From positions 1 through 64,000 of the forward strand of contig CALFNN010000081.1 of the NCBI GenBank assembly GCA_937902925.1: a DNA stretch of 64,000 nt. The letters are read 5' to 3'. Source of the stretch: an uncultured Opitutaceae bacterium. Lineage in GTDB: Bacteria; Verrucomicrobiota; Verrucomicrobiia; Opitutales; Opitutaceae. Shown piece by piece: positions 1 through 64,000 of the stretch; position 1 is the stretch's first letter, and each line of letters starts with the position of its first letter. The notes below the pieces were generated by a model that did no database searches, was not told the DNA's origin, and was given only the letters and a program-made list of their open reading frames with translations. Position numbers and translations under genes: made by a program.

Positions 1-127
1 CGGCCTGCGCTCGCCCCGCTACGTAGTTTTGCACCTTCGCGGCGGCGGGCCCGAAATTTCCAACGAAACGACCCGCCAGAAGGTGGCGGTCGACGTCCTC
101 CAAAATGCGGCTCCCCGTGGCGATCAT
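1..127 (-). CDS. Partial ORF after the pilin-like genes (5' end only)
   Basis: Only the first 42 codons lie in the window; the gene runs off the left edge. Its ATG (127-125) overlaps the stop codon of the preceding pilin-like gene in an ATGA arrangement, which is typical of translational coupling and is the main reason to call it. The translated start (MIATGSRILEDVDRHLLAG...) has no hydrophobic N-terminus and no type III signal, so it does not look like another pilin. By position it could be a pilus-associated protein encoded with the pseudopilins, but no family is recognisable from this fragment. Confidence 0.45.
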   Translation of the reverse strand, partial: MIATGSRILEDVDRHLLAGRFVGNFGPAAAKVQNYVAGRAQA

Positions 128-726
128 TGCAGTGCGAGTTTGTTGCGCACCAACACGCGCGGTGAAACCATCTGGTAGCTGGCCAGCGTTCCGCTAGTGG
201 CGCTGCCCGTGGCCGAGGTGAATGTAAACTCAACCGATTTTACGAAGAGCGATGTCGGCGTGACCGAATTGCCGGCGGCGTCGTAGTAATTCAAGGTGAA
301 AGCGGTCACATGCGAAAGCAGAGTCGTAGTCGCTGTTGCAGTCGAGGGCGTGGCGGCAGGATCGACGACCACCTCGGTGCGCGTCAGGGTGCCCGCACCC
401 GATGAGTAGGCATACGTTACGGTGTCCGACGTCGCCGTGGCGGACTTCGCCGGCTTCGTGAACGCCACCTGACTCGTCGATGGGGTCGGAGTCGTCGCGA
501 TCTGGATCGCCGCACTCAAATCCTGAGTGAACCGCTGCAAGGCACGACGGCTGGCCACCCCTTGCTCCTGCGTGTTGACCAGCCGCGTCAAATTTCGGCC
601 CAGAAAAAGATAGGCCGAAAGAATGGCCGCAAACACGATCGCGGACAAGCCGGTCGCGACCATGATTTCCACCAAGGTGAAGCCTGTGGCCGGCGCCAAT
701 GACCTATGACCGCTGATACGTGACAT
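124..726 (-). CDS. Type IV pilin-like protein (PilW/GspJ-like, N-methylation motif)
   Basis: A 200-residue protein with a class III (prepilin peptidase) signal: G15|FTLVE, with the conserved Glu at +5, followed by a hydrophobic helix (about residues 16-38). The rest is a Ser/Thr/Ala-rich extracellular domain of minor-pilin type. It should be cut and N-methylated by a prepilin peptidase and join a type IV pilus or type II secretion pseudopilus. ATG at 726 is chosen because the longer frame would need a TTG at 744. It overlaps the end of the upstream pilin-like gene by 23 bp, so the two are probably one operon. Whether it serves a pilus or a secretion system cannot be told from this window. Confidence 0.85.
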   Translation of the reverse strand: MSRISGHRSLAPATGFTLVEIMVATGLSAIVFAAILSAYLFLGRNLTRLVNTQEQGVASRRALQRFTQDLSAAIQIATTPTPSTSQVAFTKPAKSATATSDTVTYAYSSGAGTLTRTEVVVDPAATPSTATATTTLLSHVTAFTLNYYDAAGNSVTPTSLFVKSVEFTFTSATGSATSGTLASYQMVSPRVLVRNKLALQ

Positions 727-1153
727 AGAGTCCGTTCTTGCCAAAATACGTTGAGCTGCTGCGCGAATATGACCGCCCCGTATTGCCCGTCCAAGTCACG
801 GTAAACGTGATCTTCTTCATGTTGGTTTTCACCGACGCCACGGTCCGCGTGCAATTGAATCCCGAAGTGATGCCCTGAAAACTCGAGTTAATCGTGACGG
901 ACGCCGACGCGGGCAGAGCACTCACCACTGTCCAATCGCTCAGATGCAGCTTGTCGATTTCGCCGTGAATTATCTGCGTCGCGATCGTCTGTTTGCGCGA
1001 CACATCGATCATTTCCGAACCCGAAATCAGAACCTGAGTCATGCCCATTACCCCCGCGAGCAATACGGCAGCTGCCATCATCACCTCAAGCAGGGTGAAG
1101 GCTTTCTCGTGCTTCGCTAACAGCGACGTCGGAGTTCGTGTTCTGAGCCTCAT
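704..1153 (-). CDS. Type IV pilin-like protein (PilV/GspI-like)
   Basis: A 149-residue prepilin-like protein. A basic leader is followed by EKA18|FTLLEVMM, with Glu at +5 and a hydrophobic stretch to about residue 40. The residue before the predicted cut is Ala rather than the usual Gly, which prepilin peptidases tolerate. The C-terminal part resembles small minor pilins of the PilV/GspI class. It is the first gene of the minus-strand pilin operon, since nothing on this strand lies upstream for about 440 bp. No Shine-Dalgarno sequence is obvious. Confidence 0.85.
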   Translation of the reverse strand: MRLRTRTPTSLLAKHEKAFTLLEVMMAAAVLLAGVMGMTQVLISGSEMIDVSRKQTIATQIIHGEIDKLHLSDWTVVSALPASASVTINSSFQGITSGFNCTRTVASVKTNMKKITFTVTWTGNTGRSYSRSSSTYFGKNGLYVTYQRS

Positions 1154-1439
1154 TGAGGATTAACCCCTATGCTTCGCGCCAATCATAGGTGGGTCAACCC
1201 TCATCATGGAATTTACCTCCCCTGAAAGGGAGTATTGATACGTATTCCGTAACGCCGTATACGTAATTACCACCTTTTGATAGAAGGTTAATTTCGGCCG
1301 AAAATCAGGGTATTTAACCCATATTACCAATTACTCACTTACTGATGAAAATACGCTCAGCCGACGCAATACGCAGTTAGCGAGCGAGGCACGACAGCCG
1401 AAAGTGTGCTTCAACCACGTTCGAACTGCTCCTAAACTA

Positions 1440-1465
1440 TCCCATTGTTGGGAATCGATTTTCCC
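1440..1465 (+). promoter_or_regulatory. Candidate NtrC-type activator site (UAS1)
   Basis: Three alternating half-sites with exact spacing: TCCC (1440-1443), N6, GGGAA (1450-1454), N6, TTCCC (1461-1465). These form two overlapping dyads. The site starts 111 bp upstream of the sigma-54 promoter at 1551, a usual distance for enhancer-like sites of sigma-54 activators. The same arrangement precedes the promoters at 4863 and 46942. Binding by the regulator at 1909-3270 is inference. Confidence 0.65.
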
Positions 1466-1550
1466 ACCTGAAGCACAAGCTTCCCTGCCGGGTTTGGGCG
1501 ATAGTTTTTATTTCATTAAGCTATATCGCCTTACATCTTGCTAAAATTGT

Positions 1551-1566
1551 TGGCACACCCGCTGCA
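1551..1566 (+). promoter_or_regulatory. Sigma-54 (-24/-12) promoter of the regulator operon
   Basis: TGGCACACCCGCTGCA fits the RpoN consensus TGGCACG-N4-TTGCW, with GG at 1552-1553 and GC at 1564-1565 correctly spaced. The expected start site is near 1577, 18 nt before the ATG at 1595. It would make the two-component system sigma-54 dependent and probably self-activated. Confidence 0.7.
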
Positions 1567-1594
1567 AACTCGCGTGCACCAAATCGAAAATCCC

Positions 1595-1864
1595 ATGAAA
1601 ACGTCCCTCAAAACCATCTCATTTCTACTCTCAGTCGGCCTCCCCGCCACGGTCATCGCCGACTTCGCCGGCATCCAACTTCCGTCCGCGCTCGACTCCG
1701 CACATATCTTCGACGCTTTCATCGTTGCGCTCACTTTGCTGACGGTCGTTGCCGACTATTCTCAATCCGCCAAACCGACCGCCGTCACAAATCGTGCACC
1801 CGCGGAAGGCAATCGTGTCAACCTCCCGGAAAACGATTCGGAGCACCTGCGCCTCGCCGCTTAG
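1595..1864 (+). CDS. Small membrane protein of unknown function
   Basis: An 89-residue protein with two hydrophobic stretches: residues about 4-23, which could be a signal peptide or membrane anchor, and about 39-55, followed by a polar, acidic tail. ATG at 1595 is preferred over the upstream in-frame TTG at 1538 because the sigma-54 promoter (1551-1566) lies between them. It is the first gene after that promoter and 44 bp upstream of the response regulator, so it is probably co-transcribed with the two-component system. A role in signalling to the kinase is possible but not shown. No family recognised. Confidence 0.6.
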   Translation: MKTSLKTISFLLSVGLPATVIADFAGIQLPSALDSAHIFDAFIVALTLLTVVADYSQSAKPTAVTNRAPAEGNRVNLPENDSEHLRLAA

Positions 1865-1908
1865 GCTCGCTCCCTTGACACACCCGGACGCCACCAGTCT
1901 TTTCATTC

Positions 1909-3270
<1,362 letters not shown>

Positions 3271-3325
3271 TCCAGCACTCGCGCCCGACCGGCGCTCGCT
3301 CCACGCCGCCGGTCGCCGCTCCATC

Positions 3326-4675
3326 ATGGCCAAGGCCAACCCGAAGCTCTCGCACGACCAGCTCGTCTTTGTTTACGCGCTTCTGGCCGGACTTCCCGCC
3401 GTCGCCGTCTCGATTTATTTCCTGTGGTTCGCCGACACCCCACAGGAACCGAAAGTCCAATGGACCTTCACGCTGCTCGTGGTCGGCTTCTGGCTCGGCT
3501 ACGCCGCCGCCATGCGAGGCCGGGTCATCCGCCCACTCCAGACCATGGCCAACCTCCTCTCCGCGCTCCGCGAGGGCGATTTCGCGGTCCGGGCGCGCGG
3601 CGTGCGCCGGGACGAACCGCTCGGCGACGTGATGGCGGAGATCAACACCCTGAGTCGCACGCTGCAGGCGCAGCGGCTCAGCGCACTTGAGGCCACCGCC
3701 CTGCTCCGCACGGTGATGGAAGAAATCAACATCGCCATCTTCGCCTTCGACGGCGACCGCAAGCTCCGCCTCGCCAATCACGCGGCGCAACTCCTCCTCG
3801 GCAAACCCGCCGAGCGCATCCTCGGCCGCGATGCCGCGGAAATCGGCCTCGCCGACTGCCTCGATGGCGATCCCGCCCGCCTCCTGACACTCTCGTTTCC
3901 CGGCGGCTCCGGTCGGTGGGGAATGCGCCGCAGCCAGTTCCGGGAAGGCGGCCGGCCCCACGACCTGGTCGTCATCGCGGATCTCAGCCGCACGCTGCGC
4001 GAGGAGGAGCTTCAGGCGTGGCAGCGTCTGGTGCGCGTGCTAGGCCACGAGCTCAATAATTCCCTCGCTCCCATCAAATCCATCGCCGGCAGCCTCGCGG
4101 CAATGCTCAAACGCGAATCCCGCGCGCCCGATTGGGAAACCGACATGCGCAGCGGGCTCGACATCATCGCCGCCCGCGCCGAGGGCCTCGCCCGTTTCAT
4201 GGAGGCCTACGCGCGTCTCGCCCGTCTCCCCCAGCCCAAGCTCGCCCCGACTCCCTTTCCCGCGTTGGTGCAACGCGTCGTTGCGCTTGAGACCCGCTTG
4301 CCCGTCCAAGTCGCCGGCGGCCCCGATCTCACGCTCCCATGCGACTCCGCGCAGATCGAGCAGCTATTGATCAACTTGGTGAAGAACGCCGTCGAAGCCG
4401 CCTTGGAGCAACGCGCCACCGGCCGCGCCGAGGCCTCCGTCCGCGTTCGATGGCGCAAGACCGCCGGCACCGTCGAGCTCTTGATTGAGGACGACGGCCC
4501 GGGCATCGCCCAGGCCACGAATCTGTTCGTGCCTTTCTTCACGACCAAGCCGGAGGGCACGGGCATCGGCCTCGTGCTCTGCCGCCAGATCGCGGAAAAT
4601 CACGGCGGCTCCCTCTCGCTGGCGAATCGCGGCGACACCGGCGGCTGCGTTGCCACGTTGCGCCTGCCCGGCTGA
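3326..4675 (+). CDS. Membrane sensor histidine kinase, NtrY/NtrB-like
   Basis: 449 residues. Two transmembrane helices (about 12-35 and 46-63) enclose only a very short external loop. Then come a HAMP-like linker (about 66-115), a PAS-like domain (about 122-220), a dimerisation helix with the phospho-acceptor H241 in GHELNN, and an HATPase domain: N-box N354, G1 box DDGPG at 389-393, G2 box GTGIG at 411-415. ATG at 3326 is chosen because the longer in-frame start would lie inside the response-regulator gene. The tiny periplasmic loop suggests that the signal is sensed in the membrane or cytoplasm. It is the cognate kinase of the regulator 55 bp upstream. Confidence 0.92.
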   Translation: MAKANPKLSHDQLVFVYALLAGLPAVAVSIYFLWFADTPQEPKVQWTFTLLVVGFWLGYAAAMRGRVIRPLQTMANLLSALREGDFAVRARGVRRDEPLGDVMAEINTLSRTLQAQRLSALEATALLRTVMEEINIAIFAFDGDRKLRLANHAAQLLLGKPAERILGRDAAEIGLADCLDGDPARLLTLSFPGGSGRWGMRRSQFREGGRPHDLVVIADLSRTLREEELQAWQRLVRVLGHELNNSLAPIKSIAGSLAAMLKRESRAPDWETDMRSGLDIIAARAEGLARFMEAYARLARLPQPKLAPTPFPALVQRVVALETRLPVQVAGGPDLTLPCDSAQIEQLLINLVKNAVEAALEQRATGRAEASVRVRWRKTAGTVELLIEDDGPGIAQATNLFVPFFTTKPEGTGIGLVLCRQIAENHGGSLSLANRGDTGGCVATLRLPG

Positions 4676-4749
4676 ACCCGCACCCTCCTGCCGGCCTTGC
4701 TCCACATATACCAATAGATCGGAGCCGGACTCGGCTGCCCGGAGTCGCA

Positions 4750-4775
4750 TCCCATTTCCGGGACAACATCGTCCC
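4750..4775 (+). promoter_or_regulatory. Candidate NtrC-type activator site (UAS2)
   Basis: TCCC (4750-4753), N6, GGGAC (4760-4764), N6, GTCCC (4771-4775). Spacing is identical to the site at 1440, and the outer bases covary (GGGAC/GTCCC here, GGGAA/TTCCC there), which keeps the dyad. It begins 113 bp upstream of the sigma-54 promoter at 4863. Confidence 0.65.
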
Positions 4776-4862
4776 GCCTTCGACGCCCCGGCGTTTGGCA
4801 GAATTCCGCCTGAAAATTTTTTCCGCCTAATCTCCAGCAATTTAGGCCTGGCGGCTGACCGC

Positions 4863-4878
4863 AGGCACAGGCGTTGCA
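4863..4878 (+). promoter_or_regulatory. Sigma-54 (-24/-12) promoter of the export operon
   Basis: AGGCACAGGCGTTGCA has the -24 GGCAC and -12 TTGCA elements at the right spacing (GG at 4864-4865, GC at 4876-4877). The predicted start near 4889 is only about 6 nt before the adaptor ATG at 4895, so the transcript would be nearly leaderless. A TTG at 4874 lies within the -12 element and is therefore unlikely to be the gene start. Confidence 0.75.
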
Positions 4879-4894
4879 AAGCCGGCCCATCCAC

Positions 4895-6148
4895 ATGGAC
4901 ATCCAGCGCCCCGATCAATCGAAAGCCAAACGCAAGAAGCGCATCATCTACGCCGCCGTCGCCGTCGCCGCGCTCGCCGGGATCACTGTGTTACTCGCCC
5001 GCTTGAAGCCCGCCGCGCCCACCGTCGACCGCAACCTCGTCTGGATTGGCGACGTGAAACGCGGCCAGATGCTCCGCCAGGTCCGCGGCCTGGGCACGCT
5101 CGTTCCCGAGGAAATTCGTTGGATCGCCGCCCGCACCCAGGGTCGCGTCGACCAGATCATCCTCCGGCCCGGCGCCATCGTCACGCCCGACAGCGTTATC
5201 CTCATGCTCGCGAATCCCGACGTCGTGCAAGCCGCCGCCAACGCCGACTCCCAGCTCAAGGCGTCCGAGGCCGAGCTCCTCAACCTCAAGGTCACGCTCC
5301 AAAGCGGCGTGCTCGCCGCCGAGTCGGTGGCCGCCAGCGCCAAGGCCGACTTCGAGCAGTCGCGGCTTCGCGCCCAGGTCAACGACCAGCTTTTTGCGGA
5401 CGGCCTGGTGTCCAAGCTCGAACGCGATCTCTCCAAGGTCACCGCGGAGCAGGCGCAGACCCGCGACAGCATCGAGCAAAAGAAATTCGCCTTCACGAAG
5501 GAATCCATCGCGCCGCAACTCGCGGTCAAGGAAGCCGAGGTCGACCGCCTTCGCGCCCAGGCCAAGCTCCGCCACGACGAACTCGACGCCCTCGCCGTGC
5601 GCGCCGGCATGAACGGCGTCCTCCAGTTGCTCCCCGTCGAGGTCGGCGCTCAGGTCCAGCCCGGCTCCAACCTCGCCCGGGTCGCCGACCCCGCGCGCCT
5701 CAAGGCCGAGGTCCGCGTCGCCGAGACCCAGGCCAAGGATATCCAGATCGGTCAGCTTGCCCAGATCGACACGCGCAACGGCATCGTCGACGGCAAGGTC
5801 GCCCGCATCGATCCATCCGTGCAGAACGGCACCGTGCTCGTCGATGTCTCCATCACCGGCGAGTTGCCGAAGGGCGCACGCCCCGATCTTTCCGTCGACG
5901 GCACCATCGAGCTCGAGCGGCTCGACGACGTCGTCTACGTCGGCCGGCCGGCGTTCGGCCAGGAGAACTCGCCCGTCGGCATCTTCAAGCTCGACGCCGA
6001 TGGCAACTACGCCACGCGCACCCAGGTGAAACTCGGCCGCAGCTCCGTCAACACCATCGAGATCGTCAGCGGCCTCCAGCCCGGCGACCGCGTGATCCTC
6101 TCCGACATGTCGCCCTATGACGCCAACGACCGGGTCAAGTTGAACTGA
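4895..6148 (+). CDS. Periplasmic adaptor (membrane fusion protein) of a MacAB-like exporter
   Basis: 417 residues: a basic N-terminus, one membrane anchor (about 17-36), a split lipoyl/barrel-sandwich region, and a long Ala/Glu/Lys-rich alpha-helical hairpin (about 112-230). Beta-barrel and membrane-proximal domains follow, ending with SGLQPGDRVILSDM, typical of MacA/HlyD-class adaptors. It should bridge an inner-membrane ABC permease to a TolC-type channel. It is the first gene behind the 4863 sigma-54 promoter and precedes the ATPase and permease array, so it is probably shared by several permeases. The alternative TTG start at 4874 is rejected because it lies inside the promoter. Confidence 0.92.
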   Translation: MDIQRPDQSKAKRKKRIIYAAVAVAALAGITVLLARLKPAAPTVDRNLVWIGDVKRGQMLRQVRGLGTLVPEEIRWIAARTQGRVDQIILRPGAIVTPDSVILMLANPDVVQAAANADSQLKASEAELLNLKVTLQSGVLAAESVAASAKADFEQSRLRAQVNDQLFADGLVSKLERDLSKVTAEQAQTRDSIEQKKFAFTKESIAPQLAVKEAEVDRLRAQAKLRHDELDALAVRAGMNGVLQLLPVEVGAQVQPGSNLARVADPARLKAEVRVAETQAKDIQIGQLAQIDTRNGIVDGKVARIDPSVQNGTVLVDVSITGELPKGARPDLSVDGTIELERLDDVVYVGRPAFGQENSPVGIFKLDADGNYATRTQVKLGRSSVNTIEIVSGLQPGDRVILSDMSPYDANDRVKLN

Positions 6149-6218
6149 TTTTTCCTGAAACTTTATGCGCCTTCCCGGGCTTTATTTTCCGCCGGTCCGC
6201 CCGGCACCCGCTTCCGCC

Positions 6219-6290
6219 ATGTTCGCCGTCACCCTCATTCTCGCCCTCCTCGTCGCCTTCGTCGCCCACGACACCAGTGCCGACCGCTGA
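6219..6290 (+). CDS. Possible 23-residue single-span membrane peptide
   Basis: A short frame between the adaptor and ATPase genes encodes one hydrophobic helix (MFAVTLILALLVAFVA) and a polar tail HDTSADR. An in-frame ATG at 6165 would extend it to 41 residues. Alone this would be weak, but a second micro-ORF at 55557-55480 ends in a very similar way (LLV, then DGSANDRH), which suggests a small-protein family. Function unknown. Confidence 0.35.
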   Translation: MFAVTLILALLVAFVAHDTSADR

Positions 6291-6338
6291 TCTATTTTGC
6301 CCCAATCCGTCCGTCTCCAATCCCAACCCGTCAACTCC

Positions 6339-7037
6339 ATGGAATCCCTCATCAAACTCGAAGGCGTCACGAAAGTCTTCCTTACCGACGAAGTCGAAAC
6401 GCACGCGCTGTCCGGCATCCATCTCGACATCCGCCAGGGCGAATACGTCTCCATCGCCGGCCCCTCCGGCTGCGGGAAGTCCACCCTGCTCTCCATTCTC
6501 GGCCTCCTCGATTCGCCGACCGACGGTTCCTACATCCTCAACGGCCGCCCCGTGCAGGGCCTCTCGCTCCCCGAGCGCGCCCGCATCCGCAACCGCGAGA
6601 TCGGGTTCATTTTCCAATCCTTCAATCTCATCGGCGACCTCACGGTCTATGAAAACGTCGAGCTGCCGCTCACCTACCGCGGCATGCCCGCGAGCGAGCG
6701 CAAGGCCGCCGTCACCGGCGCGCTCGAGAAGGTCGGCATGGGCCACCGCGCGAAGCACCTGCCCTCGCAGCTCTCCGGCGGCCAGCAGCAGCGCGTCGCC
6801 GTCGCCCGCGCCCTCGCCGGCCGGCCGGCCGTCCTTCTCGCCGACGAGCCCACCGGCAACCTCGACTCGAAGAACGGCGACTCCGTCATGCAGCTCCTCG
6901 CCGAGCTCCACAAGGGCGGCGCCACGATCGTGATGGTCACCCACGACACGCGCTTCGCCCGGCACGCCGACCGCACGATCCACATCTTCGACGGTCGCGT
7001 GGTGCAGGAGCAGATGGAGACCGATCCCACCCGCTGA
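6339..7037 (+). CDS. ABC transporter ATP-binding protein, MacB/LolD type
   Basis: 232 residues with all ATPase motifs intact: Walker A GPSGCGKST (41-49), Q-loop Q93, signature LSGGQ (145-149), Walker B VLLADE (165-170), H-loop H202. The ILGLLDSPTDG stretch is characteristic of the MacB/LolD/FtsE group, which drives mechanotransmission-type permeases rather than channel-type ones. ATG at 6339 starts exactly at the conserved N-terminus (MESLIKLEGV). The permeases in this cluster have no fused ATPase domain, so this protein is the probable energiser for the array downstream. Confidence 0.95.
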   Translation: MESLIKLEGVTKVFLTDEVETHALSGIHLDIRQGEYVSIAGPSGCGKSTLLSILGLLDSPTDGSYILNGRPVQGLSLPERARIRNREIGFIFQSFNLIGDLTVYENVELPLTYRGMPASERKAAVTGALEKVGMGHRAKHLPSQLSGGQQQRVAVARALAGRPAVLLADEPTGNLDSKNGDSVMQLLAELHKGGATIVMVTHDTRFARHADRTIHIFDGRVVQEQMETDPTR

Positions 7038-7060
7038 GCCCGCCGCTCCGCCGCGTATGC

Positions 7061-7091
7061 GAGGCGTGATTTGGGACGAGCCTCACGCCTC
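7061..7091 (+). promoter_or_regulatory. Intergenic hairpin between ATPase and first permease
   Basis: A perfect 9-bp inverted repeat, GAGGCGTGA (7061-7069) and TCACGCCTC (7083-7091), with a 13-nt loop. There is no T-run after it, so it is not a classical terminator. It may act as an mRNA stability or attenuation element that lowers permease expression relative to adaptor and ATPase; that role is inference. Confidence 0.45.
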
Positions 7092-7139
7092 ACCTTCCCG
7101 TTCCCACCGCTCGTCACCCGTCAAGAGTCACCCGGCCCA

Positions 7140-9563
7140 ATGATTTCTGACCTTCGCTTCGCCTTGCGCCAGCTCGCGAAATCGCCCGGCTTTGCCGCCA
7201 TCGCGATCTTCACGCTCGCGCTGGGCATCGGGTCGGCCACCACCGCGTTCACCGCGCTCGACGCCATCCTGCTGCGGCCGCTCCCGTTCATCCAGCATCA
7301 GGACCGGATGCTTTACCTCGGCGAGGCCATTCCGTCGAAGGGCGTCGACTCGACCGATGTCTGCTACGCGGACTTTCTCGCGTGGCGCGAGCGCGCGCAG
7401 ACCCTCGGCGCGCTCTGGGCGTTCGAGGACCGCACCGTCATCCTGAGCGGCAAGGACACGCCGGAGCGGGTCAACGGCTGCGGCCTCGATCCCGGCGCTT
7501 TCCAAGCCATGGGCGTGCAGCCGGTCTACGGTCGCAATTTTCTCCCGGCGGAGGATCGGGCCGATGCCCCGCGCGTCGCGATTCTCGGCTACGGCCTGTG
7601 GCAGCGCCGCTTTGGCGGCGATCCCGCCGTGGTCGGCCAGGACGTTCGGATCAACGGCCAGCCCACGAGGATCGTCGGCGTCATGCCCGATGGCTGGCGT
7701 TATCCCGCAACCGCCGACCTCTGGCAACCGCTCCAGCCCGAACCCGACAGCGAACAGCGCCACGGTTTCTTCCACTACAGCGCCCACGCCATGCTCAAGC
7801 CGGGCGCGACGGTCGAGCAGGCGCGCGCCGAGCTCGCGGGCATCTCGGCGTCGCTCGCCCGGGAATTTCCCGCCACCAACGAGGGCCTGGTCGCCGTCGT
7901 GCGGCCCGTGCGCGAACAGGCCGTCGACAACGCCCGCGAGCTCACGTTGCTGCTCTTCGGGGCGGTGATGTTCGTTTTTCTCATCGCGTGCGCCAATGTG
8001 TCGAATCTCCTCCTCGCCAGCGCGTCCTCCCGCACGAAGGAGATCGCCGTCCGCCTCGCGCTCGGCGCCGGCCGCCGCGTTCTCCTGCGCCAGTTGCTCG
8101 TCGAGAGCCTGCTCCTTGGCGCGCTCGGTGCCGGCGGCGGCCTGCTGCTCGCCTCGTGGGGCGTTCCACTGATGCTGTCGGCGATCCCCGTCGACCTGCC
8201 GTTCTGGCTGCGGTTCGACTTCGACCCGCGCGTCTTCGGCTTCGTGACGGGCCTCGCCGTGATCGGCAGCGTGCTCTGCGGGCTCGTCCCGGCCTGGCAG
8301 GCTTCGCACCCCGGCATTGTCGACGAGATCAAGGAAGGCGGCCGCAGCGGCCACGCCAGCGCCCGTTCCCACCGCGTGCGCAACGGACTTGTCATCGCCG
8401 AAATCGCGCTCGCCCTCGTCCTGCTCGTCGGCGCGGGACTGATGATGCGCAGCTTCCTCCAGTTGGGTCGCGTGGCGCCGGGCTTCGATCCCCGCGGCGT
8501 GCTCACTTTCCGCGTCGGGTTCCCCTCGGCGCTCACCGACGACCCGAACGTCCCGCGCCGTTTCTTCCACGATCTCGTGCCCGCGCTCGCGGCGCTGCCC
8601 GGTGTCGAGTCCGCCGCCGCGACGAGCGGGCTGCCCGGCATCAACGCCGGCGGGTTCGCCGGCATCCAGGTCGAGGGTCAGCCGGCGCCGAAGAACTTTT
8701 CCGAGCAACCCTACGCGATGACCCGGACTGTGACACCCGGATATTTCACCACCCTGCGCATCCCGCAGCATAGGGGCCGCCTCTTCAACGCAAACGACGA
8801 CGAGCAGCATCCGCGCGTCGCGATCGTCGACGACGCCTTCGTGCAGAAATTCTTTCCGCACCAGGACCCCCTCGGCCGGCGTTTCCAGCCAACGGGCAAA
8901 TCCGAGGGCGCGGCTCGCTGGATGGAAATTGTCGGCGTGGTCGGCAACACGCGCCGGTCGCTGGATCGCACCGAGCCGAATCCCACCTTCTACACCCCGG
9001 CCAGCCAGGACACGCCGAACTTCATGTCGCTCGCCTTGCGCGTGCGCGGCGACCCGGCGGCCTACGCCGATGCCGCCCGCACCGCCGTGCTCGCGGTCAA
9101 CAAGGACATTCCCATCTACTGGATCTACCCGTTCGAGCAGGCGATCGCCCGCTCCGACACGATCTGGATCCGGCGTTTCTTCGGCTGGCTGTTCGCCGCG
9201 TTCGCCGTCGTCGCGCTGCTGCTCGCCTCGATCGGCATCTACGGCGTCATGGCCTTCTCCGTCGCGCAACGCACCCAGGAAATCGGCGTGCGCATGGCGC
9301 TGGGCGCCCAGCCGCGCGACGTGATCGCGATGGTCGTGTTGCAGGGCGCCCGGCTCGTCGCGATCGGGCTGACGCTCGGTTTCATCGGCGCCTACTTCAT
9401 CGCTCTGCTTCTCGCCGGCAGTCTTTACGGCATCTCGCCCCACGATCCGCCGACGTTTGCCGTCGTGCCGCTGCTGCTCGCGGCGGTTGCGCTCCTCGCC
9501 TGTTACCTGCCCTCGCGCCGCGCCACGCTCATCAACCCGCTCGTCGCACTCCGCGCCGGATAA
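7140..9563 (+). CDS. Duplicated MacB/FtsX-type ABC permease 1
   Basis: 807 residues. Two repeats of membrane helix + periplasmic core (MacB_PCD) + FtsX domain, i.e. the ADOP architecture. TM1 is about 18-42, the first periplasmic core about 45-265, TM2-4 about 268-388, TM5 about 414-440, the second core about 445-675, TM6-8 in the last 130 residues. The FtsX signature appears twice (EIAVRLALGA at 301-310, EIGVRMALGA near the C-terminus). There is no ATPase domain; it must borrow the ATPase encoded 102 bp upstream. The start coincides with the conserved [14 protein letters not shown] segment. It ends ALRAG, whereas most paralogues here end ALRAE. Confidence 0.93.
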   Translation: MISDLRFALRQLAKSPGFAAIAIFTLALGIGSATTAFTALDAILLRPLPFIQHQDRMLYLGEAIPSKGVDSTDVCYADFLAWRERAQTLGALWAFEDRTVILSGKDTPERVNGCGLDPGAFQAMGVQPVYGRNFLPAEDRADAPRVAILGYGLWQRRFGGDPAVVGQDVRINGQPTRIVGVMPDGWRYPATADLWQPLQPEPDSEQRHGFFHYSAHAMLKPGATVEQARAELAGISASLAREFPATNEGLVAVVRPVREQAVDNARELTLLLFGAVMFVFLIACANVSNLLLASASSRTKEIAVRLALGAGRRVLLRQLLVESLLLGALGAGGGLLLASWGVPLMLSAIPVDLPFWLRFDFDPRVFGFVTGLAVIGSVLCGLVPAWQASHPGIVDEIKEGGRSGHASARSHRVRNGLVIAEIALALVLLVGAGLMMRSFLQLGRVAPGFDPRGVLTFRVGFPSALTDDPNVPRRFFHDLVPALAALPGVESAAATSGLPGINAGGFAGIQVEGQPAPKNFSEQPYAMTRTVTPGYFTTLRIPQHRGRLFNANDDEQHPRVAIVDDAFVQKFFPHQDPLGRRFQPTGKSEGAARWMEIVGVVGNTRRSLDRTEPNPTFYTPASQDTPNFMSLALRVRGDPAAYADAARTAVLAVNKDIPIYWIYPFEQAIARSDTIWIRRFFGWLFAAFAVVALLLASIGIYGVMAFSVAQRTQEIGVRMALGAQPRDVIAMVVLQGARLVAIGLTLGFIGAYFIALLLAGSLYGISPHDPPTFAVVPLLLAAVALLACYLPSRRATLINPLVALRAG

Positions 9564-9597
9564 TTCTTCCGCCTCCTCCCGCCCGTCCTCCTTCCCT

Positions 9598-12189
9598 ATG
9601 CTCTCCGATTTCAAATTCGCCTTTCGCATCCTGGCGAAATCCCCCGGTTTCACCACCGCCGCCGTCGCCGTCCTTGCGCTCGGCATCGGCGCCAACTCCG
9701 CCGTCTTCAGCCTCGTCCACGCGCTACTGTTCGCTCCGCCGTCCTACGTGCGGCCCGCCGAGATCGTGCAGGTCTACTCGCAGGACCAGAAGGATCCGAA
9801 AACCTTCCGCGGCTTTTCCTATCCCACCTACCGCGACATCCGGGAGAAGAACGCCGTCTTCACCGACACGATCGGCTTCAACCTTGCGATGGTCGGGCTC
9901 GGTGAAAAGGACAACACGCGCCGCGTCTTCACCGAGATCGTCAGCTCGAATTTCTTTTCCGTCATGGGCGTCGCGCCCCTGCAGGGCCGAGCGTTTTTGC
10001 CGGAGGAGGAAACACCCGGTCGCGCGGCACCCGTCGCGATCGTGAGCTACAATTTCTGGAAGAAGCACAACCTCGATCCCGGTCTCGTCGGCTCCAAGGT
10101 CGTCGTCAACGGCCGCCCCTTCACCGTCGTCGGCATCATGTCCCGCGGATTCACGGGAACGCTGAATCTTTTCTCCGCCGAGCTCTGGCTGCCCCTCGGT
10201 GTCTACGATCAGGTCGCCAACGATTTCGAGGCGGAGAACCACGTCTCGCTCGCGGATCGCGCCGGCACCCAGCTCCTGCTCCTCGGCCGCCTCAAGCCCG
10301 GCCTCACTCCCGCCAGCGCGGAACCCGCGATGAAAACGCTCGCTGCGAATCTCGCGCAGGCGTTTCCCGTCGCGCAGAAGGACCAGACTTTTCTGCTGCG
10401 CCCGATCCCGCGCTTCTCTTCCAGCACCGATCCGTCCGACGAAAAGGAACTCACGATGCTCGGCACCCTGCTCCTCGGCATGGCCGGCGTCGTGCTGCTC
10501 GTCGCGTGCCTCAACCTCGCCAATATGCTCCTCGCGCGCGGCACCGCCCGTCGCAAGGAGATCGCCATCCGCCTCGCGCTCGGCGGTGGCCGCGCCCGCA
10601 TCGTCCGCCAGTTGTTGTGTGAGGGCCTCGTGCTTTCGCTGCTCGGCGGCGGCGCCGGCCTCATCCTCGCCATGTGGTCGTCCGACCTCCTCTTCAGTTC
10701 TTTCGGCCAGTTGATGCCGCTCGACATCGTCATCCCGAGCGGCCCGCAGCCCGCGTTGCTCGGCGCGACCTTCGGCTTCTGTTTGCTGGGCACGGTCGCC
10801 TTCGGCCTCGGGCCTGCACTCAAGCTCTCGCGTCCCGACGTTCTCGCCGATCTCAAGGAGCAGGCCGGCGAGGATGCCGTCCGCCGCCGCTGGCGTTTCC
10901 TGCCGCGCCATCCGCTCGTCGTCGCCCAGATCGCGTTGTCCCTCGCGCTCCTCACCGCCGCCGCCCTGTTCATCCGCGGCGCCGGCAAGGCCGCCTCGGT
11001 CGACACCGGCCTCAAGACCGATCGCGAACTCCTGCTCGAGGTCGACGCCAGCCTCGGCGGTCTCGACCAGCCGCGCGCGCGCGCCATCTACCAGCAACTC
11101 GAGCAAAAACTCGCCGCCCTGCCCGGCGTGGAGAGCGCGAGCATTTCCTCCACCGTGCCGTTCGGCATGATCAAGCTCAACAAGCTCGTCCAGCGCGCCG
11201 GTCTCCGCCCCGGGCCCGACGACAAGCCCGCGACCGCCGCCGAGGGTCTCGCCTTCAACGCCCACTTCAGCAGCATCGGCGCCGATTATTTCCGGACCGT
11301 CGGGCTGCCGCTGCTGCGCGGCCGGCCGTTCACCGCCGCCGAGGCCTTCTCTGCCGCCGCCCCGCCGGTCGCCATCATCGACGAGGCGCTCGCGAAAAAG
11401 CTCTGGCCCGACGGCGATGCACTCGGCCAGCGCCTCCAGTTCGCCTCGAACAACGCGCCGCGCGCCAAGGGCGGCGGCAGCAGCGGCGTCAACATCTCCG
11501 AGGATCTCAACAGCGCGATCAAGCCCGATGAAGCGTTCGAGATCGTCGGCATCACCCCGACGACCCGCACCGCCCTGTTCGAGAAGGAACCCGGCACCGT
11601 CCTTTATCTGCCTTTCGCCCGCGGCTTCCAGAGCGACGTGTTCTTTCACGTGAAGTTTGCCTCGCTCGTTCCCGGCCAGGAGGCCGCGCTGGCCGACGTC
11701 ATCCGCCGCACCGTGCGCGAGGTCGACGCCACGATGCCCATCCTCTCGCTCCGCACCTTCGCCCAGCACCTCGACGCCAACATTTCCCTCTGGCTCGTCC
11801 GCGCCGGCGCCGCGCTGTTCTCCGTCTTCGGCGGCCTCGCCCTCGCGCTCGCCGTCGTCGGCGTCTACGGCGTGAAGGCTTACGCCGTCGCCCGGCGCAC
11901 GCGCGAAATCGGCATCCGGATGGCCCTCGGCGCCGAGCCTTCCGCGGTGCTCTGGATGATTCTCCGCGAGGCCGCCACGATGCTCGCGCTCGGCGTCACG
12001 CTCGGGCTCTTGCTCGCCCTCGGCACCGGCCAGATCGTCAGCGGACTGCTCTACCAAGTCGGCGCGCTCGACCCCGTCGCGTTCACCATCGCACCCATCG
12101 TCCTCGCGGCCGCGGCCTTCCTCGCCTGCTACGTTCCCGCCCGTCGCGCCACGCGGATCAACCCGATCGTCGCGCTTCGCACCGAATAA
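9598..12189 (+). CDS. Duplicated MacB/FtsX-type ABC permease 2 (longest copy)
   Basis: 863 residues, the longest of the thirteen. It starts with the family segment FKFAFRILAKSPGF and keeps both FtsX signatures (EIAIRLALGG, EIGIRMALGA). The extra length lies mainly in the second periplasmic core, including a Gly/Ser-rich insertion (KGGGSSGVN) near residues 621-630 that the paralogues lack. The C-terminus is ALRTE. ATG at 9598 is used because any longer frame would run into the preceding permease, which ends 34 bp upstream. The altered second core may change substrate or adaptor contacts. Confidence 0.93.
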   Translation: MLSDFKFAFRILAKSPGFTTAAVAVLALGIGANSAVFSLVHALLFAPPSYVRPAEIVQVYSQDQKDPKTFRGFSYPTYRDIREKNAVFTDTIGFNLAMVGLGEKDNTRRVFTEIVSSNFFSVMGVAPLQGRAFLPEEETPGRAAPVAIVSYNFWKKHNLDPGLVGSKVVVNGRPFTVVGIMSRGFTGTLNLFSAELWLPLGVYDQVANDFEAENHVSLADRAGTQLLLLGRLKPGLTPASAEPAMKTLAANLAQAFPVAQKDQTFLLRPIPRFSSSTDPSDEKELTMLGTLLLGMAGVVLLVACLNLANMLLARGTARRKEIAIRLALGGGRARIVRQLLCEGLVLSLLGGGAGLILAMWSSDLLFSSFGQLMPLDIVIPSGPQPALLGATFGFCLLGTVAFGLGPALKLSRPDVLADLKEQAGEDAVRRRWRFLPRHPLVVAQIALSLALLTAAALFIRGAGKAASVDTGLKTDRELLLEVDASLGGLDQPRARAIYQQLEQKLAALPGVESASISSTVPFGMIKLNKLVQRAGLRPGPDDKPATAAEGLAFNAHFSSIGADYFRTVGLPLLRGRPFTAAEAFSAAAPPVAIIDEALAKKLWPDGDALGQRLQFASNNAPRAKGGGSSGVNISEDLNSAIKPDEAFEIVGITPTTRTALFEKEPGTVLYLPFARGFQSDVFFHVKFASLVPGQEAALADVIRRTVREVDATMPILSLRTFAQHLDANISLWLVRAGAALFSVFGGLALALAVVGVYGVKAYAVARRTREIGIRMALGAEPSAVLWMILREAATMLALGVTLGLLLALGTGQIVSGLLYQVGALDPVAFTIAPIVLAAAAFLACYVPARRATRINPIVALRTE

Positions 12190-12208
12190 TCCGCCCGCTT
12201 CGCCCGCC

Positions 12209-12961
12209 ATGAAAACCACCGCCTGCCTTCTCGCCGTTCTCGCCGGGTTCGCCACGACCGCGCTCGCCGCGAATTTCACCGCGTCGGAAAAGTTCAGCCA
12301 GACCTACCCGCTCGCCGCCGACGGCGCCCTCCGGCTTGCCAACGTCAACGGCAGCGTCGACATCGCGACCTGGGACCGCAACGAGGTCCTCGTCGAGGCC
12401 GAGAAGCGCGCCGAGTCCACCGCGGACCTCGCTCGCATCCACATCGTCGTCGACCCCCAGCCCGGTCGCCTCGCGATTAAATCCGAGCACGAGAAAACCG
12501 GCTTCTTCGGCCGCGAGGTCCACGGCGAGGTGATCTATCACCTCAAGGTCCCCGCCGGCATCGCGCTCGAGAAAATCGGCGTGGTGAATTCCAGCGTCAC
12601 CGTCCGCGACGTGCGCGGCCCCGTGACGCTCGAAACCGTCAACGGTTCCATCCACGCCTCCGGCCTCGGCGCCGACGTCCGGTTGGAAACCGTCAACGGT
12701 TCCATCCATGCTGCGTTCGCCAAGGTCTCCCCAAGCCAGCGGATCACCGCCGAGTCCGTGAACGGCGCGTGCGAGCTCACGCTGCCGTCCGGCACCGGGG
12801 CCCACCTCGACCTCTCCTCGGTCAACGGCAGCACGCGCTGCGATTTCCCCGTCACGATCGAGAAAACCGGCCGCACCACGCTGCGCGGCACGATCGGCGG
12901 CGGCGGCGCCTCGCTCAAGGCCAACACCGTCAACGGCAGCATCCGCGTCGCGCAGCTCTGA
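12209..12961 (+). CDS. Secreted DUF4097-like beta-repeat protein
   Basis: 250 residues with a clear signal peptide (about 1-20, cut after TALA). The mature part has short beta repeats built on a (V/T)NGS core: NVNGSVDI, TVNGSIHA twice in direct succession, SVNGACEL, SVNGSTRC, and TVNGSIRV at the very end. This matches the DUF4097/DUF4098 putative adhesin fold, a solenoid of beta strands of unknown function often encoded near regulators and ABC transporters. It lies 19 bp after permease 2 and 63 bp before permease 3, so it is probably exported and made with the permeases. It could be a periplasmic or surface partner of the KEKSF-type permeases that follow. Confidence 0.8.
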   Translation: MKTTACLLAVLAGFATTALAANFTASEKFSQTYPLAADGALRLANVNGSVDIATWDRNEVLVEAEKRAESTADLARIHIVVDPQPGRLAIKSEHEKTGFFGREVHGEVIYHLKVPAGIALEKIGVVNSSVTVRDVRGPVTLETVNGSIHASGLGADVRLETVNGSIHAAFAKVSPSQRITAESVNGACELTLPSGTGAHLDLSSVNGSTRCDFPVTIEKTGRTTLRGTIGGGGASLKANTVNGSIRVAQL

Positions 12962-13024
12962 GTTATCTCCGCCTCCTTTTCCCATCGTTCCCACCGTCAT
13001 CGCGGCCCCGCGCCGCCCGTTCCC

Positions 13025-15550
13025 ATGATCTTCCAAGCCTTCGTCCAGGATATCCGCATCGGCCTGCGCCTGCTCATCAAGGAAAAGAGTTTCTGCCTCC
13101 TCGCCGTGCTCGTGCTCGCCCTCGGCATCGGCGGCGTCACCACCATGTTCAGCGTCGTCAACGGCGTGATGCTGCGCGGCTTTTCCTTCCCCAACGCCGA
13201 CCGCCTCGCGGGCATCCAGGTCATCGACATCACGCAGACCAACGCGAACCGCAACGGTTTCGGCGGCCAGATCTTCACCCTCGATTACGAGGCCATGCGC
13301 GCGCAGCAGAAGTCGTTCGACCTGCTCGCCGCCTACATTGCCGGCGCCACCGTCAACGTGACCCACGACGGTGTCCCGAAGCGCTACACCGGCGCCTACG
13401 TGACGGATGAGTTCTTCAAGATCCTCGGCGTCGTGCCGGTCGTCGGCCGCGATTTCACGCCCGCCGACAACCAGGTCGGCGCGGAAAAGGTCGCGCTCAT
13501 CAGCTATCAGCTCTGGAAGGACGACTTCGAGGGCTCGCCCGGCGTCGTCGGCAAGGGCATCCGCATCAATGGCAAGCCCGCGACCGTCATCGGCGTCATG
13601 CCGCCCGGGTTCCAGTTCCCGACGAACGAGACCGTGTGGATTCCGCTCTACAACGAATATCCGCCCGTCCCGCGCAACAATCCCAACGCCCAGGGCAGCG
13701 CCCCGTCCGTCCTCGGCCTCATCAAGCAGGGCGTCTCCTACGAGCAGGCGAGCGCCGAGTTCACCGTGATCGCCAAGCAGCTCGCCGAGGCGTTTCCCGA
13801 GACCAACAAGAAATTCAACACCGCCGACGTTAAGCCGCTGATCAAGTCCTTCATCCCGTCGTCCCTCGCCGGCCTCCTCTGGACGATGCTGCTCTTCTGC
13901 GTCGGCATCCTGCTCATCGCGTGCGTCAACGTCATGAACATGCAGTTCGCCCGCGCCGCCCTCCGCGGCAAGGAGCTCGCCGTGCGCTCCTCGCTCGGCG
14001 CGACCCGCTTCCGGCTCATCCGCCAGATGCTCACCGAGAGCCTGCTCCTCGCCGTCGTCGGCGCCGTCATCGGCATCGGGCTGGCGCTTTGGACCACCGA
14101 TTATCTCAACGCCGCGACGCACAACTCCGCCAACCCCATCCCCACCTACATCCGGTTCGACATCGACAACCGCGTGCTCGTCGCCGTCGTCGCGGCCACC
14201 GTGCTCGCCACGCTCGCCTCCGGCCTCATCCCGGCTTGGATCGCCTCGCGCACCAGCGCCGTCGAGGCGCTCAAGGAATCCGGCCGCGGCAACACCAGCC
14301 GCGCCATCAGCGTCATCACGCGCGGGCTCGTCGTCTTCCAGATCCTCGTCACCTGCGTGCTCCTCATCGGCTCGCTCCTGCAGGTGAAGTCGATCCTCCG
14401 CCAGCAGCGCCTCGACTACGGCTACGACACCACGTCGCTCCTCGCCGCGCGCATGGCGCTCATGGAGGGCGCCTACCCGACGCCCGAGGCGCGGAAACTT
14501 TTCTTCGACCAGTTGCTCCGCGAACTCCGCGCCAGCACCGACTTCGACGCCGCCGCGCTCACAAACCGCCGGCAGATGACGTTCTCCGGCTTCGGCCCGA
14601 TCGAGATCGAGGGCCGCGTCTACAAGACCGAGACCGACCGGCCGAACGCCAACTTCGAGCAGGTCTCCGACGGCTATTTCGCCACGCTCGGCGCAAAAAT
14701 CCTCGAGGGCCGCGATTTCCAGGACGACGACACCGACGCCAAGCTTCCCATCGCCATCGTCAACGCCGCCTTCGCGCATAAATACTTCGGCAACGAAAGC
14801 GCGCTCGGCCGCCGTTTCCGCACCGTCGGCAACAACGGCCAGCTCTTCGGCCCGTGGCGGACCATCGTCGGCGTCGTCACCACGACGCGCATGGCGCTGC
14901 CGTTCAACATTCCGAATGTCGACGACACCGGCTTCTACGTTCCGTTCTTCTCGTCCGTCTTCGGTCCCGCGCTGCCGGGTCCGGTCACGCAGCAGTTCGC
15001 CACCGTCGTCGTGCGGCCGCGCGGCTCCGGCCGCGTCCACGCCGTCGCCGTGCCGTTGCAGCGCGAGGTGAACAAGGTCGACGCCAACCTCCCGCTCTAC
15101 TTCGTCGGCACCGCGCAGGAAAACCAGGACACGTTCATCTCGCAGAACCGCATCATCGCCTCGATGTTCTCCGCCTTCGGCGTGGTCGCCATCGTGCTCG
15201 CCTCGGTCGGCCTCTACGGCGTGACCAGCTTCTCGGTCAACCAGCGCACGCAGGAGTTCGGCATCCGGATGGCGCTCGGCGCCGACCACGGCCGCATCCT
15301 CACCATGGTGCTCCGCCAGGGCGGCATCCAGCTCGCCCTCGGCCTCGCGCTCGGTCTCGGCCTCACGCTGCTGATCACCCTCGTCGCGCGCGACGGCATC
15401 AGCAACGCCCTCTTCCAGGTCAGCCCGCGCGACCCGCTCACCTACCTCGGCGTGAGCGTGCTGCTCACCCTCGTGGCGTTTATCGCCACCTTCGTCCCCG
15501 CCCGCCGCGCCACCCGCGTCGACCCGATGGTCGCCCTCAGAGCCGAATAA
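13025..15550 (+). CDS. Duplicated MacB/FtsX-type ABC permease 3 (KEKSF subgroup)
   Basis: 841 residues. Its N-terminus (QDIRIGLRLLIKEKSF) replaces the usual LAKSPGF segment. Permeases 4 and 6 share this, along with the motifs GGVTTMFSV/GVTTQFSV in TM1, CVNVMNMQFARA (CINVMNMQFARA in copy 6) after TM2, and EFGIRMALGA (near-identical in copies 4 and 6) in the last FtsX domain. The three form a subgroup that probably arose by local duplication. The second core contains DIEGRDFQ-like ILEGRDFQDDD, also near-identical in permease 4. Intact and full length. Confidence 0.93.
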   Translation: MIFQAFVQDIRIGLRLLIKEKSFCLLAVLVLALGIGGVTTMFSVVNGVMLRGFSFPNADRLAGIQVIDITQTNANRNGFGGQIFTLDYEAMRAQQKSFDLLAAYIAGATVNVTHDGVPKRYTGAYVTDEFFKILGVVPVVGRDFTPADNQVGAEKVALISYQLWKDDFEGSPGVVGKGIRINGKPATVIGVMPPGFQFPTNETVWIPLYNEYPPVPRNNPNAQGSAPSVLGLIKQGVSYEQASAEFTVIAKQLAEAFPETNKKFNTADVKPLIKSFIPSSLAGLLWTMLLFCVGILLIACVNVMNMQFARAALRGKELAVRSSLGATRFRLIRQMLTESLLLAVVGAVIGIGLALWTTDYLNAATHNSANPIPTYIRFDIDNRVLVAVVAATVLATLASGLIPAWIASRTSAVEALKESGRGNTSRAISVITRGLVVFQILVTCVLLIGSLLQVKSILRQQRLDYGYDTTSLLAARMALMEGAYPTPEARKLFFDQLLRELRASTDFDAAALTNRRQMTFSGFGPIEIEGRVYKTETDRPNANFEQVSDGYFATLGAKILEGRDFQDDDTDAKLPIAIVNAAFAHKYFGNESALGRRFRTVGNNGQLFGPWRTIVGVVTTTRMALPFNIPNVDDTGFYVPFFSSVFGPALPGPVTQQFATVVVRPRGSGRVHAVAVPLQREVNKVDANLPLYFVGTAQENQDTFISQNRIIASMFSAFGVVAIVLASVGLYGVTSFSVNQRTQEFGIRMALGADHGRILTMVLRQGGIQLALGLALGLGLTLLITLVARDGISNALFQVSPRDPLTYLGVSVLLTLVAFIATFVPARRATRVDPMVALRAE

Positions 15551-15551
15551 A

Positions 15552-15646
15552 AATCCTTCTCGTTCTCTTAATCGTTCTCTCGAAAAAACGTCCGCTGCCT
15601 CCTTCTCGCCGAGAGAACGGGAAAGATTACGATTACGAGAACGATT
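15552..15646. repeat. Hairpin-forming intergenic repeat, copy 1
   Basis: Left arm about 15552-15580 and right arm about 15611-15646 are imperfect inverted repeats built from GTTCTC and TAATC units (GAGAAC and GATTA on the return arm), with a loop of about 30 nt that is not conserved. The same element occurs at 26548 and 31554, always between two co-directional permease genes, where it would form a long mRNA stem. No ORF or transposase is linked to it. Confidence 0.8.
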
Positions 15647-15664
15647 CATTTCCTTCCCTTTCCC

Positions 15665-18154
15665 ATGACCTCGTTCCTCCAGGACCTCCGCATCGGCGCT
15701 CGCGTGCTGTTGAAGGAAAAATCCTTCTGCGCCCTCGCCGTCCTCGTGCTCGCGCTCGGCATCGGCGGCGTCACCACCATGTTCAGTGTCATCGACGGCG
15801 TGCTCCTGCGCGGCATGCCGTTTCCACACCCCGAGCAGCTCGTCGACGTGCAGTGGCGCGATCCCAAGCAGCCGCCGGACGTCACCGCCAACCTGCTGCC
15901 CGCCGACTATCTCGAGTTGCGCACGACCCAAAAATCGTTCGTCGACCTTGCGGCCTACCTCAATCTCTCGACGGTCAACGTCACGATCGACCGCACACCA
16001 CTGCGGCTGCAGGGCGCCTACGTGACGGAAAACTTCTTCTCCCTCGTCGGCGCGAAGCCGGTCATGGGCCGCGATTTCACCGCCGCCGACAACTCCCCCG
16101 AGGCGCCGCGCGTCGCCGTGATCGGCTACTCGACCTGGCAGCACGAGTTCGCGGGTAATCCCGCCATCGTCGGCCAGGCCGTGCGCATCAACGGCCGCGC
16201 GGCAACCATCGTCGGGGTGATGCCGCCGGGCTTCGCGTTTCCCCAGCAGGAGCAGCTCTGGCTGCCGCTCTTCAACACGTTCGCGCCGCCCGCGCGGAAT
16301 TTCCAGGTCGCCGTCGGCCTCGGCGTCGCCGCCGCGCCCAACGTCGGCATCGTCGCCCGCCTCAAGCCCGGCGTGACGCTCGCCGAGGCGAAACACGAGT
16401 GGGACGCGCTCGCCGCGCGTTTCGCCACGATGTATCCCGACACCAACAAGCTTCTCACGGAGTCCGTCGTCCGGCCGCTCGTGCAGGCCTTCGTCGGCCG
16501 CAACCAGCGCATGATGCTCTACCTCATGTTCGGTGCCGTGCTCGGCGTGCTGCTCATCGCCTGCGTCAACGTGATGAACATGCAGTTCGCGCGCGCCACG
16601 CTGCGGCACAAGGAACTCGCGGTCCGCAACGCCCTCGGCGCCACGCGCTGGCGCCTCGTCCGCCAGTTGCTCACCGAAAACATCCTGCTCGCCGCCCTCG
16701 GCGGCACCGCGGGCGTGCTGCTCTCGCTGTATGCGGTCGACCTGTTCAACCACGCGCTCGCCGTGCAACAACCGCCGCCGCCGTTCTGGATCAAGTTCCT
16801 CATCGATCCGCGTGCGCTCGCCTTCACGGTCGGCATCGCGATGGGCGCCGCGGTCCTGTCGGGACTCCTGCCGGCCTTCGTCGCTTCCCGCGCCAACGCC
16901 GCTGACGCGCTCAAGGATGCCGGCCGCGGCAACACCAGCCGCGCCGCCAACGCGATGACGCGCGCGCTCGTCATCAGCCAGATCGGTCTCGCCTGTGCGT
17001 TGCTCGTGCTTTCCACGCTCGTCATCCGCTCCGTCGTCAACCAGCAGCAGATCGACTACGGCTACGACACGAACGCCGTGCTGTCCGCGCGTGTCGGCCT
17101 GTTTTCCACCGACGACTACCCGACCGACGCGGATCGCGGGAAATTCTACGCGCGCGTCCTCCGGCAACTGCGCGCCACGCCCGGCATCGCCGCCGCCTCC
17201 GTGACTTCGCGCTTCCGCATGACGATCGGCGGCAGCGGCCCCTACGAGGTCGAGGGCGTCCCCTACGCCACGCAGCGCGACCGGCCGCAGGGTTCGTTCG
17301 AAAACATCAGCGAGGACTACTTCGCCACGCTCGGCCTGAAAATCCTCGAGGGCCGCGACTTCACGCCCGAGGACAACGACGCCCGCCAGCCGGTCGCGAT
17401 CGTCAACGCCTCGTTCGCCCGCAGGAATTTCGGCGCCGCCAGCGCGCTCGGCCGGCGGATCCGGCCGTTCAACGCCGGCAACCCCGGCCCGTGGCGCACC
17501 ATCGTCGGCGTCGTGCCCGACACCGTGATGCAGGCGCCGCCGCTCAACCCGCGCCTCGACACGACCGGGATGTTCCTCCCGCTGACGGTGCTGTCGCCGC
17601 AGTTCGCCACCATCCTCGTGCGCCCGCCGGGCGGTTCGCCGCACGCGATCGAGGACGCGCTGCGCAAGGCCGTCGCCGCCGTCGATCCCAACCTGCCGCT
17701 CTATTTCGTCAGCACGCCGCAGCAAAGCCACGACGAGTTCCTCGCGCAGAACCGCATCCTCGCGACGATGTTCAGCCTCTTCGGCGCCGTCGCCACCGTG
17801 CTCGCCGCCGTCGGCGTGTATGGCGTGATGGCGTTCGCCGTCAGCCAGCGCACGCAGGAATTCGGCGTCCGCATGGCGCTCGGCGCCGACCGCCGCCAGA
17901 TCGTGACGATGGTGCTCGGTCAGGGCGGCCGCCAGTTGCTCATCGGGCTTGGTCTCGGCCTCGTCGCCGCGGTGACGCTCGTGCTTTGGTTCACCGGCGC
18001 CTACGCCGGGCTGTTCTTCGGCGTCAACCGCTTCGATCCGGCCACCTACGGCTTCGTCGTCGCGCTCCTCAGCGGCGTCGCCGCGATCTCCTGCTTCGTG
18101 CCCGCGCTCCGCGCCACCCGCGTCGACCCGATGGTCGCGTTGCGGGCAGAGTGA
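15665..18154 (+). CDS. Duplicated MacB/FtsX-type ABC permease 4 (KEKSF subgroup)
   Basis: 829 residues beginning QDLRIGARVLLKEKSF. It is closest in motif content to permease 3: GYDTNAVLSARVGLF aligns with GYDTTSLLAARMALM, and both have KILEGRDF. Eight predicted helices and two periplasmic cores in the ADOP arrangement. FtsX signatures are ELAVRNALGA and EFGVRMALGA. The gene follows hairpin repeat copy 1 by 18 bp, so translation begins just beyond that structure. Confidence 0.93.
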   Translation: MTSFLQDLRIGARVLLKEKSFCALAVLVLALGIGGVTTMFSVIDGVLLRGMPFPHPEQLVDVQWRDPKQPPDVTANLLPADYLELRTTQKSFVDLAAYLNLSTVNVTIDRTPLRLQGAYVTENFFSLVGAKPVMGRDFTAADNSPEAPRVAVIGYSTWQHEFAGNPAIVGQAVRINGRAATIVGVMPPGFAFPQQEQLWLPLFNTFAPPARNFQVAVGLGVAAAPNVGIVARLKPGVTLAEAKHEWDALAARFATMYPDTNKLLTESVVRPLVQAFVGRNQRMMLYLMFGAVLGVLLIACVNVMNMQFARATLRHKELAVRNALGATRWRLVRQLLTENILLAALGGTAGVLLSLYAVDLFNHALAVQQPPPPFWIKFLIDPRALAFTVGIAMGAAVLSGLLPAFVASRANAADALKDAGRGNTSRAANAMTRALVISQIGLACALLVLSTLVIRSVVNQQQIDYGYDTNAVLSARVGLFSTDDYPTDADRGKFYARVLRQLRATPGIAAASVTSRFRMTIGGSGPYEVEGVPYATQRDRPQGSFENISEDYFATLGLKILEGRDFTPEDNDARQPVAIVNASFARRNFGAASALGRRIRPFNAGNPGPWRTIVGVVPDTVMQAPPLNPRLDTTGMFLPLTVLSPQFATILVRPPGGSPHAIEDALRKAVAAVDPNLPLYFVSTPQQSHDEFLAQNRILATMFSLFGAVATVLAAVGVYGVMAFAVSQRTQEFGVRMALGADRRQIVTMVLGQGGRQLLIGLGLGLVAAVTLVLWFTGAYAGLFFGVNRFDPATYGFVVALLSGVAAISCFVPALRATRVDPMVALRAE

Positions 18155-18253
18155 ATCTTTCCCTCCAAATCTCTCAGCGAACTTTCTCGCCACAACTGAC
18201 GACCCCGAACCTCCGCGCGAGCCTGCGCTCTCCCGCCATGTAGACCGCTCTTC

Positions 18254-20674
18254 ATGATCTCCCTCCTCCGCCACGGCTTCGTTTCCCTCCGCCGCACGCC
18301 GGTGCTCGCGCTCACCATCATCGCGACGCTCGGCATCGCCCTCGCCGCGACGGTCCTCGTCTTCTCGTTCCTCAATTCGTTTCTGCTCCGCCCGCTGCCT
18401 TACGGCGACGCCACGCGGCTCCTCGTGATCTACGAGCACCCGCTCAAGTCGGGCCGGCAGGACCTCAGCCGCGTCACCGCCGGCAACCTCACCGATCTCA
18501 TGGCGCGGGCCACGTCGTTCTCGCGGACGGGTTTTTTCCGCAACGAATCCGTCACCGTCCACGCCGGCGACGCCACCGAGGTCGACTTTGTCCAGCGCGT
18601 CACCGCCGACGTGTTTCCGATGATGCGCACCGCGCCCGCGTTCGGCGCCGTCATCTCGCCCGCCAATTTCTCGGTCGGCGGCATTCGTGCGGCCCTGCTC
18701 TCCGATGCCCTCTGGCGCCGCCGCTTCGGCGCCGATCCCTCGATCGTCGGCCGCACGATCCAGCTCGACGACAAAAATTACCAGGTGGTCGGCGTGATGC
18801 CCGCCGATTTCCGCGTGCCGAGCGGCGACGATAATCCGCAGGCCTGGCTCGCGCTCCTCCCCGGCGACTATCCCGCCAGCGATCGCACGCAGCGGCGCCA
18901 TCACTTCTGGGCCGAGCTCGCCCCCGGCCGCTCGCTCGCCGCGGCGCAGGGCGAACTCGATGCCATCGCCGCCACGCTTCGCACCGAGCATCCGGCGGAA
19001 AACGCCGACCGCGGCTTCATGGCCCTGACCCTGCGCGACGACATCGTCGGCAATTTCAACCAGCAGCTCTTCCTGCTCCAGGGCGCCGTGCTGCTCGTGC
19101 TGGCCGTGGCGTGCTTCAACTGCCTCTGCCTCCTCATCGCCCGTGCCATCCAGCGCCGCCGCGAATTCGCCGTGCGCCTCGCGCTCGGCGCCGCCCGCCG
19201 CCACCTGCTCGCGCAACTCTTCGCCGAGTCGCTCTGGCTCGCGCTCCCCGCCGCCGCCCTCGCGTGCGGCCTCGCGGAATTGCTCCTGCCGTTCGGTGTC
19301 GCGCTGCTGCCGGCGGACGGCGGGCTCCAGTTGCTGGCCGCCCCGCACGTCGACGCCAACGTCGCCGCCGCGGTCAGCCTCGTCGCGCTGCTGGTCGCCG
19401 GCTCCTTCAGCGCCGTGCCGCTGATCGAAACCCGCCGGCTCAACCTTGAGTCGGCCCTCCGCGAGGGCGGCCGCTCGGCCGGCTCCCCGTCCGGCGCGCG
19501 CGCCGCCCGCTGGCTCGCCGCCGCCCAGATCGCCGTCGCGCTCGCGCTTCTCATCAGCGCCGGTCTCCTCGTGCGCACCCAGCAGCGCCTCGCCGCGCTC
19601 GATCCCGGTTTCCCGATCGCCCACCTGGACCAGTTTCGCGTCGGCCTCCGCGGCAGCACCTACGGCGACCCCGTCCGCCGCCTCGCGTTCTACGAACGCG
19701 TCGCCGACAACCTCCGCATCCTGCCCGGCGTGCGCGATGTCGCCTACTCCAATTTCATCACGACCTCCCCGCCCGCCGGTTACCAGGGGTTCGTCGTCGA
19801 GGGCGACGGCCTTCAGCTTTCCGACACGCCCAAGCGCGCCTTCGCGCGCGCGGTCTCGCCCAATCTTTTCACGACGATTGACCTGCGCCTGCTCGCGGGC
19901 CGTTTTCTTTCCGAGGACGACGTCGACGGCCATCCGCCCGTCGCCGTCATCAACGCCGGCCTGGCCGCGAAATACTGGCCCGGCCAGTCGCCGCTCGGCC
20001 GCCGCGTGCACATCGAGGGCGGTCCGGCCGCGTGGGTCGAAATCGTCGGCGTCGTGTCCGACACGATCGGCTTCGGCAACCAGCCCCAGGTCGTCGACGG
20101 CTTCTATCTCACGCTCGCACAGTGGGTCCAACCCGGCCTCGGCATGGGCTTCATCGTCCGCCACGACGGCCCGGCGCCCGACGAGCGCTCGCTCCAGCGC
20201 GCCGTGTGGCAGGTCGATCCCAACATGCAGTTCTTCGCGCACCAGAACTTCGGGCAGCTCTACACCCGCGCCGCCTGGCGGACACGTTTTGTCACGCAAC
20301 TTGTCGTCACGTTCGCCTTGCTCGCGGTGATCCTCTCGCTCGCCGGCATCTACGCGGTGAACTCGTTCTTCGTCGCCCGCCGCCTCGGCGAATTCGGCAT
20401 CCGCGTCGCGCTCGGCGCCACCTCGCAAAACATCCTCGGCCTCGTCCTGCGCGACAGCCTCCGCCTCACGCTCGCCGGTCTGGCCGTCGGCGTCGTGCTG
20501 GCCGTCCTCGCGAGCCGCGGCCTCGCCGGCCTGCTCTACGCCGTCCCGCCGCTCGATCTCCTCGTCTATGCCGCCGCCGCGTTCGTGATGACCGCGGCCT
20601 GCCTCGCCGCCGCGCTCGTCCCCGCCCGCCGCGCCGCCCGTGTCGATCCGCTCATCGCCCTCCGCGCGGAATGA
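18254..20674 (+). CDS. Duplicated MacB/FtsX-type ABC permease 5 (divergent copy)
   Basis: 806 residues with the same two-repeat layout but a divergent N-terminus: LRHGFVSLRRTPVLAL instead of LAKSPGF or KEKSF, and TM1 lacks the usual LALGIG motif (ATLGIALAATV). FtsX signatures are kept as EFAVRLALGA and EFGIRVALGA. Motifs of both other subgroups are missing, so it looks like a separately evolving lineage placed between the KEKSF copies. It ends with the standard RVDPLIALRAE tail. Confidence 0.92.
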   Translation: MISLLRHGFVSLRRTPVLALTIIATLGIALAATVLVFSFLNSFLLRPLPYGDATRLLVIYEHPLKSGRQDLSRVTAGNLTDLMARATSFSRTGFFRNESVTVHAGDATEVDFVQRVTADVFPMMRTAPAFGAVISPANFSVGGIRAALLSDALWRRRFGADPSIVGRTIQLDDKNYQVVGVMPADFRVPSGDDNPQAWLALLPGDYPASDRTQRRHHFWAELAPGRSLAAAQGELDAIAATLRTEHPAENADRGFMALTLRDDIVGNFNQQLFLLQGAVLLVLAVACFNCLCLLIARAIQRRREFAVRLALGAARRHLLAQLFAESLWLALPAAALACGLAELLLPFGVALLPADGGLQLLAAPHVDANVAAAVSLVALLVAGSFSAVPLIETRRLNLESALREGGRSAGSPSGARAARWLAAAQIAVALALLISAGLLVRTQQRLAALDPGFPIAHLDQFRVGLRGSTYGDPVRRLAFYERVADNLRILPGVRDVAYSNFITTSPPAGYQGFVVEGDGLQLSDTPKRAFARAVSPNLFTTIDLRLLAGRFLSEDDVDGHPPVAVINAGLAAKYWPGQSPLGRRVHIEGGPAAWVEIVGVVSDTIGFGNQPQVVDGFYLTLAQWVQPGLGMGFIVRHDGPAPDERSLQRAVWQVDPNMQFFAHQNFGQLYTRAAWRTRFVTQLVVTFALLAVILSLAGIYAVNSFFVARRLGEFGIRVALGATSQNILGLVLRDSLRLTLAGLAVGVVLAVLASRGLAGLLYAVPPLDLLVYAAAAFVMTAACLAAALVPARRAARVDPLIALRAE

Positions 20675-20750
20675 ATCCCTTCCCTCCTCCCCCTCGATCC
20701 GTCTGACGAAAGCGAATCACCAAACGCAACCGACCGCACTCCCCTCTCCC

Positions 20751-23177
20751 ATGGCCTCCTTTCTCCAAGATCTCCGCATCGGCTGGCGTGTCCTGTTGAA
20801 GGAAAAATCCTTCTTCGCCATCTCCGTCTTCATCCTCGCGCTCGGGATCTGTGGCGTGACGACGCAGTTCAGCGTCATCAACTCCGCGCTGATCCGCGGC
20901 CTGCCCTTTCCCGATGCCGGTCGCCTGGTGCGCGTCGCGCTGCGCGATCCGTCGTGGGCGCCCGAGCGCACCCGCGGCCTCTTCGCGACCAACCTCCTGG
21001 CCTGGTCCGGCCAGCAGAAATCGTTCACCGGGCTCGCCGGCTACTTTCTCAACGGTTCGTTCATCGCCACGATTCACGACGTGCCGGAGCGGTTCAGCGG
21101 ATCGCACGTGACCGACGGATTTTTCTCCGTGCTCGGCGTCAAGCCCGCGCTTGGCCGCGACTTCACCGCCGCCGATCAGCGGACGGAGGCGCCGCGCGTC
21201 ACGATCATCAGCGACGCGTTCTGGCAATCCGAGTTCGCGCGCGATCCGAACATCCTCGGCCGCACCTTCCGGCTCAACGGCCGCACCGCCACGGTGATCG
21301 GCGTGATGCCGGCGGACTATGAGTTTTCCCGCGACCAGTTGTGGCTGCCGATGTTCAACGAGTATTCGATGGCGTCGGGCACCGGCGGCGTGGGCAGCGT
21401 CGTCGGCCGGCTGAAATCCGGCGTCTCGCTCGAGCAGGCCGCGGCGGAAATGAGCGGGTTCGCGCAGCGGGCCGCGCAGGAATCCCCCGACACGAATCGC
21501 AACCTCACCGAGGCCGTCGTCGAGCCGCTGCTGAACGTCTTCGTCGGCCGGGACGCGCGGGAGTTGATGACCGTGATGCTCGTGGCGGTCGTCGCCGTGC
21601 TGCTCATCGCCTGCATCAATGTCATGAACATGCAGTTCGCCCGGGCCACCCGGCGCGCGAAGGAACTCGCCGTGCGCGGCGCGCTCGGCGCTTCGCGCGC
21701 GCGGCTGGTCGCGCAGATGCTGACCGAAAGCCTGATCGTCGCGATGCTGGGCGGCACCCTCGGCGTGCTGCTCGCCGCGTGGGCGATCGACTTTTACTCC
21801 GGCCTGGTCAGCTCGCTCCCCGGCGGCAGCGCGCTGCCTGTCTGGTTGCGGTTCCAAATCGATGGCACCGTGCTCGCCGGCACGCTCGCGGCGGTCGCCG
21901 CCGCCGTCCTCTTTTCCGGTCTCCTGCCTGCCTTGCTCGCCTCGCGCACCAACGCGCTCGACGTCCTCAAGGAGGGCGGCCGCGGCCATACGAGCCGGTT
22001 CGTCAAGCGCGCGACCGGCGGGCTTGTCGTGGGGCAGATCGCCCTGACCGGCGCGTTGTTGATCGCGTCGCTGCTGCTCGTGAAATCCGTCCGCAGCCGC
22101 TACGCGTTGGACCTGGGCTACGACGCCACCACCGTCCTCGCCGGCCGGATGAACTTCGAGACCGACTACCACGACGACGACGCGGTCCGGGCGATCCAGG
22201 CCAGGGTCCTCCAGCGCCTGCGCAGCGTGCCGGAGCTCACCGCGGCGGCCTTCACGTCGCGCCGCAACATGATGACGAACAGCTCGCTCAGCCTCCAGCT
22301 CGAGGGCCGCGAGTCGGAGCACGTGGCCACCGCCTCCGAGTTCATCAGCGACGGCTATTTCGCCACGCTCGGGCTGCAGGCCCGCCAGGGTCGCGAGTTC
22401 GCGCTCACCGACACGCCCGACTCGCCGATGGTCGTGCTTGTCAACGCGACGTTCGCCCAAAAATACTTTCCGCGGGGCGACGCGCTTGGTCACCGCGTGC
22501 GCGAGGATCCGACCGAACCGTGGCGCACGATCGTCGGCGTCGTGCCCGACACGCTCATGCAGGGGCCGCTCGATCCGCGGGCGGACGGCGCCGGGCTGTT
22601 CATTCCGCTCGCGAACTATGCGCAGCCCTACGTGACGCTCGTCGTGCGCGGGCACGGCGCGGCGCTCGCGCTGCGCGAGACAGTGCGGCGCGAACTCGCC
22701 CGCGTCGACCCCAACCTCGCGATCTATCAACTCGACACCCCGCAGAGATTTCTCCGCAGCGCGCTCGCGCAGACCCGGACGGTGACCACGCTCTTCGGCG
22801 TGTTCGCCCTCGTGGCGGTCGTGCTCTCCGTCGTCGGCCTCTACGGCGTGGCGGCGTTCTCGGTCAGCCAGCGCACCTCGGAATTCGGCATCCGGATCGC
22901 CTTGGGCGCCACTCCACGGGAAATCATGCGGATGGTCCTCGGCCAGGGCCTGGGGCGCTTTGCCATCGGGGCGCTGCTCGGGATCGGTCTCGCCTTCGCC
23001 CTCACGCGCTTCGGTGGCGCCGTGTTGAACAACTTCCTCTACAAGACCAGCCCACACGACCCGGCGACCTACGTCCTCGTCACCCTGCTCCTCGGCGCCG
23101 CCACCCTGCTCGCCTGCCTCGTCCCCGCCCGGCGCGCCACCCGCATCGACCCCATGACCGCGCTCCGGGCGGAATAA
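20751..23177 (+). CDS. Duplicated MacB/FtsX-type ABC permease 6 (KEKSF subgroup)
   Basis: 808 residues starting QDLRIGWRVLLKEKSF, the third member of the KEKSF subgroup (CINVMNMQFARATRRAKELA after TM2; EFGIRIALGA at the end). ATG at 20751 matches the conserved start; an in-frame start at 20640 would lie within permease 5. Relative to copies 3 and 4 it has a shorter second core. It probably arose by duplication of the same ancestor, with permease 5 now separating it from them. Confidence 0.93.
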   Translation: MASFLQDLRIGWRVLLKEKSFFAISVFILALGICGVTTQFSVINSALIRGLPFPDAGRLVRVALRDPSWAPERTRGLFATNLLAWSGQQKSFTGLAGYFLNGSFIATIHDVPERFSGSHVTDGFFSVLGVKPALGRDFTAADQRTEAPRVTIISDAFWQSEFARDPNILGRTFRLNGRTATVIGVMPADYEFSRDQLWLPMFNEYSMASGTGGVGSVVGRLKSGVSLEQAAAEMSGFAQRAAQESPDTNRNLTEAVVEPLLNVFVGRDARELMTVMLVAVVAVLLIACINVMNMQFARATRRAKELAVRGALGASRARLVAQMLTESLIVAMLGGTLGVLLAAWAIDFYSGLVSSLPGGSALPVWLRFQIDGTVLAGTLAAVAAAVLFSGLLPALLASRTNALDVLKEGGRGHTSRFVKRATGGLVVGQIALTGALLIASLLLVKSVRSRYALDLGYDATTVLAGRMNFETDYHDDDAVRAIQARVLQRLRSVPELTAAAFTSRRNMMTNSSLSLQLEGRESEHVATASEFISDGYFATLGLQARQGREFALTDTPDSPMVVLVNATFAQKYFPRGDALGHRVREDPTEPWRTIVGVVPDTLMQGPLDPRADGAGLFIPLANYAQPYVTLVVRGHGAALALRETVRRELARVDPNLAIYQLDTPQRFLRSALAQTRTVTTLFGVFALVAVVLSVVGLYGVAAFSVSQRTSEFGIRIALGATPREIMRMVLGQGLGRFAIGALLGIGLAFALTRFGGAVLNNFLYKTSPHDPATYVLVTLLLGAATLLACLVPARRATRIDPMTALRAE

Positions 23178-23216
23178 TTGCGGAAATATTCCTCGCCATC
23201 ACCTCTCCCGCACCCG

Positions 23217-24092
23217 GTGAAAAAACGTCTCGTCCTCCTCCTGACCGCGCTGGGCTGCACGACGCCCGTATTCGCCGTCGTCGACCCGGCCGCGCTCGAC
23301 GCGGCGCGCACGCTTTTCAGCTCGACCGGCAAATCCCGCGAGGCCCAGGCCGCGTATGAAAAGATCGCCGCCGCCGACCCGGCGTGCGCCGAGGCGCAGC
23401 GGTCGCTCGCCGAGCTCGCACTGCGGCGCGACGACGCCGACCAGGCCCTGGCCTATGCCGGGAAAGCCGTGGCGCTCTCGCCCGACAACGACGACTGCCA
23501 GACCACGCTCGGCGACGCCTGCGGCCGCGCCGCGCAAAAGGCCTCCATCTTCCGCCAGCCCGGCCTCGCAAAAAAATGCCTCGCCGCCTACCAGCGCGCC
23601 GCCGAGCTCGCGCCCGCGAAGGTCCGCTCCCACCAGAACCTGTTCGAGTTCTACCGGCAGGCGCCCGGCTTCCTCGGCGGCGGCACCGCCAAGGCCCTCG
23701 CCGAGGCCGCGACCATCAAGCAGCTCGATGTGCCGCAAGGCTGCCTCGCGTTCGTCACGCTCTACGCCGCCGACAAACAATACGACCTTGCCTTCGCCGA
23801 GTTCGACGAGGCCCTCCGGGCTTCGCCCGATAATTACACGGCGCTCTACTACGTCGGCCGCCTGGCCGCCACCACGGGCCAGCATCTGGACCGCGGCCTC
23901 GCCTCGCTCCGCCATTGTCTCGAGCTCACTCCGGGAAAAAACGACCCGCCCCTCGCCGCCGCCCACTGGCGCATCGGCAACATCCTCGAGAAGAAAAACG
24001 ATCCCGTCGGCGCGCGCGCCGCCTACGAGGCCGCGTTGCAGGCCGACCCCAAATTCGCGCAGGCCGCCGACGCGCTGAAAAAACTTCGCTAG
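23217..24092 (+). CDS. Secreted TPR-repeat protein
   Basis: 291 residues from a GTG at 23217, which places the signal peptide ([13 protein letters not shown]...PVFA) at the N-terminus; a TTG at 23178 would add 13 residues ahead of it. The mature protein carries several 34-residue TPR-like units (for example [38 protein letters not shown], and [18 protein letters not shown] near the C-terminus). TPRs mediate protein-protein contacts, so this may be a periplasmic scaffold. It lies between permeases 6 and 7, with 39 and 8 bp spacings, so it is almost certainly co-transcribed with them. Confidence 0.85.
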
Positions 24093-24100
24093 CCCGCCCC

Positions 24101-26542
24101 ATGCTCACCGACCTCCGTCACGCCCTCCGCTCGCTCGCCAAGTCCCCCGACTTCACCGCCGTCGCCGTCCTGACGCTCGCCGTCGGCATCGGCGCCAACA
24201 CCGCGATCTTCTCGCTCATCGACTCGCTGCTGCTCCGCTCGCTTCCGTTCGCCGAGCCCGACCGGCTGCTCCGCGTTTACGGCGACGCCCCCGAGCGCCA
24301 GCTCAGCCAGCTCAACCTCTCCGTTCCGAAGTTCCAGCACCTGCGCGACCACCAGACCGTGTTCTCCTCCCTCGCCGCCCATACCGGCGCGGCGTTCACG
24401 CTCACGGGTTTCGGCGATCCCGTGCAGATTCCCGGCCAGCATGTCACGGCAAATTATTTCGACGTGATGGGCGTGCACTTGGCGCAGGGCCGCATGTTCC
24501 GTTCCGACGAGGAGGACGCTGCGCCCGTCGCGATCGTCAGTGATGGATTCTGGCGCACGCGCCTCGCGGCCGATCCCGCCGTGCTCGGCCGCACGCTCCA
24601 GCTCGATGGCGAACCCGTCACCATCATCGGCGTGCTCCCGCCGCTCTCGACCGTCGATGTCGGCCCCACCGATGTCTGGACCACCCGGCCGTTCGAACTC
24701 GCCGGGGTCGCGCGCGAACTGCTTCAGCGTGGAGTGAGTTATCTCCGCGTGATCGGCCGGTTGAAACCCGGCGTCACTCCCGAGGCCGCCGCGGCCGAGT
24801 TCAAGCTCCTCGGCGAAAGCTATCGCGCGACCTATCCCGACAAGGCGGACGCCACCTGGCAGGTTTCGCTGCTGGCGCTGCGCGAGGACCTTTTCGGGTC
24901 CTACCGCCCCGCCCTGCTCACGTTGCTGGGCGCCGTCGGCTTCGTGCTGCTCATCGCCTGCAGCAACGTCGCCAATCTCCTCCTCGTTCGCTTCACCGGC
25001 CGGCGCCGCGAGATCGCCATCCGCGCCGCCTTGGGCGCCACCCGCAGCCGGCTCGTGCGGCTGTTCCTCACCGAAAGCCTCGTGGTGAGCCTGCTGGCGG
25101 GCGGGCTCGGCGTGCTCATCGCCCTCTGGAGTTTGCAACTGCTCACGCAGCTCGGCGCCGCGCTGCCGGCGCCTCCCGCCGTCGAGCTTAACCTTCCGGT
25201 CCTGGCGTTCACCCTCGTCCTCAGCTTCGCGAGCGGCGCGTTGCTCGGCCTTTATCCCGCCCTCCAGGCCTCGCGCAGCGGCGTCGCCGAAGTCCTGAAG
25301 GAGGGCGGCCGCGGTAACACCGCTTCGCGCGCCCAGAATCGCTTTCGCGCGTTGCTCCTCGGTGGGCAGGTCGCGTTGTCGCTCGCGCTCCTCGTCGCCG
25401 CCGGGCTGCTGCTCGCCAGTTTTGCCCGGCTCTCGCGCCAGCCCGCCGGCTTCGATCCGCGCCACCTCTTCACCGCGGCCATCAACGTCCCACCCACGCG
25501 CTACGCCGATGCGCAGCACCAGTGGGATTTCTACAACCAGCTCGCCGAAAACCTCCGCCACGCTCCCGGCGTGCAGCAGGCGGCGCTCGTCAACGGTCTT
25601 CCTCTCACGGGCAACAACTCCCGCGCGCCCTATGCCCGCGCCGACGGCGAGGTCGCCCCGCTCAACCGCCGCCCCCTCGGGCTCACGCGCTCCGTCACGC
25701 CCGGTTATTTCGCGACGCTCGGCGTTCCGTTCGTGGCGGGTCGCGACTTCACCCTGCGCGATCGCGCCGATGCTCCGCAGACCGTCATCATCAGCGCTGC
25801 AACGGCGAAGCGCCTTTTCCCCGGCGAGGATCCGCTCGGCCATCGGTTGCTGATGGGCTCGAACAACGGCACCGGTCTCGCGATGGAGATTGTCGGCGTC
25901 GTCGGCGACGTGCGCTCCGCCTCGCTCGCCCAGGAGAACAACGTGGAGTTTTACCGCCCGCTCTCGCAGCGCGGCAACACCTTCGTCCAGCTCGTCGTCC
26001 GCCTCGCCGCCGCGCCCCAAAACGCCGGCACCGCCGACGCCGCGATCTTCACGCCGACCGCGCGCACCGTGCTGCGCGACCTCGACACCGCGATCCCGCT
26101 CACCCAACCCGCCACGATGGACGCGATCTTCGACGATTCGCTCGGCCAGCAACGCCTGCTCCTGTCGCTCCTCGCGATTTTCGCCAGCCTCGCCGTCGCC
26201 CTGGCCGCGGTCGGGATCTACAGCGTCGTCGCGTTCATGGTCGGCCAGCGCACCGGTGAAATCGGCGTGCGACTCGCCCTTGGCGCCACTCCCGCCGACA
26301 TCCGCACGCTCGTTCTCGGGCAGGGCATGAAGCCCGTGCTCCTCGGCCTGGCCGCCGGCCTCGCCGCCACGCTCGCACTCGCCCGCCTCCTCGCGGCCCA
26401 ACTCTACGGCGTCGCCAGCTACGACCCGTTCACGCTCGGTGCCGCCACCACCGGCCTCGCCCTTGTCGCGCTGCTCGCCTGCTGGCTCCCCGCCCGCCGC
26501 GCCGCCCGCATCGACCCGATGATCGCCCTCCGCGCCGAGTGA
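24101..26542 (+). CDS. Duplicated MacB/FtsX-type ABC permease 7
   Basis: 813 residues, first of the SPGF/SPDF-type copies in the second half of the array ([20 protein letters not shown]). TM1 carries the typical [16 protein letters not shown]. FtsX signatures are [10 protein letters not shown] and [10 protein letters not shown]. Its ATG is 8 bp after the TPR gene, implying tight coupling to it. The C-terminus is [12 protein letters not shown] full set of eight helices and two periplasmic cores is predicted. Confidence 0.93.
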
Positions 26543-26547
26543 ACATC

Positions 26548-26653
26548 AATCGTTCTCGTTCTCCTAATCCTCATCGCTCTCTCGACGAAAAATCCCGCCG
26601 CCACCTCCCTCCCGCCCAAGAGAACGAGCAAGATTACGATTGAGAGAACGATT
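26548..26653. repeat. Hairpin-forming intergenic repeat, copy 2
   Basis: Starts 5 nt after the stop of permease 7. Left arm about 26548-26583 begins with AATCGTTCTCGTTCTCCTAA; right arm about 26619-26653 ends with GAGAGAACGATT. The spacer (about 35 nt) differs from the other copies, while the arms are conserved, as expected of a repeat under selection for its fold. Confidence 0.8.
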
Positions 26654-26664
26654 CCTCCCCCGCC

Positions 26665-29082
26665 ATGCACAACCTCCGCCACGCCTTCCGCTCGCTCCTG
26701 AAATCCCCCGGCTACACCGCGCTCGCCGTCGGCGCGCTCGCCCTCGGCATCGGCGCCAACACCGTCCTCTTCTCCGCGATCGACACGCTCTTTCTCCGTC
26801 CGCTCCCCTACGCTCATCCGGACGAGCTCGTCCGCGTCTGGGGCTCGTTCCCCGAGCGCGGACTCGAGCAGGCCAACGTGTCGTGGCCGCGCTACCAGGC
26901 GTTGCGCGACGGCCAGCAAAACTTCTCGTCGCTCGCCGCGCATGCGTTCACCGGTTTCACGCTCACCGGCCGCGGCGATCCCGAACGCGTCGCCGCGATG
27001 CGCGTGACCGCCAACTTCTTCCCCACGCTCGGCGTGCAACCCGAGCTCGGCCGGTCGTTCACCACCGCCGAGGATCGGCCCGGCGGCGCCAACGTCGTGC
27101 TCCTCAGCCACGGCTTCTGGGAACGTCAGTTCGGCGGCGATCCGCATGTCGTCGGCCAGACCCTCACGCTCAACGGCGCCACGCACACGATCATTGGCGT
27201 CCTGCCGCCCTCGCTCTCGTTTCCCTGGGCGCAGATCCAGGTCTGGGCGCCGCGCGTGTTCGACTTGGAAGGCCTGCCCGCCGACCTCGTGCAACGCGGC
27301 ACCGGCTACCTGCTCGTGCTCGGACGGCTCAAGCCCGGCGCCACGCCCGCCCAGGCCCAGGCGCAGTTGCGCGGCGTCTCCCAGGCCTATGGCGCAGCCA
27401 ACCCGGAGAAGGTCGACTCCAACGCCGGCTTGTCCGCGCCTTCGTTCCACGAGGATCTGGTCGGCGGCCAGCGGCCGATGTTCCTCACCCTGCTCGCCGC
27501 CGTCGGCTGCGTGCTGCTCGTCGCCTGCGCCAACGTCGCCAATCTCCTCCTCGCCCGCTTCACCGCCCGTCGCAAGGAGATCGCCATCCGCACCGCGCTC
27601 GGCGCCACCCGCGGCCGCATCGTCGCGCAATTCCTCACCGAGAGCGTCCTGACCGCCGCGCTCGCCGGCCTGCTCGGCGTGCTGCTCGCCGTCTGGGGCA
27701 TCGACGTGCTCGCGCGCGTCGGCGCGGATTTCCTTCCGCGCGTCGCCGATCTCTCGCTCGACCGCACCGTGCTCGGCTTCGCCGTCGCGCTCTCGCTGCT
27801 CACGGGCCTCGGCCTCGGCATCGTGCCGGCCGTGCAGGCCTCGCGCACCGATCCCGGCGAATCGCTCAAGGATTCCGCGCGCGGCTCCACCGGCGGACGC
27901 CACACCGGCCGCCTCCGCTCCGGCCTGCTCGTCGCCGAGGTCGCGCTCTCGCTCGTGCTGCTCGTCGGCGCCGCGCTGCTGACCGACAGCTTCCGCCGCC
28001 TGCAAAACGTCGCACCCGGGTTCCGCTCCGCCGACATCACAAGCTTCAACCTCGCGCTTCCCGCCGGCACCTATCCCGACATCGGCAGCCAGGGCCGCCT
28101 CTTCGAGCAGGTAATCGCCAGACTGCTCGCCGTCCCCGGCGTCACCCATGCCGCCGCCACGGCGAGCCTGCCGGTCGCCGCCGGCGGGTCCACGCGGTCG
28201 CCCGCCTCCGTCGAGGGCCGCCCCGTGCCGCCCGTCAACGAGCGCGCCATCATGCTTCGCTCGACCATCACGCCCGGTTTTTTCGCCGCGCTCGATATCC
28301 CGGTCAAGCAGGGCCGCGATTTCAACTGGCGCGACCGCGGCGACGCCCCGCGCGTCGTCATCATCAACGCGTCGCTCGCGCAGAAATTCTTTCCCGGCGA
28401 GAACCCGATCGGCCGCCGGCTCATCACCGGCATCGCCTCCATCCCGCGCGAAATCGTCGGCGTCGTCGGCGACGTCCGTTCGCAAAGCCTTTCGCTGACG
28501 CCCGCGCCCGAGATGTATTATCCCTCCACGCAGGAGGACGGCGCTTTCCTCAGCGTGGTCGTCCGCAGCACCCGCCCCGCCGCCAGCCTCCGCGCCGAGC
28601 TGGTCGCCGCCGTGCACGCCGTCGATCCCGGCCTGCCCGTCGCCGAGGTAAAGTCCTACGACGAACTGCTCGCCGATGCGGTCGCCGACCGCCGCCTGTC
28701 GGTGCTGATGCTCGGCGCCTTCGCCGCGCTCGCGCTCGTCCTCGCCGGCATGGGCATCTACAGCGTGATCGCCTACGGCGTCGCGCAACGCACCAACGAA
28801 TTTGGCGTCCGCATGGCGCTCGGCGCCGAGCCGGCCGACATCGTCCGCCTCGTGATGAAGGAGGGCTTCCGCCTCGCGCTGCTCGGCCTCGCGATCGGCC
28901 TGGCTGCGGCGGTCGCGCTCACGCGCCTGATGCAGAGCCAGCTCTTCGAGGTCAGCCCGACGAACCCGGCCGTCCTCGGCGGCGTCGCCCTCTTCCTCGC
29001 CGCCGTCGCCGCCCTAGCCTGCTTCGTCCCCGCCCGCCGCGCGACGAAAATCGACCCCATGGTCGCCCTCCGCGCGGAGTGA
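26665..29082 (+). CDS. Duplicated MacB/FtsX-type ABC permease 8
   Basis: 805 residues beginning LRHAFRSLLKSPGYTALAV. The ADOP layout is complete, with FtsX signatures EIAIRTALGA and EFGVRMALGA and the tail KIDPMVALRAE. In TM1 it has [19 protein letters not shown]. It starts 11 bp after hairpin repeat copy 2. The opposite strand and another plus frame are also open across it because of the high GC; the permease frame is the one with family motifs. Confidence 0.93.
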   Translation: MHNLRHAFRSLLKSPGYTALAVGALALGIGANTVLFSAIDTLFLRPLPYAHPDELVRVWGSFPERGLEQANVSWPRYQALRDGQQNFSSLAAHAFTGFTLTGRGDPERVAAMRVTANFFPTLGVQPELGRSFTTAEDRPGGANVVLLSHGFWERQFGGDPHVVGQTLTLNGATHTIIGVLPPSLSFPWAQIQVWAPRVFDLEGLPADLVQRGTGYLLVLGRLKPGATPAQAQAQLRGVSQAYGAANPEKVDSNAGLSAPSFHEDLVGGQRPMFLTLLAAVGCVLLVACANVANLLLARFTARRKEIAIRTALGATRGRIVAQFLTESVLTAALAGLLGVLLAVWGIDVLARVGADFLPRVADLSLDRTVLGFAVALSLLTGLGLGIVPAVQASRTDPGESLKDSARGSTGGRHTGRLRSGLLVAEVALSLVLLVGAALLTDSFRRLQNVAPGFRSADITSFNLALPAGTYPDIGSQGRLFEQVIARLLAVPGVTHAAATASLPVAAGGSTRSPASVEGRPVPPVNERAIMLRSTITPGFFAALDIPVKQGRDFNWRDRGDAPRVVIINASLAQKFFPGENPIGRRLITGIASIPREIVGVVGDVRSQSLSLTPAPEMYYPSTQEDGAFLSVVVRSTRPAASLRAELVAAVHAVDPGLPVAEVKSYDELLADAVADRRLSVLMLGAFAALALVLAGMGIYSVIAYGVAQRTNEFGVRMALGAEPADIVRLVMKEGFRLALLGLAIGLAAAVALTRLMQSQLFEVSPTNPAVLGGVALFLAAVAALACFVPARRATKIDPMVALRAE

Positions 29083-29123
29083 TTTTTCCAACTCTGGACT
29101 CTCAGCCCTCAGCTTTCGACTTC

Positions 29124-31547
29124 ATGCTCGCCGACCTCCGTTTCGCCGTCCGTTCCCTCCTGAAATCCCCCGGCTTCACCCTCGTCGCCGTGCTGACCCT
29201 CGCGCTCGGCATCGGGGCGAACACCGCCCTCTTCAGCACGTTCAACACCCTCGTGCTGCACCCGATGACGGTCCCCCAGTCCGACCAACTCGTCCGCGTC
29301 TGGGCCAGCAACCCCACCGTGAACTTCAGCGGCCCGTTCCTCTCGTGGCCGCGTTACGAGTTCATCCGCGACCAGCAAAAATCCTTCACGAGCCTCTCGG
29401 CCGCCACCTCCACCGGTTACGCGCTCACCCGCGCCGGCGCCGAGCCCGAGCAGCTCAACGCGCTCCAGGTCTCCGCCAGCTTCTTTCCCACGCTCGGCAT
29501 CCAGCCGGTCCGCGGCCGCAACTTCACCGCCGCCGAGGACACCGCCGGCGGCCCCAATGCCGCGATGCTCAGCTACGAGTGCTGGCAGACGAAGTTCGGC
29601 GGACGCGAGTCGGTCGTCGGCGAAAACCTCATGCTCAACGGCGCGTCCTGCACCGTCGTCGGCATCCTGCCGCGCGCCCTCGGCAACCCGTTCGGCACGG
29701 TGATGGTCTTCGTGCCGCGCGCCTTCGAGGCCAACGGGCTCACGCCCGTCCAGGTGCAAAACGGCGCCGGTTATCTCGGCGTCACCGCGCGGCTCAAGCC
29801 CGGCGTGTCGCTGGCGCAGGCGGCCGCCGAGATGAAGACGCTCTTCGCCGACTACAACGCCGCCTACCCCGCGCGCCTCGACGGCAAGATCAACCCCGTG
29901 GTCGTCACGTTCGCCGAGGAACTCGTCGGCAACCTGAAGCCGACATTCTACCTGCTGCTGGCCGCCGTCGGCTTCGTGCTGCTCATCGCCTGCGCCAACG
30001 TCGCCGCCCTGTTCCTCGGCCGGCTCTCGGCCCGCCACAAGGAAATCGCCGTCCGCCTCTCGCTGGGGGCGACGCGCGGCCAGCTCGTCCGCCAGTTTTT
30101 CGTCGAGAGCCTCCTCTTCTCCGCCGCCGCCGGCGGGCTCGGCGTCCTGTTCGGCTGGTGGGCGCTCGCCGCGATCCAACGCCTCTCGTCGAGCCAGATT
30201 CCGGCGGGCGTCACTCTCACGGTCGACCCCGCGGCGCTCGCGTTCACCGTCGGCCTCTCCGTGCTGTCCGCGGTCCTGATCGGGCTCGTTCCCGCGTTGA
30301 ATGCCTCGCGCACCGACGTCGCCGAGGTGCTCAAGGACACCGCCCGCAGCGCCGCGGGCGGCACGCGCGGCGCCCGCGTCCGCGGCGGGCTGATCGTCGG
30401 CGAGGTGCTGTTGTCCGTCGTGCTGCTCGTCGGCTCCTCGCTTCTGCTCGTCAGCTTCGTCCGGCTGCAGCGCACGCCGCCCGGCTTCGAGGTGTCCGGC
30501 GTCGGCACCGCGTTCCTCAACATCGCCGGCCCGCGCTACGCCACCGGCCCGCAACAGGCCGACTTCTTCGCCCGGCTGGTCGAGCGCCTCGAGGCGCAGC
30601 CGCGCGTGCAGGGCGCCGCCGTCGCGGTCGGTCTGCCCCTCAGCGGTTTCCAGGTGCGCTCGCCCTATGTCGTCGGCGGCCGGCTCGTGCCGCCGCTGCC
30701 CGAACGCGCGCTCGCGCAGCTCGACATCGTGAGCGAGCACTACTTCGCCACCATGGGCGTCCCCCTCCGGGCCGGCCGCGCGTTCACGACCCGGGACAAC
30801 GAGCACGCCCCGGTCGTCTGCCTTGTCAACGAGTCGTTCGCCCGCCGGCTGTTCCCCGCCGGATCGGCCGTCGGAAAAATCCTCCGCCGCGGCCGCGACG
30901 CCGGGATCCCGTGCGAGATCGTCGGCATCGCCGCCGATGTAAAGAGCAACGGCCTCAACGCCCCGCCGCCCGACGAGATGTATCTCTCGTTCCGCCAGCT
31001 CGCCCGCCCCGGCGCCAGCCTGGTCGTGCGCACGACCGGCGACCCCGCGGCGCTCCAGGCGGTGATGCGCTCCACACTCGCGTCGCTCGACGGCACGATC
31101 CCGCTCACGTTGTTCGCCACGCTCGAGACGACCGTCCGCCAGTCGCTCGCCTTCCAGCGCATCACCGCGTGGCTCACCGGCATCTTCGCCGGGGTCGCGC
31201 TCGTGCTGTCGGTCGTCGGGCTCTATTCGGTGCTGGCCTACGCCGTCACGCAGCGCACGAACGAGATCGGCCTCCGCATGGCGCTCGGTGCGCAGCGCGA
31301 GCAGGTCGTCGGCCTCGTCCTCCGCCGCGGCCTCCGCCTCGTCGTGGTCGGTCTGGTCCTCGGGCTCGCCGTCGCCGCGGGCGCCTCGCGGCTCATCGCC
31401 ACGCTGCTCTACAACGTCCAGCCGCTCGACCCGCTCGTCTACGGCGGCGTCGCGGTCCTGTTCGCCACCATCGCGACGCTCGCCTGCCTCGTGCCCGCGC
31501 TCCGCGCCAGCCGCATCGACCCGCTGATCGCGTTGCGCGCGGAGTGA
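29124..31547 (+). CDS. Duplicated MacB/FtsX-type ABC permease 9
   Basis: 807 residues starting LRFAVRSLLKSPGFTLVAVL. It is clearly closest to permease 12: both have TPVQVQNGAGY in the first core, KPTFYLLL/KPTFYTLL before TM2, FLGRLSARHKEIAVRLSLGA-type FtsX segments, RTPPGFE before the second core, and NVQPLDP near the end. ATG at 29124 is the real start; the frame stays open far upstream through permease 8, but that stretch is a non-coding shadow. The tail is RIDPLIALRAE. Confidence 0.93.
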   Translation: MLADLRFAVRSLLKSPGFTLVAVLTLALGIGANTALFSTFNTLVLHPMTVPQSDQLVRVWASNPTVNFSGPFLSWPRYEFIRDQQKSFTSLSAATSTGYALTRAGAEPEQLNALQVSASFFPTLGIQPVRGRNFTAAEDTAGGPNAAMLSYECWQTKFGGRESVVGENLMLNGASCTVVGILPRALGNPFGTVMVFVPRAFEANGLTPVQVQNGAGYLGVTARLKPGVSLAQAAAEMKTLFADYNAAYPARLDGKINPVVVTFAEELVGNLKPTFYLLLAAVGFVLLIACANVAALFLGRLSARHKEIAVRLSLGATRGQLVRQFFVESLLFSAAAGGLGVLFGWWALAAIQRLSSSQIPAGVTLTVDPAALAFTVGLSVLSAVLIGLVPALNASRTDVAEVLKDTARSAAGGTRGARVRGGLIVGEVLLSVVLLVGSSLLLVSFVRLQRTPPGFEVSGVGTAFLNIAGPRYATGPQQADFFARLVERLEAQPRVQGAAVAVGLPLSGFQVRSPYVVGGRLVPPLPERALAQLDIVSEHYFATMGVPLRAGRAFTTRDNEHAPVVCLVNESFARRLFPAGSAVGKILRRGRDAGIPCEIVGIAADVKSNGLNAPPPDEMYLSFRQLARPGASLVVRTTGDPAALQAVMRSTLASLDGTIPLTLFATLETTVRQSLAFQRITAWLTGIFAGVALVLSVVGLYSVLAYAVTQRTNEIGLRMALGAQREQVVGLVLRRGLRLVVVGLVLGLAVAAGASRLIATLLYNVQPLDPLVYGGVAVLFATIATLACLVPALRASRIDPLIALRAE

Positions 31548-31553
31548 CCGCCC

Positions 31554-31658
31554 AATCGTTCTCGTTCTCCTAATCCTAATCGTTCTCCCAAAAGAAAAGC
31601 CAACGCCTGCCTCTTCCCGCCCGGGAGAACGAGAAAGATTACGATTAAGAGAACGATT
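31554..31658. repeat. Hairpin-forming intergenic repeat, copy 3
   Basis: Left arm about 31554-31588 (AATCGTTCTCGTTCTCCTAA, then TCCTAATCGTTCTC) and right arm about 31624-31658 (GAGAACGAGAAAGATTACGA, ending GAGAACGATT). This is the best preserved of the three copies. It occupies nearly the whole gap between permeases 9 and 10. Confidence 0.82.
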
Positions 31659-31673
31659 GTTTCACCCGCTCCC

Positions 31674-34082
31674 ATGCTCGCCGATCTCCGCTACGCCCTC
31701 CGCCAGCTCGCCAAATCCCCCGGCTTCACCGCCGTCGCCGTGCTCACCCTCGCCCTCGGCATCGGCGCCTGCACCGCGATCTTTTCCGTCGTCGACGGCG
31801 TGCTGCTCCGCCCGCTCGACTACGCGCAGCCCGACCGGATCGTCGTCGTGCGTTCGTCCGCACCGCCCGAGTTTCCCGAGTTCTCGGTGTCGCCGCCCGA
31901 CTTCCTCGATTGGGAAAAGCAGGCCAGGTCCTTCTCGCACCTCGCCGCCGCCACCGGCGCCTCGCTCAATCTCACCGGCGACGGCGAGCCGCAGCGGCTG
32001 AACGGGATCAAGGTCACCGCCCGCTATTTCGACGTCTACGGCGTCCAGCCCGCGCTCGGGCGCACGTTTCTTCCCGGGGAAGATGCGGCCGGAAAGAGTC
32101 ACGTCGCCGTCCTGAGTTATCCGTGCTGGCAGCGCCTCTTTGCCGGCGCAACCGATGTCCTCGGGCGCGCCCTCCAGCTCAACGGCGAGCCTTACACCGT
32201 CGTCGGCGTTACCCCTCCGGGTTTTGGCGCCGCGAACAAAACCGACGCCTTTGTCCCGATGGCGTTCACCCCGGACGAAACCGCCAACGACAACCGCGGC
32301 GCGCACTACGTCAGTGTCATCGGTCGGTTGAAGCCCGGGGTCACCGCCGCCCAGGCCGATGCCGAGCTCAAGCTCATCGCCGCCCGGCTTGCGCAACAAT
32401 ATCCCGACTCGAACAAGGGCTGGACCGCATTCGCGCTGCCGCTGCTCGACTACAGCGTGCGCGACGTCCGCGTCGTGCTCTGGACGCTGCTCGGCGCCGT
32501 CGGCTGCGTGCTGCTCATCGCCTGCGCCAACATCGCCAATCTCCTCCTCGCCCGCGCCACCGCGCGCCATCGCGAGATCTCCATCCGCGCCGCGCTCGGC
32601 GCCGGCCGTGCCCGGCTCGTCCGCCAGCTGCTCACCGAGAGCGTCGTGCTCGCCCTCGCCGGCGGCGCCGCCGGCGTGCTCGTCTCCCGCTGGGGACTCG
32701 ACGCGCTCCTCGCGCTCGCGCCCGCCAGCCTGCCGCGCACGGCCGACATCCATCTCGACGGCGGCGTGCTCGCGTTTTCGCTGCTGCTCAGCCTCGCGAC
32801 CGGCATCCTGTTCGGGCTCGCGCCGGCGTGGCTCGCGGCGCGCACCGACGTCAACGAGGCCCTCAAGCAGGGCGCGCGCGGCACGACCGAGGGCGGCGGG
32901 CGCGGCCGGCTCCGCAGCACGCTCCTCGTGCTCGAGGTGGCGTTCGCCCTCGTGCTGCTCGCCAGCGCCGGCCTGCTCGTGCGCAGCTTCGGCCGGCTCG
33001 CGCACGTCGATCCCGGCTTCAACCCGGAAAACGCCACGCTGATCCGCCTCTCGCTGCCGGCGAAAAAATACGGCCAGCCCGCGCAGCAGGCCGCGTTCGC
33101 CGACGCGCTGCTTTCCCGCCTCTCCGCGCTGCCCGGCGTGCAGGCCGCCGGGCTCACCCACTCGATGCCGCTCGTCGGTGACTACAACCTCAGCTTCGAG
33201 ATCCAGGGCCGCCCGGTCGCGCCGAGCGACCAGCCCAGCGCCAGCTACTACTCCGTCACGCCTGGCTATTTTCCCGCGATGGGCATCCGGCTCGTCCGCG
33301 GCCGGCTCTTCACCGCGCGCGACGATGCCAAGGCGCCGCGCGTCGCGATCGTCAACGAGGCCTTCGTGCGCCAGCATTTCCCGCACGAGGAAGTCCTCGG
33401 CCACCGCATTTATATCACCAACACTGCTCGGACTCCCGAGTCGTGGCGCGAGATCGTCGGGGTCGTCGCCGATGTCACGCAATCCGGCGTCGATCGCGTC
33501 ACGCCGGCGCAAACCTACGAGCCGTTCGCACAACAGCCCTTCGACTCGCTCAACGTCGTCGTGCGCACCAGCAGCTCGCCCGCGGCGCTGCTCGGTGCGC
33601 TGCGCCCCACCGTCTACAGCGTCGACAAGGACCAACCCGTCCGCGGCATCCAGCCGCTCGAGGAAATCATGGCGGCAAGCCTCTCGCGGCAACGGTTCGC
33701 GACGCTTCTCCTCGCGATCTTCTCGCTTGTCGCCCTCGTCATCGCCGCCGTTGGCATCTACGGCGTGATGGCCTACAATGTCACGCAGCGCACCGGCGAG
33801 ATCGGCATCCGGATGGCGCTGGGCGCCCAGCCGCGCGACGTGCTCGGCCTGATGTTCCGCCACGGCGCCCGGCTCGTCGGACTCGGCCTCGTGCTCGGCC
33901 TTGCCGGCACCCTCGCCACCGCCCGCGTGCTCGGCTCGCTGCTCTTCCACACCAGCACCCGCGACCCGCTCACGCTCGCCGCGATCACGCTGCTCCTCGG
34001 CGCCGTCGCCGCCCTCGCGTGCCTCATTCCCGCGCGCCGCGCCACCAGGGTCGACCCGATGACCGCCCTGCGCGCGGAATGA
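31674..34082 (+). CDS. Duplicated MacB/FtsX-type ABC permease 10
   Basis: 802 residues starting LRYALRQLAKSPGFTAVAVL, with TM1 motif LALGIGACTAIFSVVDGVLL. FtsX signatures are EISIRAALGA and EIGIRMALGA; the tail is RVDPMTALRAE. The N-terminus resembles permeases 1 and 13 more than its neighbours 9 and 12. Its start is 15 bp past hairpin repeat copy 3. No frameshift or truncation seen. Confidence 0.93.
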   Translation: MLADLRYALRQLAKSPGFTAVAVLTLALGIGACTAIFSVVDGVLLRPLDYAQPDRIVVVRSSAPPEFPEFSVSPPDFLDWEKQARSFSHLAAATGASLNLTGDGEPQRLNGIKVTARYFDVYGVQPALGRTFLPGEDAAGKSHVAVLSYPCWQRLFAGATDVLGRALQLNGEPYTVVGVTPPGFGAANKTDAFVPMAFTPDETANDNRGAHYVSVIGRLKPGVTAAQADAELKLIAARLAQQYPDSNKGWTAFALPLLDYSVRDVRVVLWTLLGAVGCVLLIACANIANLLLARATARHREISIRAALGAGRARLVRQLLTESVVLALAGGAAGVLVSRWGLDALLALAPASLPRTADIHLDGGVLAFSLLLSLATGILFGLAPAWLAARTDVNEALKQGARGTTEGGGRGRLRSTLLVLEVAFALVLLASAGLLVRSFGRLAHVDPGFNPENATLIRLSLPAKKYGQPAQQAAFADALLSRLSALPGVQAAGLTHSMPLVGDYNLSFEIQGRPVAPSDQPSASYYSVTPGYFPAMGIRLVRGRLFTARDDAKAPRVAIVNEAFVRQHFPHEEVLGHRIYITNTARTPESWREIVGVVADVTQSGVDRVTPAQTYEPFAQQPFDSLNVVVRTSSSPAALLGALRPTVYSVDKDQPVRGIQPLEEIMAASLSRQRFATLLLAIFSLVALVIAAVGIYGVMAYNVTQRTGEIGIRMALGAQPRDVLGLMFRHGARLVGLGLVLGLAGTLATARVLGSLLFHTSTRDPLTLAAITLLLGAVAALACLIPARRATRVDPMTALRAE

Positions 34083-34169
34083 CCAATCCGTGGCGAGCAT
34101 ATCGAACCAGCCATCTCCATCGCCCCGCCTGCCCGCCACCCGCCACTCACGGCTCGCTACTTTCCACCC

Positions 34170-36581
34170 ATGCACGACCTGCGCTACGCCCTCCGGGCCC
34201 TCACGAAGACGCCCGGCCTCTCGCTGGTCATCGTGCTCTCGCTCGGGCTCGGCATCGGGGCGAACACCACGATCTTTTCCTGGCTCAACGGCGCCATCTT
34301 CCGCCCGCTGCCGGGCGTGTCCGCCGACCTGCTCTGTGTCGAGGCGCGCGATGCCGCCGGCACCTATACCAACTCGTCGTGGCTCGAGTATCGGGATCTC
34401 GTCGGGCGGCTGCCGTCGTTCGCAAGCCTCGTCGCGCAGCGCCCGCGCGCGTTCTACCTCGGCGACAGCGAAAAGGGCGAGCGCATCTGGGGCGAATTGG
34501 TCTCGGGCAATTTCTTCGCCACGCTCGGCCTGCGCCCCGCGCTCGGCCGTTTCTTCCGGTCCGACGAGGCCGCGACCATCGGCGGCGCGCCCGTCGTGGT
34601 CATCTCGCATCGTTTCTGGCTGCGTCAGTTCGGCGGCCGGCCCGACGCGATCGGCCGGACGATCAAGCTCAACAACCGCACCCTCACCGTCGTCGGCGTG
34701 GCTCCCGCGGCCTTTGTCGGCGGATTGACCTCGCTGGCCTTCGAGGCCTGGGTGCCGCTCACCATGGCGACGGAGTTGACCCCCGCCACGAGCGAACTTT
34801 CGCACCGCGATAACCGCGGCTACATGCTGACCGGCACCCTCCAGCCCGGCATCGCGCGCGCGCAGGCGGAGGGCGAACTCGCCGCCGCCGCCCGCGCACT
34901 TGCCGCCGCGCATTTCGACACGAACGACGGCGTTCGCTTCGAACTTCTTCCGCTCTGGCGCAATCCCCGCGGCGGCGCGATCGTCAGCGGTGCGCTCGCC
35001 ACGCTCCAGTTGTTCGCCGCGCTGGTGCTCGTCGTCGTCTGCGTCAACACCGCCAACCTCCTCCTCGCGCGCGCCAGCGTGCGCCGGCGCGAGATCGGCA
35101 TCCGGCTCGCCTGCGGAGCCGGCGCCGGCCGCATCCTCCGCCAACTGCTCACCGAGAGCCTGTTGCTCGCACTCGCCGGCGCGGCCCTCGGTGTGGTCCT
35201 TGCGCTGTGGGGCGTCGACGCGCTCCGCCACGCGCCCGTGCCGACCAACCTGCCCGTGCGCCTGGACGCGGCGCTCGACTGGCGCGGACTGCTCTTCGCC
35301 GCCGGTGTCGCCATCGCCTGCGGCATCATTTTCGGCCTCGCTCCGGCGCTGCAACTCGCGCGCGCCGACGTGCAGCACGCGCTCCGCGGCGGCCGCGGCT
35401 CGCTCGCCGGTCGCAGCCGGTTGCGCGACGGACTCGTCGCGGCCGAGGTCGCGGTCGCGCTCGTCGTGCTCGTCCTCGCGGGGCTCTTCACGAAAAGTTT
35501 CCGCAACGCCCAGGCGATCAACCCCGGCTACACCCCCGATCGCGTGCTGCTCGTCACCGTCGATCTGGTCGGGCGCGGCTATACGCGGCCGGCCATGCGT
35601 TCCTTTGTCCGCGACGCCCAGCTGCGCCTCGCCCGGCTGCCCGGCGTCGAGGCCGTGGCCGCCGCCAACCTCCTGCCGCTCGATATCCGCGGCGTGCCCC
35701 GGGAGTCCGTCACGATCGACGGCTCGCCCCGTCAGCCCGGCGATACCGCGCAAATCATGTATTTCAACGCCACGTCCGGCTACTTCGCCACGATGGGCAT
35801 GCCGCTCCTCGCCGGCACCGACCTCGCGCCGCTCGACGAGCAGAAGCGCGCGCCGGACGCCGTCATCAACGAGGAAATGGCTCGCCGCTTCTGGCCCGGG
35901 ATCTCGCCGCTCGGCCATCATCTCCGTCTCGACGGCACGGATTTCGAGGTCGTCGGGGTCGTCCGCAACGCAAAATACGAAAACCTCGCCGAGCGCCCGC
36001 AACCGGCCGCGTGGCCCAACGCGCGCAATATGTGGCTTTTCACGCCGGTGTTTCACCTCCGCATTCCCTCCGGCGACCCGCTGAAACTCCTGCCGGCGGT
36101 GCGCGACGTCTTCCACACCCTCGACGCCGAGGTTTCGGTCTACGACGGCCGCTCGCTCGCCCAGCACATCGACAACAGCCTTTTCCTCCAGCGCACGCCC
36201 GCGCAGATGCTCGGGATCCTCGGGCCCCTCGCCCTCGTCCTCGCGGCCATCGGCCTCTACTCGGTGCTCGCTTACTCGCTCGCGCAACGCACCCAGGAAA
36301 TCGGCGTGCGCCTCACGCTTGGCGCCACCCCCGCGTCCATCATCGGACTGATGTTGCGCGAGGGCATGAAGGTGGTCCTCGCGGGCGCGGCGGCCGGCTG
36401 GATCGTGGCCTTCGGCTTCGGCTGGTGGTTCCGGCAAAAACTCGTCGGCGTGCCCGTGGGCGACCCGGCGATTTATGCGGGCGTGCCCGCGCTGCTGCTC
36501 GCGGTCGCCGCGCTCGCCTGCTGGCTCCCCTCCCGCCGCGCCGCGAAAGTCGACCCGATGACCGCCCTCCGCGCCGAATGA
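34170..36581 (+). CDS. Duplicated MacB/FtsX-type ABC permease 11
   Basis: 803 residues starting LRYALRALTKTPGLSLVIVL, with LGLGIGANTTIFSWLNGAIF in TM1. The Trp/Asn in that segment and the shorter beginning of the first core set it apart. FtsX signatures are EIGIRLACGA (Cys in place of Leu) and EIGVRLTLGA. The tail is KVDPMTALRAE. Domain order and length are otherwise normal for the family. The 87-bp gap upstream holds no recognisable element. Confidence 0.92.
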   Translation: MHDLRYALRALTKTPGLSLVIVLSLGLGIGANTTIFSWLNGAIFRPLPGVSADLLCVEARDAAGTYTNSSWLEYRDLVGRLPSFASLVAQRPRAFYLGDSEKGERIWGELVSGNFFATLGLRPALGRFFRSDEAATIGGAPVVVISHRFWLRQFGGRPDAIGRTIKLNNRTLTVVGVAPAAFVGGLTSLAFEAWVPLTMATELTPATSELSHRDNRGYMLTGTLQPGIARAQAEGELAAAARALAAAHFDTNDGVRFELLPLWRNPRGGAIVSGALATLQLFAALVLVVVCVNTANLLLARASVRRREIGIRLACGAGAGRILRQLLTESLLLALAGAALGVVLALWGVDALRHAPVPTNLPVRLDAALDWRGLLFAAGVAIACGIIFGLAPALQLARADVQHALRGGRGSLAGRSRLRDGLVAAEVAVALVVLVLAGLFTKSFRNAQAINPGYTPDRVLLVTVDLVGRGYTRPAMRSFVRDAQLRLARLPGVEAVAAANLLPLDIRGVPRESVTIDGSPRQPGDTAQIMYFNATSGYFATMGMPLLAGTDLAPLDEQKRAPDAVINEEMARRFWPGISPLGHHLRLDGTDFEVVGVVRNAKYENLAERPQPAAWPNARNMWLFTPVFHLRIPSGDPLKLLPAVRDVFHTLDAEVSVYDGRSLAQHIDNSLFLQRTPAQMLGILGPLALVLAAIGLYSVLAYSLAQRTQEIGVRLTLGATPASIIGLMLREGMKVVLAGAAAGWIVAFGFGWWFRQKLVGVPVGDPAIYAGVPALLLAVAALACWLPSRRAAKVDPMTALRAE

Positions 36582-36628
36582 TTTTCCACCACTGATAACG
36601 GACACCACACCCAGTCGCACCAATCCTT

Positions 36629-39034
36629 ATGAAACTCGCCGTCCGTTCCCTCCTGAAATCGCCCGGCTTCACGCTGGTCGCCATCCTCACCATCGCCGTC
36701 GGCATCGCCGCCAACACCGCGCTGTTCTCCGTCTTCGACCGGCTCGTCCTCAATCCCACCACGCTGCCGCGCCCGTCCTCCCTCGTCGCGATCTGGGCCG
36801 TTAACAACAACATCAACTTCGTCGCGCCGGCGGTGGCGTGGCAGCGCTACGAGGAAATTCGCACGCACGCCACGTCGTTCTCCTCGGTCGCCAACAGTGC
36901 CGGCGACAACTTCACCCTCACCGGCAACGGCGATCCCTACCAGCTCAACGGCCTGCGCGTCACCGCCTCGTTCTTCCCGACGCTCGGCGTCGCACCCGCG
37001 CTCGGCCGCAACTTCACCCCGGAGGAGGACGTGCCCCACGGCCCCGCCGTCTGCATCCTCAGCCACGAGCTGTGGCAGACGCGCTTCGGCGGCCGCGCCT
37101 CGATCGTCGGCGAGGTCATCCAGCTCAACGGCCAGCCATGGCAGGTCGTCGGCGTGATGCCGCCGCAGCTCGGCAATCCTTTCGGGCAGACGGAAATTTT
37201 CGCCCCGCGCGTCTACGAGATCGGCGGCCTCACACCTGTGCAGGTGCAGAACGGCGCCGGTTACTCCCAGCCGATCGCCCGCCTCAAGCCCGGCGTTTCG
37301 CTCGCACAGGCGACAGCGGAACTCGCCGCGCTCAGCCACGGTTACCACGACCAATTCGCCGGCCGGCTCGACGCCGACGTCGTCACCGAGCCGCGCGACT
37401 TCGTGGGCGCGCTCGTCGGCCCGCTCAAGCCGACGTTCTACACGCTGCTCGGCGCCGTGAGCTTCGTGCTGCTCATCGCCTGCGCCAACGTCGCCTCGCT
37501 CTTCCTCGGCCGCCTCACCGCGCGCCACCGGGAAATCGCCGTCCGCCAGTCGCTCGGCGCCACGCGCACCGCCATCGTCCGCCAGTTCCTCGCCGAGAGC
37601 GCGTTATTCTCGGCGGTCGCCGGCGTGCTCGGCCTCGTGCTCTCGCTCTGGGCGCTCGCCGCCATCCAGTCCACGGTCAGCTCCCAGCTCCCGCCCGGCA
37701 CGCAGCTCTCGCTCGACTGGCGCGCGCTCGTCTTCACGGGCGGCGTCACACTTGTCAGTGCGCTGCTCGTCGGACTCGTCCCCGCCTGGCAGGCATCGAG
37801 GTCGCAACTTGTCGAGGTGCTGAAGGACAGCGCCCGCGGTTCCTCCAGCGCGCACGGCGGCCGGTTCCGCGCCTACCTCATCGTCGCCGAAGTCGCACTC
37901 TCGGTCGTGCTCCTCGTTGGCTCGAGCCTCCTGTTGATCAGCTTCCTGAAACTCCAGCGCACTCCCCCCGGCTTCGAGGCGAAGGGCGTCGCCGCGGCCT
38001 TCGTTTCCGTTCCCGGCAACCGCTACAAAACCAATCCCGCGCAGGCCGACTTTTTCCTCCGCGTCATCGAGCAGCTCCGCGCCAACCCCCGGGTGAAGGA
38101 CGCCGCCGCGTCGCTCGGCCTGCCGCTGAACGGCTTCGGCGCGCTGTCGCCCTACAGCGTCGATGGCCGCCCGATCCTCCCGCTGCCGCGGCGCCCGCTC
38201 GCGGGGTTCCAAGTCGTGAGCGACGACTATTTCCGCCTGATGCACATCCCGCTCAAGGAAGGCCGGCCGTTCAACGCGCAGGACCGCGCCGGTGCCCCCG
38301 AGGCGTGCATCGTCAACGAGACGCTCGCCCGGCACTTGTTTCCCGGCGAGTCCGCGCTCGGCAAAGTTCTCCTCCACGGCCGCGACGCCGAGATCAAGAC
38401 CCAGATCGTCGGCGTGATCGCCGACGTGAAGAGCGGCGGCATCAACGCACCGGTGCCCGAGGAAATCTACTACGCGATCCGCCAGCTCGGCCGCCCCGGC
38501 ATGAGCGTGATGGCCAGGACCGACGGCGATGCCGCCGCCCTCCAGGCCGTGATCCGCTCCGCCGTGGCCGCAGTCGACCCGGACCAGCCGATCTCGTTTT
38601 TCCAGACGCTCGAAACAGCGCTCGCGACGAGCCTCGGCGTGCAACGCATCGTCGCCTCGCTCACCGCGGTCTTCGCCGGCATCGCGCTCGTGCTCGCCGC
38701 CGTCGGACTCTACTCGGTGCTCGCCTACGCCGTCATGCAGCGCACGGGCGAGATCGGCATCCGGATGGCGCTCGGCGCGCAACGCGGCCAGGTCGTCGGC
38801 CTCGTGATGCGCAGCGGCCTGAAGCTCGTCGCCCTCGGCCTCGTCCTCGGCCTCGCCGCGGCGGCGGGCGTCGCGCACGCGATCCAGACCCTGCTCTTCA
38901 ATGTCCAGCCGCTCGACCCGTTCGTCTACGCCGGCGTCGCCGTCGTGTTTGCCGCCGTCGCCATCTTCGCATGCCTGCTGCCGTCGCTGCGGGCCTCCCG
39001 CATCGATCCGTTGGTGGCTCTACGATCGGAATAA
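36629..39034 (+). CDS. Duplicated MacB/FtsX-type ABC permease 12
   Basis: 801 residues. The start codon lies directly at MKLAVRSLLKSPGF, so it lacks the three or four residues found before this segment in the paralogues. It is closest to permease 9 (shared motifs listed there). FtsX signatures are EIAVRQSLGA and EIGIRMALGA. It ends RIDPLVALRSE, a one-residue change from the common tail. It is the last plus-strand gene before the minus-strand island and so probably ends the long transcript from the 4863 promoter. Confidence 0.93.
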   Translation: MKLAVRSLLKSPGFTLVAILTIAVGIAANTALFSVFDRLVLNPTTLPRPSSLVAIWAVNNNINFVAPAVAWQRYEEIRTHATSFSSVANSAGDNFTLTGNGDPYQLNGLRVTASFFPTLGVAPALGRNFTPEEDVPHGPAVCILSHELWQTRFGGRASIVGEVIQLNGQPWQVVGVMPPQLGNPFGQTEIFAPRVYEIGGLTPVQVQNGAGYSQPIARLKPGVSLAQATAELAALSHGYHDQFAGRLDADVVTEPRDFVGALVGPLKPTFYTLLGAVSFVLLIACANVASLFLGRLTARHREIAVRQSLGATRTAIVRQFLAESALFSAVAGVLGLVLSLWALAAIQSTVSSQLPPGTQLSLDWRALVFTGGVTLVSALLVGLVPAWQASRSQLVEVLKDSARGSSSAHGGRFRAYLIVAEVALSVVLLVGSSLLLISFLKLQRTPPGFEAKGVAAAFVSVPGNRYKTNPAQADFFLRVIEQLRANPRVKDAAASLGLPLNGFGALSPYSVDGRPILPLPRRPLAGFQVVSDDYFRLMHIPLKEGRPFNAQDRAGAPEACIVNETLARHLFPGESALGKVLLHGRDAEIKTQIVGVIADVKSGGINAPVPEEIYYAIRQLGRPGMSVMARTDGDAAALQAVIRSAVAAVDPDQPISFFQTLETALATSLGVQRIVASLTAVFAGIALVLAAVGLYSVLAYAVMQRTGEIGIRMALGAQRGQVVGLVMRSGLKLVALGLVLGLAAAAGVAHAIQTLLFNVQPLDPFVYAGVAVVFAAVAIFACLLPSLRASRIDPLVALRSE

Positions 39035-39049
39035 ATCGCCCGGATTTAT
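39031..39049 (+). terminator. Weak hairpin overlapping the permease 12 stop codon
   Basis: Perfect 7-bp inverted repeat ATAAATC (39031-39037) and GATTTAT (39043-39049) with loop GCCCG; the stop codon is inside the left arm. The stem is A/T-rich and has no T-tract, so a rho-independent terminator is doubtful, but its place at the end of the array fits an operon end. Confidence 0.3.
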
Positions 39050-39105
39050 CAATGTTTCAGGTCAGCAACGTGCGAAGCGCGTTGGCTGTAGCGGCTGAAC
39101 CTTCA

Positions 39106-39627
39106 TCAGTATTTCCTTTTCCCAGTCACTTCATCGAGTTCGTAAGTGATGCCAAATGGCCGCTCGTCAGGCTCCATTTTTTTGGCTGTCGGGGTCCTCC
39201 CCACGTAGGGAAACTCAAGTTCAACATCTTCCGGCATATCGAACCGCACCTTTCCTTTCAGTCTCACCTTGTCGGGAAATGTCGGTCCATTGGTGGAGAG
39301 CGGAAAGAAACGCCACAACTTCATGGCGTCCACCAAAGCCGCTTGAAATTGGGGAAACTTGGCGTGCAGAACGACGTCGGCGATCGAGCCATCTTTGAGC
39401 ACAGTGAATTCGAAATCCACGTCGCCGCCGACATGAGCGCGGCGCATTTCCAACGGAAACCCTGGCAATGGTAGCGAGTCGTAAAGCGGCACCGTCTCGA
39501 TTCCCCGTTTTTCGTCGAACGCCACCATTACTCGAAAGGCGAAATTTGGCTGCCACATGGTCCTGGCCGGCAGCGCAGGGGAAAGCATACTAACGATGCC
39601 CACGACCAGCAGTGTTTTCGTTTTCAT
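39106..39627 (-). CDS. Secreted protein with TonB C-terminal-like domain
   Basis: 173 residues with a signal peptide (about 1-21, MKTKTLLVVGIVSMLSPALP). The central part, GGDVDFEFTVLKDGSIADVV then FQAALVDAMKLWRFFP, follows the TonB C-terminal pattern (beta strand, DG turn, helix, W-x-F-x-P). It has no membrane anchor or Pro-rich spacer as true TonB has, so it is more likely one of the free-standing secreted TonB-C proteins of unknown role common in Verrucomicrobiota (family knowledge). Base composition is lower in GC than in the permease genes, and it is the most 3' gene of the minus-strand island. Confidence 0.65.
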   Translation of the reverse strand: MKTKTLLVVGIVSMLSPALPARTMWQPNFAFRVMVAFDEKRGIETVPLYDSLPLPGFPLEMRRAHVGGDVDFEFTVLKDGSIADVVLHAKFPQFQAALVDAMKLWRFFPLSTNGPTFPDKVRLKGKVRFDMPEDVELEFPYVGRTPTAKKMEPDERPFGITYELDEVTGKRKY

Positions 39628-39698
39628 AGTCTCTTTGAAGAACCGTGTTATTATGCTGGGCGCCTATTTGTGTCGGCCCGTTTCGAATCGACGTAAAT

Positions 39699-39766
39699 AG
39701 GGTAAGCTTCCGGCCCGGCTCTCGTCGCAAGAGTGTCTGGCAACCGCACCCGCACGAGATAAATTC
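39699..39766 (-). repeat. Island repeat, copy A
   Basis: A 68-bp segment that aligns almost without gaps to 42053-42122 (shared runs TTCCGGCCCGGCTC and GCACGAGATAAATTC). It lies just upstream of the TonB-C-like gene on the minus strand, as copy B lies upstream of the lipoprotein gene at 41959. Confidence 0.7.
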
Positions 39767-39788
39767 CCGCCAGCGGTTACGCCCGGGG

Positions 39789-40088
39789 TCATTCCGTTTT
39801 TTCCAGCGCTTTCCGAATCCAGTTCGGATTCCGCCTGCAATCCAGCACCCGGAAAACGACGGCTTCGCCGGCGACCAGACGATAATAAACCGCAAAGGGA
39901 AACCGCTTGGCGAGCAGCCGATGGAAACCGAAGTGAACGCGATGAATGCCTGCATAGAGAACGAGCGAATCGATCTCCGAAAACAGACTGTCGAAAAAAT
40001 AACTGCCGACACTATTTGCATGCCGGTCGTAAAATCGTCGGCCAGCCGCAAGGTCCTCCAATGCCGGCCGGAGAACCCTGACTTTCAT
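39789..40088 (-). CDS. RelE/ParE-type toxin
   Basis: 99 residues. MKVRVLRPALEDLAAGRRFYD, then a helical region and a final beta strand with VFRVLDCRRNPNWI, match the RelE/ParE toxin fold: N-terminal strand, two helices, and a central/C-terminal sheet with basic and aromatic residues. Its ATG overlaps the antitoxin stop codon (ATGA, 40088-40085), the normal order antitoxin-toxin. It either cleaves mRNA on the ribosome (RelE) or poisons gyrase (ParE); the sequence alone does not decide, though the RRFYD segment is common in ParE-like members. Confidence 0.85.
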   Translation of the reverse strand: MKVRVLRPALEDLAAGRRFYDRHANSVGSYFFDSLFSEIDSLVLYAGIHRVHFGFHRLLAKRFPFAVYYRLVAGEAVVFRVLDCRRNPNWIRKALEKTE

Positions 40089-40300
40089 TCGAACTGCTTC
40101 CGCAATTCCTTCTTCGCTTCGTCCCAGTCCAAGACTTCGATCCGTCCCGCCGCGAATTCAGTCTCGGTCTTGCGCAATTCATCCTCATGCCACGCCGGGC
40201 TGGCAAACGCCTCGTCATCGGAGGCGAGGTCGCTCCATAAGGCCTCGATGATCTTCAGCTTCTCCTCCGACGGAAGTCTGCGGAGTTCAACGATGCTCAT
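40085..40300 (-). CDS. Addiction-module antitoxin (Unstab_antitox-like)
   Basis: 71 residues, acidic and mostly helical. The start LRRLPSEEKLKIIEALWSDL is the hallmark of the small antitoxin family PF09720/TIGR02574, normally paired with RelE/ParE toxins. The C-terminal part (DWDEAKKELRKQF) would wrap the toxin. It is the first gene of the pair, coupled to the toxin by an ATGA overlap. It should neutralise the toxin and repress the operon. Confidence 0.85.
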   Translation of the reverse strand: MSIVELRRLPSEEKLKIIEALWSDLASDDEAFASPAWHEDELRKTETEFAAGRIEVLDWDEAKKELRKQFE

Positions 40301-40460
40301 ACGTCAATCCTAGCCGGATCGACCTGCCCGGCAAGAGAGTTCCTCGGTAAAGCGGGCGAGCTCTCGTCTTCGAACGACGCGGTCCGGTCGGGCACAGAAC
40401 GGTTGACGACAATCGCCACCCCGGCACGCGCGTTGCCGGCGCTGGGGCGGGCGCCCGGAT

Positions 40461-40820
40461 TCATTTGTAGGGAAATCCCGGGCCCGGAAAAACTTCCAAT
40501 GTCACGCCGCCATTTTTCGACACGATCTTGAACTCCTTTGCCTGGCCGCGCTCCGAAACGAGCAGGAGCCGGTCGTTTTTTTGCTCCCAGCGCCCCTTGG
40601 TCCCGCGAGCCATCCTTTCTTCTTCGGTATCCGAGTTCAGCATGGCTCCCGCATACTCCAGATAAGTCTGATCGGCGTTCAGTCTGAGACACGTTTCGTC
40701 GTCGATCCCAACGCTGCTGAACGTGCGAATGAGACTGCGATCGAAATCGCTCCGCGGCCCGACCGACGGCAATGAGCAACCGGCACAGGTCAACAACGAG
40801 AGAAATACGATCATCTTCAT
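40461..40820 (-). CDS. Small lipoprotein of unknown function
   Basis: 119 residues with a lipoprotein signal (FLSLLTCAGC, lipid-carrying Cys at residue 15). The mature part includes RWEQKNDRLLLVSERGQAKE, a pattern seen in small periplasmic lipocalin-like or META-like domains (a predicted value per residue is compared with W-x-x-x-x-x-x-L), but no family is certain. It stands alone on the minus strand, 160 bp upstream of the antitoxin. Its GC is lower than that of the permease genes. Confidence 0.6.
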   Translation of the reverse strand: MKMIVFLSLLTCAGCSLPSVGPRSDFDRSLIRTFSSVGIDDETCLRLNADQTYLEYAGAMLNSDTEEERMARGTKGRWEQKNDRLLLVSERGQAKEFKIVSKNGGVTLEVFPGPGFPYK

Positions 40821-41539
40821 GGCCCGATGTTAAGATGCGAGCCGCGCGCCCTGGCGCGCGAGTAGTTTTCTTTGACCAGAACGGTCCGGTCGAATGCAGA
40901 AGGGCTGGCGAAAATCGCAGCCTCGCAAAGCGCGATGGCTGACGGCTGTTTGGGCTCCTTCCTCAAGCTTCGAAGCATGTGAAGCGAACGATAAAACCAT
41001 TGCGACGCTGAGCTGTGATAAGACGGTGACCGGCATGCAGCAACTGCAGTTATCACTCACGCCCACCATCGGCGTCAGAGAGGAGATGCGATTCCTGCTC
41101 CGGCGCGCCGTCACATCCGTGCCACAGCTTGCACTTTTCACAGGACAAATTTCCAGCCCGACTCACGGCCCGGATTGTGCCCCGTCCGGCGTCGTGCACG
41201 AGGAAAATCACGGAGGCCGGAGACCATCCGAAACTCGCCACGGACCTTTGAAGCAAAGTAGTCCAATGGGTTACCCTGCCGCGGACGACGATCACGGGCC
41301 GTGCCCGCGCTGGTTGCCGGACTGCCTCCAAGCTCTCGCGGCGTTCAGGCGGACGTCGTCACGCGTGAATTCACCGCGCCCTTCCGCGCCTCGTCTTTCT
41401 CTGAAACCCGCACGCTTGTCTCGTTTCGCGACCGCGGTTGCCAGCGGTCAGCTCGGTTTTCCAATTCCCTGCCGTCATCGACTGAACATTTGCGACGTCG
41501 CCGGCAGCGAGCAGGAAAGAACGGCCGGATTGGGGGTTT
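40821..41539. other. 719-bp stretch without a convincing gene
   Basis: No frame here shows a family motif, signal peptide or sensible start. It contains repeat copy C (41130-41174). Short minus-strand frames read through that repeat with the same partial peptide (SRAGN...SEK) as copy B, suggesting decayed or recombined sequence rather than a functional gene. Confidence 0.6.
41130..41174 (-). repeat. Island repeat, copy C (partial)
   Basis: Aligns to 42041-42085 of copy B (TGC-CTTTTC, then AAATTTCC-GCCCG-CTCACG) with scattered mismatches, and lacks the other half shared by copies A and B. Confidence 0.55.
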
Positions 41540-41959
41540 TCACTTCGTAATCAAATCCATCGACTGAATATTGTAGCCCACGAGCAGTGCCTTCTCTCCG
41601 TCCATCTCGAAAGTGAATGACTCGGTTCCTTCCCCTTTTTCGAAAACCGTCTTTTGTGCCATCTTCACGGTGGTCGTGGCATTGAACGCTCCGACGTTCC
41701 AATTGACGTTCGCCGTGGATGTGACCTTGCCCAGTTTATTTTGCACCGCGTGCAACAACTGTTCGTATTTTTCCTTCTTCGACGCGCTTCGAAACTTCGG
41801 ATGCGCTCCCTCCCAAATGGCGTCGAGCCTTCCGGCGTTATACTGTTCATGAAAACGGACAATGGCGGCGTCCGCCGCGGCTTTCCCTTTGGTGAGACCG
41901 CCGCAGCCGCCGAGACACAGCCCGAAACAAACCAGCGCCATCGAGATGATTGTCTTCAT
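41540..41959 (-). CDS. Small lipoprotein (DUF4019/DUF3887-like fold possible)
   Basis: 139 residues from the ATG at 41959; an upstream in-frame ATG at 41977 would add six basic residues before the signal peptide. The signal LVCFGLCLGGCG has a lipobox ending at Cys19. The mature part begins with an alpha helix (AADAAIVRFHEQYNAGRLD) followed by a beta-rich segment, the layout of NTF2-like small lipoproteins such as DUF4019/DUF3887. That family link is tentative. Upstream, the motif AATAACAC lies shortly before the ATG, as it does at the TonB-C-like gene at 39627. Confidence 0.65.
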   Translation of the reverse strand: MKTIISMALVCFGLCLGGCGGLTKGKAAADAAIVRFHEQYNAGRLDAIWEGAHPKFRSASKKEKYEQLLHAVQNKLGKVTSTANVNWNVGAFNATTTVKMAQKTVFEKGEGTESFTFEMDGEKALLVGYNIQSMDLITK

Positions 41960-42052
41960 ATGTTTTCTTTGCCGCACAGTGTTATTCGCCGGACGTGCGA
42001 TTTCTCGCCGCAGCGCACAGTTGAACTCGGAACCTCGTTCTGCGCTTTTCGG

Positions 42053-42122
42053 AGGGTGAATTTCCGGCCCGGCTCACGTCGCGAAGGAGTGTCCGGAAAC
42101 CGCACAGGCACGAGATAAATTC
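42053..42122 (-). repeat. Island repeat, copy B
   Basis: A 70-bp segment matching copy A at 39699-39766, extended on one side (42041-42052) by the part shared with copy C. It lies upstream of the lipoprotein gene at 41959 and directly abuts the kinase-tail fragment at 42143. Confidence 0.7.
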
Positions 42123-42142
42123 GCTCCACCACCAAAGAGGTC

Positions 42143-42193
42143 CAGCGCGTAGCCCCCGAAACCGCCGCCGCAATATTCCCCGCGAGCGCGCCG
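42143..42193 (-). pseudogene. Duplicated fragment of a GHMP-kinase 3' end
   Basis: About 51 bp nearly identical (four or five mismatches) to 43276-43326, the stretch of the nearby kinase gene encoding the GGGFGGYAL motif. On the minus strand one frame reads EYCGGGFGGYALDLFGG, showing it derives from a coding sequence of this family rather than from chance GC similarity. It has no start or remaining upstream domain, so it is a remnant. It sits between the coiled-coil gene and repeat copy B. Confidence 0.7.
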
Positions 42194-42198
42194 GCGCC

Positions 42199-43092
42199 TC
42201 AGGGCCGAAACGCATTCGGCCCGTTGGGCGCGGGCCGGGGGCGCGCGGGGAGCGTCGAAACCTGCGGCACCAGCGGCACCACCCAGGCGTATTGCTCCGG
42301 CAGCTTCGCCAGGTCCGGATAAGTCATCGTGCTCGTCGACGTGCTGCGCGGCGCCTTCTGCCGGTCGTTCAACACGAGGCGCGGCTCGCTTCCCCCGATC
42401 CCCGGTTCACGGGAAAACGTCAGCGTGCGTTCTTCTCCGCCGAAACTGTTGAACGCCCGCGTCAACTGGTCGGTCTGCAGCGCCAGGAACAACTCGTTCC
42501 GCTCCGGGCCGAGCGTCCGCGCGAATGCATCCATCAGCGAATCGTAAACGTCGCCGCCACCCGCGAACGGCTTCACCTCGACCACCACCGTGTCGCCGCT
42601 CGGCGTCACGGTCGCGTTGGCCGCCATCAGTCCGTCGATCTGCTGCCGCCCCTGGGCCACGGCGTTTTGCAGCGCCTCGGTCTCGGTCGGCGTGAGGTCG
42701 AACATCTGCGCAAAACCCGGCGCCAGCTTCCCGTCGCGCGTCACGATCGGCAGGTTGATGCTGGCCGTCTTGTCCTTCTGCGCCTCCGCCAGCGCCCGCA
42801 GCTTCGCCATCCGCGCCGCGTGCTCGTCGGCCGCCGCGGGCAGGGCACGCACCGCCGCGGCCGGTTCTCCGGGTGTCGCGGGCGTTTTTGCCCGCCGCTC
42901 GTTTTCGCTGCGCAACCGCGCGACTTCCTCGCGCAGCCGGGCAGTCTCGCCGGGCGTGGCGCCCGCATCGGCCGTCGGAGAATTTGCCGACGGCTCGACG
43001 TCCCCCGCCTGTCGCCGGCCGACCTCATATCCGGCCACGCCGGCAAGCGCGACCAGGCCAAACGTCAGCAAGGCTCGGGCGGGGGTGTTCAT
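42199..43092 (-). CDS. Membrane-anchored coiled-coil protein of unknown function
   Basis: 297 residues from the ATG at 43092; the longer open frame (to 43380) overlaps the kinase gene. One N-terminal helix (about 6-22, ALLTFGLVALAGVAGYEVG) anchors it, followed by a low-complexity linker and a short coiled coil (ETARLREEVARLRSENERR, about 48-66). A soluble domain of about 180 residues follows, ending in a Pro-rich tail. The DLTPTETEALQNAVAQGRQQ segment resembles no family I can name. It lies 98 bp after the kinase gene. Confidence 0.65.
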   Translation of the reverse strand: MNTPARALLTFGLVALAGVAGYEVGRRQAGDVEPSANSPTADAGATPGETARLREEVARLRSENERRAKTPATPGEPAAAVRALPAAADEHAARMAKLRALAEAQKDKTASINLPIVTRDGKLAPGFAQMFDLTPTETEALQNAVAQGRQQIDGLMAANATVTPSGDTVVVEVKPFAGGGDVYDSLMDAFARTLGPERNELFLALQTDQLTRAFNSFGGEERTLTFSREPGIGGSEPRLVLNDRQKAPRSTSTSTMTYPDLAKLPEQYAWVVPLVPQVSTLPARPRPAPNGPNAFRP

Positions 43093-43190
43093 GAATCCGA
43101 TGCCCACGAAAAACCAACCCCGCCCCCGAAAGGCAACCGCCGATCCGCCGGCCGGCGATGCTCGAAGGCGGTCGAGCCGCCTCCGATCGC

Positions 43191-44276
43191 CTACCGCGCC
43201 GCCACGAGCGGCTCGATCGGCCGGAAGCCCGTCCGCGCGCACGCCGCGTCCCGCTGCGCCGGTTCGCCGAAGAGATACAGCGCGTAGCCGCCGAAGCCGC
43301 CGCCGCAATATTTCCAGGCGAGCGCGCCGGGCAGGTCCGCGGGGAGCGCAGCCATGCCCTCGCCGCATTGCATCGCCCAAGAAATCTTCACCGCCTCGGC
43401 CAGCCGCGCGAGACTGCCCTGCCAGACCGCCTCGCGCGCCAGCGCCCCTGCCCGCTCGATCGCATCATAGTCGCGCGGCCGGTTGGCCAGGTCGGGCGTG
43501 TCGTGCGGCGCGCCGGTCCAGAACAGCGCCATCCGCCCGGCGAGGAATTCGCCCGCCGTCTTGATTTCCAGCTCCGGCCGCCGGCCGCTGCGCCAGACGC
43601 ACAGTCCGGTTTCCGCGATGATCGCGGGATCCTGCCAGCCGACGCCGAGGTCGAGCTCCGCCGCGATGCCGTCGCGGCCGTTGAGCAGCGCCCACGCGCC
43701 GCTGCCGCCGAGCCCGGCGTTCTGCTCGTAGGGCCAGTCGCGCAACGACACCGCCGGCGAGATCGCGCAATTCACCACGAACGCGCCTTCGCGCGCGAAC
43801 CGCGGCACGTCGAGCCAGCCGCCCGCGAAATCCACCCGCAGTGGCGCGACTTCCGGCGCGCGGATGAATTTCACGATCTGCGTCGTCGACACCGGCGAAA
43901 ATTGCGGCGGCGTCTTCGGCAGCAGCAGATAGCGCGCGCCGACCTGGGCGCAGAGTTCGCGTTTCAGCGCCCCGTATTTGTCGTCTTCCGTGACGGCGAG
44001 GATGTCGGGCCGGAGCCGGAGGAAGTGTTCGCGAAAATCCATCCCGTCCTCGAGCCGGTCGCCCACGACGACCTCGTCGACCATGTCGAGCGCCGCGAGC
44101 ACCGCCCGCTTGTGATCGTCCGGCAGCGAGCTGCGCCGCTGCTTGTGCAGCCAGAGGACCTCGGCCGAGGCGAAACAGACCGTCAGGTGATCGCCGAGCG
44201 CCCGCGCCTCGCGGAAAAACTGCACGTGTCCCGCGTGGACAATGTCGTAGCACCCGGAAACGAAGACGCGAATCAT
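43191..44276 (-). CDS. Nucleotidyltransferase-GHMP kinase fusion protein
   Basis: 361 residues with two parts. N-terminal about 1-125: a cytidylyltransferase-like fold with GCYDIVHAGH (HxGH at 14-17), as in RfaE/GlmU-unrelated TagD-type enzymes that transfer a nucleotide to a sugar or alcohol phosphate. C-terminal about 143-361: a GHMP sugar-kinase domain with RVDFAGGWLDVP (147-158), the phosphate loop GLGGSGAWA (188-196) and the C-terminal glycine motif GGGFGG (325-330). The pairing suggests that one polypeptide phosphorylates and then activates a sugar, e.g. for a heptose- or fucose-like nucleotide sugar for surface glycans; the actual substrate is unknown. It is divergent from permease 13. 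Confidence 0.8.
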   Translation of the reverse strand: MIRVFVSGCYDIVHAGHVQFFREARALGDHLTVCFASAEVLWLHKQRRSSLPDDHKRAVLAALDMVDEVVVGDRLEDGMDFREHFLRLRPDILAVTEDDKYGALKRELCAQVGARYLLLPKTPPQFSPVSTTQIVKFIRAPEVAPLRVDFAGGWLDVPRFAREGAFVVNCAISPAVSLRDWPYEQNAGLGGSGAWALLNGRDGIAAELDLGVGWQDPAIIAETGLCVWRSGRRPELEIKTAGEFLAGRMALFWTGAPHDTPDLANRPRDYDAIERAGALAREAVWQGSLARLAEAVKISWAMQCGEGMAALPADLPGALAWKYCGGGFGGYALYLFGEPAQRDAACARTGFRPIEPLVAAR

Positions 44277-44383
44277 GAGATTCCGCCCAGCACGCCCTCG
44301 CCCGCGGCCCGCGTCAACCCGGCAATGCGGCCCGCCGCAAATCGACGGTAACTTTTCCCGCCAATCCGGGTTTTCGAAACCGC

Positions 44384-46780
44384 ATGCTCGCCGACCTGAA
44401 ATTCGCCCTCCGCCAGCTCGCCAAGACTCCCGGGTTCACCGCCGTCGCCCTGCTCACCCTCGCCCTCGGCATCGGCGCGAACACCGCGATTTTCTCCGTG
44501 GTCAAATCCGTCCTCCTCAGCCCGCTGCCGTATCCCGGGCCCGGCCGGCTCGTCGTGCTGTGGGAGGACGAGACCAACTTCCAGCAGGCCTCGATCGCCT
44601 GGCCCGACTTGCAGGACTGGCAGCGCGACAACACCGCCTTCACCGCGCTCGGTGGCTACCGGCGCGACAACTACGCGCTCACCGGCCGCGGCGAGCCTGA
44701 GATGCTCCGCGGCGCCCGCGCCAGCGCCGCGCTTTTCGACGCGATCAAGCTCCCGCCGCAACTCGGCCGCGTCTTCACCGCCGCCGAGGACAAGGTCGGC
44801 GCCCCCGGGCTCGTCGTCCTCAGTCACGGGTTGTGGCAGCGCCAGTTCGGCGGAACGCCGGACGCGCTCGGAAAAACGCTCACGCTCAATGGCGAATCCT
44901 ACACCGTCATCGGCGTGCTGCCGGCGGAGTTCGGCTCGCCGACGGGCGTCGATTTCTGGACGCAGCTCGCCCGCGGCAGCGACAACCCCAACTGGCAGAA
45001 CCGCAGCAATCATCCCGGCATCTACGCCATCGGTCGCATGAAGCCCGGCCAGACCTTCGCCACCGCGCTGGCCGATTTGAAACGGATATCCGCGCGCATC
45101 GCCCAGGACCATCCCGACGACAGCACGGGCGTGACCGCCTCCGGCCAGCTCCTCTTCGACAGCACGGTTGGCGACTACCGGCGCGGCCTCACGGTGCTGC
45201 TCGGCGCCGTCGGCCTCGTGCTGCTCATCGCCTGCGCGAACCTCGCCAACCTGCTCCTCGCCCGCAGCGCCGCGCGCGAGTCCGAGTTCGCCGTCCGCGC
45301 CGCGCTCGGCGCCTCGCGCGGCCGGCTCGTGCGCCAGCTCCTGCTCGAGAGCCTCGTGCTCGCGCTGGGCGGCGGCGTGCTCGGCGTCATCCTCGCGGGT
45401 TGGGCGCGCAGCGGCATCGTCGCACTCAGTCCCGCCGGCGTGACGCGTTTCCAGCAAACCGCGATCGACGCCCCCGTGCTCGCGGTAACCTTCGGGCTCG
45501 CGCTGATCACCGCGCTCGTCTTCGGGCTCTGGCCCGCGTGGAAGGCCGCGCAACCCGACCTGCGCTCTTCGCTCGCTTCCGGCGGGCGCACCGGCTCCGA
45601 CGGCCCCGGCGCCACGCGCGCCCGCGAGGCGTTGATCGTCGCCGAGGTGGCGCTCACGCTCATGCTGCTCGTCGGCGCCGGCTTGTTGTTGCGCAGCTTC
45701 GAGCGCATGCAGACGGCGAATCTCGGGTTCGCCGCTCATGGTGTCCTCACCGCCCGCCTCTCGCTGCCGAAGAAAAACTACGGCACCAAGGAGCAGATCG
45801 ACACCTTCGGCGACCGCCTGCTCGAGCGGGTGCGCGCGCTGCCCGGCGTGAAATCCGCCGATCTCGCGACCAATTCGCCGCTCAACACGGGCTGGCAGAC
45901 GTCCTTCCTCCCCGAGGGCCACGCCCCGTGGCCGGCGGGACAAAACCCGCTCGCCGAGATGAACGTCGTGAGCGACGGCTATTTTCGCACGCTCGGCATT
46001 CCGTTGCTGCGCGGCCGGGCGTTCGGGCCTGAGGACGGACTCAAGTCCCCGCGCACCGCAATCATTGACCAGGCGTTTGCCGACAAATTCTGGCCGGGCG
46101 CCGACCCGGTCGGCCAGAAGATGACGCTCAGCGGTGACCCGGCGGTCGTCGTCGGCGTCGTGCCCACGCTCAAGGTTTACGGCTACGCCTCCGAACCGAA
46201 GCTCGTGCAGGCCTACCTGGCCGCGCGCCAGGATGCGCCCGACGATTTCGCGCTGCTCGTCCGCACCGATGGCGATGCCGCCGCCCTCGCCTCTTCCGTG
46301 CGGCGCGTCGTTTCCGAGATCGACCCCAACCAACCCGTCTGGAACGTGCGCACGCTCGACGATCGCATCGACGCCTCGTTCAGCACGCCGCGGCTCTACA
46401 CCTTCCTGCTCGCGATCTTCGCCGGGCTCGCGCTGCTGCTCGCGGCGGTCGGGCTCTACGGCGTGCTCGCCTACCAGGTCAGCCGGCGCACGCGCGAGTT
46501 CGGCATCCGCCTCGCCCTCGGCTCGCTCACGTCGCAGATCACCACGCTCGTCCTCCGCCGCGGCTTGCGCCTGCTCGCGGCCGGCCTCGCCGTGGGCCTG
46601 CTCGGCGCGCTCGCGCTCGGCCGCGTGCTCGGCACCTTGCTCTATCGCACCAGCTCGTTCGACCCCGCGGTCGTCGGCGGCGTGGCGGGCCTGCTTGGCG
46701 TCGTCGCGCTGCTCGCGTGCTGGCTGCCCGCGCGCCGCGCCGCACGCGTCAATCCGCTCATCGCGCTGCGGGCCGATTGA
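44384..46780 (+). CDS. Duplicated MacB/FtsX-type ABC permease 13
   Basis: 798 residues, the shortest of the set, starting [19 protein letters not shown]. Both periplasmic cores and all eight helices are present. FtsX signatures are [10 protein letters not shown] and [10 protein letters not shown]; the tail is [11 protein letters not shown]. It is separated from the main array by the 5-kb minus-strand island, and no sigma-54 promoter is seen directly before it (44277-44383). Its position just before the ATPase/TolC operon suggests it may have been the original partner of that ATPase. Confidence 0.93.
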
Positions 46781-46785
46781 GAATC

Positions 46786-46805
46786 CCGCCGGCCCACTCC
46801 GGCGG
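46786..46805 (+). terminator. GC-rich hairpin after permease 13
   Basis: CCGCCGG (46786-46792) and CCGGCGG (46799-46805), a perfect 7-bp stem with a 6-nt loop, 5 nt after the stop codon. There is no T-tract, so it could be a pause or a factor-assisted end point rather than a strong terminator. It separates permease 13 from the sigma-54 operon that follows. Confidence 0.35.
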
Positions 46806-46819
46806 TCGCGACGCGTGTT

Positions 46820-46845
46820 TCCCGATTTTGGGAAAGCGTTATTCC
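46820..46845 (+). promoter_or_regulatory. Candidate NtrC-type activator site (UAS3)
   Basis: TCCC (46820-46823), N6, GGGAA (46830-46834), N6, then ATTCC (46841-46845), which matches the third half-site only partly. The first dyad is extended and perfect (TTTCCC/GGGAAA). The site starts 122 bp upstream of the promoter at 46942, about one helical turn further than at the other two promoters. Confidence 0.55.
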
Positions 46846-46941
46846 ACAAACGAGCCATCCGCCTCGCCGGCCTCCGCCAGTGGCCGGAGTGGAGAATTTC
46901 TAAACGTTATCGGGCCGCTATTTAGGAACGATCGACAATGA

Positions 46942-46957
46942 CGGCACAGCCGTTGCT
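46942..46957 (+). promoter_or_regulatory. Sigma-54 (-24/-12) promoter of the ATPase/TolC operon
   Basis: CGGCACAGCCGTTGCT carries GGCAC and TTGCT at correct spacing (GG at 46943-46944, GC at 46955-46956) and is very close to the 4863 promoter (both GGCACAG-CGTTGC). The predicted start near 46968 lies 18 nt before the ATG at 46986. Confidence 0.72.
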
Positions 46958-46985
46958 AAACTCTCGACCGCAACGCTTCCGCATC

Positions 46986-47240
46986 ATGAAAAATCTCCCG
47001 CCCGCCCTGTTGTTTTTTCTCGGCGCGCCGCTGCTGCTCCCGGCGCTGGCCTGCGAGTCTTCGGAGTCAACCCCCGCGGCGCCGGTCGCATCCGTCCGGG
47101 CGGTTTCGCGCGCGGAGTCCCGGCCGGCCGGCCGGGATTCGGCCACCGCGACGCCCGCTCGCCCCGCCTCGCCTGCCAAGCCGTCGCCCTCTTCGCCGCC
47201 GCGCCCGCACGCCGCCCGCCCCGGTTATCTTTTCATGTGA
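46986..47240 (+). CDS. Small secreted Ala/Pro/Ser-rich peptide
   Basis: 84 residues: a signal peptide (KNLPPALLFFLGAPLLLPALA, about 2-22), followed by CESSESTPAAP and a low-complexity Ala/Pro/Ser/Arg tail ending GYLFM. If Cys23 is lipidated the lipobox (ALAC) is non-standard. It would hardly be called on coding character alone, but the sigma-54 promoter at 46942 places its ATG 18 nt from the predicted start, as for the small protein at 1595, and the ATPase gene follows 31 bp later. Function unknown. Confidence 0.5.
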   Translation: MKNLPPALLFFLGAPLLLPALACESSESTPAAPVASVRAVSRAESRPAGRDSATATPARPASPAKPSPSSPPRPHAARPGYLFM

Positions 47241-47271
47241 ATTTCGCCGATTTCATCGCCAACCTCGCTTC

Positions 47272-47937
47272 ATGATCTCCCTTCGCCACGTCGACCGCGT
47301 CTATCCACTCAAGGGCGGCCCCTACTACGCCCTCCGCAACATCAACCTCGAGGTCAACGAAGGCGACTTCCTCTCGATCATGGGCCCGTCGGGCTCGGGC
47401 AAGTCCACGCTGCTCCACATCCTCGGCCTGCACGACGCCGCGTGGGACGGCGAATTCCACCTCGTCGGCGAACCCGTCCACAAGCTCGACAAGAAGAAGC
47501 GTTTCGAGCTGCAGAAAAAACACATCGGGTTCGTCTTTCAAAGCTACCACCTGCTCGACGACCTGACCGTCTACGAGAACCTGGAGATTCCGCTCTCGTA
47601 TCGCGACGTGCCGCGCAAGGATCGCGAAGGCATCGTGTGCGACGCACTCGACCGCTTCCACATCGTCGGGAAAAAGGACCTCTATCCGAACCAGCTCTCC
47701 GGCGGCCAGCAGCAGCTCGTCGGCATCGCCCGCGCACTCGTCGCCAAGCCCGCGCTCATCCTCGCGGATGAGCCGACCGGCAACCTCCATTCCGACCAGG
47801 GCCGCGAAATCATGGAGCTCTTCAAGAAGCTCAACCAGGAGGACGGCGTGACCATCGTTCAGGTCACGCATTCCAACGACAACGCCGGCTTCGGCACGCG
47901 CATCGTCCGCCTCGCCGACGGCATGATGCTGAAATGA
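47272..47937 (+). CDS. ABC transporter ATP-binding protein 2, MacB/LolD type
   Basis: 221 residues: Walker [10 protein letters not shown] (38-46), Q-loop Q90, signature LSGGQ (142-146), Walker B LILADE (162-167), H-loop H200. It is clearly paralogous to the ATPase at 6339 but differs at several positions, such as signature-flanking QQQLV for QQQRV and VTHSND for VTHDTR, so the two probably serve different permease sets. It is in one operon with the TolC-like gene 37 bp downstream, and no permease gene lies between them. Its permease is therefore encoded elsewhere, most simply permease 13 or the main array. Confidence 0.94.
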
Positions 47938-47974
47938 TCGCCGCCGCCCTTTTCCGTCCGCCGCCGTCCGCCGA

Positions 47975-49603
47975 ATGAAAAACCGCTCCGTCCTCGCCGC
48001 GTCGCCGTCCGCCAGCTCGAAAAGCGAAGGCCGGCGCGCACCCAAATCCGCCGCCCCGGCCCGCCCGGCCGCCGCCCGTCGCACCGCGCTCGCCACCGTC
48101 GCGTTCGCGCTCGCCGTCCTCGGCCCGCGCGCCTCGGCCGAAGAGGCCGCGACGCCTGCGCCCAGTCCGCCGGCGGTCGGCGCCGCCGCCGCCAATGCCT
48201 CGGACGGGGCGAACGCCCTCACGCTCGACCGCGCGATCGCCCTCGCCCTCGAGCACAACCAGCGCGTCAAGGTCAGCGCTTTCAATCCCCAGATCGCCCG
48301 CGCCAACGTCCTCACCGCTTACGGCGCCTTCGATCCCGCGCTCACTTTCCGCCGCACCAAGAGCGAAGCGGAGGGTGCCGGTGCGGTCCTCACGCCGCTC
48401 GCCCGCCCGCTCACGAAAGAGGACGACTACAGCCTCTCCCTCGACGGGCTGATGCCGTGGGGCCTCACCTACAGCGTCGGCGCCACCGCCACCAACCAGC
48501 GCGGCACGTTCAACACGTTCAGCGACAGCTACGCCACGTTCGGCGGCGTCAGCGTCACGCAGCCGCTGCTCCGCGGCTTCGGTTTCGGCGCGACCCTCGC
48601 GAACCTCCGCATCGCCAAGGCCAGCCGCGGCATCTCCGACTGGCAGCACCGCCAGACCGTGATCGACACCGTCACCAGCGTCATCCTCGCCTTCAACAAT
48701 CTCCAGCAGGCGCGGGATAACGTGAAGATCGCCCGCTTCTCCCGCGACCTCGCCGCCCAGCTCCTGGCCGACAACGAGAAGAAACTTGGCATCGGCGCCA
48801 CGTCCGACGCCGATGTCACCCAGGCGCGCGCCCGCGTCGCGAATCGCGAGGAGAGCATCCTGATCGCCGAGCGCAGCGCCCACGACGTCGAGAACCAGCT
48901 CCGCCTGCTCATCGGCGAAGCCGCGTTCACCGTCGACGGTCCCCCGCTTGCGATCACCGAGCTTCCCGCCGCACCGGACATCGCCGTCGACCCGGCGGCG
49001 GACCTCAAGCACGCCTACGAACTCCGCCCCGATTACCAAGCGGCGCGACTCGGCATCGCCATCGATCGCGCCACCAGCGCCTCGGCGCAAAACGCCCTCC
49101 TGCCTCGGCTCGATTTCGTCGGCAGTTATGGCTACGGCGGCCTTGACCACGACTTTGCCACCGCCCGCGGCCAGGTCCGCGATCAGGATGCGCGATCCTA
49201 CTCCGCCGGCATGGTGGTGCGCATTCCGCTGACATTCGCCGAGGGTCGCGGTCGCGCCCGCGCCGCGAAGCTCAATCTCCGCCAGTCCGAGGCCGACCTC
49301 ACCCGGCTGGAGCAAGACATCGCCATCAGCATCGCCGCCGCCGCCGGCCAGATCGAGACGACGAAGCAGCGCGTCGCCGCCACGAAAGTCGCGATGGATC
49401 TCGCCTCCCAGGAGCTGACGAACGAACAGAAGCGCCTGAACGCGGGGAACAGCACCACGTTCCTCGTCTCGAACGCCCAGAGCGACCTCTCCGCCGCGCA
49501 AAGCAGCTACGCCCGCGCCGTCGCCGACCAGCGCCGGGCCATCGCCACCTACGAGCGCGAACTCGGCACGACGCTCCTCAGCCACCACCTCAACGTGGAG
49601 TGA
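47975..49603 (+). CDS. TolC-family outer-membrane efflux protein
   Basis: 542 residues. A long basic, Ala/Ser-rich N-terminus precedes the signal helix (about 38-50, VAFALAVLGPRASA), so the real start may be slightly later. The mature part has the twofold TolC pattern of long helices with heptads (LAFNNLQQARDNVKIARFSR, ARAAKLNLRQSEADLTRLEQ) and the short strands of the barrel. It should form the trimeric channel through the outer membrane for the export system. It is the only TolC-type gene in the sigma-54 regulon of this window; the NodT-type protein at 50592 belongs to a different, MarR-linked system. Confidence 0.92.
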   Translation: MKNRSVLAASPSASSKSEGRRAPKSAAPARPAAARRTALATVAFALAVLGPRASAEEAATPAPSPPAVGAAAANASDGANALTLDRAIALALEHNQRVKVSAFNPQIARANVLTAYGAFDPALTFRRTKSEAEGAGAVLTPLARPLTKEDDYSLSLDGLMPWGLTYSVGATATNQRGTFNTFSDSYATFGGVSVTQPLLRGFGFGATLANLRIAKASRGISDWQHRQTVIDTVTSVILAFNNLQQARDNVKIARFSRDLAAQLLADNEKKLGIGATSDADVTQARARVANREESILIAERSAHDVENQLRLLIGEAAFTVDGPPLAITELPAAPDIAVDPAADLKHAYELRPDYQAARLGIAIDRATSASAQNALLPRLDFVGSYGYGGLDHDFATARGQVRDQDARSYSAGMVVRIPLTFAEGRGRARAAKLNLRQSEADLTRLEQDIAISIAAAAGQIETTKQRVAATKVAMDLASQELTNEQKRLNAGNSTTFLVSNAQSDLSAAQSSYARAVADQRRAIATYERELGTTLLSHHLNVE

Positions 49604-49627
49604 ACGCCCGCGGGCTGGGCGCCGCCC

Positions 49628-50557
49628 TCAGGCCGCGACCCGCAGCGCAATCTTGCCGCGCAGCCGGCCCTGCCTCGCCCGTTCGTAGGCGGAGGGCGCG
49701 GCCGCCAGCGGGTATTCTCCGGCAACGAACACGCGCAGTTCTCCCGTGTCGAGCAGGTGGGAAACCTGCCGCAACTGCGCACCGTTCGCCTCGACGAGCA
49801 TGAACGCATCGCGCACCCGCGGGTCGGCGGCGCCGGCGCTGCGCGTCGCGATCGTCACGAGCGTGCCGCCCGGCCGGAGCCCGGCCCACGAGCGTTCCAG
49901 CGTCTCGCCGCCGATGCTGTCGAAAACAAAATCGACGTCGCGCGCGACGTTCTCGAACCGGTCCGCGCAATAGTCGACGACCTCGTCCGCGCCGAGCGAA
50001 CGAACAAAATCCAGATTACCCGCCGAGGCCGTGGCGATGACGTGCGCCCCGCGCCAGCGCGCGAGCTGCGCCGCAAACACGCCCACGCCGCCCGCCGCAC
50101 CGTGGATCAACACGCGCTGCCCCGGTTGCACGTCGCCGCGACCGATCAACGCCTGCCACGCCGTGAGCGCGGAGATCGGCACGACCGCCGCCTCGATGGG
50201 CGTCAGCGAGCCCGGCATCGGCGCGAGCGCCGTCGCCGGCGCGACGACATACTCCGCCAGCGCACCGTTGGTGAACCAGTCGTTGAGTCCGTAGATGGCA
50301 TCGCCCACCTTGAAGTCGTCGACGCCCGGCCCGACGGCCGCCACGACGCCGGACAACTCGTGCCCCGGCACGATGGGAAACGGCCGCGGTTCGCCGTTGC
50401 GGGTGTTGAACGTCGGGAACCATTGGAACTCGGTCGGCGTGACGCCGGTGGCGCGCACGCGGACCAGCACCTCGCCAGCCTGCGGCCGCGGCTGCGGAAG
50501 TTCGCCCCAGATCAACGCCTCGGGGCCGGCCTTTCTTTCGAGATACATCGCATTCAT
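49628..50557 (-). CDS. Zinc-type/quinone oxidoreductase-like dehydrogenase (MDR superfamily)
   Basis: 309 residues from the ATG at 50557. N-terminal GroES-like domain (about 1-115) and Rossmann NADP-binding domain with GAAGGVG (153-159). The Cys/His zinc ligands of true alcohol dehydrogenases are missing in the catalytic-loop region (NTRNGEPRPFPIVPGHELSG), placing it with quinone reductases, which use NADPH on quinones and other electrophiles. It is the last gene of the MarR efflux operon (34 bp after the outer-membrane gene), which suggests detoxification of the same reactive or quinone-like compounds that the pump exports. Confidence 0.88.
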   Translation of the reverse strand: MNAMYLERKAGPEALIWGELPQPRPQAGEVLVRVRATGVTPTEFQWFPTFNTRNGEPRPFPIVPGHELSGVVAAVGPGVDDFKVGDAIYGLNDWFTNGALAEYVVAPATALAPMPGSLTPIEAAVVPISALTAWQALIGRGDVQPGQRVLIHGAAGGVGVFAAQLARWRGAHVIATASAGNLDFVRSLGADEVVDYCADRFENVARDVDFVFDSIGGETLERSWAGLRPGGTLVTIATRSAGAADPRVRDAFMLVEANGAQLRQVSHLLDTGELRVFVAGEYPLAAAPSAYERARQGRLRGKIALRVAA

Positions 50558-50591
50558 GACAGGATTTGTTCGGGTGCCGATCGGCACGGTT

Positions 50592-52067
50592 TCAGGATTG
50601 ATGGGTTGATGCGCTCATCGGCGCTGTCGTCTGCCAGCCGCCACCGAGCGCTTTGAAAAGGGCGATCGCATCCGTGCTGACCGCGCGGTCGCTCTGCGCG
50701 ATGTTGTCCTCCGCGGCGGCCAGCGAACGCTCGGCATCGATCACGCCTAGAAAATCCGTCACGCCCTGGCGATAGAGTTCGGTGGCCGTTGCCACGGATT
50801 TTTGCGCCGCGTCTGCGGCGTCCACGAGTGCGCCATGCCGGCGCTGCTCGGAGTTGAGCGCTCCAATCGCGTTCTCCACGTCGGTGAGCGCGCCGAGCAC
50901 GACCTTGCGGTATTCCATGTAGGCGCGCTCGGTCCGCGCGGACTCGGCCTCGACCTGCGCCCGCACGCGACCGGCATCGAACAAATTCCAATGCAGCCCC
51001 GGCCCGGCGCTGAAGTAGCGGTTGGAGTAGTCGAACAAATCCGAACTCTGCGTGCTCACGAAACCGATCGTGCCCGCCAGACCGAGGTGCGGATAGAGCT
51101 GCGCCTCCGTCGCGCCGATCCGCGCCGTGGACGCCGCGAGCCGCCGTTCCGCGGCGCGGATATCCGGCCGCCGCCGCAGCAGCTCCGCCGGCAAGCCCGC
51201 CGCCACGTTCGCGGGCGCCGTCGGGATCGGTTCCGGAGCCGCCAACTCCCCGGCGAGCTCATTCGGTTCGTCGCCGAGCAACACGCCGAGCCGGTGGATC
51301 AATTGGTCGCGCCCGTCCTCGAGCACCGGGAGCAGCGCCTCGGTGTTCGCCACCAAACCGGCGGCGCGAAACGCGTCAAGATCGCTGGCGACGCCGGCAT
51401 GCAGCCGTTCGCGCGTGAGTTCGAGCGTCCGCTGTTGCAGGGCGAGGTTGGTTCGCGCGATGGCCAGCCGGTGCTGCACGGCGCGCAGCTCGACGTAGTC
51501 GCGCGCCACCTCGGCCGCCAGCGCCACGCGCACGCCGCGGCCTTCCTCCTCGGTCGCCTCGAGCGCCGCGCCCGCCGATTCGACGGCCCGGCGCGTGCCG
51601 CCCCAGAGATCGATTTCCCAACTGGCATCGAAACCCGTCTGGAACGTCGGATAGTTTCCGCGATAGAGCGTGTTCAACGGACCCGTGCGCCGGTATTCCA
51701 TTTTCCCGGCGCCCACGCCCACCGTGGGAAGTTCGCCGCCGGCGACCGACTTCAACCCCGCTCGCGCCTCGCGCACGCGCTGCGCCGCGATCGCGATGTC
51801 GGGGCTCGACTCCAGCGCGCGCTCGATGAGCCGCGTGAGCTCCGGATCGCCGAAGGTGGTCCACCACTGATCCATCGCGGGCGCCGCGTTCGTGGCCGTC
51901 GCGTTGGCGGACGCCGGCGGCGTGGTCCATGCCTTCATCTTCACCGCCGACGCGGGCGCGTGATAGTCGGGGCCAACCATGCAGCCCGCGCCAAACAAGA
52001 GTGCGGTCCAACCCGCCGCGAGCGCCGCCCCGCGGCGCAACCAGGAGATGCGAGGTTGAGCGTTCAT
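50592..52067 (-). CDS. NodT-family outer-membrane efflux lipoprotein
   Basis: 491 residues. The signal ends LLFGAGCMVGPDYHAP, with lipid-carrying Cys29, the classic NodT/OprM start. Two homologous halves with long helices (for example TARIGATEAQLYPHLGLAGT and the ERAYMEYRKVVLGALTDVEN segment) match the OprM type of outer-membrane channel. It starts 7 bp after the end of the adaptor gene and so completes an EmrAB-type tripartite pump. Unlike the TolC-type protein at 47975 it is a lipoprotein. Confidence 0.93.
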   Translation of the reverse strand: MNAQPRISWLRRGAALAAGWTALLFGAGCMVGPDYHAPASAVKMKAWTTPPASANATATNAAPAMDQWWTTFGDPELTRLIERALESSPDIAIAAQRVREARAGLKSVAGGELPTVGVGAGKMEYRRTGPLNTLYRGNYPTFQTGFDASWEIDLWGGTRRAVESAGAALEATEEEGRGVRVALAAEVARDYVELRAVQHRLAIARTNLALQQRTLELTRERLHAGVASDLDAFRAAGLVANTEALLPVLEDGRDQLIHRLGVLLGDEPNELAGELAAPEPIPTAPANVAAGLPAELLRRRPDIRAAERRLAASTARIGATEAQLYPHLGLAGTIGFVSTQSSDLFDYSNRYFSAGPGLHWNLFDAGRVRAQVEAESARTERAYMEYRKVVLGALTDVENAIGALNSEQRRHGALVDAADAAQKSVATATELYRQGVTDFLGVIDAERSLAAAEDNIAQSDRAVSTDAIALFKALGGGWQTTAPMSASTHQS

Positions 52068-52074
52068 GGCGGCC

Positions 52075-53274
52075 TCACGGGTTGAGGGTGACCGGTTGGG
52101 AGGTGGCAGCCGGCGCGCGGCCGGTATCGACGGTGGCGATCACCGACATGCCGAGCGCGAGTTGCGGCAGCCGCCGGAGATCGGCGCGGTCGAAGACGAT
52201 CTTCACCGGCACGCGCTGGACCACCTTCACGAAATTTCCCGTGGCGTTTTCCGGCGGCAGCAGCGCGAACGCCGAGCCGGTTCCGGCCATGCGGCTCTCG
52301 ACACGCCCCTTGAACGTCACGCCGGGATAAGTGTCGACCGTGATGGTGGCCGGCTGGCCGGGGCGCAGGTCGGTCAACTGCGTCTCCTTGAAGTTGGCGG
52401 TGACGAATAGTTCCTCGGTCACGAGGTTCAACAGCGGCTGCCCCATCTGGATGAAGTTGCCCGCCTCGACATTCTTGCGCGTGACGTAACCCGCGACCGG
52501 CGCCTTCACCTCGCAATAGGAAAGATTCAACCGCGCCTGCGCGACCTGCGCCGCCGCGGCGCGCACATTGGCCTCGGCGGCCTCGACCGCCGTCTGCGCG
52601 AGGGGAATCTGCGATTCCGCTCCAATCGCCGCCTCGCGCGCGGCGTCGGCCTGGGCCGCGCCCACGGTATTCTGCGTCGCGACGGCATCGAGCGCGATGC
52701 GCGAGACGGCGTTGTCGCTGAGCTGCTGGTAACGGTGGAGATCGTCGGCCGTCTTGCGGGCATTGGCCTCGGCCACCTTCACCTGCGCCCGCGCCTGGCT
52801 GGCCATCGCTTCCACCACGGGCAACTGTGCCCGGGCGTGGGCGAGCGCGCCGTCGGCCTGCGCCTGCGCCGCCTCCGCCTGCTCGAGTTTCACCCGGTAG
52901 TCGGCGGGATCGATCCGGAGCACTACCTGACCCGCGACCACATGCTGGTTGTCGTCGACCAGCACCTCGCTCACGCGACCGGACGCCTGCGGCGCGAGCG
53001 CGACGTGATGACCCTCGACAAACGCCGAGTCGGTCGTCTCGTGGCCGCGCGTGGTCCAACCGAGCCAGCCGACGCCGGCCGTCACCGCCGCCGCGGCGAA
53101 CACGAGGGTGACGCCAAGCGCCCGCCGGTGCGACCACGGTCCGCCCGCCGGGGTCGTCGGATTCGGTCCAATGACGCGAGGCGCGGAAATGGGAGTCGCC
53201 GGGGTCGCGGTTTGGAACATGTGCGCGCCCGGCAGATCGGGGGCGATTTCAACGGTGAGTATCTTTGAGTTCAT
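52075..53274 (-). CDS. EmrA/HlyD-type adaptor protein
   Basis: 399 residues. The cytoplasmic N-terminus is followed by a single membrane helix (about 51-73, RALGVTLVFAAAAVTAGVGW), then DSAFVEGHHVALAPQASGRV, typical of the EmrA barrel-sandwich entry. Long Ala/Glu-rich coiled-coil arms follow (DYRVKLEQAEAAQAQADGAL and a second helix), then the C-terminal beta domain with FKGRVESR. ATG at 53274 is used; the frame remains open upstream through the transporter gene without coding character. It couples the MFS pump to the outer-membrane channel. Confidence 0.93.
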   Translation of the reverse strand: MNSKILTVEIAPDLPGAHMFQTATPATPISAPRVIGPNPTTPAGGPWSHRRALGVTLVFAAAAVTAGVGWLGWTTRGHETTDSAFVEGHHVALAPQASGRVSEVLVDDNQHVVAGQVVLRIDPADYRVKLEQAEAAQAQADGALAHARAQLPVVEAMASQARAQVKVAEANARKTADDLHRYQQLSDNAVSRIALDAVATQNTVGAAQADAAREAAIGAESQIPLAQTAVEAAEANVRAAAAQVAQARLNLSYCEVKAPVAGYVTRKNVEAGNFIQMGQPLLNLVTEELFVTANFKETQLTDLRPGQPATITVDTYPGVTFKGRVESRMAGTGSAFALLPPENATGNFVKVVQRVPVKIVFDRADLRRLPQLALGMSVIATVDTGRAPAATSQPVTLNP

Positions 53275-53294
53275 GATGATTTTGGGAGGTTGAG

Positions 53295-54923
53295 TTATTG
53301 GGAAGAAGGAGAGGCGGATCTCGGAGCGACCGCCGCACGGGCCCGGCGCAGTCGGGGAAGGCCGAGGCTCAGCACGCTTACGACGACTCCGACCACGGTC
53401 GTGAGCAAAAACAGGTCGTGGAACGCCAGCACCGCCGACTCGCGCGCGACGATCCGCCCTAGCACGGCGGTGGCCGCCTGCGGGGCAAACGCGGGTGGCA
53501 GCCCGTGGCTCGCCAGGCCACGGCCGATTGCGATCAGAGTCTGCCGCACCAGCGGGCTGACCCCGGTCAGATTCTCGGCCAGCTGGCTCGAGTGGATCGT
53601 CGTCCGCGTGTCGAGGATCATCACGACGCCCGCGATCGCGACGGCGCTGCCGAGCTGCCGGGCCGTGTAGTGCCACGCGCGGCCTTCGCTGTTGTGGTGC
53701 TGGTTGGCCCCGATGGCGCGGAAGGAGAAAATGCCGATCGGCGGCAGCGCCAGCCCGATGCCGAGCCCGTGAAGGGCCATCGGCAGATAGAGCGCCTCGA
53801 CCGGCGTCGCCGAGGTGATCCGGAACGCCAGCAGCATCATCGACGCGGAAAACAGCATCCCCGCCAGCGTGAGCAGCGACCGCGTGAGGATCCGGCCCAA
53901 CGTCCAGACGGTGAACGCGAGGCCCGCCATCATCGCGAAGGCATCGATGCTCATCAGCCAGCCGGTCCGATACGCGTCGCAGCCGACGACCCGGAGCAGG
54001 AACTGCGGCAGCACGTAGACGCCGCCAATCATCATGACGCCCGCGAGAAACGAGAGCGTCACGCCGACGCCCATGCCGCGATAGCGCAGGCTCGCGATCG
54101 TGATCAGCCGGCGGTCGTTGCCCGGACGATGCTGGCGCCAGAAGAACAGCGGAACGGCCAGGAGCACGGTCGTGAGCAGCGCCACGATCGCCGGCGAGCC
54201 CAGCCAGTCGTCGCGCTGGCCGCGCATCAACAGCACGAGCAGGGCGCCCAGTCCGCCGGCGAGCAACGCGAGTCCAATCAGGTCGGGCGCGGTCCGCCGG
54301 CGGCGCGGCCAGATTTCCGTCGAGTAAAACAAGGCCGGCAGCGCACCGCAGCCGATCACGATCGCCGGCAGCGCAAACAGCGCGCGCCACGACAGGTTGT
54401 CCACGAGATAGCCGCCCAGCGGCAGCCCGAACGCGCGCAGCGAAAACGCGCCGATGAAAATGTAGAACGCCTTCCACAACACCGGCGGCCGCAGTTCCTT
54501 CGTGAACGTGAAGATCGCCCGCGCCAGAAACGCCGCGCCCGCCGCCCCCTGCAGGACGCGCATCGCGAGAAAAACCGGCAGCGTCGGGCTTGCCATGCAG
54601 CCGACCGACGTCAGCAGGTAGGCAAGCATCGAAAATCCAACGTAGCGCCGCTGACCGAGCACGTCGGAGAACCAGGCCGTCAGCGGCAGGAACACCGCAT
54701 AGCTCGCAAGGTAGAGCGTCACGGCCCAGCTGATTTCATCGGGCGAGGCGGCGAAGCCCGCGGCGATGCGCGGCAGCGCAATGCCGACCGCACTCGAGGT
54801 GAAGGCCTCGGCGCCGGTCGCGAGCGCGAGCGCCAGCACAAGCGGCAGATGCGGCCGCAGGCTGGGCAGGGCCGAGGTCGCAGCGCCGGAAATTTCGCGG
54901 GAGCCGGTGGGAATGGTTTTCAT
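53295..54923 (-). CDS. EmrB-type drug:proton antiporter (MFS, DHA2 family, 14 TM)
   Basis: 542 residues with about 14 hydrophobic segments. Motif C-like and the loop motif PLTAWFSDVLGQRRYVGFSM (motif A position) fit the DHA2 group. It pumps hydrophobic drugs or similar compounds out using the proton gradient. It lies between the MarR gene (7 bp) and the adaptor (20 bp) in one operon. The start at 54923 is preferred to the upstream in-frame ATG because the latter would overlap the MarR stop by 26 bp. Confidence 0.92.
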   Translation of the reverse strand: MKTIPTGSREISGAATSALPSLRPHLPLVLALALATGAEAFTSSAVGIALPRIAAGFAASPDEISWAVTLYLASYAVFLPLTAWFSDVLGQRRYVGFSMLAYLLTSVGCMASPTLPVFLAMRVLQGAAGAAFLARAIFTFTKELRPPVLWKAFYIFIGAFSLRAFGLPLGGYLVDNLSWRALFALPAIVIGCGALPALFYSTEIWPRRRRTAPDLIGLALLAGGLGALLVLLMRGQRDDWLGSPAIVALLTTVLLAVPLFFWRQHRPGNDRRLITIASLRYRGMGVGVTLSFLAGVMMIGGVYVLPQFLLRVVGCDAYRTGWLMSIDAFAMMAGLAFTVWTLGRILTRSLLTLAGMLFSASMMLLAFRITSATPVEALYLPMALHGLGIGLALPPIGIFSFRAIGANQHHNSEGRAWHYTARQLGSAVAIAGVVMILDTRTTIHSSQLAENLTGVSPLVRQTLIAIGRGLASHGLPPAFAPQAATAVLGRIVARESAVLAFHDLFLLTTVVGVVVSVLSLGLPRLRRARAAVAPRSASPSSQ

Positions 54924-54930
54924 GGCAATT

Positions 54931-55455
54931 TCAGGTAAGCGCGGCGGCGGCGGCATCCGCGGCGAGCAACGCGGCTCCCGCGCGGAGCTTGTCCGACGTG
55001 GTGAGACAGGCCGTCAGTTCCTGTTCATCGAGCGATTCGGTCGCCAAACCGGCGCCGGCGACATAGCGCCGCAGCGCCAGGGCGGTCCGTTCGACTCCCT
55101 CCGGCGTGAGCCGCAGCCAGAGGAGGCGGCGGTCCTGCGAATCGCGCTGCCGCCGCACGAGCCGCGACATTTCCAGCCGCGTTAGCGCATCGGTCGTCCG
55201 CATCGGCGAGAGGCCGGCGGCGAGCCCGAGGTCGGACCGCAGCACGGGCCCGGGCTCATGGGCATAAAGCACCGCCATCACGGCGAACCCGGACTCGGTG
55301 AGCCCGCAACGCGCGAGCTCGCCTTGCAACGCCGCCCGCGTCTCGTGAACAGAGACCGAACGCGAAAGCAGCGCGCGGCAACGAAGCTCGGCGGCGGGGC
55401 TTTCCTGCCGGGCGGCGGCCAGCAGGGTTTGGGCGGGAATGGAGTCAGGGTGCAT
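54931..55455 (-). CDS. MarR-family transcriptional regulator
   Basis: 174 residues. Winged helix-turn-helix about 60-125: the recognition region is GLAAGLSPMRTTDALTRLEM and the wing RRQRDSQDRRLLWLRLTPEG, with the invariant D-x-R wing pattern of MarR proteins. The Ala-rich tail is probably the dimerisation helix. As first large gene of the efflux operon it is expected to repress that operon and release it when a phenolic or similar ligand binds. A palindrome at 55578-55602 upstream is a candidate operator. Confidence 0.9.
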   Translation of the reverse strand: MHPDSIPAQTLLAAARQESPAAELRCRALLSRSVSVHETRAALQGELARCGLTESGFAVMAVLYAHEPGPVLRSDLGLAAGLSPMRTTDALTRLEMSRLVRRQRDSQDRRLLWLRLTPEGVERTALALRRYVAGAGLATESLDEQELTACLTTSDKLRAGAALLAADAAAAALT

Positions 55456-55479
55456 GGTTCGAAAAAGTCTTCTTCGTGA

Positions 55480-55557
55480 TCAGTGCCGGTCGTTCGCCGA
55501 ACCGTCCCACGCCGTGACGACCACGAGCAGGGAGAGGACGGCGATGAGCGGGATCAT
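55480..55557 (-). CDS. Possible 25-residue single-span membrane peptide
   Basis: A micro-ORF immediately before the MarR gene encodes MIPLIAVLSLLVVVTAW followed by DGSANDRH. Its helix-plus-tail layout and the D-(T/G)-S-A-(N)-D-R ending match the micro-ORF at 6219-6290, which supports its being real. It could also act as a leader peptide for the efflux operon. An in-frame start at 55671 would give 63 residues but crosses the palindrome at 55578-55602. Confidence 0.4.
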   Translation of the reverse strand: MIPLIAVLSLLVVVTAWDGSANDRH

Positions 55558-55577
55558 GGCGGAGTGAGTGGTGGTGC

Positions 55578-55602
55578 GGCGGGTGAAAAAGTTTTTCCCG
55601 CC
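55578..55602. promoter_or_regulatory. Palindrome upstream of the MarR operon
   Basis: GGCGGG (55578-55583) and CCCGCC (55597-55602) enclose AAAAA-G-TTTTT, making a nearly symmetric 25-bp site 20 bp before the micro-ORF start (minus strand). It is a candidate MarR operator or a 5'-leader hairpin. Confidence 0.4.
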
Positions 55603-55673
55603 GGTCTCGGCCGGGACTGGCGTGAGAATATCGCGACCCGGTCTTCCCGGGAACGACTTTGTTCTTCGCACCG

Positions 55674-55692
55674 TGTTAGCTTTTGGCTAACA
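55674..55692. promoter_or_regulatory. Perfect palindrome, probable LysR-family operator
   Basis: TGTTAGCTTTTGGCTAACA: 7-bp arms with a 5-bp centre, 9 bp before the LysR ATG. It contains the T-N11-A pattern of LysR-family sites (TTAGC...GCTAA). Its place in the divergent region suggests autoregulation and possible control of the MarR operon. Confidence 0.6.
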
Positions 55693-55701
55693 GTGCCGCC
55701 C

Positions 55702-56601
55702 ATGGAACTCCGGCACCTCCGCTACTTCGTGGCCGTGGCCGAGGAATTGAATTTCCGGCGCGCCGCCGAGCGGCTGCATCTCTCGACGCCGACGCTCAGC
55801 CAGCAGATCAAGGACCTCGAGGATTCCCTCGGCGCCCGGCTGCTCGAGCGCGACACGACCCGCGTGAGCCTGACCGGCCCGGGCGAGGTTTTTTTGCACG
55901 AAGCGCGGCTGGTCCTCGAGCAGGCCGGGCGCGCGGCGGCCGTCACGAAGGATGCGGCGCAGGGCCGGCGCGGCCTGCTGCGCATCGGCAACGCCGGGCC
56001 GTTGTCGCACGGCTTCATGCCCGCGTGCCTCCAGGCGTTCGGCAAACGTTTTCCCGACGTGGAGGTCGTGCTCGTCGAGATCGACCTGAACGACCAGGCC
56101 CGCGCGGTGGGCGTCGGGGAAATCCAACTCGGCTTCACGCTGCGCCCGGATGTCCAAGCTCTCGATGGCCTGGAGCACCATCTCGTCGTCCGCGCCCCGC
56201 TCCGTGTCCTGCTCCACACCGCGCATCCGTTGGCGCGGCAGAAAAAAATCGCGCTGGCGGACGTCGCCCGCGAGCGCCTGCTGGCGATCGGCGGAATGCG
56301 CGTCTCCAGTCACGGCGAGTTGCTCCAGCGCGTGCTCGCCGCCCGCGGCCTGAAGATCGCGCCGCCGCGCGCCGTCAGCGGCTACGAGGCGTTCCTCGCG
56401 ATGGTTGCCAGCGGCCAGGGCGTTTCGCTGCTCCAAAAAACGCCGAGTCTCGGCGCGCTCGAAAGCCTGACGACCCGCCCGCTCAAGGAAGACGGGCCGG
56501 ACCTCACGCTCGAGGCGCACGCCATCTGGCGGAAAGAAACCGCCTCGCCCATCGTGGATAACTTCGTCGCAGTCCTGCGCACGATCCGTCCCGCGGCCTG
56601 A
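55702..56601 (+). CDS. LysR-family transcriptional regulator
   Basis: 299 residues. The N-terminal winged helix-turn-helix (about 2-60: LRHLRYFVAVAEELNFRRAA, SQQIKDLEDSLGARLLER) is canonical, followed by a periplasmic-binding-protein-like effector domain (about 90-295). ATG at 55702 matches the universal LysR start; longer frames would cross the operator. It is divergent from the MarR-EmrAB operon and convergent with the LacI gene, so its target is more likely the efflux operon or itself than the xylan genes. Confidence 0.92.
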   Translation: MELRHLRYFVAVAEELNFRRAAERLHLSTPTLSQQIKDLEDSLGARLLERDTTRVSLTGPGEVFLHEARLVLEQAGRAAAVTKDAAQGRRGLLRIGNAGPLSHGFMPACLQAFGKRFPDVEVVLVEIDLNDQARAVGVGEIQLGFTLRPDVQALDGLEHHLVVRAPLRVLLHTAHPLARQKKIALADVARERLLAIGGMRVSSHGELLQRVLAARGLKIAPPRAVSGYEAFLAMVASGQGVSLLQKTPSLGALESLTTRPLKEDGPDLTLEAHAIWRKETASPIVDNFVAVLRTIRPAA

Positions 56602-56607
56602 ACCGCT

Positions 56608-56630
56608 GCGGGTCCGAGCCCGGCACCCGC
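56608..56630. terminator. Possible bidirectional terminator between LysR and LacI genes
   Basis: GCGGGT (56608-56613) and ACCCGC (56625-56630) with an 11-nt loop, followed by TTTACCTTCTT on the plus strand. It lies in the 30-bp gap between two convergent genes. The loop is long, so strength is uncertain. Confidence 0.4.
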
Positions 56631-56631
56631 T

Positions 56632-57759
56632 TTACCTTCTTCGGCCCGTCTTCATTCCACGCGCCAATGCCACGCGGGCGGCTTTCCGCGGCGGGCAGGT
56701 CGCGCCGTCGAACCATGTGCCCTCGACAAAGGTCGTCGTCGGGATTTCCGGCACGCCGTATTTATTGTGCTGCAGTTGTCCCGCGAGAATTTCCACCGCC
56801 AGCCCGCCAACCTCGGCGTGATTCTGCCGCACGCCCGCGATCGCGCCGGACCGGTCCTCGAGAAAAACGTCGACCACCGCGACGTCGCGCGGCACGCGCA
56901 GCTTCATCTCGGCCAGCACGCCATCGAGGAACGATTTCTTCCCGATCAAGACCTCCGGCCGGTATTTCTCGAACCAGCGCGCGAACGGCTTCGGATCCGG
57001 CGTGACATCCGACTTGCTCTCGTTCAGCCAGCGCTCCACCGGTTCCGGCTCGGGAAAGAGGTGCGCCGGGATCCGCTCCCTCGCCGCCACCGCTTGCTGC
57101 TCGCACAGAAAACCCGCCGTCCACAGGTGGTCGACGGCGTGATCCCAGCCGCGGTGCATCACGAACCCGATCCGCCGGTAGCCGGCCGCGATCACCTTCT
57201 GCATCGCGAGCCGCACGATGTCGCACTGGTTGTTGGTCACGTTGTGCAGCGCCGGCTTGTGCGGGAAATAGTCGATCTTCACCGCGCTGAAATTCTGCCA
57301 GTCGAACTGCAACGCATCGCCCATCTCGCGGCCATGCGACGCGATGATCAGGCCGTTGATGCCGCGCGAGACGAGAATCTGGCTGAGCCTTCCCTGCGTC
57401 ATGCCTTCCTCCTTGAGCCAGAAATGATCCAGTCCGTAGCCGAGCTCCTTCGCCTTCGCCAGCGCCCCCGCGTAAAAGTCCGGATGCGCCGTCACTTTTT
57501 TCCAACCCCAGCGCGTGTTCCAATTCGTGACGTAGGCGAGCGTCGGCGCGTTGCGCCGTTCCATGATCCGCCCGCGATACGCCACCAGCGCGCGCAGGAA
57601 TGGATCCGGCGCGTAGCCCATCTCGCGCGCCAGGGCCTGGATGCGCTGCCGCGTCGACTCCGGCAGCCGCGGATGATTGCGCAGCGCCAGCGAGACGGTC
57701 GTCACGTGCACGCCGGCTTTCACGGCGACGTCGGTAAGGGTGATCCGGCGCTCGTTCAT
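56632..57759 (-). CDS. LacI-family transcriptional regulator of the xylan operon
   Basis: 375 residues. DNA-binding domain about 5-58: TLTDVAVKAGVHVTTVSLAL and the hinge-helix region through MGYAPDP. Then a periplasmic-binding-like ligand domain (about 70-345). Starts at the conserved N-terminus. Divergent from the symporter gene by 184 bp, which marks it as the likely regulator of the glucuronoxylan genes, probably released by a xylo-oligosaccharide or aldouronic acid. Inferred from position, not from sequence. Confidence 0.9.
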   Translation of the reverse strand: MNERRITLTDVAVKAGVHVTTVSLALRNHPRLPESTRQRIQALAREMGYAPDPFLRALVAYRGRIMERRNAPTLAYVTNWNTRWGWKKVTAHPDFYAGALAKAKELGYGLDHFWLKEEGMTQGRLSQILVSRGINGLIIASHGREMGDALQFDWQNFSAVKIDYFPHKPALHNVTNNQCDIVRLAMQKVIAAGYRRIGFVMHRGWDHAVDHLWTAGFLCEQQAVAARERIPAHLFPEPEPVERWLNESKSDVTPDPKPFARWFEKYRPEVLIGKKSFLDGVLAEMKLRVPRDVAVVDVFLEDRSGAIAGVRQNHAEVGGLAVEILAGQLQHNKYGVPEIPTTTFVEGTWFDGATCPPRKAARVALARGMKTGRRR

Positions 57760-57804
57760 GGGGCCGGCTCCAGTGCGACGCGTCCCGCGGCCGGTCTCAA
57801 GTCT

Positions 57805-57814
57805 AATGTTAGCG
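57805..57814. promoter_or_regulatory. Weak candidate LacI-type operator
   Basis: The text TAATGTTAGCG (half-site TGTTAGC, as in many LacI/GalR operators) lies in the divergent region, 46 bp before the LacI gene start and about 130 bp before the symporter. The second half-site is degraded, so this is a hint only. Confidence 0.3.
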
Positions 57815-57943
57815 TGCTCGCCCGGTTGCCGGTCCCCGGTGCGCCCCCGAAATGGGCCGCGAACCCCCGCCGCCCGGCGGCCCGAGCCCGCTCGCCCCGC
57901 TAGACTTTCGGCGCGCGCGCCCGCTTAGTTCACCCAATCCCTC

Positions 57944-59446
57944 ATGAGCGCCCCCACCGCAAAACTTTCCTTCCTCGAGAAGGCCGGCTACAGCGCCGGC
58001 GACGCCGCGGCGAACTTCGTCTTCATGACGATGATCCTGTTCCAGTCGGCTTTCTACACCGACGTCTTCGGCCTCTCCGCCGCCGCCGCCGCCGCGATTC
58101 TGCTCTGGCCGCGCCTGTGGGATGCGTTTTTCGACCCGGTGATGGGTGTGCTCGCCGACCGCACCGACACCCGCTGGGGCAAATTCCGCCCGTGGGTCCT
58201 CTGGACCGCCGTGCCGTGGGCGGTCGTCATGATCCTCGCTTACACGACCCCGCTGGGTTTCGGCATGGGCGCGATGATCGCGTGGGCCGCGATCACCAAC
58301 ACGGTGCTGATGACGCTCTACTCGATGAACAACATGCCCTACTCCGCCCTTGGTGGCGTGATGACGGGCGATCTGAACGAGCGCGCGCGCCTCAACTCCT
58401 ATCGTTTCGTCTCGGCCAACATCGCGCAGTTCATCGTCGGCGGTTTCACCCTGCCCCTGGTGGCGAAGTTCGCGATCGGCCACGACCTGCAATACGGCTG
58501 GCGGATGACGATGACCATCTGGGCTGTCCTTTGCCTCGTCCTCTTCGTCACCACCTTCCTCACCACGCACGAGCGGATCAAGCCGGTCAGCCAGGAGAAG
58601 TCCTCCCCGAAGCACGACTTCCTCGACCTGCTCAAGAACAGCCCGTGGCGGGTCATGGCGATCATGACGCTGATCCACTTCGGCATCCTCTCCTTCCGTG
58701 GCGGCGCGCTCTATAACTACTACCACCACTACGCCGACCGCGCCTCGATGTATGACTTCCTGGAAAAAATCGGCCTCACCAACCATGCGGCGGCCAAGTC
58801 CGGCGGCTTCCTCGACTGGCTGGGTTACATCGTGCATGGCGATCGCAACCAGCTCGCCACCTCCAATGTCGCCGACGTGTTCAACAGCATCATCAACATG
58901 GCCGGCACGGCCACGACCATCACGGTCATCATGCTCTCGGCCTCGTTCGCCGCGCGCTTCGGCAAGAAGGCCGTCGCCGTCGCCGGCTTCGCCCTCTCGA
59001 CCGTCAACGCCCTCGGCTTCTACCTGCTCGCGCCCACCAACACGACCGGCATGCTCCTGATGACCATCACCGGCTCGATCGTCTACGCGCCAACCATCCC
59101 GCTCGTCTGGGCCATCTTTGCCGACGTGGCGGATTACTCCGAATGGCAGACCGGCCGCCGCTTCACCGGCATGGTTTTCGCCACCATCGGCTTCGCCCTC
59201 AAATCCGGCCTGGCCATCGGCTCGGCCGGCTTCCTCTGGGTCATGGCCGGACTGTTCAACTACGACACCAAGCTGTCCGACGCCGCCAACGCCGTCGCCG
59301 GCTACCATGCGTGCAGCAGCATCGCGGTCGGCATCCTTTTCGCCATCTGCACCGGCCTGCTCATCGCCTACAAGCTCAACAAACGCGTGACGATCGAAAT
59401 GGCCGACGAACTCGCCGCGCGCCGCGCGAAAGCCGTCGCCGCCTGA
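57944..59446 (+). CDS. GPH-family oligosaccharide/pentoside:cation symporter
   Basis: 500 residues, about 12 membrane helices. N-terminal EKAGYSAGDAAANFVFMTMI is the signature of the glycoside-pentoside-hexuronide family (MelB/XynB type). The cytoplasmic loop DRTDTRWGKFRPWVLW follows helix 2-3 in this family. A longer insertion near residues 260-300 is typical of verrucomicrobial members. It probably imports xylo-oligosaccharides or aldouronic acids freed by the glycosidases that follow. First gene of the operon divergent from lacI. Confidence 0.92.
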   Translation: MSAPTAKLSFLEKAGYSAGDAAANFVFMTMILFQSAFYTDVFGLSAAAAAAILLWPRLWDAFFDPVMGVLADRTDTRWGKFRPWVLWTAVPWAVVMILAYTTPLGFGMGAMIAWAAITNTVLMTLYSMNNMPYSALGGVMTGDLNERARLNSYRFVSANIAQFIVGGFTLPLVAKFAIGHDLQYGWRMTMTIWAVLCLVLFVTTFLTTHERIKPVSQEKSSPKHDFLDLLKNSPWRVMAIMTLIHFGILSFRGGALYNYYHHYADRASMYDFLEKIGLTNHAAAKSGGFLDWLGYIVHGDRNQLATSNVADVFNSIINMAGTATTITVIMLSASFAARFGKKAVAVAGFALSTVNALGFYLLAPTNTTGMLLMTITGSIVYAPTIPLVWAIFADVADYSEWQTGRRFTGMVFATIGFALKSGLAIGSAGFLWVMAGLFNYDTKLSDAANAVAGYHACSSIAVGILFAICTGLLIAYKLNKRVTIEMADELAARRAKAVAA

Positions 59447-59463
59447 TTCGCGCTCTTGCCGCC

Positions 59464-60687
59464 ATGCCGATCGTGCGGTGGTTGTTCCTCTTCGCCTGTG
59501 CCACCCTCGCCGCTGCCGCGGCGGAACCGGCGGGCGCATTCGCGACCGGGCGTTACCGCGATCTCTTCCACGAATACCTCGGGAAATCCGACGCGGCGGT
59601 CGACGCGAAGCTCGCCGGCGCGTGGCAGCACTTCTTTCGCGGCGACGAAGCCGCGCAGCGGCTCTTCTATCCGATCGCCGGCGACATGGCCTACATTCCC
59701 GACGTCGCCAACAACGACGTCCGCACCGAGGGCCTGTCCTACGGGATGATGATCTGCGTGCAGACCGGCCACCAGCCGGAGTTCAACCAACTCTGGAAAT
59801 ACGCGAAGCATTTCCTGCAGCACGAGAGTGGCCCGATGCGCGGCTACTTCGCCTGGCACAGCACGCTCGACGGCCGCCAGCTCGACCCCGGGCCAGCGTG
59901 CGACGGCGAGGAATGGTTCGTCACCGCACTTTTTTTCGCCGCGCACCGGTGGGGCAACGACGACGGCATCTTCAACTACGAAGCCGAGGCGCAGTCGCTC
60001 CTTCGCACGATGCTGCACAAGGACGAGGAGCCCGGCCACGGCGACGCCACCAACATGATCGACCGCACGGCCCATCAGGTGAACTTCGTGCCCCACGGCC
60101 CGGGCGCCACTTACACGGATCCTTCGTATCATCTGCCCGCGTTCTATGAGCTCTGGGCGCGCTGGGCCGCCGCGCCCGAAGACCGCGCGACGCTCGCCCA
60201 ACTCGCCCCGACGAGCCGCGAGTTTTTTCGCCGCGTCGCGCATCCGCAGACCGGCTTGATGCCCGACCTTTGCGGCTTCGACGGGAAATCCGTGCAACCC
60301 GGGCGCGACGCCTTCCTCTACGACGCGTGGCGCACGCTCTCGAATCCCGCCGTCGACTGGTCGTGGTGGGCCGCCGACCCGTGGGAGATCGCGCAGTCGA
60401 ACCGGGTGCTCGGGTTCCTCGCGGCGCAGGGGCCCAACTGCGTCAACCGGTTCCAATTGGACGGCACGCCGATCGGCCGCGACGTCAACTCGCCCGGCGT
60501 GATCGCGATGGCCGCGTGCGCCGCGCTCGCCGCCGATCGAAAAACCGGCGCGCCGTTCGTGCAACGCCTGTGGGACCTGCCGCTCCCCGAAGGCCGCTAC
60601 CGCTACTACAACGGACTGCTGACCTATTTGGCGCTGCTCGAGGTCAGTGGAAATTTCCGGATCTTCCCGCCGCCGGTGAGTCATTGA
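59464..60687 (+). CDS. GH8 reducing-end xylose-releasing exo-oligoxylanase
   Basis: 407 residues with a signal peptide (about 1-20). The GH8 signature NDVRTEGLSYGMM carries the general acid E89; a second conserved acidic stretch DGEEWF has D147, and FLYDAWRT near D287 fits the base position of the exo-oligoxylanase subgroup (EC 3.2.1.156). This enzyme removes xylose from the reducing end of short xylo-oligosaccharides. The start at 59464 is 17 bp after the symporter stop. The signal peptide suggests a periplasmic enzyme, although characterised Rex enzymes are often cytoplasmic. Confidence 0.9.
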   Translation: MPIVRWLFLFACATLAAAAAEPAGAFATGRYRDLFHEYLGKSDAAVDAKLAGAWQHFFRGDEAAQRLFYPIAGDMAYIPDVANNDVRTEGLSYGMMICVQTGHQPEFNQLWKYAKHFLQHESGPMRGYFAWHSTLDGRQLDPGPACDGEEWFVTALFFAAHRWGNDDGIFNYEAEAQSLLRTMLHKDEEPGHGDATNMIDRTAHQVNFVPHGPGATYTDPSYHLPAFYELWARWAAAPEDRATLAQLAPTSREFFRRVAHPQTGLMPDLCGFDGKSVQPGRDAFLYDAWRTLSNPAVDWSWWAADPWEIAQSNRVLGFLAAQGPNCVNRFQLDGTPIGRDVNSPGVIAMAACAALAADRKTGAPFVQRLWDLPLPEGRYRYYNGLLTYLALLEVSGNFRIFPPPVSH

Positions 60688-60692
60688 CCGCC

Positions 60693-61169
60693 ATGAATGT
60701 ATTCGCCGCGATCGTCAAAGCCACCGTTGGCGGTATCGCCACGACGCTGCTGGCCGGTTGCGCGAGCGATTCAAAACCGGACACCACCGCCGCCGGTCCT
60801 CCCATGAGCCCCCAGCTGGCGGCCTCGCCCGCCGCCGCCGCCGTTGCCAAACTCTCCAGGAATCTCACGGGTGAACAGGTGATCGCGCTGATTGGTCCTC
60901 CCGCCGCCACCAAGCCGATCACGACCGGCGGACTCAACGCCCGGATCTGGTCCTATCCCTTTCGTGGCGCCACCGATGTTCGCCTGGTCCCCGTCGCCAC
61001 CCAGGACGTCCCCGCGATCAATCCCTTGACCGGCCGGGAAACCACTCGAACCGAGCCCGTCTATCAAAACCAAACCATCGAGGTCACCGACACGCTGCAT
61101 CTGCTCATGGTCGAAGATCAGCTGATCGAATGGCGGGTCGTCCGCGACGAAAAGAAGGACTTTCAGTAA
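60693..61169 (+). CDS. Small lipoprotein with BamE/OmlA-like pattern
   Basis: 158 residues. Lipoprotein signal ending TLLAGC (Cys23). The pattern LTGEQVIALIGPPAATKPIT, then RIWSYPF, resembles the SmpA/OmlA (BamE) fold, where a helix with G-x-P is followed by a W-x-Y strand. Placed between the GH8 and GH67 genes with 5- and 3-bp spacings, so it is certainly in the operon; this is unusual because BamE-like proteins work in outer-membrane assembly. Possible role: holding or inserting a glycan-handling outer-membrane protein; unproven. Confidence 0.7.
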   Translation: MNVFAAIVKATVGGIATTLLAGCASDSKPDTTAAGPPMSPQLAASPAAAAVAKLSRNLTGEQVIALIGPPAATKPITTGGLNARIWSYPFRGATDVRLVPVATQDVPAINPLTGRETTRTEPVYQNQTIEVTDTLHLLMVEDQLIEWRVVRDEKKDFQ

Positions 61170-61172
61170 ACC

Positions 61173-63371
61173 ATGATTCGCCGCACTTTTTCCTTCTTCA
61201 CCGCCACCCGGAAGTCCGCGCCATTGGCCTGGCGATGCGTCAGGATGGCCATTGCAGGTCTGGTCATCGGCCTCGCGCTCGGCGCGTCCCGCGCTTTCGC
61301 CGACGATGGTTACCGGCTCTGGCTCCGCTACGACCGGATCGCCGATGAATCGCTCCGCACCGCCGACGCCGCTGCGTTGTCGCACCTCGTCCTCGCCACG
61401 CCCGACGGCACCGACTCGCCGACCCTCACCGCCGCGCGCAACGAGCTCACCGCCGGGTTGAAAGGGCTGCTCGGCCTCGACGCGAAAATCGACCTCGCGA
61501 AATCCACCGATCTCCCCGCCGCCGTCGGCGCCGAGGGCTACTCGCTCCACCGCCGCGGCCGCGACACCGTTGTCATCTCCGCCCGCCATGACGTCGGCGT
61601 GCTCTACGGCGCGTTCGCGCTTTTGCGCGACGTGCAACTCCAGACGCCGCTCGCGAAGCTCGACACCGTCAGCGCACCGAAAATCTCCCGTCGTCTCCTC
61701 GATCACTGGGACAATCTCGATCGCACTATCGAGAGAGGCTACGCCGGCTTCTCGCTGTGGGAATGGTTTTACCTCCCGGAATACCGGAATCCCCGCTATC
61801 GCGACTACGCCCGCGCCTGTGCCTCGCTCGGGCTGAACGGCGCCGTCCTCAACAATGTCAACGCTGACTCCCTCATCCTCAGTTCGCTGTGGCTCCGCAA
61901 GGTCGCCGCCCTCGCGGAGGAGTTCCGCCCTTATGGCATCCGCGTTTACCTTTCCGTCCGCTGGACGGCGCCGAAGGACCTCGGCGGCCCGCAGACCGCC
62001 GACCCGCTCGATCCCGGCGTCGCCGCGTGGTGGCGCGCAAAGGTCGACGAGATCTATAAACTCATTCCCGACTTCGGCGGCTTCCTCGTGAAAGCCAACT
62101 CCGAGGGCGAACCCGGCCCGCAGGACTACGGCCGCACCCATGCCGACGGCGCCAACGTCCTCGCCGACGCGCTCGCGCCCCACGGCGGCATCGTGATGTG
62201 GCGCGCCTTCGTCTACGCCGCGGAGAACACCACCGACCGCGTCAAGCAGGCCTACAACGAATTCATGCCGCTGGACGGCAAGTTCCGCCCCAACGTCGCA
62301 ATCCAGATCAAGAACGGGCCGCTCGATTTCATGCCGCGCGAGCCGTTTCACCCGCTGTTCGGCGGCCTGGCGCACACGTCTGCGGCGCTCGAATTGCAGA
62401 TCACGCAGGAATATCTCGGCCAGGGCACTCAGCTCGCCTACCTCGCCCCGCTCTGGAAGGAAGTCCTCGACGCCGACACCTTCGCCCGTGGCCCCGCCCG
62501 TGGTGAGCTTGCCGAATCCAGCTCGACCGTCGGCCGCGTGATCGATGGCAGCATTTATCATCAACCGCTCACCGTCATCGCCGGTGTCGCCAACACCGGC
62601 ACCGATCGCGACTGGACCGGCCATCCGCTCGCGCAGGCCAACTGGTATGCCTTCGGCCGGCTCGCGTGGGATCACGACCTGACCGCCGCCGCCATCGCCG
62701 ACGAGTGGACGCGCCTGACCTACTCAAACGATCCGCGCGTCGTGCAACCGGTCACGGCGATGCTCCTCGCCTCCCGCGAAACCGTCGTCGATTACTCGAT
62801 GCCGCTCGGCCTGCACCACCTCATGGCCACCGGCCACCACTACGGCCCCGGCCCGTGGGTCGCCGATCTCAAGCGTCCGGACTGGAATCCCGTTTACTAT
62901 CACCGTGCCGATGAAAATGGCCTTGGCGCCGACCGCACCGTCACCGGCTCCAACGCCCTCGAGCAATACGCCCCCGAAGTCGCGAAACGCTGGGCCGACC
63001 TCGCCACCTGCCCGGATGAATATCTGCTGTGGTTTCATCACGTGCCGTGGGACTACCGGATGCGCTCCGGCCGCACGCTCTGGGACGAACTTTGCCTACA
63101 CTACCAACACGGGGTCGAATCCGTCCGTGGCTGGCAGAAAACCTGGGACGGCCTCCAGCCGTTGATCGATGCCGAACGCTTTGCGCACGTAAAAGCCCTC
63201 CTCGTCCGGCAGGAGAGCGACGCCCGCGACTGGCGCGATGCGTGTCTGCTCTACTTTCAAACTTTCTCGAAACGCCCGCTCCCCGCCGGCGTCGAGCCGC
63301 CCGCCCACACGCTCGACTACTACCAAGCCGTCAAACGGCGCTACGCCCCCGGTCACGGCGACGAGAAATAA
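61173..63371 (+). CDS. aguA: GH67 alpha-glucuronidase
   Basis: 732 residues, the usual size for GH67. N-terminal signal (about 25-43), GH67 N-domain, TIM barrel and C-terminal helical domain. Catalytic residues in the usual spacing: acid E311 in KANSEGEPGP, and the base pair D385 (GPLDFMPREP) and E413 (ITQEYLGQG), 28 residues apart as in characterised enzymes. It removes 4-O-methyl-glucuronic acid from the non-reducing-end xylose of aldouronic acids. It works with the GH8 and GH43 enzymes of the operon. Confidence 0.95.
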   Translation: MIRRTFSFFTATRKSAPLAWRCVRMAIAGLVIGLALGASRAFADDGYRLWLRYDRIADESLRTADAAALSHLVLATPDGTDSPTLTAARNELTAGLKGLLGLDAKIDLAKSTDLPAAVGAEGYSLHRRGRDTVVISARHDVGVLYGAFALLRDVQLQTPLAKLDTVSAPKISRRLLDHWDNLDRTIERGYAGFSLWEWFYLPEYRNPRYRDYARACASLGLNGAVLNNVNADSLILSSLWLRKVAALAEEFRPYGIRVYLSVRWTAPKDLGGPQTADPLDPGVAAWWRAKVDEIYKLIPDFGGFLVKANSEGEPGPQDYGRTHADGANVLADALAPHGGIVMWRAFVYAAENTTDRVKQAYNEFMPLDGKFRPNVAIQIKNGPLDFMPREPFHPLFGGLAHTSAALELQITQEYLGQGTQLAYLAPLWKEVLDADTFARGPARGELAESSSTVGRVIDGSIYHQPLTVIAGVANTGTDRDWTGHPLAQANWYAFGRLAWDHDLTAAAIADEWTRLTYSNDPRVVQPVTAMLLASRETVVDYSMPLGLHHLMATGHHYGPGPWVADLKRPDWNPVYYHRADENGLGADRTVTGSNALEQYAPEVAKRWADLATCPDEYLLWFHHVPWDYRMRSGRTLWDELCLHYQHGVESVRGWQKTWDGLQPLIDAERFAHVKALLVRQESDARDWRDACLLYFQTFSKRPLPAGVEPPAHTLDYYQAVKRRYAPGHGDEK

Positions 63372-63401
63372 TCGTCGCCGCAGCCGCTCCTAAAACCGCC
63401 C

Positions 63402-64000
63402 ATGCGCCTGTCGCTTCTCACCACCATGATCGCCACGGCGTTCGCCACCGCCGCGACCGCGGCGCCCGCGCCCGCGCCCGTCGTCTTCGACTGGTTCGAA
63501 TACACCGGCCGCGACACCGCGTTTGCGCCGCCGCTCCCCGCCGGCTCCTACCGCAATCCCATCCTCGCCGGCTTCTATCCCGATCCTAGCCTCTGCCGTG
63601 TTCCGGCTAAAAACGCCTCTGACGCCGACGACTACTATCTCGTCAACTCCACCTTCGCCTATTTCCCCGGCATCCCGATTTTCCACAGTCGCGATCTCGT
63701 CAACTGGACCCAACTCGGCCACGTCATCGAGCGGCCGACGCAGCTGAAATACGATGGGCTTGGCGTGACGCGCGGCCTCTTTGCGCCGACGATCAACTAC
63801 CACGATGGCACATTCTACGTGCTCTGCACGATGGTCGACGGCGGCGGAAACTTTCTCGTCACCGCCACGAATCCCGCCGGCCCGTGGTCCGATCCCGTGT
63901 GGCTCGGCTTCGACGGCATCGACCCGTCGCTCTTCTTCGACGACGACGGCCGCGCGTGGCTCGTCAACAACGGCAATCCGCCCGACAACCATCCACTCTA
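63402..64000 (+). CDS. GH43 glycosidase (beta-xylosidase/arabinofuranosidase type), 3' end cut off
   Basis: The first 199 residues are seen; the gene continues beyond the window. Signal peptide about 1-20, then a short N-terminal extension (VVFDWFEYTGRD) before the five-bladed propeller begins. General base D61 in FYPDPSL and pKa-modulating D174 in GIDPSLFFDDDG are both present; the general acid lies beyond the edge. It should release xylose or arabinose from xylo-oligosaccharides. Xylosidase versus arabinofuranosidase cannot be decided from the part visible. Confidence 0.9.
   Translation, partial: MRLSLLTTMIATAFATAATAAPAPAPVVFDWFEYTGRDTAFAPPLPAGSYRNPILAGFYPDPSLCRVPAKNASDADDYYLVNSTFAYFPGIPIFHSRDLVNWTQLGHVIERPTQLKYDGLGVTRGLFAPTINYHDGTFYVLCTMVDGGGNFLVTATNPAGPWSDPVWLGFDGIDPSLFFDDDGRAWLVNNGNPPDNHPL

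Follow-up and report, generated by a model that had tools for sequence, protein, structure and literature searches.

What are the hairpin repeats of about 100 bp that separate some of the permease genes in this stretch of DNA, and why do they lie there? The window, i.e., the whole 64,000-nucleotide stretch that was analysed, carries an array of permeases. MacB_PCD and FtsX domains were matched in six of seven window frames submitted to Pfam; the seventh, 29345-31570, is in the wrong frame, and the permease ending at 31547 starts near 29124. A sequence-only reading had located three hairpins in permease–permease gaps, and their coordinates were reproduced exactly:

15552-15646, no strand assigned: ORF-less hairpin copy 1, with arms of 6-nt units; the preceding permease ends at 15550 and the next starts at 15665.
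26548-26653, no strand assigned: ORF-less hairpin copy 2; the preceding permease ends at 26542 and the next starts at 26665.
31554-31658, no strand assigned: ORF-less hairpin copy 3; the preceding permease ends at 31547 and the next starts at 31674.

For copies 1, 2 and 3 in turn, 1, 5 and 6 nt separate the hairpin from the preceding permease stop codon, and 18, 11 and 15 nt separate it from the ATG that follows; the hairpins occupy most of their gaps, which are 114, 122 and 126 nt long. As had been observed before, these are the largest gaps between adjacent permeases, both in 13025-23177 (others 99 and -35 nt) and in 23915-39034 (others 41, 87 and 47 nt).

The arms proved to be inverted repeats, as described earlier, so that stem-forming inverted ends, a feature of the intervening sequences (IVSs) of 23S rRNA, are present in the window copies. 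Each arm is a run of tandem 6-nt units, AATCGT or TCTCGT in type and drifting in sequence (as in AATCGT TCTCGT TCTCCT AATCCT AATCGT TCTC), and the second arm is a comparable run in reverse complement; the arms are imperfect as mirror images, with unit types shuffled between them. The lag-6 self-match in the three hairpin gaps gives p values of 0.0025, 0.0005 and 0.0005. The earlier description of conserved arms around an unconserved loop needs correction on two points: the arms are tandem 6-nt units, and the three window loops are related, with only 2, 4 and 2 of 500 shuffles aligning equally well. These loops of tens of bases lack an S23p (PF05635) gene, and no gene remnant was seen in the loops of the nine own-genome hairpins that were scored. 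Relative to dinucleotide shuffles, the fold z values of copies 1, 2 and 3 are -2.5, -3.4 and -7.4 on the + strand and -2.2, -5.5 and -8.0 on the - strand; on both strands, therefore, copies 2 and 3 fold clearly better than the shuffles, copy 3 most of all, and copy 1 does so weakly. Rfam returned no match up to E = 1 in window positions 12000-40000, and no rRNA match. Scanning the window for periodic inverted arms of any kind was unspecific, with 17 hits, the three known hairpins among them, compared with 6, 11, 7, 14 and 12 in five shuffles.

One role suggested for the repeats was that of a recombination hot spot that helped the array to expand. A search of the genome with copy 1 recovers copy 2 at 76% and copy 3 at 79% DNA identity, whereas the permeases on either side of the hairpins share 45–53% protein identity, which makes such a role unlikely. 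Judging from these identities, the noncoding hairpins probably spread after the gene duplications.

A genome-wide search with the arm sequence, which had been proposed as a check, yielded 61 AATCGTTCTCNTTCTC sites with at most two mismatches compared with one site for a reversed control; the 61 sites overlap one another, and single arms as well as a number of chance matches within genes are counted among them. From 17 loci, 12 two-armed ORF-less hairpins were extracted, the remaining five (L008, L009, L027, L211 and L215) being without an arm pair. Three of the 12 are the window copies, two lie in permease gaps of contig C33 and seven lie elsewhere, in gene contexts judged by eye that include the sufB-sufD gap and the gap between two metH pieces (gene names read from translations). 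The restriction to permease–permease gaps thus holds within the window and breaks down genome-wide, with 7 of 12 two-armed copies between other genes. An absence of further copies had been named as an outcome that would count against the repeat; further copies exist. With at most one mismatch, AATCGTTCTCNTTCTC is found in 19 of 38 genomes, our own included, against a control site in 3 of 38, although some of the 19 have merely one or two sites, possibly by chance. In two other genera of the family, 18 (G023) and 13 (G017) hairpins were extracted from the loci fetched. One G017 subfamily is dispersed, with copies 87–95% identical; 12 of 19 aligned copies have an inner flank beyond the hairpin in common, and some end in outer inverted ends GTCCTGATTTC / GAAATCAGGAC by eye (e.g., L231 13600-13800). 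G017 also contains other dispersed palindromes of GTAGGAGCGGC and GTAGCAGCCG types in many copies, with a REP-like look (L231 6623-6739, 8560-8800 and 17751-17870), and a different ORF-less hairpin of ~9-nt units (CGCGGAGAA) lies between two genes, by eye, at G000:C12:22983 (L212) in our own genome.

The position and folding of the window copies would suit a cis-acting mRNA device that protects or processes the polycistronic permease transcript and is kept by selection: they fit closely between the stop codon of one gene and the start codon of the next in the same direction, and their folding beats shuffles. However, none of 18 terminator-like sites falls at the three hairpins, and copies occur between unrelated genes, including, as judged by eye at C57 and C70:333139, at least one pair in convergent and one in divergent orientation. 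Covariation between the arms, a further check proposed earlier and one whose failure had been named as counting against the idea, was not found in three genomes, where arms within one hairpin pair no better than arms across hairpins of the family. Same- versus cross-hairpin complementarity was 0.724 versus 0.692 in our own genome (p 0.13, 12 hairpins), 0.797 versus 0.798 in G023 (p 0.51, 18 hairpins) and 0.610 versus 0.675 in G017 (p 0.98, 13 hairpins); here, the full window copy replaced the shortened L003 row, and the G003 hairpin was unused. Selection on pairing is thus not supported within the family.

The origin of the hairpins is illuminated by a longer relative. At G000:C70:366397-366883, arms of the window type surround an ORF of 139 aa with matches to the S23p family of four-helix bundles (PF05635, TIGR02436); this copy lies after miaB, not in rRNA. 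The AATCGT/TCTCGT family of 6-nt units in our own genome thus comprises this one gene-bearing copy and 12 extracted two-armed gene-less ones. The four other PF05635 matches of the genome, one of them below the family cut-off, also lie between inverted arrays, with units near GTGACGT, GTTGAAA, ATTTACG and ATGACGA. GTTGAA units occur in both forms, around the PF05635 gene at C38 and in the ORF-less hairpin C67:111-215; the loose GTTGAA pattern has 12 sites compared with 5 for its control, but the strongest of the 12 are those at C38 and C67, arranged in pairs that face each other. GTGACNN units have 28 own-genome sites and none for the control. Three of these are the arms at C34 and 25 lie elsewhere, mostly as single arrays in the loci inspected by eye (14 loci, with L286 and L294 not centred on the hit).

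Two GTGAC arrays at G000:C104:199754-199887 (L281, L347) are part of the reading frame of a ribonucleotide reductase gene, in its C-terminal tail, and the repeat is thus translated there (SQVTGHTSH, TSQVTSHTSQ). Close to them is a retron-type reverse transcriptase by PADLOC (L347:1372-2190 on the - strand, 272 aa), the sole RVT_1 match of the genome. No link to a role as motor of the element emerged from this single RVT_1 protein near two GTGAC arrays.

The gene-bearing relative bears on whether the hairpins could be a REP/REPIN or a MITE moved by a transposase encoded elsewhere, for which the copies are suitably dispersed, intergenic and palindromic; for a MITE in particular, the common flanks of the 12 G017 copies and the outer inverted ends of some of them are also favourable. 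We nevertheless consider this very unlikely, because the arms are tandem short-unit arrays and the gene within the same arms is a four-helix-bundle gene and no transposase. In addition, the genome, searched for PF01797 and RVT_1, has no match to Y1_Tnp (PF01797) at E <= 0.001, and the same search matched in 5 of 14 control genomes, which speaks against the REP form that had been suggested. Target-site duplications, another of the checks proposed, were not seen by eye at the flanks of 44 hairpins or in the 19 aligned G017 copies.

To what extent PF05635 genes generally lie in such arrays was examined with an arm score, the best local match between the upstream flank and the reverse complement of the downstream flank. 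Inverted arms (score >=16) flank 91 of 110 PF05635 loci, i.e., 31 of 34 in the bacterial family of the window and 60 of 76 in other genomes, and 19 of 110 fail the arm test. The first set consists of 34 fetched loci (5 from our own genome and 29 others) rather than of all matches; the 76 are the usable ones of 80 loci from GTDB genomes of many phyla, four having too little flank (L110, L128, L132 and L140). All are the best-scoring matches of their searches rather than random ones, and the sample is biased in this respect. Control placements elsewhere in the same loci reach the score in 2.5% of 3992 cases, and none of the scored loci of two control genes, sufD and a second one, has inverted arms (0 of 28 each, from 30 loci per gene). 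The Pfam search for PF05635 gave no match in 14 well-known control genomes, and no rRNA gene was found at the 38 PF05635 loci scanned with Rfam.

The common feature of the arms is their period, the unit sequence varying between loci. Mean self-match of the arms reaches 0.63 (lags 7 and 14), and no other lag between 3 and 13 exceeds 0.30; the best period among the 91 loci is 7 in 75, 8 in 11, 6 in two or three, and 5 or 9 in a few. With its 6-nt units, the window family is therefore one of the rarer forms. Over all pairs of 86 loci (the 91 less those with arms longer than 90 nt), arm similarity tracks protein identity only weakly (Mantel r 0.095, p 0.011). Recognition of the arms by their sequence was considered and rejected, with a Mantel p of 0.11 below 60% protein identity and of 0.22 between the two collections.

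Short tandem arrays can also be explained with no element at all, if replication slippage makes the 7-nt arrays and inverted pairs arise by chance or template switching. Heptamers are over-represented among the simple repeats of many bacteria, slippage has been proposed for them in the available parts of two papers (PMC4679880, PMC4692102), and solo arrays are common in our own genome. Slippage leaves unexplained, however, the concentration of inverted arrays at PF05635 genes (91/110 compared with 2.5% of placements and 0/56 control-gene loci) as well as a family with the same arms at many sites, and we regard it as quite improbable.

Comparison of orthologous gaps adds a view of presence and absence. 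For the gap after miaB, 30 loci were classed by eye, with miaB unparsed in several (including G006, G010 and G001). Full elements with AATCGT arms are present in our own genome (G000), G023 and G003; a PF05635 gene lies 171 nt before the same downstream gene in G006, and a truncated PF05635 remnant is found in G001; G022 and probably G010 have a solo arm of the family; arrays of other units occupy the gap in G024, G021, G015 and G017; and the gap is 10–18 nt without an array in G018, G004, G026 and G037. For the sufB-sufD gap, 19 of 30 sufD loci could be parsed, of which by eye three have an AATCGT-type hairpin (our own genome, G003 and, in drifted form, G017), six a hairpin of other units and ten none. 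In one gap compared across three species of one genus, G017 has an AATCGT hairpin and G074 a different one of the CACAGAGCG type, and the gap of G073 is empty. The full, bare-hairpin, solo-arm, other-array and empty states look like the outcome of insertion and decay at gaps that were entered time and again. At the G017 locus after miaB (L306), a 7-nt array seems by eye to enter the end of miaB, extending the protein (ESPESRVQSRT).

The recurrence of different hairpins in the same gap of relatives is also what selection for an mRNA device would yield, but the same gap is hairpin-free in several relatives, and with the evidence on pairing and gene context above we consider such a device unlikely. 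In our view, the tuning of permease ratios, which had been suggested, is not the reason for their presence. The idea of a mobile element, in a broad sense, is by comparison supported by (i) the dispersed copies, (ii) the filled and empty orthologous gaps and (iii) the gene-bearing relative with the same arms.

The window hairpins are probably gene-less copies of a selfish element whose full form is a PF05635/TIGR02436 gene between inverted short-unit arrays. What has been observed is that the two forms have arms in common, that arrays generally flank PF05635 genes in the sampled loci, that copies are dispersed, and that orthologous gaps occur in filled, empty and solo-arm states. By analogy, the element may work like the 23S rRNA intervening sequences. 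Its transcript would fold into a hairpin cleavable by RNase III, as in those sequences; an insertion between two cistrons would separate them with the coding sequence unbroken, and so be tolerated. Spread would follow a route that perhaps needs the four-helix-bundle protein in trans, and decay would lead from the full element to a bare hairpin and on to a solo arm.

Further gaps of the permease array hold likely remains of other repeats:

7113-7131, - strand: probable solo array with 7-nt GTGACNN units, from a second family, weak, just upstream of a permease start.
29083-29123, no strand assigned: likely solo array of 7-nt units that fills a permease–permease gap (lag-7 p 0.002).
34083-34169, no strand assigned: permease–permease gap with a likely degenerate 7-nt array in its second half, weak (lag-7 p 0.016).

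The first has one mismatch to the GTGACNN units that flank the PF05635 gene at C34, and the gap that holds it, 7037-7142, has a lag-7 p of 0.0475; the third has CCCGCCA units at 34132-34146. All lag-7 p values come from 11 gaps and are uncorrected for that number. Likely 7-nt arrays with other units in these gaps suggest that several repeat families visited the array, or so it seems. Very long open frames lie antisense to the permeases, e.g., 12158-20428 on the - strand, with up to 2756 aa, and are probably a by-product of high G+C codon use.

A wider generalization is offered tentatively, at somewhat less than even confidence. There may be a pan-bacterial selfish class, so far not seen as a unity, in which a single S23p/Avd-like four-helix-bundle gene lies in inverted arrays defined by how long the units are (mostly 7 nt) rather than by their sequence. 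The heptamer repeats reported separately from Xanthomonas, Beggiatoaceae and cyanobacteria would be bare hairpins and solo arms of this class, the 23S IVS would be merely its best-known landing site, and the ring-shaped protein would recognise a hairpin of fixed repeat phase, helping the element to move or taming the element at the RNA level. For S23p proteins as for heptamer repeats, descriptions have offered neither a function nor a common explanation, as far as the available parts of the sources go (PMC4990558, PMC4692102). If most S23p genes sit in short-unit inverted arrays, the two puzzles join, and the repeats are traces of the element. The old question of IVS spread could then be tested outside rRNA, in ordinary bacteria rich in recent copies (the G017 genus, for example), and many unannotated intercistronic hairpins, including those of the permease array, would be explained. 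No paper tying S23p genes to intergenic arrays generally was found in the literature covered, a scope outside which preprints and most subscription papers fall.

Among known systems, the IVSs of 23S rRNA in Coxiella, Leptospira and others are like the element in having an S23p/PF05635 gene between inverted stem-forming ends (PMC4990558, in the parts available). In the same parts of that paper, RNase III is described as cutting the stem of the S23p-bearing IVS of Coxiella, the pieces staying separate, and tandem heptamers GACAGAT precede the S23p gene, with the cut at the first repeat; the arrangement of an array plus S23p is thus already in print for one rRNA-located case. Xcc0516 (2gsc), which the profile of A1 matches at 3.7e-38, is reported there to be a homopentamer of four-helix bundles. 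Unlike these gene-bearing IVSs, the window copies are gene-less, and both of their arms are tandem arrays of 6-nt units. The defining location of an IVS is inside the 23S rRNA gene, and the window copies lie between protein genes, the permeases; the hairpins are thus not classed as IVSs.

REP/REPIN sequences with RAYT (Y1_Tnp) are likewise short intergenic palindromes in many copies, but our own genome is without Y1_Tnp, and the arms here are longer tandem arrays. MITEs are similarly short, ORF-less and dispersed, with inverted ends and a longer gene-bearing relative with the same ends; the partner gene here, in contrast, is a four-helix-bundle gene and no recognisable transposase, and no target-site duplication was seen by eye.

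Bacterial heptamer repeats are similar in being intergenic tandem 7-nt units, and those of Xanthomonas form inverted pairs. In the available parts of PMC4692102, inverted pairs of GGGAATC are given for 70 and 75 cases, generally without association with mobile elements, and heptamers of Calothrix are cited; in those of PMC4679880, the TAACTGA repeats of Beggiatoaceae are without an evident transfer mechanism. The window units differ in being 6 nt long, so the hairpins fall outside a class defined by 7-nt units, and no S23p link is made in the same parts of the two papers. At PF05635 loci, GGGAATC-type arms were found in Luteimonas (not Xanthomonas itself), with a score of 20 compared with a locus control maximum of 19, and TCAGTTA arms, the reverse complement of TAACTGA, in Phycisphaerae, with a score of 22 compared with a control maximum of 13. 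The hairpins are real and more widespread than first noted, and are most likely gene-less derivatives of an S23p-type element.
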